DNA from: a virus
Strand: one strand, 5' to 3'
IMG/VR virus record: IMGVR_UViG_3300031705_000002
Span: 1-64,000 of that record
Length of the DNA stretch: 64,000 nt
In this document: positions 1 to 64,000 of the stretch, in pieces
Position numbering within the stretch: position 1 is the stretch's first letter
Layout: each line of letters opens with the position of its first letter
The notes under the pieces: model-generated
Seen by the model: only the letters and a program-made list of their open reading frames with translations
What the model was told of the DNA's origin: nothing
Databases searched by the model: none
Made by a program: the position numbers and the translations under genes

Positions 1-593
1 GTATAAGTGAGGACAAAGTTAAGCTGATGAAGAAAGGTATTAACTGTAAACACATATCAGAATTCTTTCTTCAATCAACCCCTAACAATGGATTCACTAT
101 GGACGACTCATTAATATCATGGTATACTGCTTCAAAATTGGAAGATATACAAGATTACAAATTCTTAAAAGGTATGAAAGCACTTCATCCTAAACTTAAA
201 GAGGTGTATGACAGACTTAGAGCACGTAGAGATAACACGTATTCTAACTTCAGGTTCGAGAGGATCAGAAAAACAGCAGTAATGACTACTGTAGAGAAAG
301 TGTTTCAATTTCAAGAGTATTGCGAGTCCATAAAAGATGTGGATGATAAAGCAGCTCTGATAGAAGCTAAAAGTGCAGAGCTATTCATACTGTCCGATGT
401 AGGAGAGAGTGTAGCTGTAAATATCAAGGAACTAGCTGAGTATGACAACTTGAAAGAGTTTGCAGATGAAGTTAAACCTCTATTATCTTATATCCAGCAT
501 TTGGAAAGTTATGAGAATATGGACCCAGAACTAGAGAAGGAAGTCCTCATCTACTTGAAGGCGAAAGATAGAGATACTTGGGAAACCTTGTAG
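1..593 (+). CDS. Unidentified protein, 3' part of a gene cut by the window start
   Basis: The reading frame is open from the first bases of the window, and the codons before the first ATG (position 27) read ISEDKVKL without a stop. The gene therefore probably starts upstream and this is its C-terminal part, about 197 residues visible. I do not recognise the family. The sequence is hydrophilic, mostly predicted helical and rich in Lys and Glu, with no membrane segment and no catalytic motif that I can name. It ends with TAG and is followed by a long hairpin. It lies on the same strand as an rIIB-like gene and an exonuclease, so it probably belongs to the early or replication region rather than the virion region. 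An independent gene starting at ATG 27 with 188 residues is possible but less likely. Confidence 0.7.
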   Translation, partial: ISEDKVKLMKKGINCKHISEFFLQSTPNNGFTMDDSLISWYTASKLEDIQDYKFLKGMKALHPKLKEVYDRLRARRDNTYSNFRFERIRKTAVMTTVEKVFQFQEYCESIKDVDDKAALIEAKSAELFILSDVGESVAVNIKELAEYDNLKEFADEVKPLLSYIQHLESYENMDPELEKEVLIYLKAKDRDTWETL

Positions 594-599
594 TATTAA

Positions 600-642
600 C
601 TTAGCAGCCATATCCAGAAAGACTGGGTATGGCTTTGCTAAG
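600..642 (+). other. Long stem-loop between genes
   Basis: Seven bases CTTAGCA (600-606) pair with TGCTAAG (636-642). GCCATATCCAG (607-617) pairs with CTGGGTATGGC (623-633) with one G-U wobble. The loop is AAAGA (618-622) and TT (634-635) forms a bulge. This makes an almost perfect 18-pair stem. No T-tract follows, so it is not a classical Rho-independent terminator. It could be a processing site, an RNA-stabilising 3' end or a weak terminator for the upstream gene. Confidence 0.7.
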
Positions 643-664
643 TCGTTAAAAATTAGTAAATTAG
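634..664 (+). promoter_or_regulatory. Candidate Bacteroidota-type promoter for the rIIB-like gene
   Basis: TTTG at 634-637 and TAAATTAG at 657-664 are separated by 19 bases. The Bacteroidota primary sigma factor consensus is TTTG, about 19-20 bases, TAnnTTTG. The second box matches at all but one fixed position. A start about 6 bases later would lie just before the ATG at 687. The first box overlaps the right arm of the hairpin. This is inferred from the motif match only; AT-rich DNA gives chance matches. Confidence 0.35.
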
Positions 665-686
665 CAACCAATTAACACCAATAACT

Positions 687-1856
687 ATGATCACAATTAA
701 CGTAATTGAAGGAAAAATCTGCGGATCTTTTGGAGACACTCCATTCGCAGTACCGTACACTGAAGATGTGTACAATGAAATGATGAACCTATCTTCTCAG
801 ATGGAAGGGATAGAATCTATGGAAGACTACAATGATCTTCTAGAGGAATTTAAACCTCTAACAGTAGTAGATTACTCTGCTACAGTTGAAAGTGAGTGCG
901 AGCACTTACACGTAAATCCTGCTACAGGAGAGTTCTTCTTGAAGAATGAGGGCGTTGTATCGTCGATCCCTATGCCTGAAGCATTAGTGGATAGATTGTA
1001 TGACTCTATGGATAAGGGAATCTCTACTGAGCCTCTTATTAAGATGTGGACTAGATGGTTGAGAAACCCTATTCTAGCTGAGAAGTCTAAAAGTTCGAGA
1101 GGAGTAGTATTCTCTGAGAAGTTCTTTAACTTTGTGAACATGATGTATGTACACCCAAAGCTGAAGGAACAGTTAATGGACGAGGAAGGTTTATCCGAGC
1201 GTATCGCAGAAGAAAGAGCTACTATGTACCAAATGAAGATTACTCGTGAAGGGTTATTGAATGGGTACAAGGTCTCTACAGAAGTTATGCACAAGTATGA
1301 CACTGAGTCTGGAGAGCAAGTAGATCGCTATGCTAGAACATTCGATCCTAATACAGGAGAGATTAGTGGTGCAGGCTTACCAGAGAAGGTAGAAGACAGA
1401 CTATTTCAACCCGGTATTATGGGAACAAGTGGTGACGCATTCTACTGTGAGGGAGACAATGGATTTACTTCCCCAGGACACTTCATCAAGGTAGGTTGTA
1501 CTCATAGATTAGCTAGTTGGGACCAAGTAAATACAGACGACAATAGATCGTGTGTTAAAGGTCTCCACTTTGGTGGTCTTAAGTATATCGCATACTACTC
1601 AGGAGAGATTCACAATATCTTTGTAGACCCTATGCATATTGGAGCAGTTCCAGATGATAGAGATGGTGCTATTAGATGTAAGCAGTACTTTGTACATTCC
1701 TCTTTAGCAGGAGTAAATGGATCAATTTACCACAGTTCTACGTATGCTGAACAAACAGATGCAGAGTGGAACCTAATGAGAGCTGAAGCTGTTCTTGTTA
1801 AACTACAAAACAAAGCTTCTATCGACAAGGAAGTTGCAGAGCTTAATGCTTTGTAG
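687..1856 (+). CDS. rIIB-like protein
   Basis: This 389-residue protein resembles the rIIB family of large phages, which in T4 is involved in lysis inhibition and exclusion; its biochemical role is not settled. The N-terminal part has the short beta-rich opening and the helical middle region. The C-terminal third carries the recognisable block: Cys289-x-x-Gly-Leu-His294, then an aromatic-rich strand, then VPDD and an arginine near residues 318-328. There is no signal peptide or membrane segment. The start is ATG with an AT-rich leader and no Shine-Dalgarno sequence, as usual for Bacteroidota. A terminator follows directly. In other phages an rIIA gene usually lies beside it; none is visible here, though it could lie upstream of the window. 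The family call rests on motif pattern, not on an alignment. Confidence 0.6.
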   Translation: MITINVIEGKICGSFGDTPFAVPYTEDVYNEMMNLSSQMEGIESMEDYNDLLEEFKPLTVVDYSATVESECEHLHVNPATGEFFLKNEGVVSSIPMPEALVDRLYDSMDKGISTEPLIKMWTRWLRNPILAEKSKSSRGVVFSEKFFNFVNMMYVHPKLKEQLMDEEGLSERIAEERATMYQMKITREGLLNGYKVSTEVMHKYDTESGEQVDRYARTFDPNTGEISGAGLPEKVEDRLFQPGIMGTSGDAFYCEGDNGFTSPGHFIKVGCTHRLASWDQVNTDDNRSCVKGLHFGGLKYIAYYSGEIHNIFVDPMHIGAVPDDRDGAIRCKQYFVHSSLAGVNGSIYHSSTYAEQTDAEWNLMRAEAVLVKLQNKASIDKEVAELNAL

Positions 1857-1878
1857 TTGATTGGTGATTAATTGATAT

Positions 1879-1908
1879 AAGGGGGGAAGAGATTCTCCCC
1901 TTTTTATT
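1879..1908 (+). terminator. Rho-independent terminator after the rIIB-like gene
   Basis: AAGGGGGGAA (1879-1888) pairs with TTCTCCCCTT (1893-1902) with one G-U pair and a four-base loop (GAGA). A run of T (TTTTTATTT) starts in the last paired bases. Strong GC stem plus T-tract is the classical form. It lies 23 bases after the stop codon and separates this gene from the exonuclease gene. Confidence 0.85.
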
Positions 1909-1927
1909 TACATTTAAAACTTACATT

Positions 1928-2689
1928 ATGAAACCAAAGAAGATTGCACTAATAGATGCAGACAGCTTGATATACTATGAAATGGGTAAACCTACCCTAG
2001 AAGAGGCTATCGAGGGAATAAACAATAGAATAGAAACCATACTCTCTGAAACAGGTGCGGATGAATACGCCGGATTCCTAACAATAGGAAAATGTTTCAG
2101 GTATAACATAGCTAAGACTAAACCTTATAAGTATAATAGAAAGTTTAGTTCTAAACCTCCAATCTTTTACGCGTTAAAAGAGTACTTGCAGCAGGCGCCA
2201 CATAACTTTGTACATGTGTACAAACTTGAGGCCGACGACTGTGTGAGTGTGTACGCTACTGTGATAGCTGAAAATAAGGACAAGTCATTTGTTATATGTA
2301 GTCCTGATAAGGACGTACTTAAACAAGTACCTGGAAAGCATTTCAACTTTCAAAAGTGTGAATGGGTGGATACGAGCGATGAAGATGCTAATAAGTTTTT
2401 GTGGATTCAAACACTTATGGGAGATTCTACAGACGGTATCCCAGGAATCCCAGGTATGGGAATTAAGACATCAGAAAAAATCATAAACGAAACTAAAGAT
2501 CTAGAACACTATCAACAAGTATTAAAAATATACATAGAAAAATTTGGAATTAAGGATGGGGTATGTAAATTTACAGAAACCTTTAATCTTGTATACATGT
2601 TAAGAACACCTGAAGAGGTGCTTAGGTATACAGGAAGTGACCTGCCTGACCTAGTTACGCAGGAAATTTCAAATTCTCTGTGGATATGA
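1928..2689 (+). CDS. 5'-3' exonuclease / flap endonuclease (FEN family)
   Basis: This 253-residue protein is a phage-type 5' nuclease with a PIN-like fold, expected to remove RNA primers and flaps during phage DNA replication. The metal-binding acidic residues are visible in order: Asp10 in the first strand (ALIDADS), the EADD motif at 101-104, SPDKD with Asp127 and Asp129, and the GDSTDGIPGIPGMGIKT block with Asp166 and Asp169. The last block is the helix-hairpin-helix DNA-binding motif of the family. The length is typical of T4 RNase H and T5 exonuclease relatives or slightly short. The start ATG follows the terminator, so the gene needs its own promoter, but I see no clear consensus in the short leader. 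Its last 10 bases overlap the next gene, so the two are probably translated together. Confidence 0.92.
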   Translation: MKPKKIALIDADSLIYYEMGKPTLEEAIEGINNRIETILSETGADEYAGFLTIGKCFRYNIAKTKPYKYNRKFSSKPPIFYALKEYLQQAPHNFVHVYKLEADDCVSVYATVIAENKDKSFVICSPDKDVLKQVPGKHFNFQKCEWVDTSDEDANKFLWIQTLMGDSTDGIPGIPGMGIKTSEKIINETKDLEHYQQVLKIYIEKFGIKDGVCKFTETFNLVYMLRTPEEVLRYTGSDLPDLVTQEISNSLWI

Positions 2690-3414
2690 TAGACATAAAA
2701 AAAACTCAATGGATAGCAAAAGGAGCTAACAAGTTAATGTTAAAAGGGGAGAAATCCGCTTTTAGCACGACGCTTGATGGGGACAAGATAACTTCCGTAT
2801 CATCAAACTCTATTACTATATGTATAGGAGAGACTGTGAAGTACGAAGGGAAACTGCCCTATAAAGTGAACAAGATAAAAAAAGTAGATGGTGGATATGA
2901 ACTAATAGTCGCGGATAAAACCAAAGCCTCTATTTTTATGATGCCTATGCTTACTGGGACCCAGGATCTGTTCTTCTACAACACGTTATTTGTAAACGCC
3001 TTTATAGGTGTGGAAGGTGACTATGATTGTTTAGGACTTCTATATAGATTCTCAGGCAGCTCGACTTTCTTAAAATTTGAACAAGCTTTAAAAAGCTTTA
3101 AAAGTTTTAAAGAAGTACTAGACCCTAGCCCTTATTTTGTACTTTTTGTATTTAATATACCTAAAAAATTTCAAAACGACTACGTAAAATTCATCAAAGG
3201 ACAGTATTCTAGACTGTCCCCTGAGTTAAAAGAAAATATATTTAAATTCCACGGAGTGGATACCAATTCATCTCTAGGACAAATCTTATACAAAAGCGAC
3301 AAACGAAAACTAAGACTAGAAGAGTCTTTAGGAACATCTTTACCTACGAACGCAGAGCTACTGGATATACCAGATCTAAACACTGAGACATTCGACAAAG
3401 AAACTTACCTGTAA
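2680..3414 (+). CDS. Conserved phage protein of unknown function
   Basis: This is a 244-residue protein whose start overlaps the end of the exonuclease gene by 10 bases, suggesting translational coupling and a related role in replication or recombination. The N-terminal half is beta-rich; the middle has an aromatic, hydrophobic stretch (FFYNTLFVNAFIG, about residues 98-110) that looks like a buried core rather than a membrane helix. The second half has charged helices and a GQYSRLSPELK motif. I recall similar proteins in other large Bacteroidota phages, but I cannot assign a function. Its stop codon lies inside the 3' end of the convergent late block: the two genes overlap tail to tail by 10 bases. 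Confidence 0.75.
   Translation: MDMIDIKKTQWIAKGANKLMLKGEKSAFSTTLDGDKITSVSSNSITICIGETVKYEGKLPYKVNKIKKVDGGYELIVADKTKASIFMMPMLTGTQDLFFYNTLFVNAFIGVEGDYDCLGLLYRFSGSSTFLKFEQALKSFKSFKEVLDPSPYFVLFVFNIPKKFQNDYVKFIKGQYSRLSPELKENIFKFHGVDTNSSLGQILYKSDKRKLRLEESLGTSLPTNAELLDIPDLNTETFDKETYL
3083..3102 (+). repeat. Short tandem repeat inside a gene
   Basis: The ten-base unit AAGCTTTAAA occurs twice in a row, followed by a degenerate third unit. It encodes a repeated Lys-Ser-Phe in the unknown protein. It may be a trace of slippage; no function is implied. Confidence 0.6.
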
Positions 3415-6400
3415 GGATTAGTTTTATCTTGATCATAGACTTCTATCCATCTTGATACTTGCTTATATCCTGGAAGGAACGGTAGAGAATAATATCCCCA
3501 CGGGGTTTTATCTCTACTATCTTTTCTTCCTGATATTGCATCTACTACCTCATCTTGAGTATTACCCAAAGCTTTTAAAGCATCAGTAAATAAACTAGCC
3601 ATTGGAACAGTACCTTTCATGAACGTCGTTAGATCGTTAGGATTAAGGAGGAATCCTAATTCCATAGCAGTTCTAGATAGTGCTGAATACAACTTACGGG
3701 TTACCCAGTATTTTGTGTAGAATCTCTCCTCATCATCACCTTTGAATCCTAGTATAAGCAATCCTGCTGCTAGCATTAGTATCCCTCTCAACTCTGCTGC
3801 GGCAGCTCTTATTTGTCTAGACCGCATAGTTAAAAACTCATTATATGTAAGCTCCTGTATCTTAGGATCATCCGGATTATTCTCTTTAAACTGCTTAAGT
3901 AGTTTCTTAGCAAGTTCTTCATTTGGCTTCATGTTGTACCCAACACCGAATGTAACAACTTCAGCTGATAGTTTAACTCCTGATACTAGTGCAGATTTTA
4001 CCGTATTCATTATGCCTTCCTCAATTTGGAAAGCCTCACCTGCAATAACACCATACCTACCCATCTCATACGTATCAGCCCTGTGATTATATCTAAAAGG
4101 ACCTACACGTTCTCTAACCATACGAGGCATCCAGTTCTTGAACTGCATCATAACATTCCCTATCAACGTAGTTTGAACTGCGTTAATATCTTGGTCAGAG
4201 ACCTGACCTTTAATGCTACCTGCCACATACTGTGCAATACCTCTGAATTTTCTATAACCTTGCTCAGATAGGGCCCCATAACTAAGAGTTCCACCTTCTT
4301 GTAGTGACTCTTGGGCTAATTCAAACATAGATTTAGACCCTTCTGGTAATAAATCTAATTTCTTAGGCATCCCATTGGCGTCTACGCCGTAATTCTGCAT
4401 CATAGCAACAAGAATGTTGTTGTCAATCATCTCATCAGCTTTTCTGTACGGATAGTAAAGCTTATCCATAGTAACATACTTTGTAAGCTTACTAGCTGAT
4501 AGATCATTCGCACGTCTATGTGTTACATCATCTTGCCATATTTGGAAATCATCCACTACAGCTCTGTATACATCTGTTTGCCTTGCAAGTAGAACATGTG
4601 TTTTATTCAACTGCTTGTTTGTATAGTGCAAACCTTTAGCTCCCTCAAAATAGGCGTTAGCCTTTGCTGCGAGGTATGCCGCTGTACCAGGTACGATTGC
4701 TATAGCTAATACCTTGGCCCCAAAGTACTGTTTGGCACTTAGTATCATTTTATTCATACTATACCCTCCTATATCCTTATCTGTACTTTGGATCTTTTGT
4801 CCGTACACATAGTAATTTAAGTATAGCTGCTCAAATAATTCCTGAGTATCTTTAGAATATAGCTTGTTACCCAGTTTACCTGTGGCCTCTCTAACTACAT
4901 TTCCTTTTAAATCCTCTGTAAGAGCAGGATTGTCAATAATAAAGTTACCTAATGCTAATATAGGAGCCTCAATCTCTGCTTTATTTGCATAATTGTGTGC
5001 TGTTTTACCCATTAAGTACAATGCGCGCCCAAGATCCTTAGTCTTAGTCCCATCTGTAATGGTGTTCTGATACAATAAAGGTATAGAAGGCTCTAACACA
5101 CCTGTAACCGGATTTCTTATTCCGTGCTCTCCTTGATCTTGACTAATCTTAAGTCCTTCTAAGGTAGTATCCATGGTTAAACTGTGCGTACCACTACCTA
5201 AAGAATCTATAAGATCCTCTTGTATGTTGGCAACAAAGTTACTCTTAATAGACATACCAGTCATATCTGCGAATTCCCTGTTGGTCTTCTCGTAGAACTC
5301 AAAGAATTCCTTAAGAGGCGCTTCTTTGTGTATTTTTGAGTACTCTTCTGAGTAATATGTAGCTTCTTTTTCAGGGTTTAACTCTAAATGGTACCAAGCT
5401 TTCTTACTGCTCCACGCACTATTTCTAGATAAGTCATGTGTAGCTAGCCATGCATTTCGCATTTGCTCTCTTTGCTGAGCCTTATCTTTAATTAGTACAT
5501 CCTTGTTAGTTGCCGCATCCCATTCATAGTAATCTGCATTACGCTCTTCAATACGCGCAAATTCCCTTTTCTTCCACTGCTCAAATTTTACTTTGTAGCC
5601 TTCTTTAGCCTGGAAGTTATCCTTAAGCCATACTATATCATTATCCTTTTGAGCTTGTTCCAGTCTTTTGTAGTATACCTCAGAGTGCTTACCCCAAAGA
5701 TTACCCGTCTCAGGGTTAATCATCATAGAGTATGCATCCATTGTGGACATGTTATTACTTTTTGCCCACGCTGTTACCTTATCCTGCTTTTCTATTATAT
5801 TCTTCTCAAGAGTAGCTTGTGCTTTACGCGTTTTTTCTTGGGCCTTATCTATAAGAGACCAAGCAGTTTGAAATATAGGATGAGAAAATTCAGATGCAGT
5901 ATTGAATAGCTTTTTAAAGAATCCAAGCTCTTTCACACTACGAGTATTGTTTTGGATACCAGCAGCGTTCCCCATTTCTAAAGTACGCGCTGCATTCTCA
6001 TCTCTAAGAAGGCCGTATGTTCTTTCTATAGGTCCTGCATATTTATCCATAACCTCTTTAAGCCTTCTTCTTTCCGTGTCGGTAGAATTAGCTAGTACAT
6101 CCTTAAAGTATTCCCCAGTTTCTAGGGCCATAGTTCTGTATAAAGAGAAACTCTCAAGTAGATCTGTTATCTCTTCTATTTCCATGTAGTCAGGATTAAG
6201 AGAACCGTCGTCTAGAAGTGGTTGTTTATGCTCTAGTTTTCGTTTTATAAGAATCATCTTATTCCTAACGTCTGCTAGTATATTTCCAACCCCTCCACTC
6301 AACTGTAGATCTTGTATAGCATTCTGAAGGCTCATGATCTCTGCATTTATTGTAGACCACTTCTCGCCGTTAACTTTTTTAAGTTTGGCTTCCAGCTTTT

Positions 6401-8363
6401 TTTGTCTTGCAGAAAACTTTGTAATAAGGTTATCAATACCCTTGTCTCCGAATAGTTCAGCTGCTACAGGTATTTGTTTTAAGAACTCACTGTCCATATC
6501 CATTTGAAGCAACGTCACTTTAGGAGTTAGTTCAAAAACCCCATTAACTTTCTGTTGCTCATACTGAACATGTATTGGAACAATCCTAGATTTTCTTATC
6601 TTTGATATTCCATACTTACGCATTAAGATGTCTTTGTATGCACTAATCTGCATATTATACCCATCCATCTTTGGTCCAAAAGGACTAGATATTAGTTTAG
6701 TGCTTGCCCCATACCCAACTACGGCGTTATCTCTAGAACTAGGAGTCGTAAACTTGTAATCATATATGTCAGCGCTGTTGTCAGAGTATAGTATTACTAA
6801 ATCTGCTGTACCAGCTGTGTCTTCATGTACAATACCTTTCTTACCGTCCGGGTCATATACTACCTGTTCTGTAAACACAATGAATTCACCCTCTTTACCA
6901 GTAGTTTTGTTGATCTCTTCTTGCTGCTTCTTAGCTTGCAGGTATATACGATTAATACCCTTTGCTAAAGTGTTGAATTGAGCCTGAGTTAAGCCAGAGT
7001 CCTTGAATATTGCATCTTTGTCGCCCGTTTTATGCGCGATAAGCTCCATTATTCTTTGGGAAGTGTTATGGTGGTGCGTTCCACCCTCTCTTTTTATCTC
7101 ATTGTCTTTATTCTTGTTAATTTCTGCAGCTTTTTCCTTGCCGCCTACTTTCTTAACAAACTTTGCTTGATTTCTATCAGTAATACGATTCCATATTATC
7201 TTATCCTCATCAAGCATCTTATACCTGTTACTCTGACCTGACTCGTCTCCAATAAGAGACTCTCCATCCTTGGCCATTTTCTCTATTTCCTCATTCGCTA
7301 CTGAAACCTGTTCTATGTTAGCAGTAGTTTTGTTGAACATGTCCACAGTTCTAGCGACTTTTTCTTCATCACTCTTGGGGGCCTCGTCTTCTAGCTCGTA
7401 GAAAGGAACTTGCCCCAGAGTTGCAGTACGCGCATTCTGTATGTTGTTAACCTGTTTGTTTATAAGACTTAAAGCAGCTCTCATATATGGATCTTCACTA
7501 GGTTTCTTGAACATCCCTTTGATGAATCTCAGAACCTTGTCAAACCATCGTTCTGCTCTAGCAGCCTTGGTAGGAAACTCTCCCGTTACTTCGCCGGCTA
7601 CAATTATCTGCGCGATAACCTTACCTACGGCCTCTTCCTTAAGTCTTTCTACGTCGTTGTTGTATACTTCTGAATACTGATCTACTACCTCTTGGTATAA
7701 ATCATAACTTACTATCTCATCCATCATAGACCTATACAAAGGACTATTTTCAGACTTGAGAATCTTTACAAAAAAGTGAGCTGCCTCTTCTGGTAGAGTA
7801 CTTAGACCGGCCTTACCTTCAACTACTTCTACAACCCTGTTAAGCATGTCAGCTTTTGCAACAGCATTCATAGGGTTACCATTCGCATCTAATATTTCAC
7901 TTACAATCTTATAATCTACATTAATAAGCTTAAAGAAGTCCTGCATTTTAAGGTCTAACTCTAGAAGAGGGTTACCTTTTGCCACCATTTGGTACTCAGG
8001 AGGTAGAAAATCTCCTACGCTATTAAATACACCTGCAGCCATTTCTGTTGGTGACTGCATAAACTTATCCCTATTATAATTCTCAACTATCTTATACTCA
8101 TACAAAGTAGATTGACCTAACTGCGTAAAGTTCACTCTATGCAATGTACCCATCTTCTTGTTGTACTCCTTTAACCGTGCAAGTGTGTTCTTAACCTGTG
8201 TGTTAGACAAACCCCTTTTAGGGTTCGCCGGAAGCTTGAGATCTACCTGAGTGTTAGGTATCTTATTATTGTTCTTTGTATATAAAGAGTATGTAGAAAA
8301 ATCACCTATTGCTCCAGATAATTTTTTCCAATCCGGGTGTGATTTATTAGGACAAGTTGCCAT
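3405..8363 (-). CDS. Large virion cargo protein with PD-(D/E)XK nuclease-like domain
   Basis: A 1652-residue protein, last in the minus-strand block and 3 bases after the giant RNA polymerase gene. By position it corresponds to the large cargo proteins that crAss-like phages pack and eject together with the polymerase. Near residues 430-540 there is a PD-(D/E)XK nuclease pattern: a GTHHHNTS helix start (about 431), Asp521 in GTAD, then Asp535-Tyr-Lys537, spaced as in RecB/Cas4-like nucleases. Around residues 189-196 is LPEEAAHF, a zincin-like helix in which the first metal-binding His is replaced by Glu, so it may be an inactive protease remnant. The rest is long helical and charged. Hydrophobic Ala/Gly-rich segments near 1218-1240 and 1525-1542 could insert in a membrane during ejection. 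Start ATG; the 3' end overlaps a convergent gene. Confidence 0.8.
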   Translation of the reverse strand: MATCPNKSHPDWKKLSGAIGDFSTYSLYTKNNNKIPNTQVDLKLPANPKRGLSNTQVKNTLARLKEYNKKMGTLHRVNFTQLGQSTLYEYKIVENYNRDKFMQSPTEMAAGVFNSVGDFLPPEYQMVAKGNPLLELDLKMQDFFKLINVDYKIVSEILDANGNPMNAVAKADMLNRVVEVVEGKAGLSTLPEEAAHFFVKILKSENSPLYRSMMDEIVSYDLYQEVVDQYSEVYNNDVERLKEEAVGKVIAQIIVAGEVTGEFPTKAARAERWFDKVLRFIKGMFKKPSEDPYMRAALSLINKQVNNIQNARTATLGQVPFYELEDEAPKSDEEKVARTVDMFNKTTANIEQVSVANEEIEKMAKDGESLIGDESGQSNRYKMLDEDKIIWNRITDRNQAKFVKKVGGKEKAAEINKNKDNEIKREGGTHHHNTSQRIMELIAHKTGDKDAIFKDSGLTQAQFNTLAKGINRIYLQAKKQQEEINKTTGKEGEFIVFTEQVVYDPDGKKGIVHEDTAGTADLVILYSDNSADIYDYKFTTPSSRDNAVVGYGASTKLISSPFGPKMDGYNMQISAYKDILMRKYGISKIRKSRIVPIHVQYEQQKVNGVFELTPKVTLLQMDMDSEFLKQIPVAAELFGDKGIDNLITKFSARQKKLEAKLKKVNGEKWSTINAEIMSLQNAIQDLQLSGGVGNILADVRNKMILIKRKLEHKQPLLDDGSLNPDYMEIEEITDLLESFSLYRTMALETGEYFKDVLANSTDTERRRLKEVMDKYAGPIERTYGLLRDENAARTLEMGNAAGIQNNTRSVKELGFFKKLFNTASEFSHPIFQTAWSLIDKAQEKTRKAQATLEKNIIEKQDKVTAWAKSNNMSTMDAYSMMINPETGNLWGKHSEVYYKRLEQAQKDNDIVWLKDNFQAKEGYKVKFEQWKKREFARIEERNADYYEWDAATNKDVLIKDKAQQREQMRNAWLATHDLSRNSAWSSKKAWYHLELNPEKEATYYSEEYSKIHKEAPLKEFFEFYEKTNREFADMTGMSIKSNFVANIQEDLIDSLGSGTHSLTMDTTLEGLKISQDQGEHGIRNPVTGVLEPSIPLLYQNTITDGTKTKDLGRALYLMGKTAHNYANKAEIEAPILALGNFIIDNPALTEDLKGNVVREATGKLGNKLYSKDTQELFEQLYLNYYVYGQKIQSTDKDIGGYSMNKMILSAKQYFGAKVLAIAIVPGTAAYLAAKANAYFEGAKGLHYTNKQLNKTHVLLARQTDVYRAVVDDFQIWQDDVTHRRANDLSASKLTKYVTMDKLYYPYRKADEMIDNNILVAMMQNYGVDANGMPKKLDLLPEGSKSMFELAQESLQEGGTLSYGALSEQGYRKFRGIAQYVAGSIKGQVSDQDINAVQTTLIGNVMMQFKNWMPRMVRERVGPFRYNHRADTYEMGRYGVIAGEAFQIEEGIMNTVKSALVSGVKLSAEVVTFGVGYNMKPNEELAKKLLKQFKENNPDDPKIQELTYNEFLTMRSRQIRAAAAELRGILMLAAGLLILGFKGDDEERFYTKYWVTRKLYSALSRTAMELGFLLNPNDLTTFMKGTVPMASLFTDALKALGNTQDEVVDAISGRKDSRDKTPWGYYSLPFLPGYKQVSRWIEVYDQDKTNPYR

Positions 8364-8366
8364 AGA

Positions 8367-11300
8367 TTAACATTTAAAGTAAGTTTCCATTGTTTGGATA
8401 AAGCCTGCAAGTGCAGGATTAGTAGTAGCTGGTAACACTAAGACAGCGTTATCATTTGCATCTATCAGAGCTTTTAATCCACTAAGCATAGCATCATAAG
8501 TAGCTCCAGGGATAGCCTGCGCATCTACTGGTCCCAAACCTAGCAAAGATACTAAGAATTTCTTCTTAGGACTCTTTTGCATTGTATTATTTAGATTTCC
8601 AATTTGAGTTATAAAGTCTTGTAATGTTGGCGCGGCATCTTTAGAGGCCTTAACCGGTACTGATACTAAACCAGGTTTAGCTGTGTACGTTCTTCCAACT
8701 TCCAATCCTTTAGCTTTTGCTATAGAGGACAGACCATTTAAACTTCCATCTTGATTAGTGGATATTACAGGGATACCATCTAAAGAGAATATATCACCCT
8801 GTACAACCTTTTGTCCTGAAGCCACTTTCGGGGCAACATTAATAGGTGTAGGCTCTAAAGGTTGAAGTATGTCTTTAAGATTTCTATCTGCAGTTTTAGA
8901 CGTCCAATCTATATTATCTCTCGTAATGTTGTTCTTACGAATGATAGAGATAGGTTTAGCTAACCCATATTCCTTCAAGAACATTCCATCTCCTAGTGTA
9001 GGTATCTGTACCCACTTAACTGTCTTCCACTCTCGCGGTGCGTTAGCATAAGATTTACCTTCATCTAACCATTGTATCAACAAAGCTTGATTCTCTAGCA
9101 TTCCTGGAGCCAGTTTGAATAAGTAAACCTCTTTTATGCTTTGGCTTCTCTTCTTCTTTAGCTTCTTCTCTTCAACGCTAAGCGACGTATCTTCTAATTC
9201 TACAGTTATGTAGTCTTTTAAGATACCCTTTGTAGGCATAGGACGAGAAGATATATTTCTATTTACAGTAACCTCATCCTTTTTTAACTTCTTGTACTGC
9301 CCCATAGACATAGCCTCATAATCCTCACGTGTAAGGAATTGAGTTTTAAACCTCTCTACTGCAAATTCATTTTTATAATTATTTCTAATGAATTGCTCAG
9401 AGAATACGCTTAAGTCTTGTTGGCCAGGATTAAATAAGAAGTTCTTAATGATAGGTTGAACTACTCTCATGTAGTGTTCTGTAGGTATAATATCTAAGAA
9501 CGATATAGGAGATGTCATTTGACCCGACTGTAAGATGATGAACTTAACAATGTCATCAGCTAGGGCAGGATCCTTATCCATAAGGATTTGGAAGTCCTCT
9601 ATTAGTACGTTTCTATCGTACGACGTAAGACGTTTAGAGAACTTCTTAAGATTCTCTATACGGAACTTAGTATCTGTAGGATCGTACTTCTGTAGTATAG
9701 GGAATAGCTCATTAAGAATCAACGACTTTTCGTTACTCTTACGCATTTCATCCTTCATGTGCTTGATACGTCTAGGTAAACTAGGAGTACTTTCATTCCC
9801 CTGGAATAATCTAGATGCATGTGTGAAAATCTCATTCCCCTTGTCACCAACGGTAGACAGTATGAAGGATACAAAGTTATGCTCCACTAAATCTCCGTAC
9901 TTAGCTTTATCTTCTAACGATAATGAACGAGTCATTACACGGATCAATAGATTTGATACTACCTCCTTAGCGTCCTCATCTTTATCAGACATAAATATGT
10001 CGTTAAAGATTTGGCCACCTTCTCTTTGTGCATCCTCGAAACTTCTCTGGAAACTTTCTTCCAAGTACTTGTCAAGGTTGTTAAACTTGTTGTCCATTAT
10101 TAATGTAGACAATTGAAGGTCTCTAATACGAGTTTCCATTCTACTCTTAGAAGTCATACCACCACGATCACCTAATACTGCTTGCGACAGTTGAGATAAA
10201 GGACCTGCAATATTTACTGATACCGAGTCATATAGATCCAGCATATCAATCTGTGCTAAGTAGTAATCATGTATTTCCTCTTTTGTAAGGGCAGTCAAAC
10301 CTACTGCTTCTGCTATAGATTTACCTGCTGTAATAGCATTCTCATACGCAACCAGTTCAGAAGTTCTTTTTAGTAAAGTCTCTAACTCTTCTATAGTACC
10401 AAACCCTGCGCTTGTAGGCGTATACCCTTCAGGCATGTCAGGACTAAATGAGTTTATTTCTTCTTTAACTTTTTCAATTACATCCTCTCTCTTTACCCCA
10501 GGTAAATCAGTTTGCATTGCTACATACCTAGTTAGACCTCCTTGGGTCATGTATCTTGTTACATACTCTAATGGTACTCCTACTCTTAGTAGTCCAAAGT
10601 ATGCTCCGGCAGTTATCAAGTTAGCATTTATGTCAAATACAAATGGATCATTTGCAACATCTACGAATGCATTAATGAATTCACCAATAACCTCTGAAAT
10701 ATAGTTGGTACCTGTAACGTCTTTAGCGTATCCTACGCCGTAAGATACGTTTCCGTCTGCATCTATGATAGCTTCGTGGTGTGGGAAAGGAATACCAAGT
10801 AGTTCTTTTGCTCTTAACGCTAACCCAGCACGTTGTGCCTTTATTTGGTGCGTATTAGTAACAGCTGCTACCCCTAATGCTTGTTTACCTACCCAGAATC
10901 GTGTACCCATCTCTTGGATGTATTCAAATTCCATAAGCTTAGAGAAGTCTATCTTTTCTTGTGACTTTCCTTGAACACCTCTTACCTCATTAGCCTGACC
11001 TTTAAGTCTATCTGCTCCTACTGGACGGATAAGCTGCTCGAAGTTCATTGGGTGTAACACAATCTCTCTAGATTTAGAAAGTATAGCATTATCAATTGCT
11101 TTTTGAGCGTTTTGTCTCTCAATAGAGATAGTTGGGTTCTTTTTAGCAAGGTCAGTAGTTAAAGCACCTTCTAGCTGCTTGTCCATCTTTTCAAAAAGAC
11201 TTTCAATTTTACTAAGTTGACTTTGAAGACTAACATCTGCTCCCGCATCATCTACTCCTATTGTTTTGATAAGTTTAGAAAGCTCTATACCTATCTCATA

Positions 11301-14300
11301 GTCTAAATTATCCTTTTGATTAGCATTAGCTTTTCTCTTCTGCGCGTAGAGCTCATCAATTCTTTGTAGAATTTCTTGATTCTCCACAGTCTGAAGATGC
11401 TCTCCAAGCTCAATCTTAGTGTCCTTAAACTGATCAGATAGGGCCTGGAATGCCTTTACAGCACTTTCCTTGAATCCTAATGTATCTAAAAGTAACTTGT
11501 ACTTTCTAGGGTCATGCTTTCTTAGTTGTTTAACTCTTACTTCTACACTAGACCCCGTGTCTAAGAATTTTATTCTAGTTAACTTATTTTTACCTTTGTT
11601 CCACTCATAGTTAGGGAAGTATAAGGTCAATTTATCAATATCATAATCGGAACCAGCTTTCACAACAATCTCAGAAGGTGTCATAATAGCCTCACCTGCA
11701 GATTCAGGTAAGAACCCTTTGATAACTATTGCATCTATAGAGTTAAGCGCTGATGTTGGGATACGGTATCCAAAAATCTCTAAGAGATCTGAGTTACCTA
11801 TCTTTTCACCGTCTTTGTAGATTCCATCTTCTCTTACCTCTACATTCTCACCTATAAGCTGCTTGAAGTAGTGGGGAACCATAACTTCCATAGCCATTGT
11901 CTCACCATCTTCTCTTCTGTAGAACTGTAAAGCCTCTACATTTGCTCCAAATGAATGTTTGTCTTGGTATATTGTAGGAATACGCTGTGCTTCAAACCCT
12001 GTAGAAGCTACCTGTACCTTAGATGCACCAAATGTTTTGTATCTGATAACTCTGTTGGCTGCTAAAGAATATAATAAATTCTCTATTTGAGGCTTATTCC
12101 CTAGTAAATCTAGTACCCTAGTTTCAGAAGCTAAGAACTCTTCAAGTCCCTCTACATAAGAGTCAGACATGTCTCTACTTTTTGCTTCCTGCATAAGTAG
12201 CTCTGTAAGTTTCTCAGCACCTCTGTCATCTACATAGTATCCGTTCTCGTCGCTTTCTATTCCAAGGTCCTCAAGTAGTAGAGCAAATTGAGCATCTACT
12301 GTTTCATTCTCTAGTCTAGTAAGCGCTTTATCAAGTTTGACAACATCTTCATTAACAACTGCCCCATTATCGTACGCATTCGACGCCAATAAAGCTCTCT
12401 GTTGTGTACCTCTTACAGTTTTGTCCTTAACTTTTTCGCCCATCTCTACCTGAATACCCATGTACTCATAGTAAAGCTCTTGAACATTTGCTCCTTTGAT
12501 TCCTTCGTAGATACCAGTCTCGTCGTAGAAGTTATTAGCCTCTCCGTTTTTATCAACTATAGCACCTATCTTTACACCACTCTTAAATACAGTAAGGCCC
12601 ACTTGGTTCTTTTGCATATCGCTATACATACGAGCAAGGTTACTATCAGGACTCACAGATTCCATAAGTGATGGGAATAATGGTAGTAATGAAAGTTTAT
12701 AGAATGCTGGACTATATATTTTAGAGTTATATGTAGGACCGTAGTACTGAGGTTTTAGTGGAGTAAAGTATGCTACTTCTTCAGCATTTAACTTGTCTCC
12801 GGCCTGTAGCTTAGCGTACGCCGCTCTTTGATTAGGCGTAATGTCACCTACTCTCTCTAAGAATTCCATATACTCATCTATAGTGATATACCCTTGGGCA
12901 TCACCTTCCTCAAACTCTAAGTATCCCTTTAAAGTTTGGTATACTTCTTCTGTTTTAGGATCTACAGCTGTTGCAGGGTTTAGAAGTTTCGCTTGCATAG
13001 CAAAAGGATCTGCACCTAGAGATTGTGAGTAGTCTATGAATGTTGAATCAGCGATTCTACCTTTTACATCTTTGTATACAGTAGTACGAAGTCTTCCATC
13101 CGGACTCTTACCATCTAATCTCTTGTAGTTTCTAGATAACCATTCATTAACCTTGGCGCTAACATCTGCAAACTTCTTAGGACCGTGAGGACCAGAAGTA
13201 CGCTTGAAGTATGCATTCGCTTTAAAGAATCCAACATCACCTAAGATTAATACAGTCTGCTCTATGTTACCTACCAGAGAGATCATGTTGAATCTTTCTA
13301 CGATATTGGTAACATCTCTTTTTGTTAGTAGCTTTTCCTTAAGACCTTTCTCTGAGATAAGCCCTGCAGGCATACCCTTTAAAACGTCCTTATGTAGTCT
13401 AGTACCAAAGTTATCACCGTTATCATAAAACAGTTTAGTTTTAACACCCTCACTAATCATTGTGGTATTACGACCCTCTAGGTATTTTATAATGCCTGCA
13501 TTAATAGCAGTCTTATTATCCTCTAAGTATTGATCTATACTGTCTACATTTATAGCGTTTAGATCAATTACATCCTCCAGGTAGCTAAATAACCTAAGTT
13601 TGTTCTTATTATCTTTGTAGTCTGATACATTGTTACCAGCCTCTATCTTAGCTTTATATATCTCCATTCGAAGATACTTTGTCATCTGCGTAACAAACGC
13701 CGCCCTAGTTTTAGGCATTGAGTTGAAGATAGATTTACCTTCCTCATTCTTCTGTGTAAGATCGAATACAAATTCAGTCTTCTTTTCAGAAGCTCTAATC
13801 ATAGGAATTATACCTTGCATTATAGCTGCAAACTCTGTATTAAATCTACGTCTTGGGGATGCATTCTCAAACACATTACCAAATCTGCTAGATTTCTTTT
13901 TAATACCATTTATACTTCCTAGGCTAATTTTCATACCCTGTATAGCACCCTCTAAAAGTAAAGAACCTTGAACAGATTCCTTTATGTTTCCAGCTTGGTC
14001 TAATAAGAAGTCAGGTATCTTACCATTGTTAAGTCTACCTACAATATTTGTAGCAAAGTTATTCAGTATTATAGAGTACACAGTTTTACCCTCAGCATTT
14101 TGAAACTGAAGATCAATTGTTTTATCCGTACGCTTAGCTTGTATCTCTATGATTTTCTTGATACGAGTATATGCACCACTTTGTACATTGTAGAAATCTT
14201 CTATACTTTCGTTAGATTCCCCTAGTTTTATCAACTCAGGTATAACCCCTTCCACAGCATTTTCATAGATAGAGTTCTTTTCTATCATAGTTAAGCTATC

Positions 14301-17300
14301 TCTATCTGTAAAGATGATACCAAAGTTCTCCAATAGATCTATCACGTCGTCCGCCGAGAACGTACCTGCTCCTACAAAGTCATTTAAGCTTAAGCTTCTC
14401 TTTCCAATTTTCATTTTCTTGGAAGTATCAACTAACATCTCTTCTGTAGAAGGATCTTTCTTGAATGGGCCCTTGTTTAAGCTGAAGATCTCCTTAAGGT
14501 TACTTCTAAACTCCTCGATAAGAAGAGCTGACTCTCTATCTGCGTTAGCTTTTATGAATCTGATGGAGTTATAGTTCTCACCTCTTGAGTCATCCTCAAT
14601 GATAGCCAACATATCCTCACTGTTAAATTTGTGGAACTGTTGTCTGAACTGTCTTTGCAACTTAAACTCATTAGGACTTAAAGCCTCTGAAGACTCATTA
14701 GCTTTTAACCTATCTACAAGGAAAGAGATAGTACCCTTTCTTCCGCCTACGTCCCCAAACTCTGGGTGCGACGATTTAAGAGCTTCTAAACTTGCGATCT
14801 GATCCTCGAAGGATTCAGTACCTGCTAGCTCTCTCATTACTAGGTTGAAGAATGGTCTGTAATCTACAAGCCCAATTGAATGAACTGAATTTACATTCCT
14901 ATTACTTCTACTTGCTGGTAATGTTGCGATAAGTAACTTAACTAATGCAGGTGCTAATTCTTTAGCATTAACTTCATTAGCTTCATTGATGTTGTAACTG
15001 TCTCTAAACTTAGTAGATTCTTCCTCTACCTTACCTTGGAACTCTACTTTGAACTGCGTTAACCAATCGAACATGCTTTCTTTGATCTCAGCTCTGTTCT
15101 GATCTATCATACGCATCATATCCATGATTCCAGAGGCCTCTGCCGAGTTCTTTGGAAGCGCCTGATATGTTTTAGCTAAACTACTTAAACGTACGTTAAA
15201 CGCCTCGTTTATAAGTCTACCAACTTCCTTGGATCTAGCCTCAGAATGTTGTCTATCTGCTAACTCTAACAGGTCCTGTAGAGTTAAGTCAGTTTGTATC
15301 CCAGTACTGTTTGAGAAAAAGAACCCAAAGGTATCTGCGATTAAGCTTTCTACTAAATCTTTACTCACTCCTACTGACAGTTTGGCCCCATTTTTAAGTA
15401 GTATCCTCTTGTCGAGCGACGTTTCAGACTCTGCACTAGCAACCGGGTCACTGAATGTATTGTTTTGTATAGCTGTAAAGAATTTTTGAAGTCCTTCTTG
15501 CTCTTGCTTAGTACCTCTCCCTAACATATTGTTAAAGAAATCCTTAAGCGATTGGAAGAATCTCTGTATTAGAGTTCTTTCCTTACCTGCTTTATCACCT
15601 ATCTTATAGTTACCATCAAGTAGCATGAAAGTTCTAAACTCTTCTGCTAGTGATTCCTCTACATTATCAGTGATACCTGTAAGTTTACTGTACGCTTCAA
15701 ACACTTTTGCCTTAGTTTCAGGTGTAGTGAACTTACCCATAACAACGTGGAACGCCTCATGGTAAGTTGTACCCTGTACAGCTAGCTCAGATATTAATAC
15801 ACGTGCAGCATTTAAAGTTCTACCGTATGCTTTACCACCGATTAGTCCCTCAATAACCTTTATAGGTATACCAGGGAACTTAGCTTCAAACCACGCTTTC
15901 TCTTTTGCTATATCAGCTTTCTCATACTTCTCAGTTACTACTTCTGCAAGTAGGTTCTGAACTTGGTCCTCAGCTGCTTGATCGTTAGGATCTTCACTTC
16001 CTATGCCTAGCATGCTGTTTAGGAATGCCTCATTTTCAGCATCCAACCCTAGAGCGCCGGTTGGTTCTATAGGGGTCGAGTCTGCTATGACCTCTTTCTC
16101 TATAGTTGTAGGGTTAGTTACAACTGTAGGATCGAGTACTATGTTTTCAATTGTTAAGTTTCCTGTAATCTGAGGAGACAGTTGTTTTAAGCTTTCGAAT
16201 GAAGGCGTAAAAGATGCGCCGTTAAGCACTGCCATAGAATTCGTAGATTCTACAAGCTTTTTAACACCTTCCGGAACATTGTCAGGATCTATAAACTCAA
16301 GTACGTTATTACCACCTGTTCTAGCTATCTTGTATTTAACTTGAACACCTGCGGCATTAGTATAAACTAAGTCATACTGAGTACCTTGGGTCATTTGATT
16401 AGAATCTATTGCTGTAGACTCTGCATCTTGTGTATTTGTTTCAGCTACTGGTGGCGCTGGTGTAGGATCTGCGTTAGGAAGTTGATTTTTAAATGCATCA
16501 ACATCTGTTCCCTCTGTAGGCTCTGACTGTTGTATAACAGGCTTCTGAACAGGCTTTACTTCCGGTGTCTTTGTATTAAACTTTAGATATGTGAACTTGA
16601 ACTGTGTAAGGTTTACATTGTCCGTGTCTTCTTGCACTAAAGCAGTACCTAAAGGAGCGCCGTTATGGTCTCCCTCTCTAGGTCTCATTAAGTAATCTTT
16701 ATAGTTGGTATAAGTTTCACCTTGTACGTAATTTCCTTCAGCGTCAATTGTGAATTCTGTGTACGGCGCTTGGGAATCCCCAATAAGCTTCTTATCTATG
16801 TTGTGAGTTTTGTTCGCTAAGAACTTTCTTAGAACTTCTACATTTGCCTCGTTATATAAAGGAACTGTAACCTCTCTCATGGACCCTGTTTCCGGATCTC
16901 TACCTTTTTGTATGGTAACTCCTTGAGGGTCTAGGGTTCTGATGTCCATTTTAACTCCTCCAACGTACAACATCTCTATTCCACCTTCCATACGTGTATG
17001 GATATTGAACCTTGGATTGTGTGCAAAACCGTCCCATCTACCAAACTTGATTATCTCTTTAAGGTATTTGAATACGGACTGGTTGTCGCTTCCTTCTATA
17101 ACTTCTGCATTCTCCTTTACTCCAGGATCTAGTGACATTATAGCTCTACCATACTTGGTAAGCACTTGTATAACAGTCTCAATCTCCGTGGCATTAAGGT
17201 TTCTCTTCTCCATTCTTACTGGACGACCTTTATGCACAGCATAAATCTCTCCTAGAATAGCTTTAAAACTTGTACCAAACTCAGCCATTGATGTACCCGT

Positions 17301-20300
17301 AGCAATCCTAAGTGGAATACTAGCTATGCTTTCTAAGGACTGGGTAATTCTACCTAGTACAGAGTTTTTAGGGAATACATATCTGTTAGATTTAGATCCC
17401 TCACCTCTTACTTTAGGTGCGTAGTGTGGCATCCCTTTACTGATACCTGATAACTCTAAGTATACATTTTTACCTTTCTCTTTAGATCCAATTAAGTTTC
17501 TTAAAGCGATATGGTTATCTGTCAACTCTTTATGTAACGCTATCTTTTCTGCTGCTTCTAGTTTACTAGAAAAATATTCAACAGGTTTTGGAAGCATCAT
17601 AGAAGTATACACCAAATCATCACCCATCTTTATAGGTAAGCCTGTTTTTTGGTAACAAACAACTAGTATAATATCTTTCTGACCGTCCACATCTGGGTAG
17701 AAGTCATTATCTGTTAAAGCTTCAAACGGATTATTATCCTTAGTAACAGCTATCACCTTATAGGCTCCAGATGCTACAACTTTATTACTAAGACTGTCTA
17801 CAAACTTAAAGAACGTTCTCTGTGAAGGAGACATGTGTTTAGGGTCTAGATTATCTGCTTTATCAGCTCTATCTATACCTGCAGTTTTGTTATACCCAAC
17901 AGTAGCAAGATCAGGTTTATAGTTATCATCCTTAACCTCTTGCTCTTGCGCATTCTGCTTGTCCTCTAATGTAGAGTCTGGGTCTATTCCAAAGTCTTCT
18001 GGGTCATCCTGGAATACCTCTTCCGTGGATGTAGCCTCTGACTCTTCTTGTACTTTATTTGCTAGCGTTCCTTTGGGAGCACCTCTAGCTATGTCTTCTT
18101 CTATTTGCTCTTCCTGATTTATAGCAGATAGTTTATCCTGTACAGCAGTGTAGTTTCTACCAAATATAATACTTCTCTGAACCTTGGACATGCCTCTATA
18201 CTTATTCTCAGCAAGTTGTAGTAAAATGTTCTCACGCTTCTTAGCCGCGGCTATGGTATTTTGTAAATCTGCAAGTTTCTCTTCCGTAGCAAAGAATTCG
18301 TCCTCCAAAAACTTTTGGTCTTCTCTGGCCTTCTCTATGGCAGGTAACTGTGCAAATAAATCCGGAGTAAGACTAGATTGTATCGCGTATAGTGCAGGAT
18401 ACTTCTGTCTCTCCTCATTAGTGTACTTTGTGATGGACTCGTAAGTAGGCTCTACTCCAGGGTTAGCTGCTCTAAAGTCATTGATTACTTTTAACAGTCT
18501 ATCTTCCTTAAGAATTCTGTTAAGTACATCTTTATAATCTTGAAGCTTTTGGATGTCATCCGATAGTACATCTACCTGTAGCATAATCTCCTCAAGAGCC
18601 TGCTCTGTTCTAGACACACTTGCCGCTGCATTAGTTGTAAGCTCAGATTGAGTGCTTAACTTTTGAGTACCGTCTTTTTGTAAGGTAGTACCAGAAATAT
18701 TAAGGGCATCTAATCCCTCAGCTTTAACCTGCTTTTCTAGCTCAAGTTTTTCTTCCATACTTAAGTTCTGAGAAGTCTCAGTAGCCTTAAGCATCTTATC
18801 TAAAAATACTTGATTCTCTTCTAATGTAGTCTTATCTGCTAAAAGTTTATCTCTTAACGCTGATACCTCTACCTGTAAGTCTGTTGCAATTTTAAGCTCT
18901 TCCTCTAGTTGTTTTGTAGATACAAATCTACCTTTAGAATCACGGTTGTTTTTCTTCTTACTTAGGCGCTCTGATATGTAGCCTATAGCTTTCGCTAGTC
19001 TTACATCTAAAGCTTCAATAGCTTCTGCAGCCTCTTGAATCTTCTTAACGTTAGTAGATTGTATTCTCTGTACAGCTTCCTTTACTTTTCTACGCTCTAT
19101 ACCTCGTTGATCTAATTGTTCAACAAGCGCTGCAGTTCTAGTACCATTGTTAAATATTACTTTTGCAGGTATTTGGTCTGTACCATCTTTTACGTTATAT
19201 AAAGTGTTAGGGTCTAGGAACTTATACGTCTGTAAGTTTTTACCATCTCCGTCAACATCTACCACAAACTCATCCTCACGAGAAGCCTCAAAAAGCTTTT
19301 CCATATCACCGTCACGGATAGCCTCTTCCTTCTCCATCTTTACTCGCTCTTCTTCATCTTTGGATTTCTGATCCATAAAGAAGTCAACCATTTGAAGGTA
19401 TTCTTGCTGTCCTTGTGTTGTAAGTAGTAAATTATAATTAGTCAAGAAATCTTGACGTCTTTGACGTACCATTCTTAAGTCACGCAGAAGAGCTTTAACC
19501 TCTTCCTGCTTATCAAGTTTGCCTGCTTCAGTAGGGTTTTTCTTCTTCCACGCCTCAAGTAATGCTTCGTCTTCTTCTGTGTTGCTGAAAGGATCTTTTC
19601 CTACCTCTCTGTCGAGTACTGGTGCAACGTTCCCTTTACCATCACCTTCTAATCCGGCAGCTTCAGTTCCTCTTAATTGATCGTACAAGCTAGAGTTTTT
19701 ATCAGTGCGCATAGATCCGTCTGTGATCTCATCAATCATATTACTGATCTCTTCCTCTCTCTTATCTACGTTCTCAATAGTAGAAGCTGCATGTATTAAG
19801 CCTCTACGTACTTTATCATTCTCACCTATGTATGCTTTATCTACAGCTTTTGTAGCTGCTTTAATTTTTGCTGCCTTACTTAATGCAGACGAGACTACTT
19901 TCTCTTTACGGTCTGCAATCTCATCCGAGCTAAGATCTTCATTTTCATATCCAAACTCCTGCACGAACTCTTCGTCAGACATATTACGAACCTCTTCCAT
20001 TTCGCTTTTAATATCATTGTAGAACCCACCCTCTATTCTAGAGTGTATGTAGCTAAATAGTGCGTCGTTCTCTAGGTTCTTATACGCAAACATGTTGTTC
20101 TCTGCTAATGCAGCATCCATCTGTTCTTGTAAGTTAACCTGTTCTGCGTAGTTGTCAAAGTTTCTTTTAACTGCAGCTACAGCAGAAGGGTTTTTATTCA
20201 TGTACTTGGTAAGCTTATCTATGTGCTCTCTTCTTTCTAGGCGATCTTTCAATCCGTCCCATACACCACCTTGCATACCATCAAACTTACGCTTACCTTC

Positions 20301-21782
20301 TGTACCGTCTTTGTTTTTAGATTTTGTATAACTAGGAAGACCCATAGCCCCTAATAAGAACCCAATACCTATTTCTTTTTGTGACTCTTTACTTCCATAC
20401 GCCTCTGCGAATGTGTCATCTGCCGCTCTGATTATACCTAAAGCAGCGTTGACTCCGTTAGCTCCTCTACCGTTTGTGTATGCCTCAGCTGCAGCGTGTT
20501 GACCAGACAGGTCAATCCATTTCTGCCCACCTTCTTCTACAAACCCTTCGTAGAAAGGATTTTTAAGTACGTGATACGCAGCACTTGCTAGTTTTTTACC
20601 TGCACCATATGACTTATACGCTGCTCTATACGGATCTAAAACACCATCAGTAACATCTTTTATAATACCTCTACGTGCATTCTTAACAGCTCCACTTCTT
20701 GCAGCTGCTCTTGCTCCTGCTCCAAATATTTTTGGAAACTGCAATGCATTACCGTATCCTACTAATGCCAGGTTAGCTCCAAATACTGCGTTAGCAGATT
20801 GGGTAGCTAAATCTTGTATATAAGCTAAATCTTCCCCTTCAGGATTCTCTCCATCATGCTCATCTCTATATGTTTGTAGTAAATCTTTCTTAACACTATT
20901 TAAATGATGACGAGCTTCTACTCCAGATTCATATCCAGCTCCAGACAGTAATTGTCTAGCCACAATAGACGCTTGCCTAGCTTTCATTCCAAGGCTAACT
21001 TTGTTAGCAGCGGAAAGTGCTTTAGCAGCTTTAGCTCCCTTACTTCCCATCTTAAGCATACGAGCTGCTCTTGCAACTAATGCGGCAGTAGTAGCCGCCT
21101 GTACAGGTGCCGCAGCCCCAAAGGTAGCTGCAGAAGCAAAAGTTAGTGCAGCCTCAGTTAATACAGCCCCTGCAATAAAAGAAAGGCCATTAGTAAAGTC
21201 ATTAGCCCAAAAATTGGCAGTCCCCATACTTCTGAAGAAGCCGTATTCACGCTCTTCTTTAGATACATAGTTAGGTAACTTACCATCCATTCCTTCGTTC
21301 AGACTGTCTAGCCCGTTCTGGAACTCATTATCAAAGATGCCTTTAAAGGAATCTTGTGCACTAGTATCCGTAAAGGCATACGTACCTACTGCACCTATAC
21401 TAGATACTAAAGCACCTATACCTCCTGCACCTGCTGTAAGAGTTTTACCCGCAAACTTAGTTATACCGTTAGCCCATTTAGAGGCTGTAGATTGTCCAAA
21501 AGCAGCCCTGTCTTCTAGGTCATCATGCTCTACATTGATACTACCTACCTGTCTGTTTTGAAGATCTGCAGATCCTTCCAATGCATCATCGTACAGATCT
21601 TGATCCACAAGACTTGTTCTACTGAACCCTAAACTTGCGTCCGGGCCAGTAACATCTAGAAAACTACTAGAGTTTACAAGGTCTGAAGTCTTTTTTTCGC
21701 GCGCATTTCTCTCGGTCTCTTCTTTAGAAAGCCCTGTTTTAGGGTCTATCGAAGGCGTATTTATTGTGTCTAAAACTCCCAT
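8367..21782 (-). CDS. Giant virion RNA polymerase cargo protein with embedded metalloprotease
   Basis: A single 4471-residue frame. Domains in order: an Ala/Gly-rich hydrophobic region (about 100-260) that could cross or pore a membrane; long charged coiled coil (about 600-1250); a beta-rich middle region; a zincin motif His2008-Glu-Ala-Phe-His2012 followed by Glu2043/Glu2047 in EESLAEEF, the expected position for a third ligand; then the polymerase, with a first barrel candidate near 3240-3320 and the catalytic loop Asp3379-Tyr-Asp3381-Ile-Asp3383 inside GSDYDIDKL. In crAss-like phages this DxDxD loop binds the catalytic Mg of a virion RNA polymerase related to the eukaryotic RNAi polymerases, which is ejected and transcribes early genes. 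Residues from about 4328 to the end resemble a diverged macro-like domain. The protein is about twice the length of the Cellulophaga phage phi14:2 polymerase as I recall it; the HExxH domain might cleave it after synthesis. Confidence 0.85.
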   Translation of the reverse strand: MGVLDTINTPSIDPKTGLSKEETERNAREKKTSDLVNSSSFLDVTGPDASLGFSRTSLVDQDLYDDALEGSADLQNRQVGSINVEHDDLEDRAAFGQSTASKWANGITKFAGKTLTAGAGGIGALVSSIGAVGTYAFTDTSAQDSFKGIFDNEFQNGLDSLNEGMDGKLPNYVSKEEREYGFFRSMGTANFWANDFTNGLSFIAGAVLTEAALTFASAATFGAAAPVQAATTAALVARAARMLKMGSKGAKAAKALSAANKVSLGMKARQASIVARQLLSGAGYESGVEARHHLNSVKKDLLQTYRDEHDGENPEGEDLAYIQDLATQSANAVFGANLALVGYGNALQFPKIFGAGARAAARSGAVKNARRGIIKDVTDGVLDPYRAAYKSYGAGKKLASAAYHVLKNPFYEGFVEEGGQKWIDLSGQHAAAEAYTNGRGANGVNAALGIIRAADDTFAEAYGSKESQKEIGIGFLLGAMGLPSYTKSKNKDGTEGKRKFDGMQGGVWDGLKDRLERREHIDKLTKYMNKNPSAVAAVKRNFDNYAEQVNLQEQMDAALAENNMFAYKNLENDALFSYIHSRIEGGFYNDIKSEMEEVRNMSDEEFVQEFGYENEDLSSDEIADRKEKVVSSALSKAAKIKAATKAVDKAYIGENDKVRRGLIHAASTIENVDKREEEISNMIDEITDGSMRTDKNSSLYDQLRGTEAAGLEGDGKGNVAPVLDREVGKDPFSNTEEDEALLEAWKKKNPTEAGKLDKQEEVKALLRDLRMVRQRRQDFLTNYNLLLTTQGQQEYLQMVDFFMDQKSKDEEERVKMEKEEAIRDGDMEKLFEASREDEFVVDVDGDGKNLQTYKFLDPNTLYNVKDGTDQIPAKVIFNNGTRTAALVEQLDQRGIERRKVKEAVQRIQSTNVKKIQEAAEAIEALDVRLAKAIGYISERLSKKKNNRDSKGRFVSTKQLEEELKIATDLQVEVSALRDKLLADKTTLEENQVFLDKMLKATETSQNLSMEEKLELEKQVKAEGLDALNISGTTLQKDGTQKLSTQSELTTNAAASVSRTEQALEEIMLQVDVLSDDIQKLQDYKDVLNRILKEDRLLKVINDFRAANPGVEPTYESITKYTNEERQKYPALYAIQSSLTPDLFAQLPAIEKAREDQKFLEDEFFATEEKLADLQNTIAAAKKRENILLQLAENKYRGMSKVQRSIIFGRNYTAVQDKLSAINQEEQIEEDIARGAPKGTLANKVQEESEATSTEEVFQDDPEDFGIDPDSTLEDKQNAQEQEVKDDNYKPDLATVGYNKTAGIDRADKADNLDPKHMSPSQRTFFKFVDSLSNKVVASGAYKVIAVTKDNNPFEALTDNDFYPDVDGQKDIILVVCYQKTGLPIKMGDDLVYTSMMLPKPVEYFSSKLEAAEKIALHKELTDNHIALRNLIGSKEKGKNVYLELSGISKGMPHYAPKVRGEGSKSNRYVFPKNSVLGRITQSLESIASIPLRIATGTSMAEFGTSFKAILGEIYAVHKGRPVRMEKRNLNATEIETVIQVLTKYGRAIMSLDPGVKENAEVIEGSDNQSVFKYLKEIIKFGRWDGFAHNPRFNIHTRMEGGIEMLYVGGVKMDIRTLDPQGVTIQKGRDPETGSMREVTVPLYNEANVEVLRKFLANKTHNIDKKLIGDSQAPYTEFTIDAEGNYVQGETYTNYKDYLMRPREGDHNGAPLGTALVQEDTDNVNLTQFKFTYLKFNTKTPEVKPVQKPVIQQSEPTEGTDVDAFKNQLPNADPTPAPPVAETNTQDAESTAIDSNQMTQGTQYDLVYTNAAGVQVKYKIARTGGNNVLEFIDPDNVPEGVKKLVESTNSMAVLNGASFTPSFESLKQLSPQITGNLTIENIVLDPTVVTNPTTIEKEVIADSTPIEPTGALGLDAENEAFLNSMLGIGSEDPNDQAAEDQVQNLLAEVVTEKYEKADIAKEKAWFEAKFPGIPIKVIEGLIGGKAYGRTLNAARVLISELAVQGTTYHEAFHVVMGKFTTPETKAKVFEAYSKLTGITDNVEESLAEEFRTFMLLDGNYKIGDKAGKERTLIQRFFQSLKDFFNNMLGRGTKQEQEGLQKFFTAIQNNTFSDPVASAESETSLDKRILLKNGAKLSVGVSKDLVESLIADTFGFFFSNSTGIQTDLTLQDLLELADRQHSEARSKEVGRLINEAFNVRLSSLAKTYQALPKNSAEASGIMDMMRMIDQNRAEIKESMFDWLTQFKVEFQGKVEEESTKFRDSYNINEANEVNAKELAPALVKLLIATLPASRSNRNVNSVHSIGLVDYRPFFNLVMRELAGTESFEDQIASLEALKSSHPEFGDVGGRKGTISFLVDRLKANESSEALSPNEFKLQRQFRQQFHKFNSEDMLAIIEDDSRGENYNSIRFIKANADRESALLIEEFRSNLKEIFSLNKGPFKKDPSTEEMLVDTSKKMKIGKRSLSLNDFVGAGTFSADDVIDLLENFGIIFTDRDSLTMIEKNSIYENAVEGVIPELIKLGESNESIEDFYNVQSGAYTRIKKIIEIQAKRTDKTIDLQFQNAEGKTVYSIILNNFATNIVGRLNNGKIPDFLLDQAGNIKESVQGSLLLEGAIQGMKISLGSINGIKKKSSRFGNVFENASPRRRFNTEFAAIMQGIIPMIRASEKKTEFVFDLTQKNEEGKSIFNSMPKTRAAFVTQMTKYLRMEIYKAKIEAGNNVSDYKDNKNKLRLFSYLEDVIDLNAINVDSIDQYLEDNKTAINAGIIKYLEGRNTTMISEGVKTKLFYDNGDNFGTRLHKDVLKGMPAGLISEKGLKEKLLTKRDVTNIVERFNMISLVGNIEQTVLILGDVGFFKANAYFKRTSGPHGPKKFADVSAKVNEWLSRNYKRLDGKSPDGRLRTTVYKDVKGRIADSTFIDYSQSLGADPFAMQAKLLNPATAVDPKTEEVYQTLKGYLEFEEGDAQGYITIDEYMEFLERVGDITPNQRAAYAKLQAGDKLNAEEVAYFTPLKPQYYGPTYNSKIYSPAFYKLSLLPLFPSLMESVSPDSNLARMYSDMQKNQVGLTVFKSGVKIGAIVDKNGEANNFYDETGIYEGIKGANVQELYYEYMGIQVEMGEKVKDKTVRGTQQRALLASNAYDNGAVVNEDVVKLDKALTRLENETVDAQFALLLEDLGIESDENGYYVDDRGAEKLTELLMQEAKSRDMSDSYVEGLEEFLASETRVLDLLGNKPQIENLLYSLAANRVIRYKTFGASKVQVASTGFEAQRIPTIYQDKHSFGANVEALQFYRREDGETMAMEVMVPHYFKQLIGENVEVREDGIYKDGEKIGNSDLLEIFGYRIPTSALNSIDAIVIKGFLPESAGEAIMTPSEIVVKAGSDYDIDKLTLYFPNYEWNKGKNKLTRIKFLDTGSSVEVRVKQLRKHDPRKYKLLLDTLGFKESAVKAFQALSDQFKDTKIELGEHLQTVENQEILQRIDELYAQKRKANANQKDNLDYEIGIELSKLIKTIGVDDAGADVSLQSQLSKIESLFEKMDKQLEGALTTDLAKKNPTISIERQNAQKAIDNAILSKSREIVLHPMNFEQLIRPVGADRLKGQANEVRGVQGKSQEKIDFSKLMEFEYIQEMGTRFWVGKQALGVAAVTNTHQIKAQRAGLALRAKELLGIPFPHHEAIIDADGNVSYGVGYAKDVTGTNYISEVIGEFINAFVDVANDPFVFDINANLITAGAYFGLLRVGVPLEYVTRYMTQGGLTRYVAMQTDLPGVKREDVIEKVKEEINSFSPDMPEGYTPTSAGFGTIEELETLLKRTSELVAYENAITAGKSIAEAVGLTALTKEEIHDYYLAQIDMLDLYDSVSVNIAGPLSQLSQAVLGDRGGMTSKSRMETRIRDLQLSTLIMDNKFNNLDKYLEESFQRSFEDAQREGGQIFNDIFMSDKDEDAKEVVSNLLIRVMTRSLSLEDKAKYGDLVEHNFVSFILSTVGDKGNEIFTHASRLFQGNESTPSLPRRIKHMKDEMRKSNEKSLILNELFPILQKYDPTDTKFRIENLKKFSKRLTSYDRNVLIEDFQILMDKDPALADDIVKFIILQSGQMTSPISFLDIIPTEHYMRVVQPIIKNFLFNPGQQDLSVFSEQFIRNNYKNEFAVERFKTQFLTREDYEAMSMGQYKKLKKDEVTVNRNISSRPMPTKGILKDYITVELEDTSLSVEEKKLKKKRSQSIKEVYLFKLAPGMLENQALLIQWLDEGKSYANAPREWKTVKWVQIPTLGDGMFLKEYGLAKPISIIRKNNITRDNIDWTSKTADRNLKDILQPLEPTPINVAPKVASGQKVVQGDIFSLDGIPVISTNQDGSLNGLSSIAKAKGLEVGRTYTAKPGLVSVPVKASKDAAPTLQDFITQIGNLNNTMQKSPKKKFLVSLLGLGPVDAQAIPGATYDAMLSGLKALIDANDNAVLVLPATTNPALAGFIQTMETYFKC

Positions 21783-21784
21783 AC

Positions 21785-24001
21785 TTAGTAATCAGTAATT
21801 TTAAATTGTTGTGATCTGTATTGACTTAACGCTTCATTAAACTCCTCATGTCTAGGATGAGACTCGTCGTTAGATATACTCCTCAATTCTCTAGGATCTC
21901 CTAACTTCATCAATCTCCCTACGCCGCCTAAGATAAGGTTTTCTACTTGAATAGTACCAAGTTGAACACTACTTACTGTTTTTTCTTGCTCAGCTGTTAA
22001 ATTCCAGTCTGCAACATCGAAGTCAGCGGGGTTAGATTGTAAAGCTTTCCCCATATCAGGGTTCATACGTCGTACATATCCCATACCTATAGCTTCTATT
22101 TTTTTAGTGTGATATTCACCTAAAGTTATATCCCCTGCAGCTGCTTCGTTATACGCATTTACATTACCTCTCCATATGTCCATTCCCATAGCGTCTGCTA
22201 TATTTGACATAAGTCCTAATCCACCTCCGTTATCTCCTTTAGCGATGGCTCTATAAGGTTTCCCTTTTATTTTTAAAACCATAGATGCTGGAGTACCAGC
22301 AAATATATCCGGAAGTACTAGTCCTCCAAATATAAAGTCAGGATTTTCTGTTCCTATAGCTGTTTGTAAGGCTGCAAGTTCCTTACTACTCATGGCTTCT
22401 CCGTCTGCTCCTATAATATTAAACTGGTCTACGGACATTGCCTTCAAGTTGTTATTGACTGCGGTATTCCCTTTAGTTCCGTTATGGTTAAATACTATTA
22501 GGTCATTAGTTTTTATAGGAGTTTTTTCATATGCCTCATAAAAATCATCCCCATTTGCTACATCCTTGTACGCACCATTTCCTTTCATAAAGTCATAATA
22601 CTGACCTGCTAGTGTGCTAAGCTGTGCTCTATCTGTGTCATTAAAATCTGTCCCAAAGTTTGAATTTATAGCTTCTATATTAGAGAATTGACTTTTCATC
22701 ATTTTTCGTTCTCCTTCTTCTGATAAGAATAACTTCCTAACGTTAGCAAAAGCACGTTTAGATACAGGTCTGTGTGTAGTAGATTCTCCTGCAGAGTTTT
22801 CTTGAACCGCCCCAAGTAAATCATTACTTCTATCCATCCCCCACGCACTTTTAGTAGTCTCCATTAAGAGGTTTTCTAATAGTTGGAACTTACTGTTTTT
22901 ACCTTTCCATAAATCTTCCCTAGCTTTAATATTTGCATCGTGGTCTCCCCCTTGCATTGTAAGCTTAATAATCTTGTTCCGTTTTACTTCAGCAGCATTC
23001 ATTTCTAATAATATAGATTGCTTTTTGTCCGGATCTGTTTCACCTCTATACGATTCTATAAGTTTCCCATAAGATGCGTTCTGTACCTCTATAGGATCTA
23101 AGTTTTCATCTATCACAGTTTGTCCGGGAACTGCCATACTATTTCCCATAGGAGTAGCAGGACCCTCTCCAACAGGAGCTGTCATGTACGAAGGAATCAT
23201 ACCTACTTGTTTACTTGCGATAGCTTTCATACTCTCCACAATAGCAACCTTTGCTTCCTCCTCTGTGTAACCTCCAAGCTCAGTCAAAGAGCGTAACTCT
23301 TGACGGCCTTCATCTGTTCCATATATATACGAATCCACTAAGTCGATTGCAGTATTATCTGCCTTTCCTTGGCTTACACCTGTCCAACGTTCCAGTAACC
23401 CTAAGATTTTACTAGGTTCTAGAGGGGACCCATTCTTAGATATACCTTTTAATACACTTTGTTTTTGAGCTGTATAATCAAGTTGGATTTGTGAATCAGG
23501 TCTATACACATTAGATACCATGTTACCATCTGCGTCTTCTGCATATGATTGATGATTGTCAAACTTATGCCCAACAACATTACCTTGGTCGTCATATAAA
23601 GCATTGAAATCTAGTACATGTGACACACCTTTTTCCAACCGTAGTTTAGCAATATCTTCTTGCTCTTTCTTACGTACCTGATAAGACTCTTGCGCTAATT
23701 GTACACCTTTATTAGAAACTAATCCGGTAGTAGCAGCATCTATAGTAACGCCAGAATTCTCCCAATCACCTGAATTAGCATGTTTTGCTAGCTGGTTTGA
23801 GATTTCATTCTTTGCGTTATTCAAAAGGTATTGATCTCCATCACCTACCTGCATAGCTCCCATAGCCTGCTCTAGTAGTGTCTTCTTCTCTAATCCTTTA
23901 TCATATCTCTCTCGTAAGATCTTAGCTACGTTTACAGACTGATCATCAACGTATTGACTCTGCATTGATCTTAAATTACTTCTAGTATATTTACTTGCCA
24001 T
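21785..24001 (-). CDS. Virion cargo protein, unknown fold
   Basis: A 738-residue protein between the peptidoglycan-active cargo gene and the giant polymerase gene, with a gap of only 2 bases to the latter. The N-terminal half is strongly helical and charged, with many Gln, Glu and Lys residues; the C-terminal half has more strands and Gly-rich turns. I see no signal peptide, no clear membrane helix and no catalytic motif. By position it matches the smaller cargo proteins that crAss-like phages store in the capsid or tail and eject ahead of the polymerase. That role is an inference from gene order only. Start ATG lies 10 bases after the stop of the frameshifted M15 domain, which argues that the upstream region is truly translated down to that stop. 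Confidence 0.7.
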   Translation of the reverse strand: MASKYTRSNLRSMQSQYVDDQSVNVAKILRERYDKGLEKKTLLEQAMGAMQVGDGDQYLLNNAKNEISNQLAKHANSGDWENSGVTIDAATTGLVSNKGVQLAQESYQVRKKEQEDIAKLRLEKGVSHVLDFNALYDDQGNVVGHKFDNHQSYAEDADGNMVSNVYRPDSQIQLDYTAQKQSVLKGISKNGSPLEPSKILGLLERWTGVSQGKADNTAIDLVDSYIYGTDEGRQELRSLTELGGYTEEEAKVAIVESMKAIASKQVGMIPSYMTAPVGEGPATPMGNSMAVPGQTVIDENLDPIEVQNASYGKLIESYRGETDPDKKQSILLEMNAAEVKRNKIIKLTMQGGDHDANIKAREDLWKGKNSKFQLLENLLMETTKSAWGMDRSNDLLGAVQENSAGESTTHRPVSKRAFANVRKLFLSEEGERKMMKSQFSNIEAINSNFGTDFNDTDRAQLSTLAGQYYDFMKGNGAYKDVANGDDFYEAYEKTPIKTNDLIVFNHNGTKGNTAVNNNLKAMSVDQFNIIGADGEAMSSKELAALQTAIGTENPDFIFGGLVLPDIFAGTPASMVLKIKGKPYRAIAKGDNGGGLGLMSNIADAMGMDIWRGNVNAYNEAAAGDITLGEYHTKKIEAIGMGYVRRMNPDMGKALQSNPADFDVADWNLTAEQEKTVSSVQLGTIQVENLILGGVGRLMKLGDPRELRSISNDESHPRHEEFNEALSQYRSQQFKITDY

Positions 24002-24011
24002 AGTTTCTTTT

Positions 24012-24530
24012 TTATGCTTCTACCCCGTAGATAGGGTAACCTCCTCCACTTATATGCCCACTAGGATACATATTATACGCATCTTCTGAGGAGTCATTAA
24101 ATTCTAAATGAAAATGTGCGCCCTTTTTGTTGCCACGCTCATCTATAAGCTCTGCGTTATTATCCTTTAAGTACTTTAATCCTTTTGCAGAAATCTTCGT
24201 TCCTTTTGTATCCCAATCATCAAAGAAAAACTTCATCATTGCTTTACCATCTGTGCTTTTTACTCCAAAATCTACAGCGTTACCTGATGCGTGTAACGAA
24301 CCTGAGTCTCCGTCGCGAGTAGCACTTGTTATAGTGTACCCATCAGAACCAAAATCTCCAGAAGAAAGTAACGAATTTAGGTTATATAAACCATGTTGAG
24401 CGTTACCTCCTAAAGCTGTGTTTTTAGCGTTACGTACAGTTATAGGAACATTTTTATTCTTGTATGTATCTATACCAAATGTTGACCAATCTGAATCAAC
24501 CTCCTCCTGGTCTGGAGTAGGTGTGATTAC
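24012..24530 (-). CDS. M15-type peptidase domain made by -1 frameshift from the preceding gene
   Basis: Reading frame -1 relative to the 1108-residue gene stays open for 172 codons from the slippery site to TAA at 24012-24014. It contains no ATG, GTG or TTG near its beginning, and a TAG lies just upstream (24537-24539), so it cannot easily be an independent gene. The translation has the M15 peptidase pattern: SATRDGD, then S-x-H-x-x-G-x-A-x-D (His at extension residue 80, Asp at 87) and HFHLEF near the end (His 139 and 141). These are the zinc ligands and catalytic region of D,D- and L,D-peptidases of the VanY and endolysin type. Joined to the upstream protein, the product would be about 1280 residues. 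An internal ATG at 24239 would give only the last 75 residues, without the zinc ligands. Confidence 0.8.
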   Translation of the reverse strand, partial: VITPTPDQEEVDSDWSTFGIDTYKNKNVPITVRNAKNTALGGNAQHGLYNLNSLLSSGDFGSDGYTITSATRDGDSGSLHASGNAVDFGVKSTDGKAMMKFFFDDWDTKGTKISAKGLKYLKDNNAELIDERGNKKGAHFHLEFNDSSEDAYNMYPSGHISGGGYPIYGVEA

Positions 24531-24536
24531 TTTCCC
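24499..24536 (-). promoter_or_regulatory. Programmed -1 ribosomal frameshift signal
   Basis: Zero-frame codons read AGG GGA AAG TAA. The heptamer G GGA AAG (24536-24530) is the same slippery sequence as in the lambda G-GT tail assembly genes. The zero-frame stop follows immediately. After a 7-8 base spacer (TAATCACA) comes a hairpin: CCTACTCC (24521-24514) pairs with GGAGGAGG (24507-24500), with one A-G mismatch and the loop AGACCA; an extra A-T pair can close the base. Spacing and stem position are as expected for -1 frameshifting. The -1 frame is closed by TAG only a few bases upstream, so the shift must occur here. Confidence 0.82.
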
Positions 24537-27500
24537 CTAGGGGTACCTTTTTGATTGGTATCCTTCTGACCCATCTCTGCGTTCAACTCTATGCTCCACT
24601 CTTCAAGCTTTTTCAAGGCATCTAAATCACCTGTTCTAGCAGCTGTTACAAGATTCTCATAGTCTTCTTTCCCGTACTTTTCACGCATTAGAACACCACT
24701 TCCACCATCAATAGCAGCAGAAAGTCTATCTGATGCATTTTGAAGTTTTCTATCTCTATTCATAACACCAAGATTCTCAGCACCTACTTGCATTGCATCA
24801 ACTAGTGCATCCTCTGAAGCACTCTTACTTGCCAAGTTAGTATCATCAATCATCATTTGATTAGATACATCTTGCATATCTCCTTGAGCGTTGAACTTAG
24901 CAGCTTCAAATATTGCCTTAGCATTTTGATTATCAATACCTCTATTCATTTCGTTTTCAGCACTACCTATATCAGCATTAGCATCTAATTTCTTAGAGTA
25001 CGCAGCCATTTGATCAGATAAACTTCCACCTTGCGTCTGAACAAAATTAACTACCTTTTGGTAATCTCTCTCATTCTGTGCTCTTTCTTTGTCCATATTC
25101 CCGTACTTCAACTTCTCAGGAGTAACCTCTGGAGCTGTTCCAGGTAACTTTACTCTATCTACGTTCTTAGCGTTTTTATACGCCTGAGCTACAGGAATCA
25201 TACTAGCTAATCCTACTGCATTGTCCATAGTAAGACCTTTCTTTAAACGACTTAACTGCTGATCCCACGTAAGTTTATTACTTTCGTTTTTAGCGTTTGT
25301 AGTTATATCTTCAGTTGCCTTATTAGTAGCTACAGATTCCTCTGCAGGAGAATTAAATACACTCTCAGGGTTGGTAGGTAATGTAATCTCATTATCAGAA
25401 TTACCTGGACCTGGAGGCGAAGAAAGTACAGTATCTCCCCAATCAGCGTTTGCTCCTGCATCGTACCCATAGCTGTCTATAAAGTACTGACGTCTTTGTG
25501 CTCCTGTCATACCAGACAACGCACCACCAGTTGAATACTTATTTCTAACGCTTCCTCCGTTTTTCATAAATAATTTCTTAGGATCTCTTCCAGCTTGTTT
25601 CTCTTGTGTAACCGCTAGACTTATTTTCTCCTCATCAGTTCCACCATTCGCTAGTATCTTCTCATGTTGTTGAGCATAAGATGATCCGCCGTTCTTTAAG
25701 TGCGACGAAAAGATATAAGGTTTACCTAAGATCTCCTCTTCAGTTTCCTGATCCTCTACGTTAGTTCGAGAATTCTTATCTATACCACCTTCTTCGTGTG
25801 TCGCTCCTATGTACTTTTTAGCCCCGGAAGGTAAATCAACGACTTCTCCACCTGGAAGAGGTCTACCTCCAGTAGCCATTTCATTTCCTTGGTATCCGTA
25901 TTTACCTTTGAAAATATTACTGAAAAAGTTTCCAATACCACTCTTAGTGTTTCCAAACTTTTCCATTCTACGTGCATCTCTACTAGACATTATATCTTGA
26001 GTACCTTTAGAATTAAACTTAGAATCAGGATTGTTTTGTGATACTCTCTCAGAAGTATTATTTTTCATCTCATTCTGCCTGGTCTTAAATAAATCTCTCC
26101 TATAATTATTATTATTTATACGATTCTTTCTGTAATCAGAACGCTCTCTCCCTGAAGCACTGTAGTTAGGATCCGTGTACTTTCCATTAAGCATGTTCGC
26201 ACCGCTTAATCCCATACGCGATTCCATAGAGTCTACACCTGTGGTTGCGCCATCCATAAATAGCTTTTCACCATTCGCATCGTACTGCTCACCTTCCCAA
26301 ACATTGGAATCAGGTGTTATTCTATTCCCACCATAAAGACTAGTATTCCAATTGTTGCGGGTACCGTCTGCATTTGCCCCCATTGATTGGTTAATAGCTC
26401 CTGTATTTTTGTTTACACCCCTATTAAACTGTTCATACGCTATTTGAGTAGGTCCTCCTGTTTCGTAGTGGCCTCTCCCTCCTGTCCGAGCTTCGTACTT
26501 CTTTATGTTAGATGAAAAATCTTGCCCAAAGTTTATACCCGATTGCATTCTCTTTTGAGAATCAATAAGGTCTGACTTGTTGGCTAGTGTATTTGTTTTC
26601 GTTTCAAGCTTCCCCTGCGCCATTTTTTTAGCAGACTTGATTTCATTTCTTTCTTTCCACTTCATAGCAACATCTTTGATCCCTCCAATATAGTCACCTG
26701 TCGCAACAGCTGTTCCTACATCACCAGCAACTTCCCACCACTTATACGTACCAGCATCTTGATCACTGATCAATCTATCTGACACCATATCTATAGGGTT
26801 TGGCTCTGTAGCTCCAACTAGTTCTAGTCCTTTGTCAAGACCTGTACTAAGCATTTGATTCTTACGCGAGATTTCAGCTTCTTTTGCAGAGCTGTCTGGA
26901 CCGTCTTCTAATAGTTGTTTTTTCTGCGCGTCTAAATCTTGAGAATCACCAGGAGTGTATAAACTATTCTGTATTGTGTTACTCCTTGTATTGTACGAGC
27001 CTCCAACAGCTTGTCCGCTGCTATACCCTTGTGGTATATCATTATCGTAAAGATCAGACTCATCTCCTAAAGTAGAGTCATCTACTCCTGCATTTTGGTA
27101 GTATTTCATACCTCCGTTTCTGTAGGTATCCATCCCTCCAGTACGCTTTTCAGATATATTTACTGCAGTTCTTTTTCCTTCCCCGTTTTTAGATCCCCAA
27201 TATGTACCTATATTCCTAGGGGTAGAGTATCCTGCACCTGAAGTTTTTGCAAACTGTGAAGCTTTATCTGCCGCACTCATATCATCTGACACTGCATTAT
27301 TAAAGTTGTATTGATCTATAAATAGTGTATCAGTTGTTCCCGGCGGTATGAATATGCTAGCTCTTCCGTACGTAGTTTTAGCATTATAGTCCTCACTGCT
27401 CATGGTTTTCTTAAACATATCCCACGTATTTCCAGACGTTGGATCTACATCAGCAGTAGGAGTTTGGTACTCCGTACCGTCATCATTTAAATGTGTTTTG

Positions 27501-27853
27501 TAATCTGCGTATTTTATATTTCTTCTACCATCTTCAGTGGCAGTCCGAGTAGCTCTTCTAAGTGCTTCTAGCTCTCCAGAATCCAAATCATGTTCTGTCC
27601 TAGGAAATGCTTTACTTATAGAGTTTGGCACAGCCACATCCTCAGCAAGGCTTCTAACATTTAAAGGGATTGAATTGTACAGGGCTGTAACAGGATTAAG
27701 TTTACTTGCAAGGTTAGATGCCGGTCCCATTATACTATTTTTAAGCTTGAAGGATTCGTAGGCTTCCTTACTTTTAGGTCCCCAGTTTCCATCTGCTTCT
27801 ATTTTATATCCCTGTTCTTTTAATAAAGTCTGTAATTGTGTTATTTTGTCCAT
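24527..27853 (-). CDS. Virion cargo protein with N-terminal peptidoglycan-binding domain
   Basis: The zero-frame product has 1108 residues. Residues 3-40 match the PG_binding_1 fold (LQTLLKEQGY, then DGNWGPKSKEAYESF), a three-helix domain that binds peptidoglycan. The long middle is low-complexity, rich in Asn, Gly, Ser and Asp, with several GG-containing short repeats such as RTGGMDTYRNGG and NGGS. Near residues 660-760 is the segment with GATHEEGGID, a motif I associate with structural proteins of Bacteroidota phages. The C-terminal part is helical. A -1 frameshift at its last codons adds an M15 peptidase domain, so a minor longer form would combine binding and cutting of peptidoglycan. It starts with TAATG overlapping the muzzle gene stop. 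The likely role is as an ejected protein that opens the cell wall; this is inferred from domains and position. Confidence 0.8.
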   Translation of the reverse strand: MDKITQLQTLLKEQGYKIEADGNWGPKSKEAYESFKLKNSIMGPASNLASKLNPVTALYNSIPLNVRSLAEDVAVPNSISKAFPRTEHDLDSGELEALRRATRTATEDGRRNIKYADYKTHLNDDGTEYQTPTADVDPTSGNTWDMFKKTMSSEDYNAKTTYGRASIFIPPGTTDTLFIDQYNFNNAVSDDMSAADKASQFAKTSGAGYSTPRNIGTYWGSKNGEGKRTAVNISEKRTGGMDTYRNGGMKYYQNAGVDDSTLGDESDLYDNDIPQGYSSGQAVGGSYNTRSNTIQNSLYTPGDSQDLDAQKKQLLEDGPDSSAKEAEISRKNQMLSTGLDKGLELVGATEPNPIDMVSDRLISDQDAGTYKWWEVAGDVGTAVATGDYIGGIKDVAMKWKERNEIKSAKKMAQGKLETKTNTLANKSDLIDSQKRMQSGINFGQDFSSNIKKYEARTGGRGHYETGGPTQIAYEQFNRGVNKNTGAINQSMGANADGTRNNWNTSLYGGNRITPDSNVWEGEQYDANGEKLFMDGATTGVDSMESRMGLSGANMLNGKYTDPNYSASGRERSDYRKNRINNNNYRRDLFKTRQNEMKNNTSERVSQNNPDSKFNSKGTQDIMSSRDARRMEKFGNTKSGIGNFFSNIFKGKYGYQGNEMATGGRPLPGGEVVDLPSGAKKYIGATHEEGGIDKNSRTNVEDQETEEEILGKPYIFSSHLKNGGSSYAQQHEKILANGGTDEEKISLAVTQEKQAGRDPKKLFMKNGGSVRNKYSTGGALSGMTGAQRRQYFIDSYGYDAGANADWGDTVLSSPPGPGNSDNEITLPTNPESVFNSPAEESVATNKATEDITTNAKNESNKLTWDQQLSRLKKGLTMDNAVGLASMIPVAQAYKNAKNVDRVKLPGTAPEVTPEKLKYGNMDKERAQNERDYQKVVNFVQTQGGSLSDQMAAYSKKLDANADIGSAENEMNRGIDNQNAKAIFEAAKFNAQGDMQDVSNQMMIDDTNLASKSASEDALVDAMQVGAENLGVMNRDRKLQNASDRLSAAIDGGSGVLMREKYGKEDYENLVTAARTGDLDALKKLEEWSIELNAEMGQKDTNQKGTPRGK

Positions 27854-30800
27854 TATCTATTGTATTTGCGCATTGCCACAGAAGTGGAATACAAATTTAC
27901 GAAATTTTTATTGATATTGTCGTGTATAAGTCTAATTCCTAAGTAAGTATCTGTAAACTTACGTTGCTTAGTCCAAGGCTTCTCACTGTCTATGTACAAA
28001 GGATGTGTGAATATAGTATATGCACCACCTTTACCCCAGGTAGCTTCAAACATATCATGCACATCATTATTCCCTACAAAATCTAAACCTGTGTTATCAG
28101 CTCCTCCGGCAGTACCCTGCGATGTAGCCTCTAAAGTTTCAAGTAGATGTGAGGATATGTGCCCAGAAAATCCTGAAGTTATAGTAGATGTGTAAGCTTC
28201 TGTGTACCCATCAAGAGTAGTCTCATAAAGCCTGGCCATATCTCTAAACTTATTTATATTCCACATATGCCCTATCTTCCGGATGTTACGTAGATATTTC
28301 ACATCTATTACCCCAGAGTGTTGGGTATTGTTATATACGAAGAACTGTGTAAATCCATCCTTATCTAGTCGCTTATATCGTACTTGATTTAAGTTATAAA
28401 TATTTGGAACAGCTGCTTCAAAAACCTCCGTCTCATATTTAAAACTAGAAAAGACTTTAGAAACATCTCTTTCTTTGTTCTCTATAACCTCAATCTCAAA
28501 AGGTTGTGTAAAATTCGTAGTCACCGAAGAACCTCCATAAAATGATCCAGGAGCTTCTACAGAATTGTGAGCCCAAATAGTAAAGGACTCATCTGCGTCA
28601 TCTCCAATCCAAGGTCCCCCAACCCAAAATATAGAAGGAAAATCTTTCCAGTTGTAGAAGGAGTAAAAAGTTTTAGATGTATACGTATAGTGATGTGGTA
28701 GGTAATCATGTAAAGACCCCCAAGCATTCAGTTCTGGGTAGAATGAAATAGTCCATCCTACACGCTGCCATATCACATCTATTTCCATCTCAGGTTCAGG
28801 AACTACAATCACCTCTTCTTCATAAGTAGTAGCTCTTACAGGTCTAACCCCGAATTTAATCGACACATTCTGAGCCTCCACAGATGAATCAGAATCAACT
28901 ACTGTTGATGCGTGGGTTATAACCCCTGTAGATCCACCACCTTGCCCTAATTCCCCGTTAAATCCAGTGCTATCACCATTCTGATCTAACGTTTCTATTA
29001 AGAATACCCTAACCCCTTGAACACCCTCAGTGAAATCGCTAATCTCTCCTGTATACGGGTTTAAGTTAAACTCGTGCCCAACATCTGCGTTTTGTAATTC
29101 CGGATAGTCCGAAGTATTTAAAATTGTCACTTGGTGGTACACGTATCTTCTCCCATATGGGAAATGATTGACGAAGTCAGGAGTCGCGGAACCCTCATTC
29201 TCATAATCTCGTAGCGCGGAAAATCCAACAGTAGGCTCATACCTATCTGGCATACCTCCGGGCTCTGCAAGTGCAGCGATTGTATCCTCTGGGTCTGGCC
29301 CATATGAGTAATCCAGAGTTAAGCCAGACAAACGAAGTGATTCCCTACTTATATCTACACCAAAAAAGTACCCAGAGTTAACGCTGTTGTTGTTGGGATC
29401 GCCCCCCACCCCGTATTGACTATCATTGAATGATGATGTACCTAATATTATACCTCTAGTTTTATACCCATCAACCATAAAAGTAGAAATGGTATTTGTT
29501 ACATTAGGGGCAGCTACTGAACCTGTTGCAGTGTTTATGTGTTCTGCAGATATGAAATTTTCTGCTCCTTGTGCGTTACCGTTTAGGTCAGGATTTCTTG
29601 TACAGTTTTTCACAATGTACCCAGCCTCAGATAAAGACGGGTAGAACCATTGTACCTGCATATCTCCATCAGTATGGACATGCCTCCACGGAGTATTCAG
29701 ATTAACCGCATTAAAGATCATATCATAGCTACCATTTATAGGGTCTACACCAGCCGAAGAAAATCGTTCCTCTATATAGTCTCTAACAAGTAAAGTATTA
29801 GCCAGCCCTTCACCTAACCCTAATCCACATTCTGGGACAGCACTAATTGCACTACCCTCATCTGTATAGAATGACATTAAATCTATTCCAATACTTTCCC
29901 AATACGACGGACCAGATGTGTAGTACCCACCTAAAAGATCTGAAGTACTCAGACCTGCAGCATTGTGTTGCATCAAAGCTTGGAATAACCATGATGGTGC
30001 CTCATTGTGTCCGTATAGAGGTATAGGCGCTATATACTTCACAGTTTGAGAAAACGTCTCCCAGTTGTCATCTATAAGAACTGGTGTCCCCTCCCAAGGA
30101 GATTCTGAATACGAATCAGCATAACTTCCATCATCATGATTAGTTCCAGATAAGTATCTAACTACGTATAACTTCTTATCTCCTGTCGAGGATGGATCGC
30201 ATGACCAATAATTAGGAATAGAGTCACCACCTGCAGACACAGATGTTTCTGGGTAGAAATTTCTTATCATATCTACTAACGGAACCAATAGATCTGTAGT
30301 AGGTAACGCCCAATCTCCTACCTGTGAAAAGTCATCGTAGTGCTCCAAGGCCATGGTAGCAGCTGGGGAATAATCACCATTAACATTTAAAATTTCATCT
30401 GCCGTACTAATGTTTTGTGAAGCGTTTTGAGAGTACGTTAATTGACCTTGTAGGGTAGAGTTCTCAGACGCACTTATTGCGGGAACACTACTAGCATTTA
30501 TACCATTCCCCCATTCTGAGAAAGGTAAAAAATCTCCTACTGTACTAGGTAAATCTTCAGGTGACGTTAAGTATATAGTCCAAGAATTAGAAGCAGTTGC
30601 CTCTATTGCAAATATATGTCCGCCCTCATAAACATCTCCAATTTGTGGAAGAGTTCTAGTAGACATAGTAGAATTTATATCCGTTATAGAAACTGAAGAA
30701 GTAAAAGGTATCGCTACAGTCTGTAAAGCTTCTGAGTCAGAGCTAATAGTTCTAGTGTCTAGATAGAAGTCACCATCAGTTACTGTGAAACTCTCTTCAG

Positions 30801-33800
30801 GAACAGTTTTAAACTCTATATTATCTATAGAACCATTAAACCCTCCATGCGCATAGAACGCTAACTCAGGTTCTGCCCCTTTCCATGTGTCATCTATCGT
30901 ATATGTACCATCTTGGAATACTGATCGAACAGCACTTTCACCTGTCCCATAAAATACGGATACAGTACCCGCAGTACAATTCTGTACCGTGAATGTTAGA
31001 AGACGCCTATCGCCTATAGAAGATTGTGTATTTTGTGAGAAGTACCCATCAGATGTACCATCATTGGTAATCTTATAATCTCTTATACTCCAACCTGCAT
31101 CTAACTCCCATACCGGGTGGGCAACCCTTTGTAGGGAAGTGCCTGATAAGTATAGATCAGAAGTTGATATAGAAGTTCCATGTATTCGTAATTCATATAC
31201 CTTTGTCGTAGGAACACTGAAATTCTCGCTAACAGTTGTTAAGGTGCCTTCTACAGCATTAGTTGTAAGTATAGAGCCTACACCTACTACCTCTACTGTC
31301 ACCCCATTTGTTCCTTTCCATGTTAATTCAAACGTGTGTAGAACGCCTGTTTCAAGGGTAAAGTATTGATATATATACCCTTTAGTAGAGTAGTTAATCT
31401 TTAACTCGTTACTTGTCAAAGTACGTACAAGATCTGAAGATCCTAACCAGAAGAAAGAACTTGGAAAATTATCGCCGGCTGTGAAATCAGTATGAATAAA
31501 AGATGTATTCTCTACAAGTTCATTACCGTGTGAGAAATCTCCATTAGAGATTAAATTCATGGACGGCTTAAATAGTAAGCTGTACACATCTGTACTCTCA
31601 TTATATACAATCCCCCCAGGAATATTCCTACCTCCCTTACGTCGTAAGAAAGTACCACGATCTGTGAAAAGTAAAGCTCGTTTAGTTAATAGAATTCTTT
31701 GGTATTTCTCATCCCATACACTTACAAAACCTTTCCCAACTATAGGACTATCTTTATATGGAGAGGTTCTGAACCCCCACGCACTGATATACTGCTCGTC
31801 ATCCACTAAGGTCTGAGCGTAATCAAATTCTAAAGTACTAAACGAATCCTTATCGTTTGAAAGGTTATTGTAGAACCACTTTTCCATACCAAGATTACTG
31901 ATCTCAGTCATCTTATCCGTAGTCATGAATATCTTTTTATTCCTCTCATCAACAGAGAAATAGCCATACTTAGTAACAAGTGTAGAATACTGTGATTGTG
32001 TACCTCCATACCCGTGCTCTGTCTGTACTAGTTCATCCGGATCTTGTTGGAATATATCCCCACTACCAATGAACGCCTCTGACCCATCCTTCATAGCCAT
32101 AGTCTGCTTACCTTTTGTAACCAGTAAACTATCTTCCATGTGGATATATAAAAGGTTATTGAAAGTAGATAACTTCCATAACTCTCCTCTGTTCTTAGGC
32201 ATGTCCATCTGTTCTCGGGATAGATATATTCTAAAGTTATCTATTAGAGATGTACGACTAGCTTTTGTAGACCTTTGTATTCTAGTTGTGAATACAGAAG
32301 GAGCTGTAATTAAGTTAGGGAGTACAAATGCAGGACGCACATTATTTACTATCGAGTAGTCTGGATTGTATTTTATTTTGTCCTCCCCTGTAAAATCAAA
32401 CAGGTTTAAAAGATCAAAGTTTTTTCCATCCCTATCAACCAGTGCAACCTTTTGCATAGGCGATCCTGGGAAGTATGAAGTACTTACATCCTCTTCATGT
32501 CTAAAGTTTACATTATCTGTTGACTCAATTATAGAGTACAAAACACTAACTTGATCCGATGGAAGGTAGGTACTTATCCTAGGAGTAAGACTTTGTCTGA
32601 ACCCATACTTACATATGAATGTATCACCACCAAGTATAACAGTAGCATCCCCTGTAGGGCTATCATCTATATAGTCGTCACAATCTATCTCCACTACCTC
32701 ATACTCACAAGCACCATCATCTACCGTTGCGGTAGGATCATAGTTTAATGCACCAGAATCTGTACACCCAAACACAGTGTCATCAACTGGGGGAACTAGA
32801 AAATGCTGTCGTATACCTTTTAGCCTAGCATATCTAGGTGCTATATAAAGTTCTGAAAGATTTCTATATGGGTACAAGACGCTACTACTAGGAGTTAGAG
32901 ACATATCTCTAAAATTAGTATTCCCCGAAGTATCTCCAGGCTCTAAAATAGAATTACACACTGACGCCGCATTAGCCAACCCAGCGTTTTGATACCATCC
33001 GAATTGTGGGTGTACAGGGTGATTCTCTCCTCCTGACGAAGCATATTCAGTGTATCCTGTTAGGTTTATCGTTGGGTTATCCGGCCCATCCCCTGAAATC
33101 GCATGAGGGTGTGAATCATAAGTTGTCCCACATGATAGGGTAACACTAGACATAGGCCCCACCATACTAAAAGGTGTTATATATGCAACAGGACTTAAAT
33201 GTCCTGATCGTGCAGTATATGCATACACACCGAAGGGTGTGCCCAAATCAAGCCAAGACAGGTCTGTTAACCCGTCCCATATAGTTACTTGTTGTACTCC
33301 AATATAATTGTGATTTTTAATTGTAGATATACCAAGATTTACAGTATTAGCTACATAGGGAAATCCTGAGCCATCCCAATCAGGGACAACATCCATACTA
33401 AAGTAATCGGAAGCTACATCGTGAAAGTCAGAGCCCACTTGTAAGAATCCATCACTCCACCCACCTAGAGCAACCGAGTCAGGAACTACCCAATCCGTAT
33501 GCCCTGTTAAGGATAACGCCGTCCCACTACTATTGAATGCAGTTATACCTAAAAGTGCTGACGCAGGACTGTAGAAGTATGTATAATCTAGAGTTCCTGG
33601 ATCTCCTGAGACCTGTCCACTAGATAAGCCTTCTGAGTTATGTATATCTTCCTTTGTGAAAACCCAATAGGAAAATCCTTGATTCACAGGATCGTACTCA
33701 TGAGCGTATACTATACCTCCAGCTTCCGCAGAGTATTCTCCTATCTCAGGCATAGTAGACCTAAACTTGCCTTTCCCTTTCCTTCCAGGTAAAGATCTAC

Positions 33801-36800
33801 CACCAGACAGAGATCCTATCGCGTAGTCCCCTCCACCATCTTCGATGAAGTTCTCTAAGTTCTTTCCTTTTATTTCAAACCCTGTCCATATAAGATTTTG
33901 ACTGTCTACTGTGTTGTAAACGTCTGTTTTAAATGCTTCTAAGTTTACTGTGTATGTAGAAGATTGTACTCCCAGATAATCACTAGGATTATCAACCATA
34001 GGAATTACGTTGTTATTATCTCCATCGTTTATTTTAGGTAAGAATCCTGAATTATCCTCATTACCTGCAAGCCCTAAAGCTATATGGGTTTCTCCTCCTT
34101 GATTGTAAAGTTTATATCCAAATCCATGTCCAGAGGCATCTAAAATAGAATCACCATTAACATAAGTTTTACACCTTTCTTTTAATAGTTTATATCTATC
34201 TCTAAAGTTGAATGCATATGACTCTGCCACAAAGAATTTAGAGTTTATTATCTCTACATCACAAGGGTCATTACTATTCTCATGGTGAGCTCCAGGCCCT
34301 TTAAACGTGTGGTATGTTGTTACCCACTGTGTAGAGATATGTGTAGCCGGAGAAATACTTTTTTGAGTTCTAAGGAGTTCAAAATTATAAAACGCAAGCA
34401 TTTGATAGTCCCTCCCATTATCAGGAGAAGTTGCTGTTAGATAGGAATCATTATATGTGAGTGGAGTTTTTATCCAAAAGTTTTGTAGAATACCTTCAGT
34501 ACCGTCCGCATTTACTAAACACCCACCAAGCTGTCCTCTTACTTTATCATAAGGAGTTACTACTCCCTGGCCTAAAATTCTTTTATCCTCATGCTGTCTG
34601 TCCGCATAGTATATTCTAAACCCTTGAACTTTTTTAGCTATACTAGCTGGTATTTTTATATTATCTAATGTGAACCCTAAAATCCGAATAGAGTCTGAGG
34701 TAGTACCTCCAGAAACAATTGCCTCTGAAGCTCCTGCTGTAGGGCTACTATATATAGTACCCTCCATATTATCGTCATTGTAAAAATTTAAATCGTTTGG
34801 AAAATTTGAATCTGTTTGGTGATACCCATAATCAGTATGTGTACCACTAAACCCAGCTTCTCCTAGGAATCCCCCCATCTGGGATTGACTATGATCAAAT
34901 AAAGCCCACCCAGAATCTACATCTATTGCAATACATTCCGCTAAATATGTCCCTCCAGGATCTCCAAGCCAATTGGGTATTAGTAATGCGTCTACTTCCC
35001 ATGCAATTACATATGTAGACCCCACTACTAAACCTCCAACATTACTTACATGATATGCTTCATGTTCGTTGGAAAAATCATTGCTGTCAGGTCCTAATAA
35101 TGTACCATCTGCTAATACCCATACTATCTCAGTGTCCTCAATATTATTATTATTTGAGGCACCTCCAGAAATCTCAAATTCTATTTCCGGAAGTAGTATA
35201 GTCGCCGTAGTTATAGTAGACGTAGTACTGCCAGAGATAACTCTAAACGCTTCATTATCATTTTTAGGAAAACGGTGATGTCTTACCTGTGCGGCAGACC
35301 CATTTGGATTCTTGTATACATCAGAGCTGAATGCCTCTGTATTAGGGTAGGTCTCATGGGAGTTTTCCCAGTATTCCATATCGTTACTTCCGTCCTCTTC
35401 ACTGTAACTTTTAAAATGGTAACTTTTTACTTCTCCTAAATTATTTAAATTACCAGCATTGTATAACCCCGAATTTTCTAAGGGCCCTAACTCGGTTGAA
35501 ATACTTTCACGTCCGGGTATGTGATAGGCATATGACATGCTACCATCATTTAAAATAAAAGATATGTAAAAGGCATAAACCTCACCTCTTGTGTACCCTC
35601 TCTTTTTATATGCATTATACGGGTCTCTATATCCGTTTGATTTATCTGCTACAAGAGGAGGCATTTCTATAAAGCCATGCTCCAAGTTATCGGAGATTAA
35701 TGAGAACTCATCAAAATTAGAAACATCAATAATTTTAGGTCTAAGCTTAATATTCCCCGCACTCCTCTGGTACCCTACATCTAGATTTCTTGTTAGGTTA
35801 CCTAGGTATAAAACATTATCTAATTGTGTGATTGTCTTAACAGTGTCGTACGATACAGTATCTATCACAATCTCATCCACTGATGAACTTGTGTACCCCT
35901 CTGTACCAGAGAACGTTAGCTCAAAGTCTGGACCATTTAGTTCTATCTCTATATCATGCAGTTGAAAAGCAAATCTATTACCATCTAAATGTTGAATGAT
36001 AGCAGGTCTTATATAATCATAATCCGTATTGTAATCGGAGATATTCCAAACGATAGACTTACCTGTTTGTGTTCCGGGAGGTGCTCCATCATACCTTTCT
36101 ATTGGTAGTACACTTTCTATATCGTCAACGATAGATACAGGATTATCCACTACTACATAGTTAGTGGCAACTAAATCTTTATCTACATACGCTAAAGCTA
36201 AAGCATACGATCCCGACACTAGTCCTCCCCCAGAGATTACTTTCTGTAAATCTATCGTAGGAACTGGGCCTGCGTGTGGGAATAAGTTAAGTCTATCTAT
36301 AAAATTCTTATTAATAGAATTCGCAGGGTACTTACCATAAAGTTGTTCGTAAGAACCTGTATCTGCAACCGCCTCTTCCTGTCTAGTTATGTTTAACGAT
36401 CTTGGAGGATTAAAATTATCCGTCCAGTACACAACTAAATTCTCATTAGCATCAATTTTATATGTCCCTGATATAGGGTTCTTAGGAAGGAATTTTAAAC
36501 TTACATCTATGATTTTACAGTTCTGGCCTTCAATCTCTATTGTAGGAAAGTTTAATAGAGTTTTGTATAGTAGCTCCTGATTCTCTCCGCCTGAAGGGGA
36601 TAGCACACCTACTTCAGATCTTCCGTACTCTAAGGATTGAGATTCTGCAGGGTTAGCGGCAACAGAGAATACTACGATTCTATCATCAGTAATCTCTATG
36701 GTCCCTATAACTTTATACCCCTTGATAAAAGTGCCCGGACCACCACCAATCCTTTTAGCAGTTCTTCCAATAGGAGGACCTGCCTTATTACCTTCTTCGT

Positions 36801-36915
36801 TTCCAACTGTGCCATCTACTCTATTAACGACAGCATTTCTAGCATATCTCCACGACCCTTCAGGTTGATCAGAAGGAGAAGTGTCTCTTATAAGCCCTTT
36901 TATATATCTACTCAT
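27853..36915 (-). CDS. Muzzle / tail stabilisation protein, unusually large
   Basis: A 3020-residue protein. Residues 1-45 carry the signature of crAss-like muzzle (stabilisation) proteins: KGLIRDTSPSDQPEGSWRYA, then a VVNRVDG turn and GNEEGN. These proteins form the end of the short tail. The rest is mostly beta-rich with many Ser, Thr, Gly and aromatic residues, as expected for receptor-binding domains. Residue 1383 begins an adhesion repeat (GCTDSGALNYDPTATVDDG). Residues about 2090-2250 resemble the DUF1566 / Lcl C-terminal fold: GDVYEGGHIFAIE, GDWALPTTDLL and YWSCDP in order. As I recall, related muzzle proteins are much shorter, so insertions of surface-binding domains are likely. It starts with TAATG overlapping the ring protein gene and ends the same way at the cargo gene. 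Confidence 0.82.
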   Translation of the reverse strand: MSRYIKGLIRDTSPSDQPEGSWRYARNAVVNRVDGTVGNEEGNKAGPPIGRTAKRIGGGPGTFIKGYKVIGTIEITDDRIVVFSVAANPAESQSLEYGRSEVGVLSPSGGENQELLYKTLLNFPTIEIEGQNCKIIDVSLKFLPKNPISGTYKIDANENLVVYWTDNFNPPRSLNITRQEEAVADTGSYEQLYGKYPANSINKNFIDRLNLFPHAGPVPTIDLQKVISGGGLVSGSYALALAYVDKDLVATNYVVVDNPVSIVDDIESVLPIERYDGAPPGTQTGKSIVWNISDYNTDYDYIRPAIIQHLDGNRFAFQLHDIEIELNGPDFELTFSGTEGYTSSSVDEIVIDTVSYDTVKTITQLDNVLYLGNLTRNLDVGYQRSAGNIKLRPKIIDVSNFDEFSLISDNLEHGFIEMPPLVADKSNGYRDPYNAYKKRGYTRGEVYAFYISFILNDGSMSYAYHIPGRESISTELGPLENSGLYNAGNLNNLGEVKSYHFKSYSEEDGSNDMEYWENSHETYPNTEAFSSDVYKNPNGSAAQVRHHRFPKNDNEAFRVISGSTTSTITTATILLPEIEFEISGGASNNNNIEDTEIVWVLADGTLLGPDSNDFSNEHEAYHVSNVGGLVVGSTYVIAWEVDALLIPNWLGDPGGTYLAECIAIDVDSGWALFDHSQSQMGGFLGEAGFSGTHTDYGYHQTDSNFPNDLNFYNDDNMEGTIYSSPTAGASEAIVSGGTTSDSIRILGFTLDNIKIPASIAKKVQGFRIYYADRQHEDKRILGQGVVTPYDKVRGQLGGCLVNADGTEGILQNFWIKTPLTYNDSYLTATSPDNGRDYQMLAFYNFELLRTQKSISPATHISTQWVTTYHTFKGPGAHHENSNDPCDVEIINSKFFVAESYAFNFRDRYKLLKERCKTYVNGDSILDASGHGFGYKLYNQGGETHIALGLAGNEDNSGFLPKINDGDNNNVIPMVDNPSDYLGVQSSTYTVNLEAFKTDVYNTVDSQNLIWTGFEIKGKNLENFIEDGGGDYAIGSLSGGRSLPGRKGKGKFRSTMPEIGEYSAEAGGIVYAHEYDPVNQGFSYWVFTKEDIHNSEGLSSGQVSGDPGTLDYTYFYSPASALLGITAFNSSGTALSLTGHTDWVVPDSVALGGWSDGFLQVGSDFHDVASDYFSMDVVPDWDGSGFPYVANTVNLGISTIKNHNYIGVQQVTIWDGLTDLSWLDLGTPFGVYAYTARSGHLSPVAYITPFSMVGPMSSVTLSCGTTYDSHPHAISGDGPDNPTINLTGYTEYASSGGENHPVHPQFGWYQNAGLANAASVCNSILEPGDTSGNTNFRDMSLTPSSSVLYPYRNLSELYIAPRYARLKGIRQHFLVPPVDDTVFGCTDSGALNYDPTATVDDGACEYEVVEIDCDDYIDDSPTGDATVILGGDTFICKYGFRQSLTPRISTYLPSDQVSVLYSIIESTDNVNFRHEEDVSTSYFPGSPMQKVALVDRDGKNFDLLNLFDFTGEDKIKYNPDYSIVNNVRPAFVLPNLITAPSVFTTRIQRSTKASRTSLIDNFRIYLSREQMDMPKNRGELWKLSTFNNLLYIHMEDSLLVTKGKQTMAMKDGSEAFIGSGDIFQQDPDELVQTEHGYGGTQSQYSTLVTKYGYFSVDERNKKIFMTTDKMTEISNLGMEKWFYNNLSNDKDSFSTLEFDYAQTLVDDEQYISAWGFRTSPYKDSPIVGKGFVSVWDEKYQRILLTKRALLFTDRGTFLRRKGGRNIPGGIVYNESTDVYSLLFKPSMNLISNGDFSHGNELVENTSFIHTDFTAGDNFPSSFFWLGSSDLVRTLTSNELKINYSTKGYIYQYFTLETGVLHTFELTWKGTNGVTVEVVGVGSILTTNAVEGTLTTVSENFSVPTTKVYELRIHGTSISTSDLYLSGTSLQRVAHPVWELDAGWSIRDYKITNDGTSDGYFSQNTQSSIGDRRLLTFTVQNCTAGTVSVFYGTGESAVRSVFQDGTYTIDDTWKGAEPELAFYAHGGFNGSIDNIEFKTVPEESFTVTDGDFYLDTRTISSDSEALQTVAIPFTSSVSITDINSTMSTRTLPQIGDVYEGGHIFAIEATASNSWTIYLTSPEDLPSTVGDFLPFSEWGNGINASSVPAISASENSTLQGQLTYSQNASQNISTADEILNVNGDYSPAATMALEHYDDFSQVGDWALPTTDLLVPLVDMIRNFYPETSVSAGGDSIPNYWSCDPSSTGDKKLYVVRYLSGTNHDDGSYADSYSESPWEGTPVLIDDNWETFSQTVKYIAPIPLYGHNEAPSWLFQALMQHNAAGLSTSDLLGGYYTSGPSYWESIGIDLMSFYTDEGSAISAVPECGLGLGEGLANTLLVRDYIEERFSSAGVDPINGSYDMIFNAVNLNTPWRHVHTDGDMQVQWFYPSLSEAGYIVKNCTRNPDLNGNAQGAENFISAEHINTATGSVAAPNVTNTISTFMVDGYKTRGIILGTSSFNDSQYGVGGDPNNNSVNSGYFFGVDISRESLRLSGLTLDYSYGPDPEDTIAALAEPGGMPDRYEPTVGFSALRDYENEGSATPDFVNHFPYGRRYVYHQVTILNTSDYPELQNADVGHEFNLNPYTGEISDFTEGVQGVRVFLIETLDQNGDSTGFNGELGQGGGSTGVITHASTVVDSDSSVEAQNVSIKFGVRPVRATTYEEEVIVVPEPEMEIDVIWQRVGWTISFYPELNAWGSLHDYLPHHYTYTSKTFYSFYNWKDFPSIFWVGGPWIGDDADESFTIWAHNSVEAPGSFYGGSSVTTNFTQPFEIEVIENKERDVSKVFSSFKYETEVFEAAVPNIYNLNQVRYKRLDKDGFTQFFVYNNTQHSGVIDVKYLRNIRKIGHMWNINKFRDMARLYETTLDGYTEAYTSTITSGFSGHISSHLLETLEATSQGTAGGADNTGLDFVGNNDVHDMFEATWGKGGAYTIFTHPLYIDSEKPWTKQRKFTDTYLGIRLIHDNINKNFVNLYSTSVAMRKYNR

Positions 36916-37835
36916 TATGCTCTATCGTTTAAGTCCTCAAAGAATGATGCCCCACTGTCCATGTTTGGTATTAATCTCACCCATTGATTCATGAATGATT
37001 CATACTTAGCTATGTCTGGGTAGTTAGCTGCGTTCCTAGCTTGTGTACAATAGTACTGCCATTTTTGATCTGCAAAGCCGTAATCAATTTTGTTTGTCGG
37101 TTTATCAAATCCACCTAATAATAATTTTTTAAAGATGTACCAAAACATGGCTTCTTTAAAACTAATGTCATCCGGGATCATAGGATAGTTATCCTTATCC
37201 GTAGGGAATGCCATATAACTTAAACATACCTGACCAGAAGCGAAGGATGTTTTAAGGTATCCATCATCAATAATGTATGAAGCTATACTGCTTGCAAATT
37301 CATTACTGCACCCATCTGCATGCATACTCTTGTGAAAAGTACCTGAACCGTATTTTAAAGGTTTTAAAGCAGCAGAGTTTCCAAAGTATATATTTTCAAG
37401 TACTACTATTCTATTAGTAAGTTCTCGAAGTTCTAGTACATTGGATTTATATTGAGTATCAAATTGATTTAAATCAGCAGTAACTAAGTTTGAAGATGTT
37501 AGAGCTTCTACGTTCTCATTGTACTCTACAATGTCCGCTTTTAAACTATTTACCTTCTCTAGAATATTACGAAGCTCGTTACTAGTTCCTGGAGAGGTTG
37601 ACTCGTTTAAGGCTACTTGGTTTATGTAGTATAAATCTGCGGGTAGTACATACCTATGATTCTCTATAATACACACTGTTTGTTTATTGACAAGTTGTGC
37701 AGAAGCCCCGATATGCTCCAGCGCTTCTCCTATCCATTCTACGGCGTCTATAACCCAGTCCGCATTATTAGGTTTAAGATCTCGCATGATCTTTCTAATA
37801 ATGGGTTTACATGAAATATGCTTATATACTGCCAT
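36915..37835 (-). CDS. Tail adaptor / ring protein (P22 gp4-like in crAss phages)
   Basis: This 306-residue protein directly precedes the muzzle gene, with TAATG overlap, which is the usual place of the tail-tubular ring protein in crAss-like phages. The N-terminus has the conserved pattern IMRDLKPNNADWVIDAVEWIG, followed by VLPADLYYI. The middle has helices with a long charged segment, and the C-terminus contains KEAMFWYIFKKLLLGG and a Trp/Tyr-rich end. The expected role is to form a ring between portal and muzzle. No membrane segment or enzyme motif is present. Function is assigned by gene order and motif memory, not by alignment. Confidence 0.75.
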   Translation of the reverse strand: MAVYKHISCKPIIRKIMRDLKPNNADWVIDAVEWIGEALEHIGASAQLVNKQTVCIIENHRYVLPADLYYINQVALNESTSPGTSNELRNILEKVNSLKADIVEYNENVEALTSSNLVTADLNQFDTQYKSNVLELRELTNRIVVLENIYFGNSAALKPLKYGSGTFHKSMHADGCSNEFASSIASYIIDDGYLKTSFASGQVCLSYMAFPTDKDNYPMIPDDISFKEAMFWYIFKKLLLGGFDKPTNKIDYGFADQKWQYYCTQARNAANYPDIAKYESFMNQWVRLIPNMDSGASFFEDLNDRA

Positions 37836-37836
37836 A

Positions 37837-38310
37837 CTAATTTTTTTTAAATTTTAAATACGCCAAATCATCTGTTCTTAAAAGATGAATCAATTTTTCT
37901 TTATTTCCCTTTATTCCTCGTGTTAGGTCAAACCTATACACGGACTTATTAGGTATTAAGCATTTTCCTTTTCTCCAATAATATCTACAGTACTCAGCAT
38001 TAGTATGGTATATGTACCATTTTATTCCCTTACCTGTTTCGGAGTTATATAGGGCTATACCCTTAGTTTCTAGCTCTTTTTTATACTTCAAGCTTTCCCC
38101 CCAATCTATTTTAGGGAACGAAGGATTTGTTTCTACTCTCACAATCGACAGTGAAGATAGTTTATTTCCCATATTAAACGTGCCTCCATCTAAGATATAA
38201 TCAATCATATCTATGTTGAACTCAGAGCATATAGCTGTAAAAGTTTTCTTATCCACATATTCCTTCTCAGAAATATATTTTATATATATATCTTTTAAAG
38301 TGTATCCCAT
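37837..38310 (-). CDS. Small conserved crAss-like structural protein, copy A
   Basis: A 157-residue protein, basic and aromatic. Features shared with the protein at 44073-44537: a helical N-terminus, a DGG/DGS turn followed by a hydrophobic LSSLSIVRV-type strand, IDWGESLKYKKEL matching IDWQKSKELKKR, HTNAEYCRYYWRKG matching HTGGYKYRFYWKKG, and a basic C-terminal helix ending the chain. The family is widespread in crAss-like phages next to ring proteins and is thought to be virion-associated; its exact place is not known to me. It is coupled to the upstream ring protein gene by TAATG. It is the last gene of module copy A. Confidence 0.7.
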   Translation of the reverse strand: MGYTLKDIYIKYISEKEYVDKKTFTAICSEFNIDMIDYILDGGTFNMGNKLSSLSIVRVETNPSFPKIDWGESLKYKKELETKGIALYNSETGKGIKWYIYHTNAEYCRYYWRKGKCLIPNKSVYRFDLTRGIKGNKEKLIHLLRTDDLAYLKFKKN

Positions 38311-39008
38311 TATCTGGCAGGTCCTCTACTAGGTGAAGGCGGTGCTGAAACATCCTGTGCATTATCATTAGTGGTGTCACTTGGAGTGGTCGCCAACAAC
38401 TGTAATTCCTTAGAAGCAATCCCTTCTGTAATAGCTTGTATCATATCCATAGGTATTGGGTAGTCATCAGTGCTATTATAACAATCGTTACCCTCACAGT
38501 CGAACGTAGCTAATGACTCAGGGTCTTCAAATATACCTCTTATATTTATATAGGATAGACCATTAGCGTTATAAATATAGATATGGTCCTCAATCATATA
38601 CGCTCGCCTCTCATGATTAGTATACTTATCATAAGGAAGCCACTGTACAGTTATAGGGTCTACAATAGGAATAGTCTCTAGCCCTGTTATATCTCCTACA
38701 TGTGTGATAGCGTCTTTAAAGTTTAACCTAACTGTTTTAGGGATAGGCTCTACAGACTTGTATACAGAAGCTCTGGCAGGTAATCTACAGCATTTAGTAG
38801 CATCAACTTTCTCTACTTTAATACATTTTAAATCCTGCTCAAGGTGCCTAGTTATATTACCATTTCTAGCATAGTCCCTACGTATCAGCATTGCTCGGTA
38901 ATACTTAATGTTAAATTTAATTTGAGCCAGAGATATATGTTCACTCACATTAGATCTACCTCCTCTAACTAAATTTAAAATGTTGTATGCTATTTCATCT
39001 AGTGTCAT
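38310..39008 (-). CDS. Ring (neck) protein, copy A
   Basis: A 232-residue protein with the N-terminal signature of a crAss-like ring protein family: ILNLVRGGRS, then SLAQIKFNIKYYRAMLIRRD. The same elements occur in the protein at 44537-45232 (IKNIIRGGVQ, RQIEFQIHTLRAQYIRQD). The middle is beta-rich with WLPYDKY and an IYIYNANG strand; the C-terminus has a helix after DDYPIPMDMIQAI and a disordered Ser/Pro/Thr tail. Expected role: one of the stacked rings joining portal and tail. Overlaps by one base with the next gene (TAATG). Two paralogues could form two different rings; that is an inference. Confidence 0.7.
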   Translation of the reverse strand: MTLDEIAYNILNLVRGGRSNVSEHISLAQIKFNIKYYRAMLIRRDYARNGNITRHLEQDLKCIKVEKVDATKCCRLPARASVYKSVEPIPKTVRLNFKDAITHVGDITGLETIPIVDPITVQWLPYDKYTNHERRAYMIEDHIYIYNANGLSYINIRGIFEDPESLATFDCEGNDCYNSTDDYPIPMDMIQAITEGIASKELQLLATTPSDTTNDNAQDVSAPPSPSRGPAR

Positions 39009-39014
39009 ATCTTT

Positions 39015-40166
39015 CTACACATTAGTTTGTAAATATCCTTCGTATCCTCGTTGTTTGTTCCATATATGTGCCTGACCTGTTCTTTTAGCCTCATACCCCA
39101 TCATCTTATGCCAATCATCATTCTTGCATATAGAAGGTATGAACCTAACTTTAATCCCTCTGTACTCATTTACCATTTCTTTGTGTACATGGCCACAGTG
39201 CGCTTCTCTTGAGGTCGTACGAGCAAACATAACAGGTTGCTCAGTAGCCATTATTAATGGCATGTCAGCTGCCTTAACTTTGTCTCCGTGTGTAAACATA
39301 ATCATGTTGATCCCGTACTCGTAGTACTTACGGTGCTCAAATGAATTATCTATTAACACTTGACCATCATTTGTGAAGTACGCATTTAAGTACTCACCGG
39401 CGTAGAACATACGTTCATAGTCGTGATTCCCCTGTATAACTACTACGTCAACTGGAGCATATTGAGATAGATACTGGATTGCTCTTACGATTAATGCGCA
39501 GTATCCTACAAATGTTTCTTTCCAATCTGCTGAATCAAATTGAGGTGTACCCTTAGTGGTAGCCCTACTTAACCCTTCAGAATTCATACCATCATTACCT
39601 ATTGGTAAGAGTATTTTTTCAATATCTAAACCTTTAGATTTAATCATAAGGTCCTCAATCACATTCATATACTCTTCCTCAGCTTGTTTTAAAGTTTGAC
39701 CTGTATACTTTCCATAGTGAATATCAGGCAAAGATACCTCGTATGTAACGGGATCTTTTGCTTTGCTAGGTTCTACTCTTGCACGTATCGGGCTGTGGTT
39801 CTTAAGGATCTCAATGATTTCAGCCTTAGTGTTATCTATGACTTCATCTTCCCCCTTAACGACAACAGAGAATCTTTTTTCTCCTCCCATATTCTGCCAG
39901 AATTTAACTGACTGAATATCATTCTTATCTATATCGTTCTCTTGTACGAATCTATCAAAATCATTTAACTCGCTTTGGTCTATGTTTATGTTAGCGTTTG
40001 AGAGGACCATACTAGTAAAGCCTCCCATTGCTTCTATCCGCGCTTCCTTCAATGCTTCTTTACAAAGGTCTACATCGCATTCTAATTTTAAAGCTAATCT
40101 CCCTGAGCCCTCTTTAAGGTATCCAGGCTTGAGATGTAAAAACTCTTTAATTTCAGACTTCGTCAT
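39015..40166 (-). CDS. Calcineurin-like metallophosphoesterase, copy A
   Basis: This 383-residue enzyme has all metal-binding motifs of the calcineurin-like superfamily: Asp148-Ile-His150, GND at 190-192, GNHD at 246-249, THGD at 292-295 and GHVH at 325-328. It should hydrolyse phosphoesters, possibly nucleic acid or nucleotide ends, with two metal ions. Residues 13-45 look like a helix-turn-helix (GYLKEGSGRLALKLE), so it may act on DNA. The paralogue at 45233-46411 has a different N-terminal domain on the same core. It overlaps the holin gene by 4 bases and sits before a ring protein gene. Its presence in a late, structural region suggests packaging or ejection rather than general metabolism; that is inference. 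Confidence 0.85.
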   Translation of the reverse strand: MTKSEIKEFLHLKPGYLKEGSGRLALKLECDVDLCKEALKEARIEAMGGFTSMVLSNANINIDQSELNDFDRFVQENDIDKNDIQSVKFWQNMGGEKRFSVVVKGEDEVIDNTKAEIIEILKNHSPIRARVEPSKAKDPVTYEVSLPDIHYGKYTGQTLKQAEEEYMNVIEDLMIKSKGLDIEKILLPIGNDGMNSEGLSRATTKGTPQFDSADWKETFVGYCALIVRAIQYLSQYAPVDVVVIQGNHDYERMFYAGEYLNAYFTNDGQVLIDNSFEHRKYYEYGINMIMFTHGDKVKAADMPLIMATEQPVMFARTTSREAHCGHVHKEMVNEYRGIKVRFIPSICKNDDWHKMMGYEAKRTGQAHIWNKQRGYEGYLQTNV

Positions 40167-40549
40167 GATTTTTTAATTTTCTCTATGGATCGTCCAGCGA
40201 AGTACGCTCCATAAACGGTTATCAATAAGGTTTGGTAAATTGGTTTGTACGCATCATCCATTACAAATTCCCCCACATTACCGTCTACAAAAGACATCAG
40301 TACGAGAATTATAGTTAAAAAAGAAAGTATTAAAGGTCGTATATTTTTTGGTAGCCATGCATCAGATTTCATATCTGCTTCCCATCGCTTGCTAACTTGT
40401 TCTTGAGCTTGTGCCTCAGCTCTCATGAAGACTTCTTCAATCTTCTGCTTTGCTTCCAGCTTCTCTTCTTTAGAAGTAGTTAAATTATCAAGTACATCGC
40501 CGACTTGCTTAATTAATCCTCCACCTAGTAAGTCTAATATCTTATTCAT
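40163..40549 (-). CDS. Holin-like membrane protein, copy A
   Basis: A 128-residue protein of the three-helix holin type (GTA_holin_3TM-like). The N-terminus begins with an LLGGGLIKQVGD motif, followed by a charged amphipathic helix and the conserved RWEADMKSDAWLPKNIRP segment. Two membrane helices follow (about 73-90 and 103-122), and the chain ends with a basic tail. It is about 84% identical to the protein at 46408-46794. Holins form the membrane hole that lets endolysin reach the wall. This copy lies far from the endolysin, before a phosphoesterase, so it may be a second holin, an antiholin or a relic of module duplication. It overlaps neighbouring genes by 8 and 4 bases. Confidence 0.78.
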   Translation of the reverse strand: MNKILDLLGGGLIKQVGDVLDNLTTSKEEKLEAKQKIEEVFMRAEAQAQEQVSKRWEADMKSDAWLPKNIRPLILSFLTIILVLMSFVDGNVGEFVMDDAYKPIYQTLLITVYGAYFAGRSIEKIKKS

Positions 40550-40910
40550 AATTTACAATTATATCTCCTGTCATAGTACTTGCACCATTAACTTGCACAA
40601 CTAAATCATATTCAGAGCTATACGTGAAAGGGGTATCACCCAAAGGTAATAAACTAGCACTAACAGGAATGTTAACACTTTTTAAAAGATAATACTTTTT
40701 ATGCTCAAGAATTTGATTTCTGTTACCTATAACTTTTCTAATGTATATATCACAAAGTAGGGTGACCGATGCTGAAGTATTAGATATTAAAACATGTGTT
40801 AAGTTTATATCTGTACTCCTACCTCCAACCTTCGCCACAACTTTACTAAGCATTGTATATACATGATCGCTAGTAGAGTTACCTTTTATATTTTTATATA
40901 TCTTTGCCAT
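40542..40910 (-). CDS. Small structural protein, unknown
   Basis: A 122-residue protein made mainly of beta strands, with no signal peptide or membrane helix. It contains several Thr/Ser/Val-rich strands and a YYLLKSVNIPVSASLLPLG segment. It follows a fibre gene and a small coiled-coil protein and overlaps the holin gene by 8 bases. The composition is like that of small jelly-roll virion proteins, but I cannot name the family. It could decorate the head or fibre. Confidence 0.6.
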   Translation of the reverse strand: MAKIYKNIKGNSTSDHVYTMLSKVVAKVGGRSTDINLTHVLISNTSASVTLLCDIYIRKVIGNRNQILEHKKYYLLKSVNIPVSASLLPLGDTPFTYSSEYDLVVQVNGASTMTGDIIVNYE

Positions 40911-40911
40911 C

Positions 40912-41205
40912 CTATCCTATTGTTACTACTCCTCTATTATTCCAAAGCAATCCAGAACCTCTAGTTGTAGCCCTTGTTGGTAAACTACCTCCTGTAGATA
41001 CAACTAACAACTCTGCACTAACTATGTAGCGTCTAAGCTCATCTATATCTTCTTGCATCTGTTGCATTTGATATAACATTGCTGCTTCAGGGGGGTATGC
41101 TTCTAACTCTGAGTGTTTAGTATTATCAAAACTTGATTTTAAAGCTGCTTTTTCACTTCCTGTTTTTCTGTGTACTGCTTCTGATTTTTTACTTGCTAGT
41201 GCCAT
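40912..41205 (-). CDS. Small coiled-coil protein, fibre-associated
   Basis: A 97-residue protein. A charged, flexible N-terminus is followed by a short coiled coil (MLYQMQQMQEDIDELRRYI, about 44-62) and a Gly/Thr-rich C-terminal end finishing in LLWNNRGVVTIG. It lies 3 bases after the 954-residue fibre gene. Proteins of this shape often follow fibres in marine phages and may be trimerising fibre parts or attachment points. No enzyme motif is seen; the role is inferred from position. Confidence 0.6.
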   Translation of the reverse strand: MALASKKSEAVHRKTGSEKAALKSSFDNTKHSELEAYPPEAAMLYQMQQMQEDIDELRRYIVSAELLVVSTGGSLPTRATTRGSGLLWNNRGVVTIG

Positions 41206-41208
41206 ATC

Positions 41209-44073
41209 TTATACTGCTGCTATTGTCATTATTCCTCCGTTAACTTGATCTCCAGACGCTTGAGCTAATTCTATCAGTATATAGTTGGTGGCATCTGCAG
41301 TCACGTCCGTTATATTTATACTGGCCCCTACGTTACCTGTACCTTTACTTGTTACAGCTCTAGCATCTACGTTAGCCTCATATACGGTTATTGCTGGAGA
41401 TCCAGTACCATATATGTGCACATCAGTTGCTTTAAACCCTGCGGGAATCTCTGCAGAAGCAAACATAGTATTAGCACCGTGACTTTCTACCCACCTATCA
41501 CTAGTTGTATCATCTATTGCTAGAGGTCTACCTCCGTCATCCGCTATAAAGTCACTTGGTAGGATTTTTATATATAACTCTTGAGTTTTTATCCTAGCTC
41601 CTTCTATTGTAACCTTACCTGCTGCAGTTCTTGCTATAGTAGTGTCTGAAGCGTCACCTAATTCTATTGCTCCTTCTACAGTTAAAGACTTGTCTTGCCC
41701 TACAGTAAGAGCAAGAGCAATAGCACTAGTAGTATTAGGTGTAACATAGAACTCAATCTTACTTCCACCATTAGCATCATCTGCATGATTTTCAGTTGCT
41801 ACACCTCTCATTTGCAAGGTTGTACTTGTATCATCGTCATTTTGCCAAGCTATTACACCTATATTATCTCCGTCAGCAACTGTAGTACTAGAGTCTTTTA
41901 AAATAAGGCCAGGTGTTGTTCCTTCTATAAAACAAGCATCAGCTAAATATATATAATCTAAATTTCTTTTTATATACAGTTGTTTTAGATACGAATTGTT
42001 TTGTATAGTACCTAAACTAAATGTGTCATCATCTTCATTGTAAGCTATTTTAGCTCCATATTGAGGAGTATCTACATCATAACTTCCTGTTTCAAAAAAT
42101 GATATACCACCACCTGTAGTATCACTACCATTTCGACAATCTATAGAAATCCAATTGTTACTAGTACTAGTGTCTCCACCAATTCGCATGTTAGCAGTGT
42201 AAGTCTTTAAAGAGGTTACAGTTTGTGCAACGTTTAAGTGCATTGTATCTGCATCTAAGTTTGCGTTTGGTAACACTCCTGTAACTTCTGCAGTCAAATC
42301 TACACCACCGTCTTTTATTGTTACAGCACCTGAAGAAACTGCAAAGTTGTCAGAACTAAAACTAGCTTTACCTTTTGCAGATGTAGAAGCGTCTGTAACT
42401 ATAGCTGTAGCATTACCTGTGTCAAGAGTACCTACAGTAGTTATAGCAAGTCCGTGTATATCAGCCTGTGTTTGGTCAGCAGTAGCTCCATCTTCTACAT
42501 TAATAATTGTACGAAGATTAGTTGCAGATATTTCTTCTACTACTCCTGCACCTGCAGAGTCTCTACCTAATACTACGTTAGTAGCTGATACGTTTTGCAT
42601 CTTAGCATATGTAACTGCGTCTGCAGCTATTGTTGTAGCCCTATTACTAGAGGTTACATCTCCTGTTAAATTACCTATAGAAGCTACACCTGCCGCTAAT
42701 GTAGCAGCGTCTGCAGTAGATGCATTACCTGTTGTATCTTCATTCTGTAAAGCTAATGTTCCTGTAGACGCAGGTAAAGTTACTGTTATATCAGAGCCTG
42801 GATTACCTCCCGACAATGTTGCTTCGTGTACATCATCTGAAGTACCTTCAAATATAATATCATTACCAAATACAGTTGCATCTCCTGTAGTAAAAATAGT
42901 ACCAAGTATATTTAAGTTTCCACTTATAGTAGTGTCTCCGTCTGCGTCTACTTTAAGTCTAGGTAAAACCCCAAACCCATTAAGACTACTTCCTGAAGTT
43001 CCGTCAGCGGCTGTCCAAAATTCTATATCTCCACCATCTCCAGTTCCTGTACCTTGACCTCCGTAGAACTTTAAAGATCCTCCTTGCTGGTCTGTACCTG
43101 TTCCATTAGCCCCCTCTAACTTAAGAGTTCCTCCTACACCTGCACCGTCTTGCCGCTTTATGCCTATGACTGTTGTGTTTGTTGGTCCTATTGTCAGCCT
43201 GTTTGACGCAAAGGATAACTGTGTCTCCGCTTGAATAGCAGATGCCCCATTACCTGTAAGAAGAGAGTTGGAAGTTAAACTAGTTGCCCCAGTACCTCCT
43301 TTACTAACTGGAACCGTGTCTGATAAAGTTGACCCTGCAGCCGTAACAGTTATGTCTGCGCTACCATCAAAATCTTCCCCGTTAATCGCCCTAGCTGTAG
43401 TGAGTATTGTAGCTGATGCGGAAGTGGTGGCGGTTATTGAGGCACTCCCAAGAGCTGCTAAGTTATTAGAGCTTGATGTCCACTTAAGGGCACTAGAAGA
43501 AGTGTCCCCAAATATATACATATCACTACCATTTCCATTAATACCGAAACTTAACGTATTTGAGGAATGGGAGAGTATTGCGTCTCCATCTCCCCAACCT
43601 ATAGAAGCTCCAGTGGCTAGATATAAATTAGCCCAACTTTTTGTGGGTGACCCTAAACCTATTCCATCATTACTCGTAGGGGAAAGGTAGTTGGCATTTA
43701 AGCTTATCTCAGTAACATTGTTTATTTTAAAATCAATCTCATCGGCAGTACCAAAATCTATACAAGTCTCAGCATCCTCACCAATGATTAAGTCAGTGAC
43801 TAATATAGACGATGGATTTAAGGGCATAGCGGCTATATCAGAAATAACTTCTGCACCTGTTCTGTATTTTACTACATTACTAGCATCGATTGTAAGGAAT
43901 TTATCAGGGTCAGTGGTATCGTTTTGTAAACCCTCTATCTTAATAGGGTCTAATTTATCCTTCACATGAAATTTATGTGTAGGAACTTTAACTCCGATAC
44001 CCACTCTAAACAGAGTAAACATATCGGAGGACTTTTCCTTAACCTGTTTCCAAAAAGATACTAATTTTTTCAT
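41209..44073 (-). CDS. Tail or head fibre protein
   Basis: A 954-residue fibre-like protein. The N-terminal 40 residues are charged and probably attach the fibre; VGIGVKVPTHKFHV is a typical beginning of fibre repeat regions. The body is low-complexity, rich in Gly, Ser, Thr, Ala and Asp, with fibre-type repeats such as PVSKGGTGATSLTSN, NGASAIQAET and TLPASTGTLALQNED, known from many phage tail fibres. The C-terminal part is beta-rich. No transmembrane or enzyme motif is visible. It overlaps the upstream small protein by one base (TTA/CAT, i.e. TAATG). It sits exactly between the two copies of the four-gene module, so it may have been gained or moved with the duplication. Confidence 0.82.
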   Translation of the reverse strand: MKKLVSFWKQVKEKSSDMFTLFRVGIGVKVPTHKFHVKDKLDPIKIEGLQNDTTDPDKFLTIDASNVVKYRTGAEVISDIAAMPLNPSSILVTDLIIGEDAETCIDFGTADEIDFKINNVTEISLNANYLSPTSNDGIGLGSPTKSWANLYLATGASIGWGDGDAILSHSSNTLSFGINGNGSDMYIFGDTSSSALKWTSSSNNLAALGSASITATTSASATILTTARAINGEDFDGSADITVTAAGSTLSDTVPVSKGGTGATSLTSNSLLTGNGASAIQAETQLSFASNRLTIGPTNTTVIGIKRQDGAGVGGTLKLEGANGTGTDQQGGSLKFYGGQGTGTGDGGDIEFWTAADGTSGSSLNGFGVLPRLKVDADGDTTISGNLNILGTIFTTGDATVFGNDIIFEGTSDDVHEATLSGGNPGSDITVTLPASTGTLALQNEDTTGNASTADAATLAAGVASIGNLTGDVTSSNRATTIAADAVTYAKMQNVSATNVVLGRDSAGAGVVEEISATNLRTIINVEDGATADQTQADIHGLAITTVGTLDTGNATAIVTDASTSAKGKASFSSDNFAVSSGAVTIKDGGVDLTAEVTGVLPNANLDADTMHLNVAQTVTSLKTYTANMRIGGDTSTSNNWISIDCRNGSDTTGGGISFFETGSYDVDTPQYGAKIAYNEDDDTFSLGTIQNNSYLKQLYIKRNLDYIYLADACFIEGTTPGLILKDSSTTVADGDNIGVIAWQNDDDTSTTLQMRGVATENHADDANGGSKIEFYVTPNTTSAIALALTVGQDKSLTVEGAIELGDASDTTIARTAAGKVTIEGARIKTQELYIKILPSDFIADDGGRPLAIDDTTSDRWVESHGANTMFASAEIPAGFKATDVHIYGTGSPAITVYEANVDARAVTSKGTGNVGASINITDVTADATNYILIELAQASGDQVNGGIMTIAAV

Positions 44074-44537
44074 TACATAAAATAATCTAGTTCTCTATCT
44101 TCATCTTTTAATATACCCGCCAACCTTCTAGCGTTAGTTCTGGTTGGTATGAAAGCGTATGCAGTTATATTCTTAACTGCCCCCTTCTTCCAATAGAACC
44201 TGTATTTATATCCTCCTGTATGAGCGTTCATATGATAGATACGCTTCTTCAGTTCTTTAGATTTTTGCCAATCTATCCTGAGGGTATTCTTGTCTGCAAA
44301 ATTCATCTTAGTCTTTTTGACTCTCATGAACCCTAGCCTAACAAGAAGTTTAATCTCAGCACTGCCGTCTAACATCTTGTCTACCAGTGCTTTATTATAT
44401 TCATCACAAACCTTTCTGAATACTTTGTACTCTGCTTGCAATTCTTTTATTGTATTCTTCTTGTAGAACTTGTAAATATCTCTACATCCATTATCTATTT
44501 TGTAAACTCCGTCTCCTCGTTTGCTGTTTTCGTACAC
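44073..44537 (-). CDS. Small conserved crAss-like structural protein, copy B
   Basis: A 154-residue protein starting with GTG (TAGTG overlap with the ring protein gene). It is related to the protein at 37837-38310: a helical N-terminus, a DGSAEIKLLVRLG strand, IDWQKSKELKKR and HTGGYKYRFYWKKG, and a basic C-terminal end. The N-terminal residues differ strongly between the copies. It is basic overall and has no membrane segment. Probably a virion protein near the neck. It is the last gene of module copy B and is coupled to the fibre gene. Confidence 0.7.
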   Translation of the reverse strand: MYENSKRGDGVYKIDNGCRDIYKFYKKNTIKELQAEYKVFRKVCDEYNKALVDKMLDGSAEIKLLVRLGFMRVKKTKMNFADKNTLRIDWQKSKELKKRIYHMNAHTGGYKYRFYWKKGAVKNITAYAFIPTRTNARRLAGILKDEDRELDYFM

Positions 44538-45232
44538 TATTTCTGAGCGTTAGGTTGTAGGTCTGAGTTAGCATTATTTGATCTATCTGTCTGCATCTGA
44601 ATCATAGGCTGCATATTCTGAGCCATCATAGCTTGCTTAATTAGATCTAGCATTGAAGTAGATAAAGGGTATTCATCAGTTTCTACATCGTAGCAAAGGC
44701 TATCATCTGATTTTGTGTACTCTCCTATCCTAGTAGGATCCTGCCAAACACCCTCTACTTTAATCTCTTCTAATAACTCTGCTTCTGGGCCTAAGATATA
44801 TACGAATCCGTCTAGCAAGAATGCAAATGTCATCCTCTGAGTATATCTATTATTTCCTGCCCAGGGAGCTCTGTTGTAAGGGATCATGTGGAAGTTGGCT
44901 GAGAGAATTCCTGTAGGCCCAATAGCTGTTACCAAATTTTGGTGAGCAGTTTCTACTGAACTAGGTATCTTCTTCTTAGATCTAACGATCATAACTTCAT
45001 CTGAAAGACCACAAGTAGTCCCACTTACAGGCTCTACCTCTAGACAGTATATTAATTGTTTAATATTATCAGATATACTCCTACGCTTATTAATATCCTG
45101 ACGGATATACTGCGCTCTTAGGGTGTGTATCTGAAACTCGATCTGACGATCTGATATAATATCATCATCAGATTGAACCCCACCACGAATGATGTTCTTA
45201 ATGTCGTAAACAATTTCTTTTAATAGTGCCAT
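44537..45232 (-). CDS. Ring (neck) protein, copy B
   Basis: A 231-residue protein with the family start IVYDIKNIIRGGVQ and RQIEFQIHTLRAQYIRQD, a CLEVEPVSGTTCGL region, a beta-rich middle with MIPYNRAPWAG and a helical C-terminus rich in Met and Gln. It is related to the protein at 38310-39008 in the first 60 residues and in the DEYPLS / DDYPIP element, but is otherwise diverged. Likely a neck ring subunit. It begins right after the phosphoesterase stop and overlaps the next gene by one base (TAGTG). Confidence 0.7.
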   Translation of the reverse strand: MALLKEIVYDIKNIIRGGVQSDDDIISDRQIEFQIHTLRAQYIRQDINKRRSISDNIKQLIYCLEVEPVSGTTCGLSDEVMIVRSKKKIPSSVETAHQNLVTAIGPTGILSANFHMIPYNRAPWAGNNRYTQRMTFAFLLDGFVYILGPEAELLEEIKVEGVWQDPTRIGEYTKSDDSLCYDVETDEYPLSTSMLDLIKQAMMAQNMQPMIQMQTDRSNNANSDLQPNAQK

Positions 45233-46411
45233 CTAGTCTAAATTTACTTGTAAGTGCCCTTCACACCCTTTACTTTTATTCCATATATACGCCTGAGCTT
45301 CTCTCATGGCCCCGTAACCCATCACCTTATGCCAAGTATCGTTAGGGCAAATACTAGGCAGGAACCTTACTTTAATCCCTCCTGTGTACGTGTTAACAAT
45401 CTCTCTATGTTGATGTCCACAGTGTATCTCTCTATATTTACATTTAGCAAATTTTACAGGTTGCTCTGTAGCCATTATTATAGGCATGACTGCAGGTTTT
45501 TCTTTGTCTCCGTGGGTAAACATTATAAGGTTTGTTCCGTACACATAGTACTTCCTAGACTCATAACTATTATCCACTTCTACTACTGTAGAATCTCTAT
45601 ACCAAGATTCAATAACTTCACCTATGTAGAACATACGTTCGAAGTCATGATTACCTTGTATTACTATAACGTCTACTGGTGCGAATGCTGCTAAATAATC
45701 TATAGCTAACACTAACAACTTCCAATATCCTCTAAAGGTCTCCTGCCATTCCTCAGAATCATGCTGAGGAGTTCCCTTAGTTGTTGCTCGGCTGTACCCT
45801 TCAGAGTTTAAACCATCATTACCAATAGGAAGGATAAACCTTTCTATGTTAAGTCCAGTTGCTTTTCGATGTAACTCCTTAATAGTATTAAGGTATATTC
45901 GATTAGCTTTCTCTTGGGATACTCCCGTTATCTTACCATAATGAAAATCAGGTAAAGATATTTCGTATGCTACTGGATCCCCTATCTTAAAATCATAGGC
46001 TGGATCTGGATGCTCGGGTACGTATTCCTGCATCTCTTTAAAGAACTCTTCTTTAAACTCAATTAAGTTTGCTGCCTGCGGTTTAGTTACCACAGAGAAC
46101 CTAGAGTCTCCCTTAACTGTTTGCCAGTGTTTAACCGACGTTACCTCTTTTTGATTTATACCTTTTTCCTTCAGGTGTATATCTAGTTCGGGAAGGTACG
46201 CATTCTCAGCTGAACTGTAGTCTTTCGTGTCATTTTCATTAGAGTTTTTATCTGACTCCTGCCCTGACCACTTAAATCCTCCTGCGGAATTCCTAGCTCC
46301 TAATAATACTTTTCTTATACTACTGTCGTTTACTCCCGACTCTCGCATAGCTTCCATGATTGTTGCGTACTCCCCTACAATATTGCCTTGGCTATCAATT
46401 TGTAAAATCAT
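45233..46411 (-). CDS. Metallophosphoesterase with NUMOD1-like DNA-binding domain, copy B
   Basis: A 392-residue protein. The core has the full set of calcineurin-like motifs: Asp155-Phe-His157, GND at 197-199, GNHD at 253-256, THGD at 299-302 and GHQH at 332-335. Residues 1-49 look like a NUMOD1 module (ILQIDSQGNIVGEYATIMEA, then SIRKVLLGARNSAGGFKWS), a small helix-turn-helix domain usually joined to homing endonucleases of phages. Here it is joined to a phosphoesterase. The copy at 39015-40166 has a different helix-turn-helix at the same place, so the N-terminal domain was exchanged. Substrate unknown; DNA is a reasonable guess. Confidence 0.82.
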   Translation of the reverse strand: MILQIDSQGNIVGEYATIMEAMRESGVNDSSIRKVLLGARNSAGGFKWSGQESDKNSNENDTKDYSSAENAYLPELDIHLKEKGINQKEVTSVKHWQTVKGDSRFSVVTKPQAANLIEFKEEFFKEMQEYVPEHPDPAYDFKIGDPVAYEISLPDFHYGKITGVSQEKANRIYLNTIKELHRKATGLNIERFILPIGNDGLNSEGYSRATTKGTPQHDSEEWQETFRGYWKLLVLAIDYLAAFAPVDVIVIQGNHDFERMFYIGEVIESWYRDSTVVEVDNSYESRKYYVYGTNLIMFTHGDKEKPAVMPIIMATEQPVKFAKCKYREIHCGHQHREIVNTYTGGIKVRFLPSICPNDTWHKVMGYGAMREAQAYIWNKSKGCEGHLQVNLD

Positions 46412-46794
46412 TTCTTTTTTATTTTTTCAATACTCCTCCCTGCAAAATAAGCTCCGTACACGGTGATTAGTAAAGTTTGGTAGATTGGTTTATAAGCTGC
46501 GTCCATTACGAATCCTCCTAGATTACCATCTAAGAAAGACAGTACGACTAGGATTAAAGTTAAAAAAGCGAGAGCCAAAGGTCTTATGTTCTTGGATAAC
46601 CAGTTGTCAGACTTCATGTCTGCCTCCCATCTCCTAGAAACTTGTTCCTGGGCATTCGCTTCAGCTTGCATTAGCACTTCCTCTATCTTTTGACGGGCAG
46701 CTAACTTCTCTTCTTTAGAGGTGGTTAGATTATCAAGTACATCTCCTACTTGCTTAATCACTCCACCTCCTAATAGGTCTAGTAGTTTACTCAT
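46408..46794 (-). CDS. Holin-like membrane protein, copy B
   Basis: A 128-residue three-helix-type holin, close to the one at 40163-40549 (about 21 differences by eye). It has the LLGGGVIKQVGD start, the RWEADMKSDNWLSKNIRP motif, two clear membrane helices (about 73-90 and 103-122) and a basic tail. It overlaps the endolysin gene by 4 bases (ATGA) upstream and the phosphoesterase by 4 bases downstream. The neighbourhood with an M15 endolysin makes it the likely main holin. Confidence 0.82.
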   Translation of the reverse strand: MSKLLDLLGGGVIKQVGDVLDNLTTSKEEKLAARQKIEEVLMQAEANAQEQVSRRWEADMKSDNWLSKNIRPLALAFLTLILVVLSFLDGNLGGFVMDAAYKPIYQTLLITVYGAYFAGRSIEKIKKK

Positions 46795-47249
46795 GATAAG
46801 TCTGCATATTTATATTTAGTGTCATTGTCTTCATCCTTGTAGGCTTCCAACACTTGCTTTCTATTACCTTCCTTAATCAACGATATGTGTATCCAAGCGA
46901 AGTCGAATTCGTTAATCATTTGGTCGAACTCAATACCACTTTCTAATACCCAGTCGTAGATTTCTTTGTTCGATATTTTACCATCGTTCCAAAATTGCAA
47001 ATCCAAAGCCTCACCTTTACAATGCTGGCTTTTGTTACTTCCACCGATAGCCCTGTTGAGGGCTGGGTTGCGATAACCACTACTGATCCTGATAGGACCA
47101 AGAGCTTCTCGCATAGGTTGAACAAGGTTAGTAATAATCCTTTGAATACTTCGTAGGTGTTCTTTGTTGGGGCCATTATCTATCCCCAACCGTTTAGCTG
47201 CATTGCTTCGAGTAATCTCAGACAATACAAAATTATCGCTTAATCTCAT
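46791..47249 (-). CDS. Endolysin, M15 family peptidase
   Basis: A 152-residue protein of the Peptidase_M15_3 type. Zinc-binding and catalytic elements are visible: ISSGYRNPALNRAIGG (55-70), SNKSQHCKGEALDL with His76 and Asp83, and WIHIS with His121. These enzymes cut peptide cross-links of peptidoglycan. There is no signal peptide, so release should depend on the holin encoded next to it. The N-terminal 50 residues form the helical region usual in this family. It overlaps the preceding secreted-protein gene by 17 bases and the holin gene by 4. A second, different M15 domain is encoded by frameshift at 24012-24530 and probably acts at entry. Confidence 0.9.
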   Translation of the reverse strand: MRLSDNFVLSEITRSNAAKRLGIDNGPNKEHLRSIQRIITNLVQPMREALGPIRISSGYRNPALNRAIGGSNKSQHCKGEALDLQFWNDGKISNKEIYDWVLESGIEFDQMINEFDFAWIHISLIKEGNRKQVLEAYKDEDNDTKYKYADLS

Positions 47250-47742
47250 CTATGTACACCTTTCTAGTTAATATTCCGTTACTTGCTATATAGAAACCTC
47301 TTACAGGTTTTACTTCTCTGCCTAAAATATCGTAATAGTGAGTTGGGATGAAGGGTGTATTATCAACCTCTTCTATTCCTATAGTCAAGCATCCTACATC
47401 TACTAGTTGCTCTTTGAATTCTTGCGGCCAAGTACCAAGCGAATCGATCCAATCTACATCAGATAAGAAGTCATACTCTGTTTGACCTACATATAAGTAT
47501 GCACCATTCCATCCGTCTCCGTAAGAGTCCATCATGTTTATCTGGTAATACTCTGGTAATACAACTGCACCTAAATAAGGAGCTATACCTTCTAATAATA
47601 TACCACCATTACAGGTTAGAATCTGCCAAGTTATCTCATCAGGGTATTCTCCTGTTGTACACTCTACAAATACTTGTTGCTGCTGTGCTGAAGATGTTAA
47701 CGACATCAATGTCACGAACACTAAAAATAATAGTTTTTTCAT
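47233..47742 (-). CDS. Secreted GDGWNG protein with type IX-like sorting tail
   Basis: A 169-residue protein. Residues 1-19 are a signal peptide (MKKLLFLVFVTLMSLTSSA) with cleavage before Gln20. The middle is beta-rich and contains MMDSYGDGWNG (71-80), a motif common in secreted proteins of marine Bacteroidota. The last about 35 residues read YYDILGREVK, GFYIAS and TRKVYI, which resembles the final strands of type IX secretion sorting domains (GR, then G-x-Y, then KxxI). The initial part of such a domain is missing, so export by that route is only a possibility. It sits directly before the endolysin in a group of envelope genes. Confidence 0.75.
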   Translation of the reverse strand: MKKLLFLVFVTLMSLTSSAQQQQVFVECTTGEYPDEITWQILTCNGGILLEGIAPYLGAVVLPEYYQINMMDSYGDGWNGAYLYVGQTEYDFLSDVDWIDSLGTWPQEFKEQLVDVGCLTIGIEEVDNTPFIPTHYYDILGREVKPVRGFYIASNGILTRKVYIDEIKR

Positions 47743-48110
47743 TATTGGAATTTGTTAAATGTTATTTCGTCTATAACAGACTGTACTTCTTTTTTGGTAG
47801 CATTCAACTCCATCATAATGTTGGGGTTAAATCTGTTCTGCTCCACACCATTATCGAAGACAATAATGGTGGGAACTGAGGTTACTTTGTATTTACTCTG
47901 AAGGTCGGAGCTCTTGATAATACACACTCTATACGAGGAACAATCTTTTAGAGCCTCTAGGAATTCAACTTCGTTTCCTTGATTCCATTCTACCCAGAAT
48001 TCTACGACTACTATACCTTTAGCTGTCTTGGGTCCAAATGAGCTAGAAGTGACAAACTCTTGAGCTACAATATTTGTAGTAAGGAGTAGTAATAATAATA
48101 AGTATTTCAT
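47742..48110 (-). CDS. Secreted thioredoxin-like protein without catalytic cysteines
   Basis: A 122-residue protein with a signal peptide (cleavage after Ala16, before Gln17). The mature part follows the thioredoxin pattern: GIVVVEFWVEWNQGN (32-46) corresponds to the strand and active site FWAxWCxxC, but both cysteines are Asn (43 and 46). YKVTSVPTIIVFDNG (74-88) is the cis-proline strand. It cannot be a normal disulphide enzyme. It may bind a partner in the periplasm, for example a host thioredoxin-like protein or a redox client. It overlaps the previous gene by 4 bases and the next by one. Confidence 0.75.
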   Translation of the reverse strand: MKYLLLLLLLTTNIVAQEFVTSSSFGPKTAKGIVVVEFWVEWNQGNEVEFLEALKDCSSYRVCIIKSSDLQSKYKVTSVPTIIVFDNGVEQNRFNPNIMMELNATKKEVQSVIDEITFNKFQ

Positions 48111-48409
48111 ATTGCTATTCGTATTGTAACAACTCCTAGCACCGATCCCACTGCGTCTGCAGCTAAATCACTCCACTCAGGTTGTCCGTGTTTAATGTCA
48201 TAAATTTCTTTAATACTTCCAGCTAAGACGGCTGCGCATAATCCTATCAGTATCGCTTTCTTCTTGTCGTTGGTTTTATTGTAAACTACAGCACTAATAG
48301 TAGAACTAATTACATAACTCCCACCAAGATGTAGAAGCTTGTCCTGTGGTACTAGTTGTGCACACACATTACTTGTAATCAATAACGCTATCAAAAGTAG
48401 TTTACTCAT
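48107..48409 (-). CDS. Secreted or membrane protein of the DUF2279/YfiM type
   Basis: A 100-residue protein with an N-terminal signal or membrane helix ending NVCA before Gln18, then DKLLHLGGSYVISS, a membrane-like helix (AILIGLCAAVLAGSIKEIYD), and SDLAADAVGSVLGV. The order of DK-x-x-H, the KE-x-YD element and the final D-x-AADA-x-G matches the DUF2279/YfiM family of small envelope proteins. Function in the family is not known. In this position it could take part in outer-membrane disruption during lysis. Neighbouring overlaps are 8 and 4 bases. Confidence 0.65.
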   Translation of the reverse strand: MSKLLLIALLITSNVCAQLVPQDKLLHLGGSYVISSTISAVVYNKTNDKKKAILIGLCAAVLAGSIKEIYDIKHGQPEWSDLAADAVGSVLGVVTIRIAI

Positions 48410-48680
48410 AAAGCTTTTGTTTAATAAGCTTCATGTCTTCTTTCATCTCAGAAACATCTTCCTGAGTATTCATGATAGTCTGACGTATCAGCTTATCTTT
48501 CATATCGAACTCCATTCGAGTAATAACAGGGTCTATCGGTTCAGGTAACTCCCTAGCTTCTGCTATATCGTTCTGTAGTGTAAACCACATCCCCACCAAT
48601 GTTGCTATTAAGAATGCTATACCTCCTAAAGTCTTGAGACTTATCTGTACTGCACTGTCTTCACTTAATTCTTTAGCCAT
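48402..48680 (-). CDS. Small membrane protein with C-terminal coiled coil
   Basis: A 92-residue protein with a short cytoplasmic N-terminus, one membrane helix (about 16-36) and a charged coiled-coil tail (about 55-91). The shape, one helix with a periplasmic coiled coil, is that of an inner-membrane spanin, but sequence support is absent. Similar small proteins occur in flavobacterial phages. It lies among envelope and lysis genes and overlaps the next gene by 8 bases. Confidence 0.6.
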   Translation of the reverse strand: MAKELSEDSAVQISLKTLGGIAFLIATLVGMWFTLQNDIAEARELPEPIDPVITRMEFDMKDKLIRQTIMNTQEDVSEMKEDMKLIKQKLYE

Positions 48681-48683
48681 CTA

Positions 48684-49712
48684 TTAAAATATTAAATAAT
48701 TTATTCCCGTTTGCATATTATAAGATCTTATATCCCAGTACTTAAGGTGTCTTCCTTCTACGAAGATACTAAAATGTTTGTTAAATTTAACACCAAACAC
48801 CACACCAATATCCCATTCCGTCGTTACCCCAGGGTATGAGTAGGAATATTCACTCAAACCTTTATGTGCAGGATACACAGAACCCCATGCATGCATCCAA
48901 GACTTGCTTGAATAATGATAATAATCGGCTCCTACAACCATAGAAACTTCTTGTTGAAGACCCAAATCATTAAGTTGCTGATTGTTGTATTCGTTTACAG
49001 CATCCCCAAAATGATACGAGTAAAACTCAGGGTCTGACTCAGCGATAACTTCCCCTTCATGAGACCACACATGATTGTCATCATCAGTGTATCCAAACTC
49101 ATTAGCTAGCTGCCACCAGTGTTTGTTCTCAGGCTTAGAGAACCATTCCTCTATTGGAGAGTATCCGTACACAGGGTGAGAACGATGGGCTACGCCTAAA
49201 GTAAGGTCGATATTACCAAAACTTTTACGTAGCCTAACCTCGCCCAGAGTATATTTAAGATTAATTAATCCGTCATCCACATACGAAGCTTTCGATGTTA
49301 GGTGATCAGATATGTATCTAACCTTATATTCTTGCTGTTTAAATTTCATCCCTCTATTACGAATGGATGAGTACTTAAACAAGTACTCTAAACCAGGTGC
49401 GTTAGATATTGTAGCGTAATCGCTACTCTCGTCTTCTGAACCCGTGTAAAAATTACCCTGTTTTACCTGGTAATCAAAACGTGCTATCTTTCTAAGCCCT
49501 ATTGTTATGTTATAATTAGGAGCGCTGACCTCAGTCATCTCAACAAGCTGTCCAGAGCCTGCAATCCCATCAACTATAAAAGCTTGATTCTCTGAGAAGG
49601 GTGCTGCCGTAGACATACTTGCATAGAATGTAGCAAACCTAAATAGGGAGAACCCCATCTGAGCATTAGCAACCGTGCTAACAAACAGTAATATGTATAA
49701 TAACTTCTTCAT
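48684..49712 (-). CDS. Phage-encoded outer-membrane beta-barrel protein
   Basis: A 342-residue protein with a signal peptide (MKKLLYILLFVSTVANA, cleavage before Gln18) and amphipathic beta strands with many Tyr, Trp and Phe residues. It ends in YLIF, with the terminal Phe typical of BamA-inserted barrel proteins. Several strands end in aromatic belts, and long polar loops with charged residues (for example 185-245) should face the surface. The size would fit a 10-14 strand barrel. A phage-coded outer-membrane protein could block superinfection, mask the receptor or weaken the outer membrane before lysis. It overlaps the preceding gene by 4 bases (ATGA). Confidence 0.75.
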   Translation of the reverse strand: MKKLLYILLFVSTVANAQMGFSLFRFATFYASMSTAAPFSENQAFIVDGIAGSGQLVEMTEVSAPNYNITIGLRKIARFDYQVKQGNFYTGSEDESSDYATISNAPGLEYLFKYSSIRNRGMKFKQQEYKVRYISDHLTSKASYVDDGLINLKYTLGEVRLRKSFGNIDLTLGVAHRSHPVYGYSPIEEWFSKPENKHWWQLANEFGYTDDDNHVWSHEGEVIAESDPEFYSYHFGDAVNEYNNQQLNDLGLQQEVSMVVGADYYHYSSKSWMHAWGSVYPAHKGLSEYSYSYPGVTTEWDIGVVFGVKFNKHFSIFVEGRHLKYWDIRSYNMQTGINYLIF

Positions 49713-49921
49713 TTCTTAGCAAATTTCTCTACCCCTGAAATACCAAAGCATCCTAAGACAACCCAAACAAAGGCTTCGTAAACAAATTCGTTTACTACTA
49801 GTTCAGCTCCAAGCCACCCCGTAACAAGATCAGCTACCATGATAAGACACATTATAGCAAATGCTATAAAACCTACAATAGCTTTCTCGTTCCAATTATT
49901 ATCGTTCTTAAATATTTCCAT
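49709..49921 (-). CDS. Small membrane protein, holin-like
   Basis: A 70-residue protein with two membrane helices (about 13-33 and 43-62), a charged N-terminus (MEIFKNDNNWNEKA) and a basic end (EKFAKK). The pattern is that of a small holin or a membrane anchor. It precedes the outer-membrane barrel gene with ATGA overlap. Function remains open. Confidence 0.6.
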   Translation of the reverse strand: MEIFKNDNNWNEKAIVGFIAFAIMCLIMVADLVTGWLGAELVVNEFVYEAFVWVVLGCFGISGVEKFAKK

Positions 49922-49935
49922 TTTAGTCTTTTTTA

Positions 49936-50241
49936 TTATGCACTAAACGTTAATAAGTGAGCTCCCCTAGAAACGCTCTGACTGGTGATGTACGGAAGCT
50001 TAAATCTAATTACAGTTCTACCGTCATCGGATGTAAACACTGCATAAGGGCTTCCAATTCTATAAGTCATTACACCGTCTGCAGCTCTTAACCTCCTTGG
50101 TGCGCAGGTAACTTTACAGTTACCTCTAGTCGAAAGAACGTTGGCAGCAAAAACTTTGAATTGCTTCTTATACCTCCCTATTCTTTTAGCGGGTTTTAAG
50201 CCAAGTTGCTTTCCCCCGCCCGATCCATTTCCGTACCCCAT
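49936..50241 (-). CDS. Small basic protein, unknown
   Basis: A 101-residue protein with a Gly-rich start (GYGNGSGGGKQLG), a strongly basic stretch of Lys and Arg, CKVTCAPRRLR with two cysteines, and beta strands to the end. It lies between small structural genes and the membrane-protein group. The charge suggests nucleic-acid binding or a virion structural role. I do not recognise it. Confidence 0.55.
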   Translation of the reverse strand: MGYGNGSGGGKQLGLKPAKRIGRYKKQFKVFAANVLSTRGNCKVTCAPRRLRAADGVMTYRIGSPYAVFTSDDGRTVIRFKLPYITSQSVSRGAHLLTFSA

Positions 50242-50244
50242 AAC

Positions 50245-50604
50245 TTATACAACTGTTACTTCAAAAGTTGCTCCATGTCCTTTTTTATGTAAAAGTATAG
50301 CATTACCACTACCTCCTGTAGCTAAAAGAATAGAAGTTATGTTTCCATAAAACACATCTCCAGCGGTTAACGTTAAGTCGGTTGCTATAACTGTACCGTC
50401 TACAGTTATAGACGCTATTATAACCCCCGCATCATCAAGCCCATCAGCTTTTACAGCATAGAAGCTACCTGTTACTGCTGTAGAAGTTGCTTTACCCTCA
50501 GGTACTATAGTTACTCCGTGGCGAGCATAATCTAAATCCATCTGTTCGTCAAGTCTTTTCTGTACGTTTACTAGCTGGTTAGCTAAATCTCTATTTCTGT
50601 CCAT
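50245..50604 (-). CDS. Small structural protein, unknown
   Basis: A 119-residue protein. The first about 25 residues form a charged helix (possible coiled coil); the rest is beta-rich with Gly, Thr and Val (KADGLDDAGVIIASITVDG, then DVFYGNITSI). This looks like a small helix-anchored beta domain such as a fibre tip or head decoration. It lies 11 bases after the large adhesin gene. Not assigned to a known family. Confidence 0.58.
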   Translation of the reverse strand: MDRNRDLANQLVNVQKRLDEQMDLDYARHGVTIVPEGKATSTAVTGSFYAVKADGLDDAGVIIASITVDGTVIATDLTLTAGDVFYGNITSILLATGGSGNAILLHKKGHGATFEVTVV

Positions 50605-50615
50605 TTTGTTTTATT

Positions 50616-53600
50616 TTAACATGTTTTACAATTACAAAGATCAGCTAACTTCTCTTTGTACATTTCTATTTTAATTTGATTACCTTCTTTTAAGGACGCT
50701 ACATACGCCTGGTATATGGCATATACTTTAAGAGCCTTCAATTGACTCTCTGTGTCTTCCTTTAAAAGATTAACAGCTGTCATAGAGTTCTCTATACAGT
50801 TATGTAACTCCGTTGAAACACAAGACCCATCATCATAAAGAGCATCAATATCATAATTGAAAGACCCTATAGTAGTACATCCAGGTTTAATTAGATTTAA
50901 AGTGAATGGCTCAAAGTAAGTTGAGTTGTACACAGTCTTAGTTTGTAGTGTATTTCCATACTCATCCTTTAGTACATACACAACCATATTATCAGATAAA
51001 ACCTTAACCCCTATAGGAGTGGATTCTGCTAAAGTAAAGCCCTCACTTACAGAGGCTCCCTCCGTAAGCGCCCCCGAAAGATCCACTAACTTCTCTCCTG
51101 TAGCTACATTGTAGATAACAAAAGCAGTGTCAGAGTAATCCGATACTGGAGACTCCTCAGTTATTACCTCTACAGTAAAACTAGTGAATTCTCCTTCATC
51201 CTCCTTAACATCTCTAGAACACCCTAGGGTATTTATAGCTAATGGAGAGCACCCTATAGAGCAGCTTCCTGGTCCAGTTTTTAAAACTATACTACCATCT
51301 GCAGTTGTAGACGATCCATGATCTAATACATGTAAAACATTCTCCCCTTTTCTTAAAGTTAAAGTTAAATCAACCCAAGAATTTAAATAGTTAAACCCTA
51401 TAGGCATAAACCCTACACAATCAGGAGAGTTTAAAATAGTAGTTATCCCTGAAGCAGTAACAGTGTTAAGGATAGTCCCTGATATAGTATACAGTATGTA
51501 GTCTATATTAGCTTCCGCCCCTTCAGGTTCTACAGTAATAGTGTAAACACCTGATAAATCCTCAGTACCTTCAACGTCTTCAAGCTCTATTAGGGTTTGA
51601 CATAACGACATATCAGGAGTCCAGTAAGTAGGATCCGAAGTTGCCTCAGGGTTAAACTCCAAGTAGTCAGTGTTAGGACAGTATGATGTAGGCACTATGT
51701 ACTCACATACACTGTTATCAGATATTTCACAATCCCCAAGTATCTCTGAAAAGGAAACAGCTACTGTATCAGTACACACTGATAAATATCCCCCACTAGT
51801 TATACAAGGATCTACACAGGCTCCACACACCCCTGCATCAGGAATGTATAAAGTGCTTGTAGGAGCAGTAGTAAGATTCCCTACACTAGTAACAATACTT
51901 ACTACGCCTCCCGTAGACAGTGTTTGAGCTTGACTTTGACTTATAGCTCCTGAGGTTAGTAAGAACATTACGTTATTACTTTCCGTACCCCAATCCTCAT
52001 ACTGACAAACTCCTGTACATACATATACCGTAGTCACATTAGAGTCTAAGTCTGGGAAATAAGGAGCAAACGAGATGCCCTGAGTAAGTTCCGCTATAGT
52101 TCCGTCAGGATCTAAAGCCATTAAAACTCTATATACATGGTAATTAGTTTCATAAAAGTTTTGAGGTGTAGCGGTTGTTTCGTCCTGATACACAGCTAAG
52201 TGCACAAACCCCTCTATAGTTCCGTGCTCTATAACGTCTGTGTCTACATCTAGTTTAGTTACAGATATTATATTAGAACCAATATAAGAACCAAATACAT
52301 CTTCAATATAAACATTATCTATTAGTTCATCCGTCACTCGGAAGTAGAAGGAAACCGCCTTACCTATAACTGTTGATACAGTGTTTGAGTCTATAGAGCT
52401 TACACTTCCTAACACCCCCGTAATAGTATTAACGGAAGGATTAGTTATAGAGTATGAGAACGTAACCTCCGCATTTTCATCAGCTCCTGCTAAAGTAAGG
52501 GTAGGGTTAAGTCTAGTTATATTTTGACATCTTTTAGTTATATACGGATTATCCCTCGTATAAACTACCTCCCCAGGTATAGGTAGGAGTTCAGATATTA
52601 CATCGTTAAGTCCTACCTCTAAATCATAATAACCTATAGTATAAGTATCTTCCCCGTTAACATTAGAGTAGGTACCTGTATGATGAGTAATTATTGGATT
52701 ACCACTAAAGTATACAGCGTCTACAGAAGAATCTAGAACAGTAAAGTCCTCAGGGTTTGTGATACCGAAGTATTCACAATTACCCCCCTCCACTAAAGCG
52801 GTAGGGTCATGATTGTACGCCTGTGGGTCTGTACATCCCGTACAAGTACTGTTGTTCCCGTCACACACTCCACACAGATCTACTGTAGAACCTTGACAAT
52901 CACATACATCGCCAGGAGTAGTAGTGCCTATTACAAACGTAGTCGCATTGTTACACTCACATTGAGGCACAACCTCATTAGGGCCATTACAAATGAGACA
53001 AGCATCAAGCGTTGAAGTACCTCCCTGAACGCCTGCACAGTCCGTATCCGTCTCTGTTCCTAAAAGAACACAAGCACCAACAAATTCGTCATACACATAC
53101 CCTGAGCAACACTCGCCGAAAGCAAGTGGGGCTAAACTGGCATAACTCGAGCACCCACCTGGAGCACAGTATTGGTTGCCAGCTAAAGTGTATATAGTAG
53201 TAGCTTCATCATAAACTGCTCCTACCACAAATTCTGTTGTAGACACCATGCAGTCATCAAATGTAACAGTGTTGTCACAGGAATTAGAGATCCCTCCAGG
53301 GGAGTATTCTACGGTATATGAGGGAGCTGCAGCTCCGTCAACGCACCCACAGTTAGGTGAAGCGAAAGGGATATTCCCCTCACAGTCGCAGTAACCTTCA
53401 GGTATATCAGCACACGCACATTCATATTCTGTAGCCTCAACTGTAGGGTCGAAGCATCCGCACTCTCCCATCTCGAAAGGTGTGGAAGTAAGAACGCCCT
53501 CCACGCCATGCGGAATACATTCATTACACTCGTCACTAAAACCTTCGCAGCCATCCACCCCTAAAGACTCAGTTAAAGGTATCCACATCGGAGTCCCTGC

Positions 53601-56600
53601 ATAATTTAATTCTTGCAGGGTAGGGTCTCCAGGGCATATCGCAGAGCTTGAATATGATGCATGATACCCGTCGCCGTCTATGTCTAACACATATAGAGAC
53701 GTCGTATCACTACATATTATCGCCCCTTCAGCATCGTAGCACTGTTGGTTGAAGTCCGCTATATTACTCTCTCCAGCGCAATCGCAATACTGTCCATGTA
53801 CCTCTGTAGAGTTTTGTCCCGCACAGTTACATAAAGAATTGTCTATAAAGTTTCCACCACAATCACAGTTAACATCCAGTTGGCCTGTACCGCCATCACA
53901 GTCACATACACCGTATGCCTGTAAGTATGTTATGGTATTTTGATCTAAATTCCCCGCTAAGTGGTCTGTGTACTGATCACAATTGCAGTACCCGTTACTA
54001 TCAGAAATAACAGTGTCAGGGTTGTTAGTACAATCCGTACAATTAGATATACCTGCCCCTAAATAAGAGGGAGTCAAACCTCCTGCACCATCACAGTTGC
54101 AAGCATTCGTAGGATTTACACAAAGACTCTCTAAGTGTTCAGAAGGATAAAGGTCGTCACCAGAGTTTAGAAGTAAACCATCCTCCACAAAAGATCCTGA
54201 AGTTCCGTATCCGTTACAGTTAGTAGTATCTGTTAATAAATCTGAGCATCCATAGAAGGTGCATGCAGATAAATCTTCTACACAATCAGTGACGCCTTGG
54301 CACCCTGCTGCAGAAGTGTTATTTCCTAGGTTTGTCCCCTGAGGACATTCATAGCATGCGGTTGTTTGGGTTCCTGTGCCTTCTAGGTATACAGCGCCAG
54401 ACCCTGCACCAGTTACATCGCCATTGGTATGGCAAACCCCACACTGATCCACGTGAGTAACTCTGTAATCTCCCATACATACATCACAGGCATCCCCAAA
54501 GGTGCCTTCATCAAACGGGGGAGTCGTACAGCTACCATCATTGACGTTAGCTAGGGGATTAAAATTACAACACCAGTCATACGTACATCCAAATATAGGA
54601 AGAATGTAACCTAGATCCTCTCCTATATCAGTTACAATTCCCCCAAACTCTCCTTTAGCGGGTAGTAATGGGTAGGCTCCAAGGGAATCCCCCTTATAGA
54701 GATCTATACCAAACGCAATGCGAACCGCGTCAAAGTCTTCAGGGTTAACTAATCTAGATATTCTAGAGTGGAAGTTAGTACCTATATATATATGCCCATT
54801 AGGCAACTTTAAAATATTGTTTATAAGTCCTGCAGCGTTTACATCCTCTACATCAAGAAGATTCCGTTTTATGTCGTTCGCCGAAATAACAGTACCAGCA
54901 GGTAGGTGGGTAAGGGGTGAAAAACCAACCTGCCCTCGTTTATATTTTCTTATACCTCGAATATCCCCCGCTCCATCCGCAACAGTAACATATACGATGT
55001 CTACTGCCAGTTCCATAGAAGCTATAGAACCATATACTGAATCAAATAGCTCTGATAAAGACATAGTTATTACAGTCGTCGACCCACTAGTTGGAAGTGT
55101 AGCCAAAGAGGGAGCGCCGTTGTTGCTTGTATAACTAAGTGCATACAAGGCTTCAGATACTTTTAGTATCCCCCCATCAAACGTACCTGACGTACCTGAT
55201 AAATCTGTAGACAAATGCTCTGTTAAAGTAGATGTAGAAATATCGTTAACAATAGGAAACGATTGTAGTTTCATTGTAACACCTATATGGGTATAAACAT
55301 ATATAACAGTTCTGTTACCTAGACCTGTATTTATAACACAAGTATCTACTATTACTTCTGATTCAGGTATAGTTAATATCTCTCCCTCCAAAACTACTGT
55401 ACCTAAACACATACCCCAAGGAGCTGTGAAGGAGGTACATCCTATACCAAAAGTCAACTTATAACTTTTAAATACATTGCCATCTAAGGTTATTATTTTA
55501 TAGTGAAAATCATCTAATCCTGTGTAAGTTTCCACAGAAATAACCTCTCCCTCTATAACGCTTAGTGTGTCTCCTATTCTATTCAGCACAGTGTATGCCT
55601 CCTCGCCGTTTATTTTCGCTACAACTGCAACTAAAACTCCGTTAGATGACACTATCCTAGCTCCCTCTACGGATAAGTCAATATTTTTATTATTTATATA
55701 ATATTCAAAAGAAGAAACGTCAGCAGGTAAAGATAAATCTTTAAGATTTACTGCTTCTCTCCCTACATTTGTAGCTACATACATATATTCCTCACTATCC
55801 CCTATAGGTAAAAAAGCTCCTGGAGGTGTAGGGGTTATTATATTTAATTGCCTGTGGTTGTTCGGGTCTCTCCATTCGAGGGAGTGCGTTAGCAAAAATT
55901 CTTCATAAGAATTAAAACTTACAGCTACTCCTAGACCTGTTTCTAAGCTAATTTTTGCAGTATCTATGACTAGCGAATTGTTGTGACCCTCTAATGGGAG
56001 AGGCAACTCCTTGATAAGTATGTCAGGCAAATTAATCAAAGTGTCTACAGATGTCTGAAGGTCAGGGGTAGGTATAACTATATACTCTGTACTACCTTTG
56101 GCGTACACATGTATAGCTCCATCCTTACTTAATGAAATATCTGTTATAGTACTAGATAAAGGATTGCTTATAGATACGATACTAGACCTTATTTCTCCGT
56201 GTATTTCATTCTCAAAGAATTCCTCGGAATTAAGTCTGGTTAAATTGTATACTGTTATATACTGATCTCCGCTACTAGCGTCTTCCGATATAGTATATAG
56301 AAAATTATCATGAGGAGATAGAACTGCTTTTTTAAATAAAACGCCATAATCTCCTTCAGTAAGATTGTGATCTGTGTTTGGTGCTGCAGCGTACATATGT
56401 ATTTCTAATCCGTCCACTTCGGTGGGGGCTAGTAACGCTCCACTTATATTATCTACATACGTAAGTATAAACCCAAACTTCCCGCCTATAACTACCAGTT
56501 TTTTACCTATCCCTAAGTCTGTTGCACCAGAGTTAAGTAGTGTCGTTACCTGGGATGACACTAGATGCCCTGAGCGTAATCTACTAGATATAATAAAAGG

Positions 56601-58484
56601 AATATCATTAAGTTTAGCACTATCGTAATCTCCGCTCCCATAATCCACCCCCGTGTAAACCTCAGTTTCTAAGTCTAAGATAGCATCTAAACCGTCTCCA
56701 TCCGTTATACCTAGTGTACTAAAATCTAAATATCCCTCCTCGTCTGTAAGGAATTTTACTCCAGGTATGTTATACATCCTAGATAAACTTTTTGAAAGAC
56801 CTCTAGAATCAAGTCCGTCGGACTCGAAGAAACTGTACCCTTTGAAGGTTATTGTATAGGCTTTAGCGTCCCCCATACCATCAGTCATCAGTCTTGCAGA
56901 CATTCCAGTTCCCCCTCCCACTATGTCACCACCCTGCTCTACATATTGGTTTCTAGCACTTCTAATATTTACTACATCACTCTGCTGTATACTAACATCT
57001 AACAACTCTAAATCTCTATATACCGTATAACTGTCTTGTACAGGAGATAATGCCAATGTGAGTGTTCTAGGAAGAGTCATCCCTATAAATGAGGTACCAG
57101 CATCCTGTGTACGCGATGAGAGTATTGAGGCAACCCTACCATGAAAAGCTTTAGATTTACCTACAGAATTCTCTGCATAGTATATAGTACTTTCGTCTTC
57201 AAAAAGACCTGAACTCTCTATAATACCCCCTACAAACTCTCCTCCTATAACAATACCTGGAGTATCTATATGGAAAGTATTTACAATCTCCCCTAATTCT
57301 ACGTCAGGGTTGTCGCAGTCTATCCCTGGGTAATCCGCAGGGGTTCTATCTAAAATAGTCTTAACAGATAGGTACGCGCCAGAGGTAAAAAATATATTGG
57401 TATATTCCTCCCCTACATCTGTAACACTTCGAACAGAGAGAAACTTCTCCTTAGCCACAAACTCTGAGGGCTCTAAATCTGTGTGAAGACCTGTACCATG
57501 GTAAAAGTTCGCCATAGAGGTTCCAAGCCTATCTGAAATGGATGCCACCCATTTACCATCTAAAATACCAATAAATATATAGTTTAAAACTATAGAGTTT
57601 TCTTCTAATATTGAAGAGGATGTTACGTAGTCTAGGGTATCACTCTTAACGGGGGAAACATAAGAAGCCCCACTCATCAAATCAACATAATTAAACATAT
57701 CCTCAAACGCCCCTAAGAGTATATAGTTGTGGGTAGGTACCACAAACCTTGAAGCATCTATATCATGGAAGGTTTTTGTTTTAACAACTTTGGCGCAAGA
57801 TCCATCATCTACGTTAGCATTAGAATTAAAGTTAGAAGATAAAGAATTAGTACACCCATAAACCCAAGGGTTAGTGCTATTTGTACCTCCGTATAGTTTA
57901 AAAATATGTGACTTTAAAATCTTATATCTATTCAGCACATAAGTAGTAATATCTCCTTCGGGAGATGTTCTGATGCCGTGTTTACTATGAAACACGTTCC
58001 CGTGGTATGAAACGTTAACTACTGTATCTCCCTTCTGATCTCCTAACCCTAAAAGGTTACCTATGTAATGTAAGGTAGCGGGCATCATGTTTACCCTCTT
58101 AGGTAATAGTGTAGTACCCCAAGAAGTGGAATTACTGTATGTGATTGAAGTCTTAGTAACTTTTGTATCAGTAATTGCAGAAGAAAAGTCAAACAAAATG
58201 TCTGCCTCCTTTTTGCTTACCTCCTTAAACTTAACAAGTAGATTCCCGTCCAGGTGCATATTATTACTATACAAGTCTGTCAATAGGGACTCCCATTGAA
58301 ATAATGCATTATGTATATCTATGACAATACCTCCTATATCACTAGGAACTTTAGACGAATCCTGGAAATAGTTTGTATCTATATGGTAACCCAACTCTAA
58401 TATATCAGAACTTCCCGCTTTAACATTGTTAATAGCAGTAAGTAACGGTTGGAATATCTTTAATGAGTTTAATTTATAAGCCAT
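50616..58484 (-). CDS. Giant cysteine-rich tail adhesin
   Basis: A 2622-residue protein. The N-terminal 200 residues are helical and probably attach it to the tail. The body is beta-rich. Four adhesion repeats begin at Gly210, Gly1299, Gly1883 and Gly2535, each of the type GCT-x-N/D...DGSC. Between about 1299 and 1905 lies a cysteine-rich region with many CD, CN and CGVC elements, including CGVCDGNNSTCTGCTDPQA and DIDGDGYHAS, resembling adhesion modules of marine Bacteroidota with Ca-binding DxDGDG turns. The C-terminus is a helical segment ending LCNCKTC. It probably recognises host surface sugars or proteins. Disulphides can only form outside the cytoplasm, after release. The tight spacing to the fibre gene upstream suggests one tail-adhesion operon. 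Confidence 0.75.
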   Translation of the reverse strand: MAYKLNSLKIFQPLLTAINNVKAGSSDILELGYHIDTNYFQDSSKVPSDIGGIVIDIHNALFQWESLLTDLYSNNMHLDGNLLVKFKEVSKKEADILFDFSSAITDTKVTKTSITYSNSTSWGTTLLPKRVNMMPATLHYIGNLLGLGDQKGDTVVNVSYHGNVFHSKHGIRTSPEGDITTYVLNRYKILKSHIFKLYGGTNSTNPWVYGCTNSLSSNFNSNANVDDGSCAKVVKTKTFHDIDASRFVVPTHNYILLGAFEDMFNYVDLMSGASYVSPVKSDTLDYVTSSSILEENSIVLNYIFIGILDGKWVASISDRLGTSMANFYHGTGLHTDLEPSEFVAKEKFLSVRSVTDVGEEYTNIFFTSGAYLSVKTILDRTPADYPGIDCDNPDVELGEIVNTFHIDTPGIVIGGEFVGGIIESSGLFEDESTIYYAENSVGKSKAFHGRVASILSSRTQDAGTSFIGMTLPRTLTLALSPVQDSYTVYRDLELLDVSIQQSDVVNIRSARNQYVEQGGDIVGGGTGMSARLMTDGMGDAKAYTITFKGYSFFESDGLDSRGLSKSLSRMYNIPGVKFLTDEEGYLDFSTLGITDGDGLDAILDLETEVYTGVDYGSGDYDSAKLNDIPFIISSRLRSGHLVSSQVTTLLNSGATDLGIGKKLVVIGGKFGFILTYVDNISGALLAPTEVDGLEIHMYAAAPNTDHNLTEGDYGVLFKKAVLSPHDNFLYTISEDASSGDQYITVYNLTRLNSEEFFENEIHGEIRSSIVSISNPLSSTITDISLSKDGAIHVYAKGSTEYIVIPTPDLQTSVDTLINLPDILIKELPLPLEGHNNSLVIDTAKISLETGLGVAVSFNSYEEFLLTHSLEWRDPNNHRQLNIITPTPPGAFLPIGDSEEYMYVATNVGREAVNLKDLSLPADVSSFEYYINNKNIDLSVEGARIVSSNGVLVAVVAKINGEEAYTVLNRIGDTLSVIEGEVISVETYTGLDDFHYKIITLDGNVFKSYKLTFGIGCTSFTAPWGMCLGTVVLEGEILTIPESEVIVDTCVINTGLGNRTVIYVYTHIGVTMKLQSFPIVNDISTSTLTEHLSTDLSGTSGTFDGGILKVSEALYALSYTSNNGAPSLATLPTSGSTTVITMSLSELFDSVYGSIASMELAVDIVYVTVADGAGDIRGIRKYKRGQVGFSPLTHLPAGTVISANDIKRNLLDVEDVNAAGLINNILKLPNGHIYIGTNFHSRISRLVNPEDFDAVRIAFGIDLYKGDSLGAYPLLPAKGEFGGIVTDIGEDLGYILPIFGCTYDWCCNFNPLANVNDGSCTTPPFDEGTFGDACDVCMGDYRVTHVDQCGVCHTNGDVTGAGSGAVYLEGTGTQTTACYECPQGTNLGNNTSAAGCQGVTDCVEDLSACTFYGCSDLLTDTTNCNGYGTSGSFVEDGLLLNSGDDLYPSEHLESLCVNPTNACNCDGAGGLTPSYLGAGISNCTDCTNNPDTVISDSNGYCNCDQYTDHLAGNLDQNTITYLQAYGVCDCDGGTGQLDVNCDCGGNFIDNSLCNCAGQNSTEVHGQYCDCAGESNIADFNQQCYDAEGAIICSDTTSLYVLDIDGDGYHASYSSSAICPGDPTLQELNYAGTPMWIPLTESLGVDGCEGFSDECNECIPHGVEGVLTSTPFEMGECGCFDPTVEATEYECACADIPEGYCDCEGNIPFASPNCGCVDGAAAPSYTVEYSPGGISNSCDNTVTFDDCMVSTTEFVVGAVYDEATTIYTLAGNQYCAPGGCSSYASLAPLAFGECCSGYVYDEFVGACVLLGTETDTDCAGVQGGTSTLDACLICNGPNEVVPQCECNNATTFVIGTTTPGDVCDCQGSTVDLCGVCDGNNSTCTGCTDPQAYNHDPTALVEGGNCEYFGITNPEDFTVLDSSVDAVYFSGNPIITHHTGTYSNVNGEDTYTIGYYDLEVGLNDVISELLPIPGEVVYTRDNPYITKRCQNITRLNPTLTLAGADENAEVTFSYSITNPSVNTITGVLGSVSSIDSNTVSTVIGKAVSFYFRVTDELIDNVYIEDVFGSYIGSNIISVTKLDVDTDVIEHGTIEGFVHLAVYQDETTATPQNFYETNYHVYRVLMALDPDGTIAELTQGISFAPYFPDLDSNVTTVYVCTGVCQYEDWGTESNNVMFLLTSGAISQSQAQTLSTGGVVSIVTSVGNLTTAPTSTLYIPDAGVCGACVDPCITSGGYLSVCTDTVAVSFSEILGDCEISDNSVCEYIVPTSYCPNTDYLEFNPEATSDPTYWTPDMSLCQTLIELEDVEGTEDLSGVYTITVEPEGAEANIDYILYTISGTILNTVTASGITTILNSPDCVGFMPIGFNYLNSWVDLTLTLRKGENVLHVLDHGSSTTADGSIVLKTGPGSCSIGCSPLAINTLGCSRDVKEDEGEFTSFTVEVITEESPVSDYSDTAFVIYNVATGEKLVDLSGALTEGASVSEGFTLAESTPIGVKVLSDNMVVYVLKDEYGNTLQTKTVYNSTYFEPFTLNLIKPGCTTIGSFNYDIDALYDDGSCVSTELHNCIENSMTAVNLLKEDTESQLKALKVYAIYQAYVASLKEGNQIKIEMYKEKLADLCNCKTC

Positions 58485-58495
58485 CTGTATTTATC

Positions 58496-60007
58496 TTATT
58501 TTAAAGGTTTTACTATAAACATATGACCTAGGGCGTCATTTAAAGCTGTCGCGCACTTTAGAGTCCCCTGCACAGAAAAAGTACTAAGCCAGTTATCTAA
58601 ATCTACACTTGCAAAATTATTATTAACAACTACCCCGTCTACTGCAATAGAAGATACAATATACGCCCGAAGATCAGAAGACTTAAGAACAGTAGCAGTT
58701 AATTTAAAAGTTCCTACGGCTGATATAGTCCCAGTAGTAGCTATTGACACACTATTAATCATAATGTCTGCTGAATTATTAGTAGTATCACTGAAGCTGC
58801 CATAGTATTCTATCTCAAACCCTTCATTTACATCGTACTCTGATAGATCTATATCAAAAGAATATATAGGATCATCAGCATTTAAAACTAAAGCGTACTT
58901 TTTGGCCGCACTTTTTAAAATACCTGAACCTGAACCTGAAGATATGTTCTCTCTTTTATTATGAGTATTACTTTCTATATAATAATCCTTTCCATCGTTA
59001 TAGATAGAAACAGCTTGATACTTTTGGTTTAAAGTTAATGTAGGAGCAGACTCTATAGTATCCTGAGAACTAGTGCTCACAACTATATTATTTATATCTG
59101 CATATCCATACTCGTCTTTTATTACAAACTTAGTAAGCTTGGGATTTTGTAAAGACTTTACACTAGGTAATGTAATAGATACAGACCCTCTTCTGGAATC
59201 CGCAGCTATAATACCTCTATCGCTTTCCTTAGCTATGAATGCATTAAAATCAACTAACCTTCTATTAAACATACTACTACCTTCTAAAACCTCTCTAATA
59301 CTTCTAGGAGACATAGCGGATAAAGAGCTGGTTAGGTTTTGAGAGTCCTCCGATGAGGATAACTTTAATATACCTGCCACCTCTTCTGTGGCGAATACTA
59401 CGTTAGTATTTATAATAGCAAACTGAGTCCCCACCTCTCCATGCGTTCCTCCAGCACTTCCTGCTGTACATATTATAATATCCCCTTTCTGCACGCTAGG
59501 ACCATTAAGGGCGAACTTAGGGTACTCTTTCATGGAGATATAAGTATCTCCTGCTGCAGACCTAGGGTAGACACTCCCATCAAGTTCTTTTATTGTCTTT
59601 AAAGATGCAACCAAGAGAGAGTCTGCATACCTTTTGTTAATTAAATCGTCATTGCTAAACATCGTCACCTTATCATACGTTAAGGGGGCAGATATTTTAG
59701 AAGATCCATCTACCTTAATTAGGTGAGCAACCTTAGTGTCTACATAAGATTTATTTGAAGCATCTCCTCCTACCTTAGGTGAGGGTACCTTTAAAGGTTT
59801 AACTAATACTGGGTTGTTTTTATTTAAAGTGTTCTTTTGTATATCCTTCTTTAGCGTCCTTAACTCTGCAGCCAGCTTATCGCCACTCAGAGTCAGGACC
59901 TTAGTAAGATCACTCACACTTATATTCTTAACTTTGCCTCCCTGTACTATAGTTAAAAGATCAGAACTGGTAGGTTTGGTCGTTTTAGGTAAATTCGATA
60001 TTTTCAT
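58496..60007 (-). CDS. Tail fibre protein
   Basis: A 503-residue fibre. The start KISNLPKTTKPTSSDLLTIV and VKNISVSDL is the usual opening of tail-fibre N-termini. The N-terminal third has coiled coil and short repeats (NKSYVDTKVAHL, NKRYADSLL). ATEEVAGILKLSSSED, near residue 210, matches the repeat known from many tail fibres. The C-terminal part is beta-rich and may be the receptor-binding head. It stands between a small unknown protein and the cysteine-rich adhesin. Confidence 0.82.
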   Translation of the reverse strand: MKISNLPKTTKPTSSDLLTIVQGGKVKNISVSDLTKVLTLSGDKLAAELRTLKKDIQKNTLNKNNPVLVKPLKVPSPKVGGDASNKSYVDTKVAHLIKVDGSSKISAPLTYDKVTMFSNDDLINKRYADSLLVASLKTIKELDGSVYPRSAAGDTYISMKEYPKFALNGPSVQKGDIIICTAGSAGGTHGEVGTQFAIINTNVVFATEEVAGILKLSSSEDSQNLTSSLSAMSPRSIREVLEGSSMFNRRLVDFNAFIAKESDRGIIAADSRRGSVSITLPSVKSLQNPKLTKFVIKDEYGYADINNIVVSTSSQDTIESAPTLTLNQKYQAVSIYNDGKDYYIESNTHNKRENISSGSGSGILKSAAKKYALVLNADDPIYSFDIDLSEYDVNEGFEIEYYGSFSDTTNNSADIMINSVSIATTGTISAVGTFKLTATVLKSSDLRAYIVSSIAVDGVVVNNNFASVDLDNWLSTFSVQGTLKCATALNDALGHMFIVKPLK

Positions 60008-60017
60008 TATTCGTTAT

Positions 60018-60734
60018 TTATACATCTAATGGACGACCATCTTCAGTAGTTAGTGACTTATTATCATTTAATCTTAGAACCTCTCTCTCTTGAGGCGTTT
60101 TCTTGAACTCTGCCTTCACCTCTAAGTACTTATTATTAGAGTATGAGATACCCATCTCTACCGCCACCTTATCTAGAAGAGCATCCCAGTGTTTAATAGC
60201 GTTGACACTTAGTGGTTGAGTAGGGGATACGTAATAATCAACCCCACCCGACACTCTAGGGTGCGCAGACACAGAGGCATTAGAGATAGTTACACTACCT
60301 CCATTATATTTAGACCCCTTAGGGAAGGTAAACGACAGAGAATTATTTTGCACGTCTAATGTAGCCCCTATTGTAGGGTGAAATACATCTATATTTAGTA
60401 AAGATTGATTTTCTTCTATATTAAGTTTTCCTATTAACTCCCTAAAACCCTCTAATGTGGTTATAAATACATTAACGGTTGCAGGGTAGGTTACCATAGA
60501 CGACGAGGACACCACAACCGATATAGGGTTAGGTGTGCGGGATGTTATATTTATAGGCTCCTTTATTGTGTCCCCTAAAAGATCTAACCATGAGGCCAAT
60601 ACATTATATGTAGACTCCATCTTCCTGTTACTTCTTCCTGAGGACAGCTTAGATATTATTTTAAAGGAGTATTCCCTAAAGGAATACCTAGCCTGTATAT
60701 ATTTCTTATATATAGATAGTTGTGTAGCAGTCAT
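60018..60734 (-). CDS. Structural protein, unknown
   Basis: A 238-residue protein. The N-terminal 55 residues are basic and helical; the middle has beta strands with PNPISVVVSSSSMV and TFPKGSKYNGGSVTI; the C-terminus is a charged helix ending in LTTEDGRPLDV. It follows the metzincin gene by 6 bases and precedes the tail fibre gene, so it may be a baseplate or fibre-connector protein. No recognisable family. Confidence 0.6.
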   Translation of the reverse strand: MTATQLSIYKKYIQARYSFREYSFKIISKLSSGRSNRKMESTYNVLASWLDLLGDTIKEPINITSRTPNPISVVVSSSSMVTYPATVNVFITTLEGFRELIGKLNIEENQSLLNIDVFHPTIGATLDVQNNSLSFTFPKGSKYNGGSVTISNASVSAHPRVSGGVDYYVSPTQPLSVNAIKHWDALLDKVAVEMGISYSNNKYLEVKAEFKKTPQEREVLRLNDNKSLTTEDGRPLDV

Positions 60735-60740
60735 GTTATA

Positions 60741-63700
60741 TTATAATTTTACAAATTTACAAATATTTTCTATATTTTCTTTGATTTTAAAGAACTTTTT
60801 CGCATATTCAAGCGCGATAGGTGTTTTTATATTCACAGCCTTTAACTGTTCTGAGGTATACAGTCTGAATAAGATACTCCCGAGAGTGCCTGCCCAAACC
60901 ATCTCCCCTAACCTACGTACGTAAGGTCCCGAATAAGACTCCCCAGAAGCTGAGTAGTATACTCCTCCCAAGGTAAATAACTTAGAAGTTAGTGTGAAGT
61001 TTAAGGAATCTCTTGGGAGAGGTTCTTCGACATACTCCCCGCAGTCTACTTCATATTCCACGCCAGAATCTAGGATTATCTGATTAATCGTCTCATCGGA
61101 GGCTCCGCCCCCTATAAAGCACCCCTCCGATGTAAGAACACCCGAAAGACATGCATCGTCACTAAGTACGTACTGGTAACCCCCACCCGCACATTCTTGG
61201 CCTTCAGTGTCATACAAAGGGTATTCATCGTTATATAGTACAGGGCTCTCTGTAGCTCCCTCCTCAAAGTATTCAAGGTATTCCTCTAAGTATAGGGCGT
61301 CTCCGCAATCTGTAGGTGAGACAACTTCACATATCTCTATTATATGTGTAGGGACTACACAGCCTTCTTCCCCTAAAAATATACAGTGTCTCCAGTCATA
61401 TATAGATGCATCAGGGTTGTAATTAAGAGCCTCTATATCCATACACCCTACAAGTGAGGTGGTATCTATAGCCTCTATGTACTCTACAATTTCCGTAAAA
61501 ATAGGAGTAAAAAGATCCACAGTAGATACATATGTTTTTAAGTCTAATAAGTCTGCAAACACCTTCATGGGAGCGAAGGTTCCTGCGCCTGAATCCAGAA
61601 CCTCCTCAATAATAGCTATCTGAGAAGGGCTATAGGCCTGCCTAGTTCCTGAATATATTACATTGTCTAGGGTCTTATACCCCTCTCCGTACCCGTAAGA
61701 CCTAACACCAGTACCAAGACTGTAATTCATAGGATCCGCTAGTGTATTGAATGTATAGGTGTACCCGTTAAACGTCATTCCGTGTAGATACAACTCCGTA
61801 CTTTCTCCCTTAAGATAGCTCTTATAGCTATCTATATCTAAGTCTACTATTTTATAAGGATTGTAGTATTCAGAGTACATTTCAGTGCTTCCCGTAATAA
61901 CTCTATTTAACATCGTCCCTGCACTTCGACGTGAATAGTCCATAGGCATTACATCAGGGTACGAGTATATATCCGAGATGTCTACGTATGTACCCCCTCC
62001 TACCGCAAAAGTTTGGTACGTAAGGGTTTGACCTAAGGCAAGCTCGTAGGGCAACTTACTCTCAGGCCCTGCTATACCATAATAACCAAAAGTAGGTAAA
62101 TGCCCATTATATGTGCTGAAAGCCGCAACATTCCCTTTAAAATATTTTGTAGCCAGAAGTGAGTTAAACACAAGTAAATTCCTCAAAGTTTGACTGTGTT
62201 CATTTACGGCGCCGTCAAAGACGCTCCTCATAACTCTTGCGTAAAGCTCTTGAGCCTCCCCAATAACGTATCCTACAAAATCACCATCAATATCTCTGTA
62301 CGTTTGGGGGGTATGTAGACAGGGACAAAACTCTGCATTGTATAAATCATCTGTAGGAGTATTGTCAGGATAAGGAGGGTAGGCAGTGTTAGCCCAATTA
62401 CCGTTAACTTCCCAAAACTCATCGTATATATCTGTAGGGGCACCGTCCCCGTCCAACTTACAGAAGGACGCCCTTGTAATAAAATCTATAGGAGAAATCC
62501 GCGTATAATTAGTGGCAGTAGTAGTAGTTATTACTATATTAGAAAAAACCCCTCCAGACGTTGAATCAATAGTTAGGTCAAAGTTTTCGGGGGATGTACT
62601 CCACGGAGATATAGTAATGCTTGCTCCGACACTCCCGTTATCTACAATAGTACTCCCAAACATACCTCCCTCGTGGTGCAGGTTTACATAACCTCCCCCA
62701 AATTGCGAAGAAAGGGTTACAGTAAAGCTTATAGATTCAAACCTCCCCTCTATGGGGATAATTATAGGCGAACCCCCCATAGTAGTTACACTTCCAGTGG
62801 TCTCATTTATATATATAGAGCCATCCATAGATGTATGTATCTTAGCAAAAATTGGAGTGTAACTTCCCGTAACACCCGAAGTTACATCTTCGTAGTGAGA
62901 CTTATTAACAACAAATTTAGGGAACCCTTCCTCCGTGACAGCAGTGTCAGACAAGTGCCCTCCCCAAGGGGCCCCGTGATCTACTGCTGCGGTAGAATAT
63001 TTAACCTGTAATTTTAGGGCTGAAATCTCCTCGGACGAGAGGTCGAAAGGAGAGCCTGCTATAGTTTCAGGTATTATTTTTATAGTTACCCCATCTTCCA
63101 CAACAGTATCATACCCTAAAGTAGGTTTGTTAGGGGAAGAGTGCATGTCCTTTAGGTGCCTAAACAGCCCACTTAAATACTGACTATCTGTAGTACTTAA
63201 GCCTCCAGCACTTTCTGCAGTAAACGTAAATATAGGCTTATATGAATCTACAAGCCCTCCCTCAAAAGAATGCTTCAAAGCGAAGGTATGCCCAAGCTCA
63301 TGTGTAAGTATACTCACAAAAGTGTTAAACTTAAACTCAGAAAAAGCACCTATAGGGGTAGCCATCATAAGCTCCCCGTGCCCCATAAAAGAGTTATTAC
63401 TCGAGTAACGCGACGTAGGCATAGAGGCTCTACCTGAAAAGTCAACTCTACGGCCAAACTTCCCTGAGGGACCCGACAACACTATTATATTTAAAAAAGG
63501 ATAGCCAGCTTTCCCCGTGTTTTTGTAATATTGGTAAGCTTCGTTTTCAGAGTAATCAGCTAAGCGCCCATAACGGACATTAATATCCCCGATATTAAAT
63601 CTAGGGGTTTCGCTAAGAGTTTGGTGCCTATACTTAGCGGACAGTCCTGGGGCCCCAAAACCTTCTAAGGTAGAGGCAGCAAGCATTTCAGACCCTTTCA

Positions 63701-64000
63701 ATTTACTCTGGTCTTGAATAAATATAGCCCCCTCAGGTCCGCAATCTATAAATCCTCCTAAATCTGCTATATGTCTAAGCCGTACTAAGTTTATGTATTC
63801 TGGGGTTAACTCCAAAGCAGCCCCCACGCCCCCTGGATCTCCCACCCACTCGCTCTCAAAGGTAGATGAAAATATAAGAAACTCCTCCTCTGCTGCCTCT
63901 CGCTGAGCAAGTGCTTCGTCACTTATAGTGTTTAGGGTGTCAGATGCTGTGTATGAAAAATAAGGGGAATCAGAGTCTGCCGCAACTTTAAAATCCACTA
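60741..64000 (-). CDS. Metzincin-type metalloprotease and adhesion protein, 5' end cut by window
   Basis: The frame is open to the window edge; the GTG at 63998 is not a reliable start, and the gene probably begins beyond 64000. At least 1086 codons are visible. Counting from that GTG, His233-Glu-Leu-Gly-His237-Thr-Phe-Ala-Leu-Lys-His243 is the extended zinc motif HExxHxxxxxH of metzincins, with Ala where Gly is usual. I could not find a convincing Met-turn. Beta-rich domains follow. Gly851 starts an adhesion repeat (GCMDIEALNYNPDAS). The C-terminal 70 residues are helical. Placed with tail fibres, it may cleave host surface or extracellular proteins, or process tail proteins. Family and function are inferred from the motif. 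Confidence 0.75.
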   Translation of the reverse strand, partial: VDFKVAADSDSPYFSYTASDTLNTISDEALAQREAAEEEFLIFSSTFESEWVGDPGGVGAALELTPEYINLVRLRHIADLGGFIDCGPEGAIFIQDQSKLKGSEMLAASTLEGFGAPGLSAKYRHQTLSETPRFNIGDINVRYGRLADYSENEAYQYYKNTGKAGYPFLNIIVLSGPSGKFGRRVDFSGRASMPTSRYSSNNSFMGHGELMMATPIGAFSEFKFNTFVSILTHELGHTFALKHSFEGGLVDSYKPIFTFTAESAGGLSTTDSQYLSGLFRHLKDMHSSPNKPTLGYDTVVEDGVTIKIIPETIAGSPFDLSSEEISALKLQVKYSTAAVDHGAPWGGHLSDTAVTEEGFPKFVVNKSHYEDVTSGVTGSYTPIFAKIHTSMDGSIYINETTGSVTTMGGSPIIIPIEGRFESISFTVTLSSQFGGGYVNLHHEGGMFGSTIVDNGSVGASITISPWSTSPENFDLTIDSTSGGVFSNIVITTTTATNYTRISPIDFITRASFCKLDGDGAPTDIYDEFWEVNGNWANTAYPPYPDNTPTDDLYNAEFCPCLHTPQTYRDIDGDFVGYVIGEAQELYARVMRSVFDGAVNEHSQTLRNLLVFNSLLATKYFKGNVAAFSTYNGHLPTFGYYGIAGPESKLPYELALGQTLTYQTFAVGGGTYVDISDIYSYPDVMPMDYSRRSAGTMLNRVITGSTEMYSEYYNPYKIVDLDIDSYKSYLKGESTELYLHGMTFNGYTYTFNTLADPMNYSLGTGVRSYGYGEGYKTLDNVIYSGTRQAYSPSQIAIIEEVLDSGAGTFAPMKVFADLLDLKTYVSTVDLFTPIFTEIVEYIEAIDTTSLVGCMDIEALNYNPDASIYDWRHCIFLGEEGCVVPTHIIEICEVVSPTDCGDALYLEEYLEYFEEGATESPVLYNDEYPLYDTEGQECAGGGYQYVLSDDACLSGVLTSEGCFIGGGASDETINQIILDSGVEYEVDCGEYVEEPLPRDSLNFTLTSKLFTLGGVYYSASGESYSGPYVRRLGEMVWAGTLGSILFRLYTSEQLKAVNIKTPIALEYAKKFFKIKENIENICKFVKL

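Follow-up and report, generated by a model that had tools for sequence, protein, structure and literature searches.

The window, which is the whole stretch of DNA analysed here, comprises positions 1 to 64,000 (64,000 nucleotides) of the virus record IMGVR_UViG_3300031705_000002, a record of 94,957 bp. On the minus strand at window 8367-21782 lies an ORF that runs from an ATG start through to a stop codon with 0 internal stops and encodes 4,471 aa. The first-pass annotation had treated this frame as one very large protein, and the frame is real: the coordinates were confirmed exactly; the chance of 4,471 stop-free codons, computed with this composition, was ~10^-147; relatives on public viral contigs (54-56% identity in the core) had it likewise as one uninterrupted ORF over the full length (4,424-4,425 aa); and dN/dS between two single-ORF relatives of this 4,424-4,425 aa group was 0.11 overall.

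The major head protein, portal and large terminase are encoded beyond the window and match crAss-like families, the head protein with ~36% identity to gut crAss-like phages and the large terminase with 38.5% identity to phi14:2. These genes, along with the tail tubular, IHF-like and 3,020-aa virion genes of the window, place the phage within Crassvirales as judged from gene content; no close relative was present among the records searched. The polymerase gene sits in a transcription block of large proteins adjoining the tail genes, and the gene order, which runs from the tail tubular gene through the large virion protein gene and two genes of cargo size to the polymerase and the third protein, is that of cr55_1, cr4_1, cr118_1, cr60_1, cr50_1 and Fpv1. 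The features are as follows.

8367-21782, minus strand: very probable single-chain crAss-like virion RNA polymerase, 4,471 aa, gp47-like plus gp66/gp50-like (ORF; PDB 6vr4, E 1e-26; crAss001 gp47 match)
20313-21524, minus strand: N-terminal module (residues 87-490), rich in Ala and with predicted helices (phi17:2 gp039, E 6e-52; crAss001 gp47; phrog_32390; hydropathy; low-confidence all-helical model)
18033-19685, minus strand: charged stretch, residues 700-1250, possible coiled coil (composition alone)
15453-15995, minus strand: zincin-like domain, residues 1930-2110 (HExxH motif; domain conserved in 73 relatives; matched by the C-terminal part of crAss001 gp47)
15747-15761, minus strand: HEAFH, residues 2008-2012 (motif)
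12933-14915, minus strand: N-terminal part of the polymerase subunit, residues 2290-2950 (hhalign to phi14:2 gp66 216-897, probability 99, E 8e-20)
12414-12752, minus strand: first beta-rich block (residues 3011-3123), which probably forms the beta-like barrel (AlphaFold strands; invariant columns; collinear with 6vr4)
11574-11918, minus strand: second beta-rich block, residues 3289-3403, predicted beta-prime-like barrel with the active site (AlphaFold strands; weak Foldseek matches to RNAP beta-prime)
11634-11648, minus strand: catalytic DYDID, residues 3379-3383 (motif; invariant aspartates)
10533-11102, minus strand: conserved region after the barrel, residues 3561-3750 (second stretch of the 6vr4 match)
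3405-8363, minus strand: 1,652-aa protein, third of the large proteins in the block and likely polymerase-associated (position; hhalign, E 1.5e-18 to the third proteins of split relatives and E 1.8e-7 to crAss001 gp49)
21785-24001, minus strand: 738-aa protein, putative counterpart of cargo protein C2 (position and size only; sequence comparison gave 0 matches)
24527-27853, minus strand: 1,108-aa protein, putative counterpart of cargo protein C1 (position and size only)
27853-36915, minus strand: 3,020-aa virion protein, putative counterpart of the muzzle protein, assigned by position and by a match to phrog_15100, virion structural protein (E 2.4e-36)
36915-37835, minus strand: tail tubular protein (phmmer to cr55_1, Fpv1, phi14:2 gp72 and crAss001 gp43)
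37837-38310, minus strand: IHF-like protein (phmmer to phi14:2 gp73, cr55_1 IHF-like and Fpv1 gp27)

Elsewhere in the window, a four-gene block (IHF-like, 231/232-aa virion protein, phosphoesterase, holin) occurs twice, at 37837-40549 and 44073-46794, with 70% DNA identity over the holin. The C-terminal part of a 389-aa protein (window 687-1856) matches RIIB lysis-inhibitor families (E 9e-8). Several large proteins (window 27853-36915, 50616-58484 and 60741-63998) have in common a motif such as GCTDSGALNYDPTATVDDGACEY or GCTDPQAYNHDPTALVEGGNCEY; motifs of this type are frequent in Bacteroidota surface proteins, and this one may point to the host.

By sequence search, residues 2947-3423 and 3561-3750 matched 6vr4, the solved virion RNA polymerase gp66 of phi14:2. 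A profile of residues 2821-3999 built from 59 sequences matched 6vr4 at E 5e-114 and was collinear over 877-1878; profile-profile comparison (hhalign) matched residues ~2290-2940 to gp66 ~216-897, and scattered matches to relatives reached ~residue 4210. The polymerase had been assigned to the last third of the chain; homology from ~2290 to ~4210 instead makes it roughly half. An AlphaFold model of residues 2821-3999 (pLDDT 85.2, pTM 0.86) gave 6vr4 as its best Foldseek match (E 6e-33), next QDE-1 (E 2e-3), and then weaker matches to phage and cellular polymerases; the rmsd to 6vr4 was 10.5 Å over 1,234 columns, so that domain placement differs. The second beta-rich block (3289-3403) could be superposed on cellular RNAP beta-prime chains over short lengths, at low rmsd but with weak statistics. 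The core matches two-barrel polymerases and not the N4-type (T7-related) single-subunit fold, and among the Foldseek matches listed for the core model there was no N4 polymerase.

The DxDxD loop that the first-pass annotation placed near residue 3380 is the DYDID above, and its aspartates were invariant in 59 aligned relatives. Lysines 3029 and 3071 in the first beta-rich block, and 3010 just before it, also occupy invariant columns; the residue following DxDxD was other than K in fused relatives L114-L118. The core is a homologue of phi14:2 gp66, with DYDID inside a predicted two-barrel polymerase fold, in agreement with the virion RNA polymerase identity first proposed from the loop; that homology is seen in sequence, profile and predicted fold. 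The two double-psi barrels in one polypeptide are assigned by prediction (AlphaFold, and Foldseek to 6vr4 and QDE-1), not by tracing the barrels strand by strand. A predicted structure lacking such barrels around DxDxD had been named in the first-pass annotation as grounds for rejecting its reading, and at this level of detail the model did not give that outcome. By collinearity with gp66, residues 3561-3750 would correspond to the bridge helix / trigger loop region.

The hydrophobic segments noticed ahead of the polymerase at first reading were seen at residues 114-137 and 199-225, and a weak third (3714-3732) lies inside the polymerase; by composition, residues 751-1250 are rich in E/K/Q/L. 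Residues 118-228, 326-789 and 1960-2055 matched crAss001 gp47, and residues 87-490 matched phi17:2 gp039 (L005, structural protein, 1,957 aa). The core profile that found the polymerase in crAss001, phi14:2 and Fpv1 did not find it in the phi17:2 genome; according to Yutin et al. the Epsilon group, phi17:2 included, is without the transcription block (PMC7886860). Presence of the N-terminal module in phi17:2 without a polymerase core favours a role in packaging or injection over one in transcription, and the module probably serves in packaging or in passage of the envelope. For the same reason the earlier suggestion of an ejection module fused to its cargo, with a putative membrane or channel role, is plausible. 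Pfam searches of the full chain and of its pieces gave 0 significant matches, and the AlphaFold model of residues 1-640 was all-helical at low confidence (pLDDT 58).

Between this module and the polymerase half lies the zincin-like domain; in related phages, module and domain make up a virion protein of their own. A possible third ligand for HEAFH is found in EESLAEEF near residue 2040, and an E-rich stretch downstream of the motif is conserved. A profile of residues 1930-2130 detected the domain in 73 loci, every time inside the polymerase ORF. The motif read HExxH in 36/74 sequences and HExxE in 38/74, with at least 4 changes between the two forms on the tree of cores; among the homologous domains in L009-L104, the HExxH members L075, L078 and L104 were nested in an HExxE clade. 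The idea that HExxE marks a dead protease was dropped, since CLCA family metalloproteases carry HExxE and self-cleave (PMC6851300); HExxE therefore cannot be read as inactive.

One explanation of this conservation is that the domain is an active entry enzyme, acting on the envelope or on ejected partners and co-delivered with the polymerase by the fusion. Domain and motif sequence are strongly conserved across relatives, with a dN/dS of 0.06 across the HExxH stretch, and the N4 virion RNA polymerase, of a different polymerase fold, has an HExxH in its C1 domain (PMC12633501). However, Pfam detected no protease family in the domain, phi14:2 gp67 is without HExxH, and homology of the N4 gp50 HExxH domain to the domain here could not be shown (hhalign probability 6%). 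On this balance of motif and conservation an entry enzyme is possible but somewhat doubtful. In the literature searched we found no zincin accompanying a crAss-like polymerase.

Single chains were found in five Suoliviridae genomes (4,491-4,946 aa) and in Flavobacterium phage Fpv1; Steigviridae, among them crAss001, phi14:2 and cr85_1, encode the two halves by separate genes. The tree of cores held 64 classifiable rows: 48 single-chain, 8 split before the HExxH domain and 8 split after it. The single chain is thus the commonest arrangement found here, and the rarity implied at first for so large a chain did not hold, the 48/64 share being no census since contigs were picked by similarity to this core. 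Breakpoint state required at least 6 changes on the tree, against an average of 15 after shuffling; as the tree was built quickly and contains three long branches, it can be relied on only for the clustering and for the existence of several changes. The polymerase gene of phage cr108_1 is split inside its DxDxD codons by a group I intron (RF00028, E 1e-20; L003:18375-18693), which accounts for the two annotated ORFs; introns at the DxDxD motif have been reported in other crAss-like phages (PMC7886860).

According to the polyprotein explanation, also raised in the first-pass annotation, the zincin-like domain or another protease would cut near residues 2110-2290 and release gp47-like and gp66-like proteins equal to the products of split phages. 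A metalloprotease-like motif does stand just ahead of the point where other phages have separate genes, and self-cleavage by the HExxE CLCA enzymes (PMC6851300) means that the HExxE variants could be active as well. But the motif is not tied to the fused state; HExxH is kept where the proteins are already separate (crAss001 gp47, L014, L015, L017, L018), so that its general function is not to cut at this junction. The breaks also fall on either side of the HExxH domain, and of all stretches measured the junction 2110-2290 gave the lowest dN/dS (0.016, L009 vs L011), unlike a free linker. Polyprotein processing is weakened by these observations as the main explanation and we consider it improbable; cutting of the chain is unlikely to be the main task of the HExxH domain, and the chain most likely works uncut.

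About as unlikely is that the N-terminal module and the HExxH/HExxE domain together constitute a transferable injection cassette, whose metal site would be an active enzyme opening the envelope or acting on ejected proteins; the pair precedes crAss-like virion polymerases, the module recurs in phi17:2 where the core was not found, and N4-type polymerases have an analogous arrangement. That DYDID is a chance string in a giant structural or tape-measure-like protein devoid of polymerase activity can hardly be credited: two further DxDxD strings do occur in the chain (at 842 and 3933), but the invariance of the catalytic aspartates and the fold and profile matches to 6vr4 already contradict it.

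We conclude that the chain is very probably a Crassvirales virion RNA polymerase that joins the gp47-like and gp66/gp50-like proteins in one polypeptide. The closest parallels in architecture are cr55_1 (4,551 aa), cr4_1 (4,491), cr60_1 (4,494), cr50_1 (4,774), cr118_1 (4,946) and Fpv1 (4,401), which are likewise one ORF with an N-terminal part and then a DxDxD core; the five Suoliviridae chains have HExxH ahead of the core, as here, whereas Fpv1 is without HExxH at that position. All have low sequence identity to the present chain, and they are annotated as hypothetical or structural or carry unrelated names. In phi14:2 (Steigviridae), gp66 with gp67 and gp65 makes up the same three-large-protein block, and its core is homologous and collinear; gp67 and gp66 are nevertheless separate genes and gp67 has no HExxH, whereas both parts are one chain with HExxH here. 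In crAss001, the counterparts are gp47 for the N-terminal half with its HExxH domain, gp50 for the core and gp49 for the third protein, but the genes are separate, with gp47 on the strand opposite to gp49 and gp50. N4 gp50 (Schitoviridae) is a single-subunit polymerase of another fold, and its domain order differs. P23-45 gp96 is a two-barrel polymerase fused to a giant virion protein, the tape measure (PMC10770324); there the polymerase is N-terminal on the tape measure protein, whereas the present polymerase makes up the C-terminal half of a cargo protein. Virion polymerases fused to large proteins were already noted (PMC10770324), and crAss-like virion polymerases of up to ~6,000 aa already described (PMC10136315), so that the chain adds a member to the known family of giant crAss-like virion polymerases. 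Neither the HExxH/HExxE alternation nor the movable breakpoint is stated in the literature cited on these polymerases.

Packaging, injection and early transcription by this chain are suggested by what is recorded for phi14:2 and crAss001. Virions of crAss001 contain gp45, gp46, gp47, gp49 and gp50, gp47 being identified by mass spectrometry, and in the model for that phage the cargo exits ahead of the DNA and partly unfolded (PMC10172136); in phi14:2, one virion polymerase shows activity in vitro and has been connected with early transcription that resists rifampicin (review: PMC10136315). By homology, the 4,471-aa chain is expected to do as one molecule what these proteins do. Inside the capsid, copies of it would accompany C1, C2 and the third protein; they would leave partly unfolded and ahead of the DNA and would refold inside the cell, where the C-terminal half would carry out early phage transcription independently of the host polymerase. 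We infer the order of injection, the refolding and any membrane role of the chain from those two phages.

The window thus contributes a crAss-like lineage from the environment whose single-chain virion polymerase is complete. With the fusion common and the breakpoint mobile, the two halves would appear to act together, the covalent link between them not being required.

Follow-up and report, generated by a model that had tools for sequence, protein, structure and literature searches.

The heptamer at the lambda G/GT frameshift site is G_GGA_AAG. This sequence is highly shift-prone in E. coli (PMC5009743). Frameshifting also adds C-terminal domains to the coat and tail proteins of phages, among them the Ig-like domains in T3 and Lactobacillus phage A2, with further cases in Listeria phages A118, A500, and PSA (PMC5009743). 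In the crAss-like phage PhicrAss001, the gene that follows the one for the muzzle protein gp44 encodes cargo protein C1 (gp45), and it is followed in turn by genes for C2 and the RNA polymerase proteins (PMC10172136). C1 spans the tail barrel and the capsid and is expected to be the first protein out on ejection, and the text of the paper that describes it mentions neither frameshifting nor peptidoglycan (PMC10172136). Full-text searches of open papers revealed no case of frameshifting in the structural or cargo region of Crassvirales.

We consider it likely that programmed -1 ribosomal frameshifting takes place at the site described here, with which the gene for a virion cargo (ejection) protein ends in a crAss-like phage. 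The window that was analyzed is a stretch of 64,000 nt from the IMG/VR virus record IMGVR_UViG_3300031705_000002, an uncultivated-virus assembly of 94,957 bp. Judging from the match of its 3020-aa muzzle protein, the genome is that of a crAss-like phage, whose host is presumably a Bacteroidota. The N-terminal part of this muzzle-family protein has kin among the structural proteins of Fpv-group Flavobacterium phages and of one gut crAss-like phage. The coordinates of the relevant features are given in Table 1.

Table 1. Features at and around the candidate frameshift site, in window coordinates
Feature	Position	Strand	Remarks
crAss muzzle protein gene, 3020 aa	27853..36915	-	Directly upstream of the cargo gene; Pfam crAss_MUZ, E 6e-43
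Zero-frame cargo ORF (short product), 1108 aa	24527..27853	-	Weak PG_binding_1-like N-terminal start; homologs in L156/L165, L166, L167, L168; position after muzzle, as C1 gp45
TAG stop closing the -1 frame	24537..24539	-	Abuts the heptamer
Slippery heptamer GGGAAAG, in phase as G_GGA_AAG	24530..24536	-	Sole place where a -1 shift can join both frames
TAA stop of the zero frame	24527..24529	-	Flush with the heptamer
Candidate stimulatory hairpin	24499..24522	-	7-nt spacer after the heptamer; 4+4 pairs plus one A.G mismatch; extendable to 24494-24528
-1 frame extension, 172 codons	24012..24530	-	Lacks a canonical start; encodes a linker followed by an M15-like zinc peptidase domain (aa about 29-171); codon-usage switch; homologs at 40-53% identity
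Motif SLHASGNAVDFGV (S-x-H-x6-D, putative M15 metal-binding)	24261..24299	-	S78, H80, G83, D87 invariant in alignment
Motif HFH (putative second M15 motif, H-x-H)	24108..24116	-	H139, H141 invariant in alignment
Next cargo-region gene, 738 aa	21785..24001	-	Gap to the M15 stop about 10 nt, as behind the in-frame fusion in L156

Like the gene for C1 in PhicrAss001, the 1108-aa ORF sits directly downstream from the muzzle gene, and this gene position alone makes its product a probable virion cargo protein in the C1 position. A profile of the cargo family (P0001), compared with solved-structure chains, gave no sequence homology to gp45, although that set may or may not include gp45 itself. The N-terminus of the cargo protein has a weak peptidoglycan-binding match (PG_binding_1, E 0.005, below cut-off). 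Residues 58-233 are 29% identical (E 3e-8) to the product of a gene of 5.7 kb in Pelagibacter phage HTVC115P. This phage, whose host group is unrelated, provides the sole P0001 match among GenBank phages.

Farther along the same strand, a 4471-aa ORF (21782-8367, minus strand) carries a DYDID motif at residue 3379, from which we infer a crAss-like virion RNA polymerase. The homolog of this ORF in G001 (L152) appears as two genes of 1861 and 2078 aa, and the cargo genes of the RNA-polymerase region seem to be fused in the phage under study. Elsewhere in the window, a two-gene module is present in duplicate at 38310-40166 and 44537-46411 (minus strand). One of its genes encodes a virion structural protein (phrog_9863) whose copies are 27% identical, and the adjacent one a phosphoesterase/exonuclease-like protein (phrog_704) whose copies are 55% identical. 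A large protein encoded in the structural region at 60741-63998 (minus strand) weakly matches the metallopeptidase family Peptidase_M43, with an E value (0.0008) that misses the cut-off.

Read 5' to 3' on the minus strand, the junction is ...GGT ACC CCT AGG GGA AAG TAA in the zero frame and CCC TAG GGG AAA GTA ATC in the -1 frame. Three elements thus form one contiguous layout, TAG-GGGAAAG-TAA: the stop that closes the -1 frame, then the heptamer, then the zero-frame stop. An earlier note on this DNA had stated that the zero frame ends AGG GGA AAG TAA with GGGAAAG in the right phase and the stop following at once, and that the -1 frame is closed by a TAG just upstream, is open for 172 codons, and has no start codon; all of this was confirmed. 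The two open frames overlap over exactly the 7 nt of G_GGA_AAG, which has the form X_XXY_YYZ in zero-frame phase. Because they overlap over the heptamer alone, a -1 shift can join them only there, and the fusion protein would read ...NQKGTPRGK followed by VITPTPDQEEVDSDW... across the junction. Log-odds scores of codon usage are positive for frame 0 upstream of the junction and for frame -1 downstream of it, and they are as high as those of normal genes.

The first ATG, GTG, or TTG in the -1 frame is codon 98, which lies inside the domain and past the first metal motif, and the only near-start codons before it are ATC at codon 2 and ATA at codons 20, 30, and 67. An independent M15 protein, produced by re-initiation beside the UAA with AUC (codon 2) or AUA (codon 20 or 30) as its non-standard start, would therefore have to do without any of the three usual starts. 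AUC and AUA are very poor start codons, SD-like motifs stand ahead of only five of the 26 minus-strand genes examined, and re-initiation leaves the exact heptamer unexplained. Although the AUC shares bases with the stop (UAAUC), the G-rich sequence AGGGG is found a short distance upstream, and in other relatives the M15 domain opens a different gene and has an ATG of its own, the syntenic relative L156 (see below) makes a fusion, and we assign re-initiation only a very small probability.

Other ways around the TAA were considered as well. Stop-codon readthrough was ruled out by the 15 further stops that lie beyond it in the zero frame. Transcriptional slippage looks unlikely, as the runs consist of just 4 G and 3 A, and the scarcity of SD-like motifs likewise makes SD-driven stimulation or coupling unlikely.

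Another in-phase GGGAAAG is present in the gene set of this genome, and therefore the heptamer alone is not diagnostic. The chance of the arrangement was estimated with a purely statistical null model in which each single base was deleted in turn in the intact genes of this genome. Of these random one-base deletions, 2.9% left an XXXAAAR heptamer within the overlap, a share that rose to 5.1% when only deletions in runs of 4 or more were counted, with all genes pooled; such a heptamer was flush with the zero-frame stop in 0.18% (0.37% in runs of 4 or more). These two sets of figures are the fair estimates of chance, as opposed to that for the exact layout of stop, heptamer, and stop, which arose in at most 0.07% of random one-base deletions but is a post hoc figure.

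The same numbers bear on the explanation that cargo and M15 truly, or usually, make up a single uninterrupted gene and that the break reflects an assembly or sequencing error or a very recent mutation, which we regard as unlikely. The site does sit in short runs of G and A (GGGG/AAA), a context in which single-base indels are commoner, and the record is an assembly of an uncultivated virus. Long-read assemblies of cultured Crassvirales, moreover, show frameshift errors that need polishing (PMC10569736). However, just 3-5% of unrelated indels would leave such a heptamer within the overlap, and 0.2-0.4% would leave it flush with the stop. Furthermore, inspection of the listed gene set brought up no second broken gene, and even the very long ORFs near the cargo gene are intact (738, 1652, 3020, and 4471 aa).

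Relatives of the phage supply evidence on both forms of the product. In record IMGVR_UViG_3300006947_000019 (L156/L165), the genes for the muzzle, the cargo protein, a 764-aa protein, and the RNA-polymerase region follow one another as they do here. Its cargo and M15 parts form one continuous ORF of 1015 aa, with identities of 32% in the cargo part and 53% in M15, and the gap from this ORF to the next gene is again about 10 nt. Because this cargo-M15 fusion occurs in the same gene order, the lineage does have a real fusion product. Conversely, the cargo proteins of L166, L167, and L168 are without M15 and end shortly past a conserved 'DGGSGV' region, about where the zero-frame product ends here, which argues that the short product is a natural form as well. 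In another group of crAss-like phages, comprising G003, G007, L157, L158, L159, L161, and L163, a homologous M15 domain is found at the N-terminus of a cargo gene of the RNA-polymerase region, with its own start (ATG). This occurrence in differing places and frames indicates that M15 is a module mobile between cargo genes, present or absent, in frame or, in this phage, out of frame.

The continuity of L156 at the homologous site also favors an error or recent mutation, and it had been proposed beforehand that related genomes with both parts in one continuous frame would suggest a sequence error. To the letter, L156 is such a genome, and it establishes the fusion as a real type of product. Yet at just 32% identity in the cargo part it is too distant, and is therefore silent on sequencing error in this particular genome. 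It is the single case of a same-site cargo-M15 fusion among the relatives found. Scans of IMG/VR with P0002, P0001, and the N-terminus of the 4471-aa protein, together with the M15, cargo, and muzzle alignments, yielded no close relative at the site, in a search that may pass over very near records, nor did bacterial and archaeal genome contigs, and M15 had no match in GenBank phages. Contigs with an MCP that is 94-100% identical do exist. Since none of the scans gave a close relative at this locus, the chief competitor of frameshifting is still an error in assembly or a recent mutation; re-initiation and decay of the domain have a lower probability.

The portion encoded in the -1 frame had been described as a recognizable enzyme domain. 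This holds for its M15-like motifs, but the Pfam matches of its homologs and its own fold matches fall below threshold. The motifs S-x-H-x6-D and H-F-H together make up what we take to be the M15 metal-binding pattern, and the putative zinc ligands H80, D87, and H139/H141 are invariant in an alignment of seven homologs. A Pfam search with the M15 part of this phage alone returned no convincing family match, and its homologs match Peptidase_M15_3 (PF08291) weakly (E 0.003-0.004, below cut-off). An AlphaFold model built from seven sequences has a mean pLDDT of 73. The top two Foldseek matches to this model are the Zn enzymes 9flk and 1lbu, which at E values of 0.6 and 2.9 are not significant. 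With no M15 profile or fold match above the curated threshold in Pfam or Foldseek, we call the domain M15-like only, a name drawn from the motif, the weak Pfam matches of the homologs, and the weak fold matches. The first 28 residues of the model are of low confidence, which fits a linker and would probably place the site of the shift in between two domains.

The state of this ORF likewise argues against a genuine frameshift mutation that silenced M15, after which the short cargo protein alone would be used and the M15 ORF would be decaying. Such a loss would be in keeping with L166-L168, which live without M15 at this place. But here the ORF is interrupted by no additional stop or change of frame, it keeps the residues that are invariant in the M15 alignment, and its codon usage is still gene-like, all of which makes decay highly improbable.

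A GC-rich hairpin of 8-9 pairs, beginning 7-8 bases past the heptamer, had been suggested in the earlier note as a further element of the signal. A hairpin is indeed present, with the sequence ACCU-A-CUCC(AGACCA)GGAG-G-AGGU, in which 8 pairs surround one A.G mismatch, and it starts after 7 nt. Its stability, however, is statistically unremarkable: z is -1.1 to -1.6 relative to shuffles, and an equally good folding occurs at 5.5% of random positions in this genome. The hairpin is well placed, with a spacer inside the range of about 5-8 nt for a stimulatory structure, yet it is the weakest of the elements and only marginally better than chance.

The interpretation of the site as a programmed -1 frameshift, which the earlier note had put forward, is thus supported, since all elements are in phase and relatives carry either the fusion or the short form. 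We favor it because the overlap of the frames is exactly the in-phase heptamer, an outcome that is rare after random deletion, and because the -1 ORF lacks an ATG, GTG, or TTG before codon 98, yet is favored by codon usage from about the junction onward and keeps the residues invariant among homologs. It is further favored because no other gene in the listed set looks broken and because G_GGA_AAG is prone to shifting in E. coli (PMC5009743), the host here being presumably a Bacteroidota.

For programmed frameshifting at this site, we infer that most ribosomes would terminate at the TAA and release the 1108-aa cargo protein. A fraction would shift by -1 at G_GGA_AAG, perhaps with some aid from the hairpin that begins 7 nt further on, and the resulting cargo protein of about 1280 aa would carry an M15-like peptidase domain at its C-terminus. 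Such slippage would probably serve to load a cell-wall peptidase on just a minority of the cargo copies. The copies that bear M15 may be packaged along with the remaining cargo and be the first to leave the particle, and at entry they could cut the peptide cross-links of the host wall. We also lean toward a broader proposal, namely that crAss-like phages set the stoichiometry of cell-wall peptidase among their ejected cargo by -1 frameshifting, with the M15-like module being mobile and, depending on the lineage, in frame, frameshifted, or absent.

If frameshifting does occur at this site, it would be a case in the structural or cargo region of Crassvirales, where the open papers searched hold none. 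It would predict that virions contain both the short and the extended cargo protein in a constant proportion, and it would bear on the poorly understood passage of the large protein cargo and DNA of crAss-like phages through the cell wall. Gene callers would miss the M15 part.

With respect to known enzymes, the extension has the S-x-H-x6-D and H-x-H motifs in common with the Peptidase M15 family, as represented by the Streptomyces albus Zn DD-peptidase (1lbu) and the pneumococcal VldE domain, the two Zn enzymes that head its fold matches. It differs from that family in that its homologs fall below the Pfam cut-off, this protein itself has no Pfam match, and its fold matches are not significant. 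Lambda G/GT offers the same arrangement as the locus described here, with a heptamer near the end of the upstream gene and a -1 shift that yields a minority protein extended at its C-terminus. The lambda products, however, are tail assembly chaperones that are absent from the virion (PMC5009743), whereas the protein extended here is a probable virion cargo protein and the extension is peptidase-like. The Ig-like domains of phages are mobile, carried on a fraction of a structural protein by frameshifting in some phages and in frame in others (PMC5009743), and the same pattern is seen here when L156 is included in the comparison. In contrast to the Ig-like cases, the added domain is enzyme-like, resembling an M15 zinc peptidase, and its carrier is a muzzle-adjacent cargo protein, so that what frameshifting doses at this site would be an enzyme, and not a domain of the Ig-like or chaperone kind.
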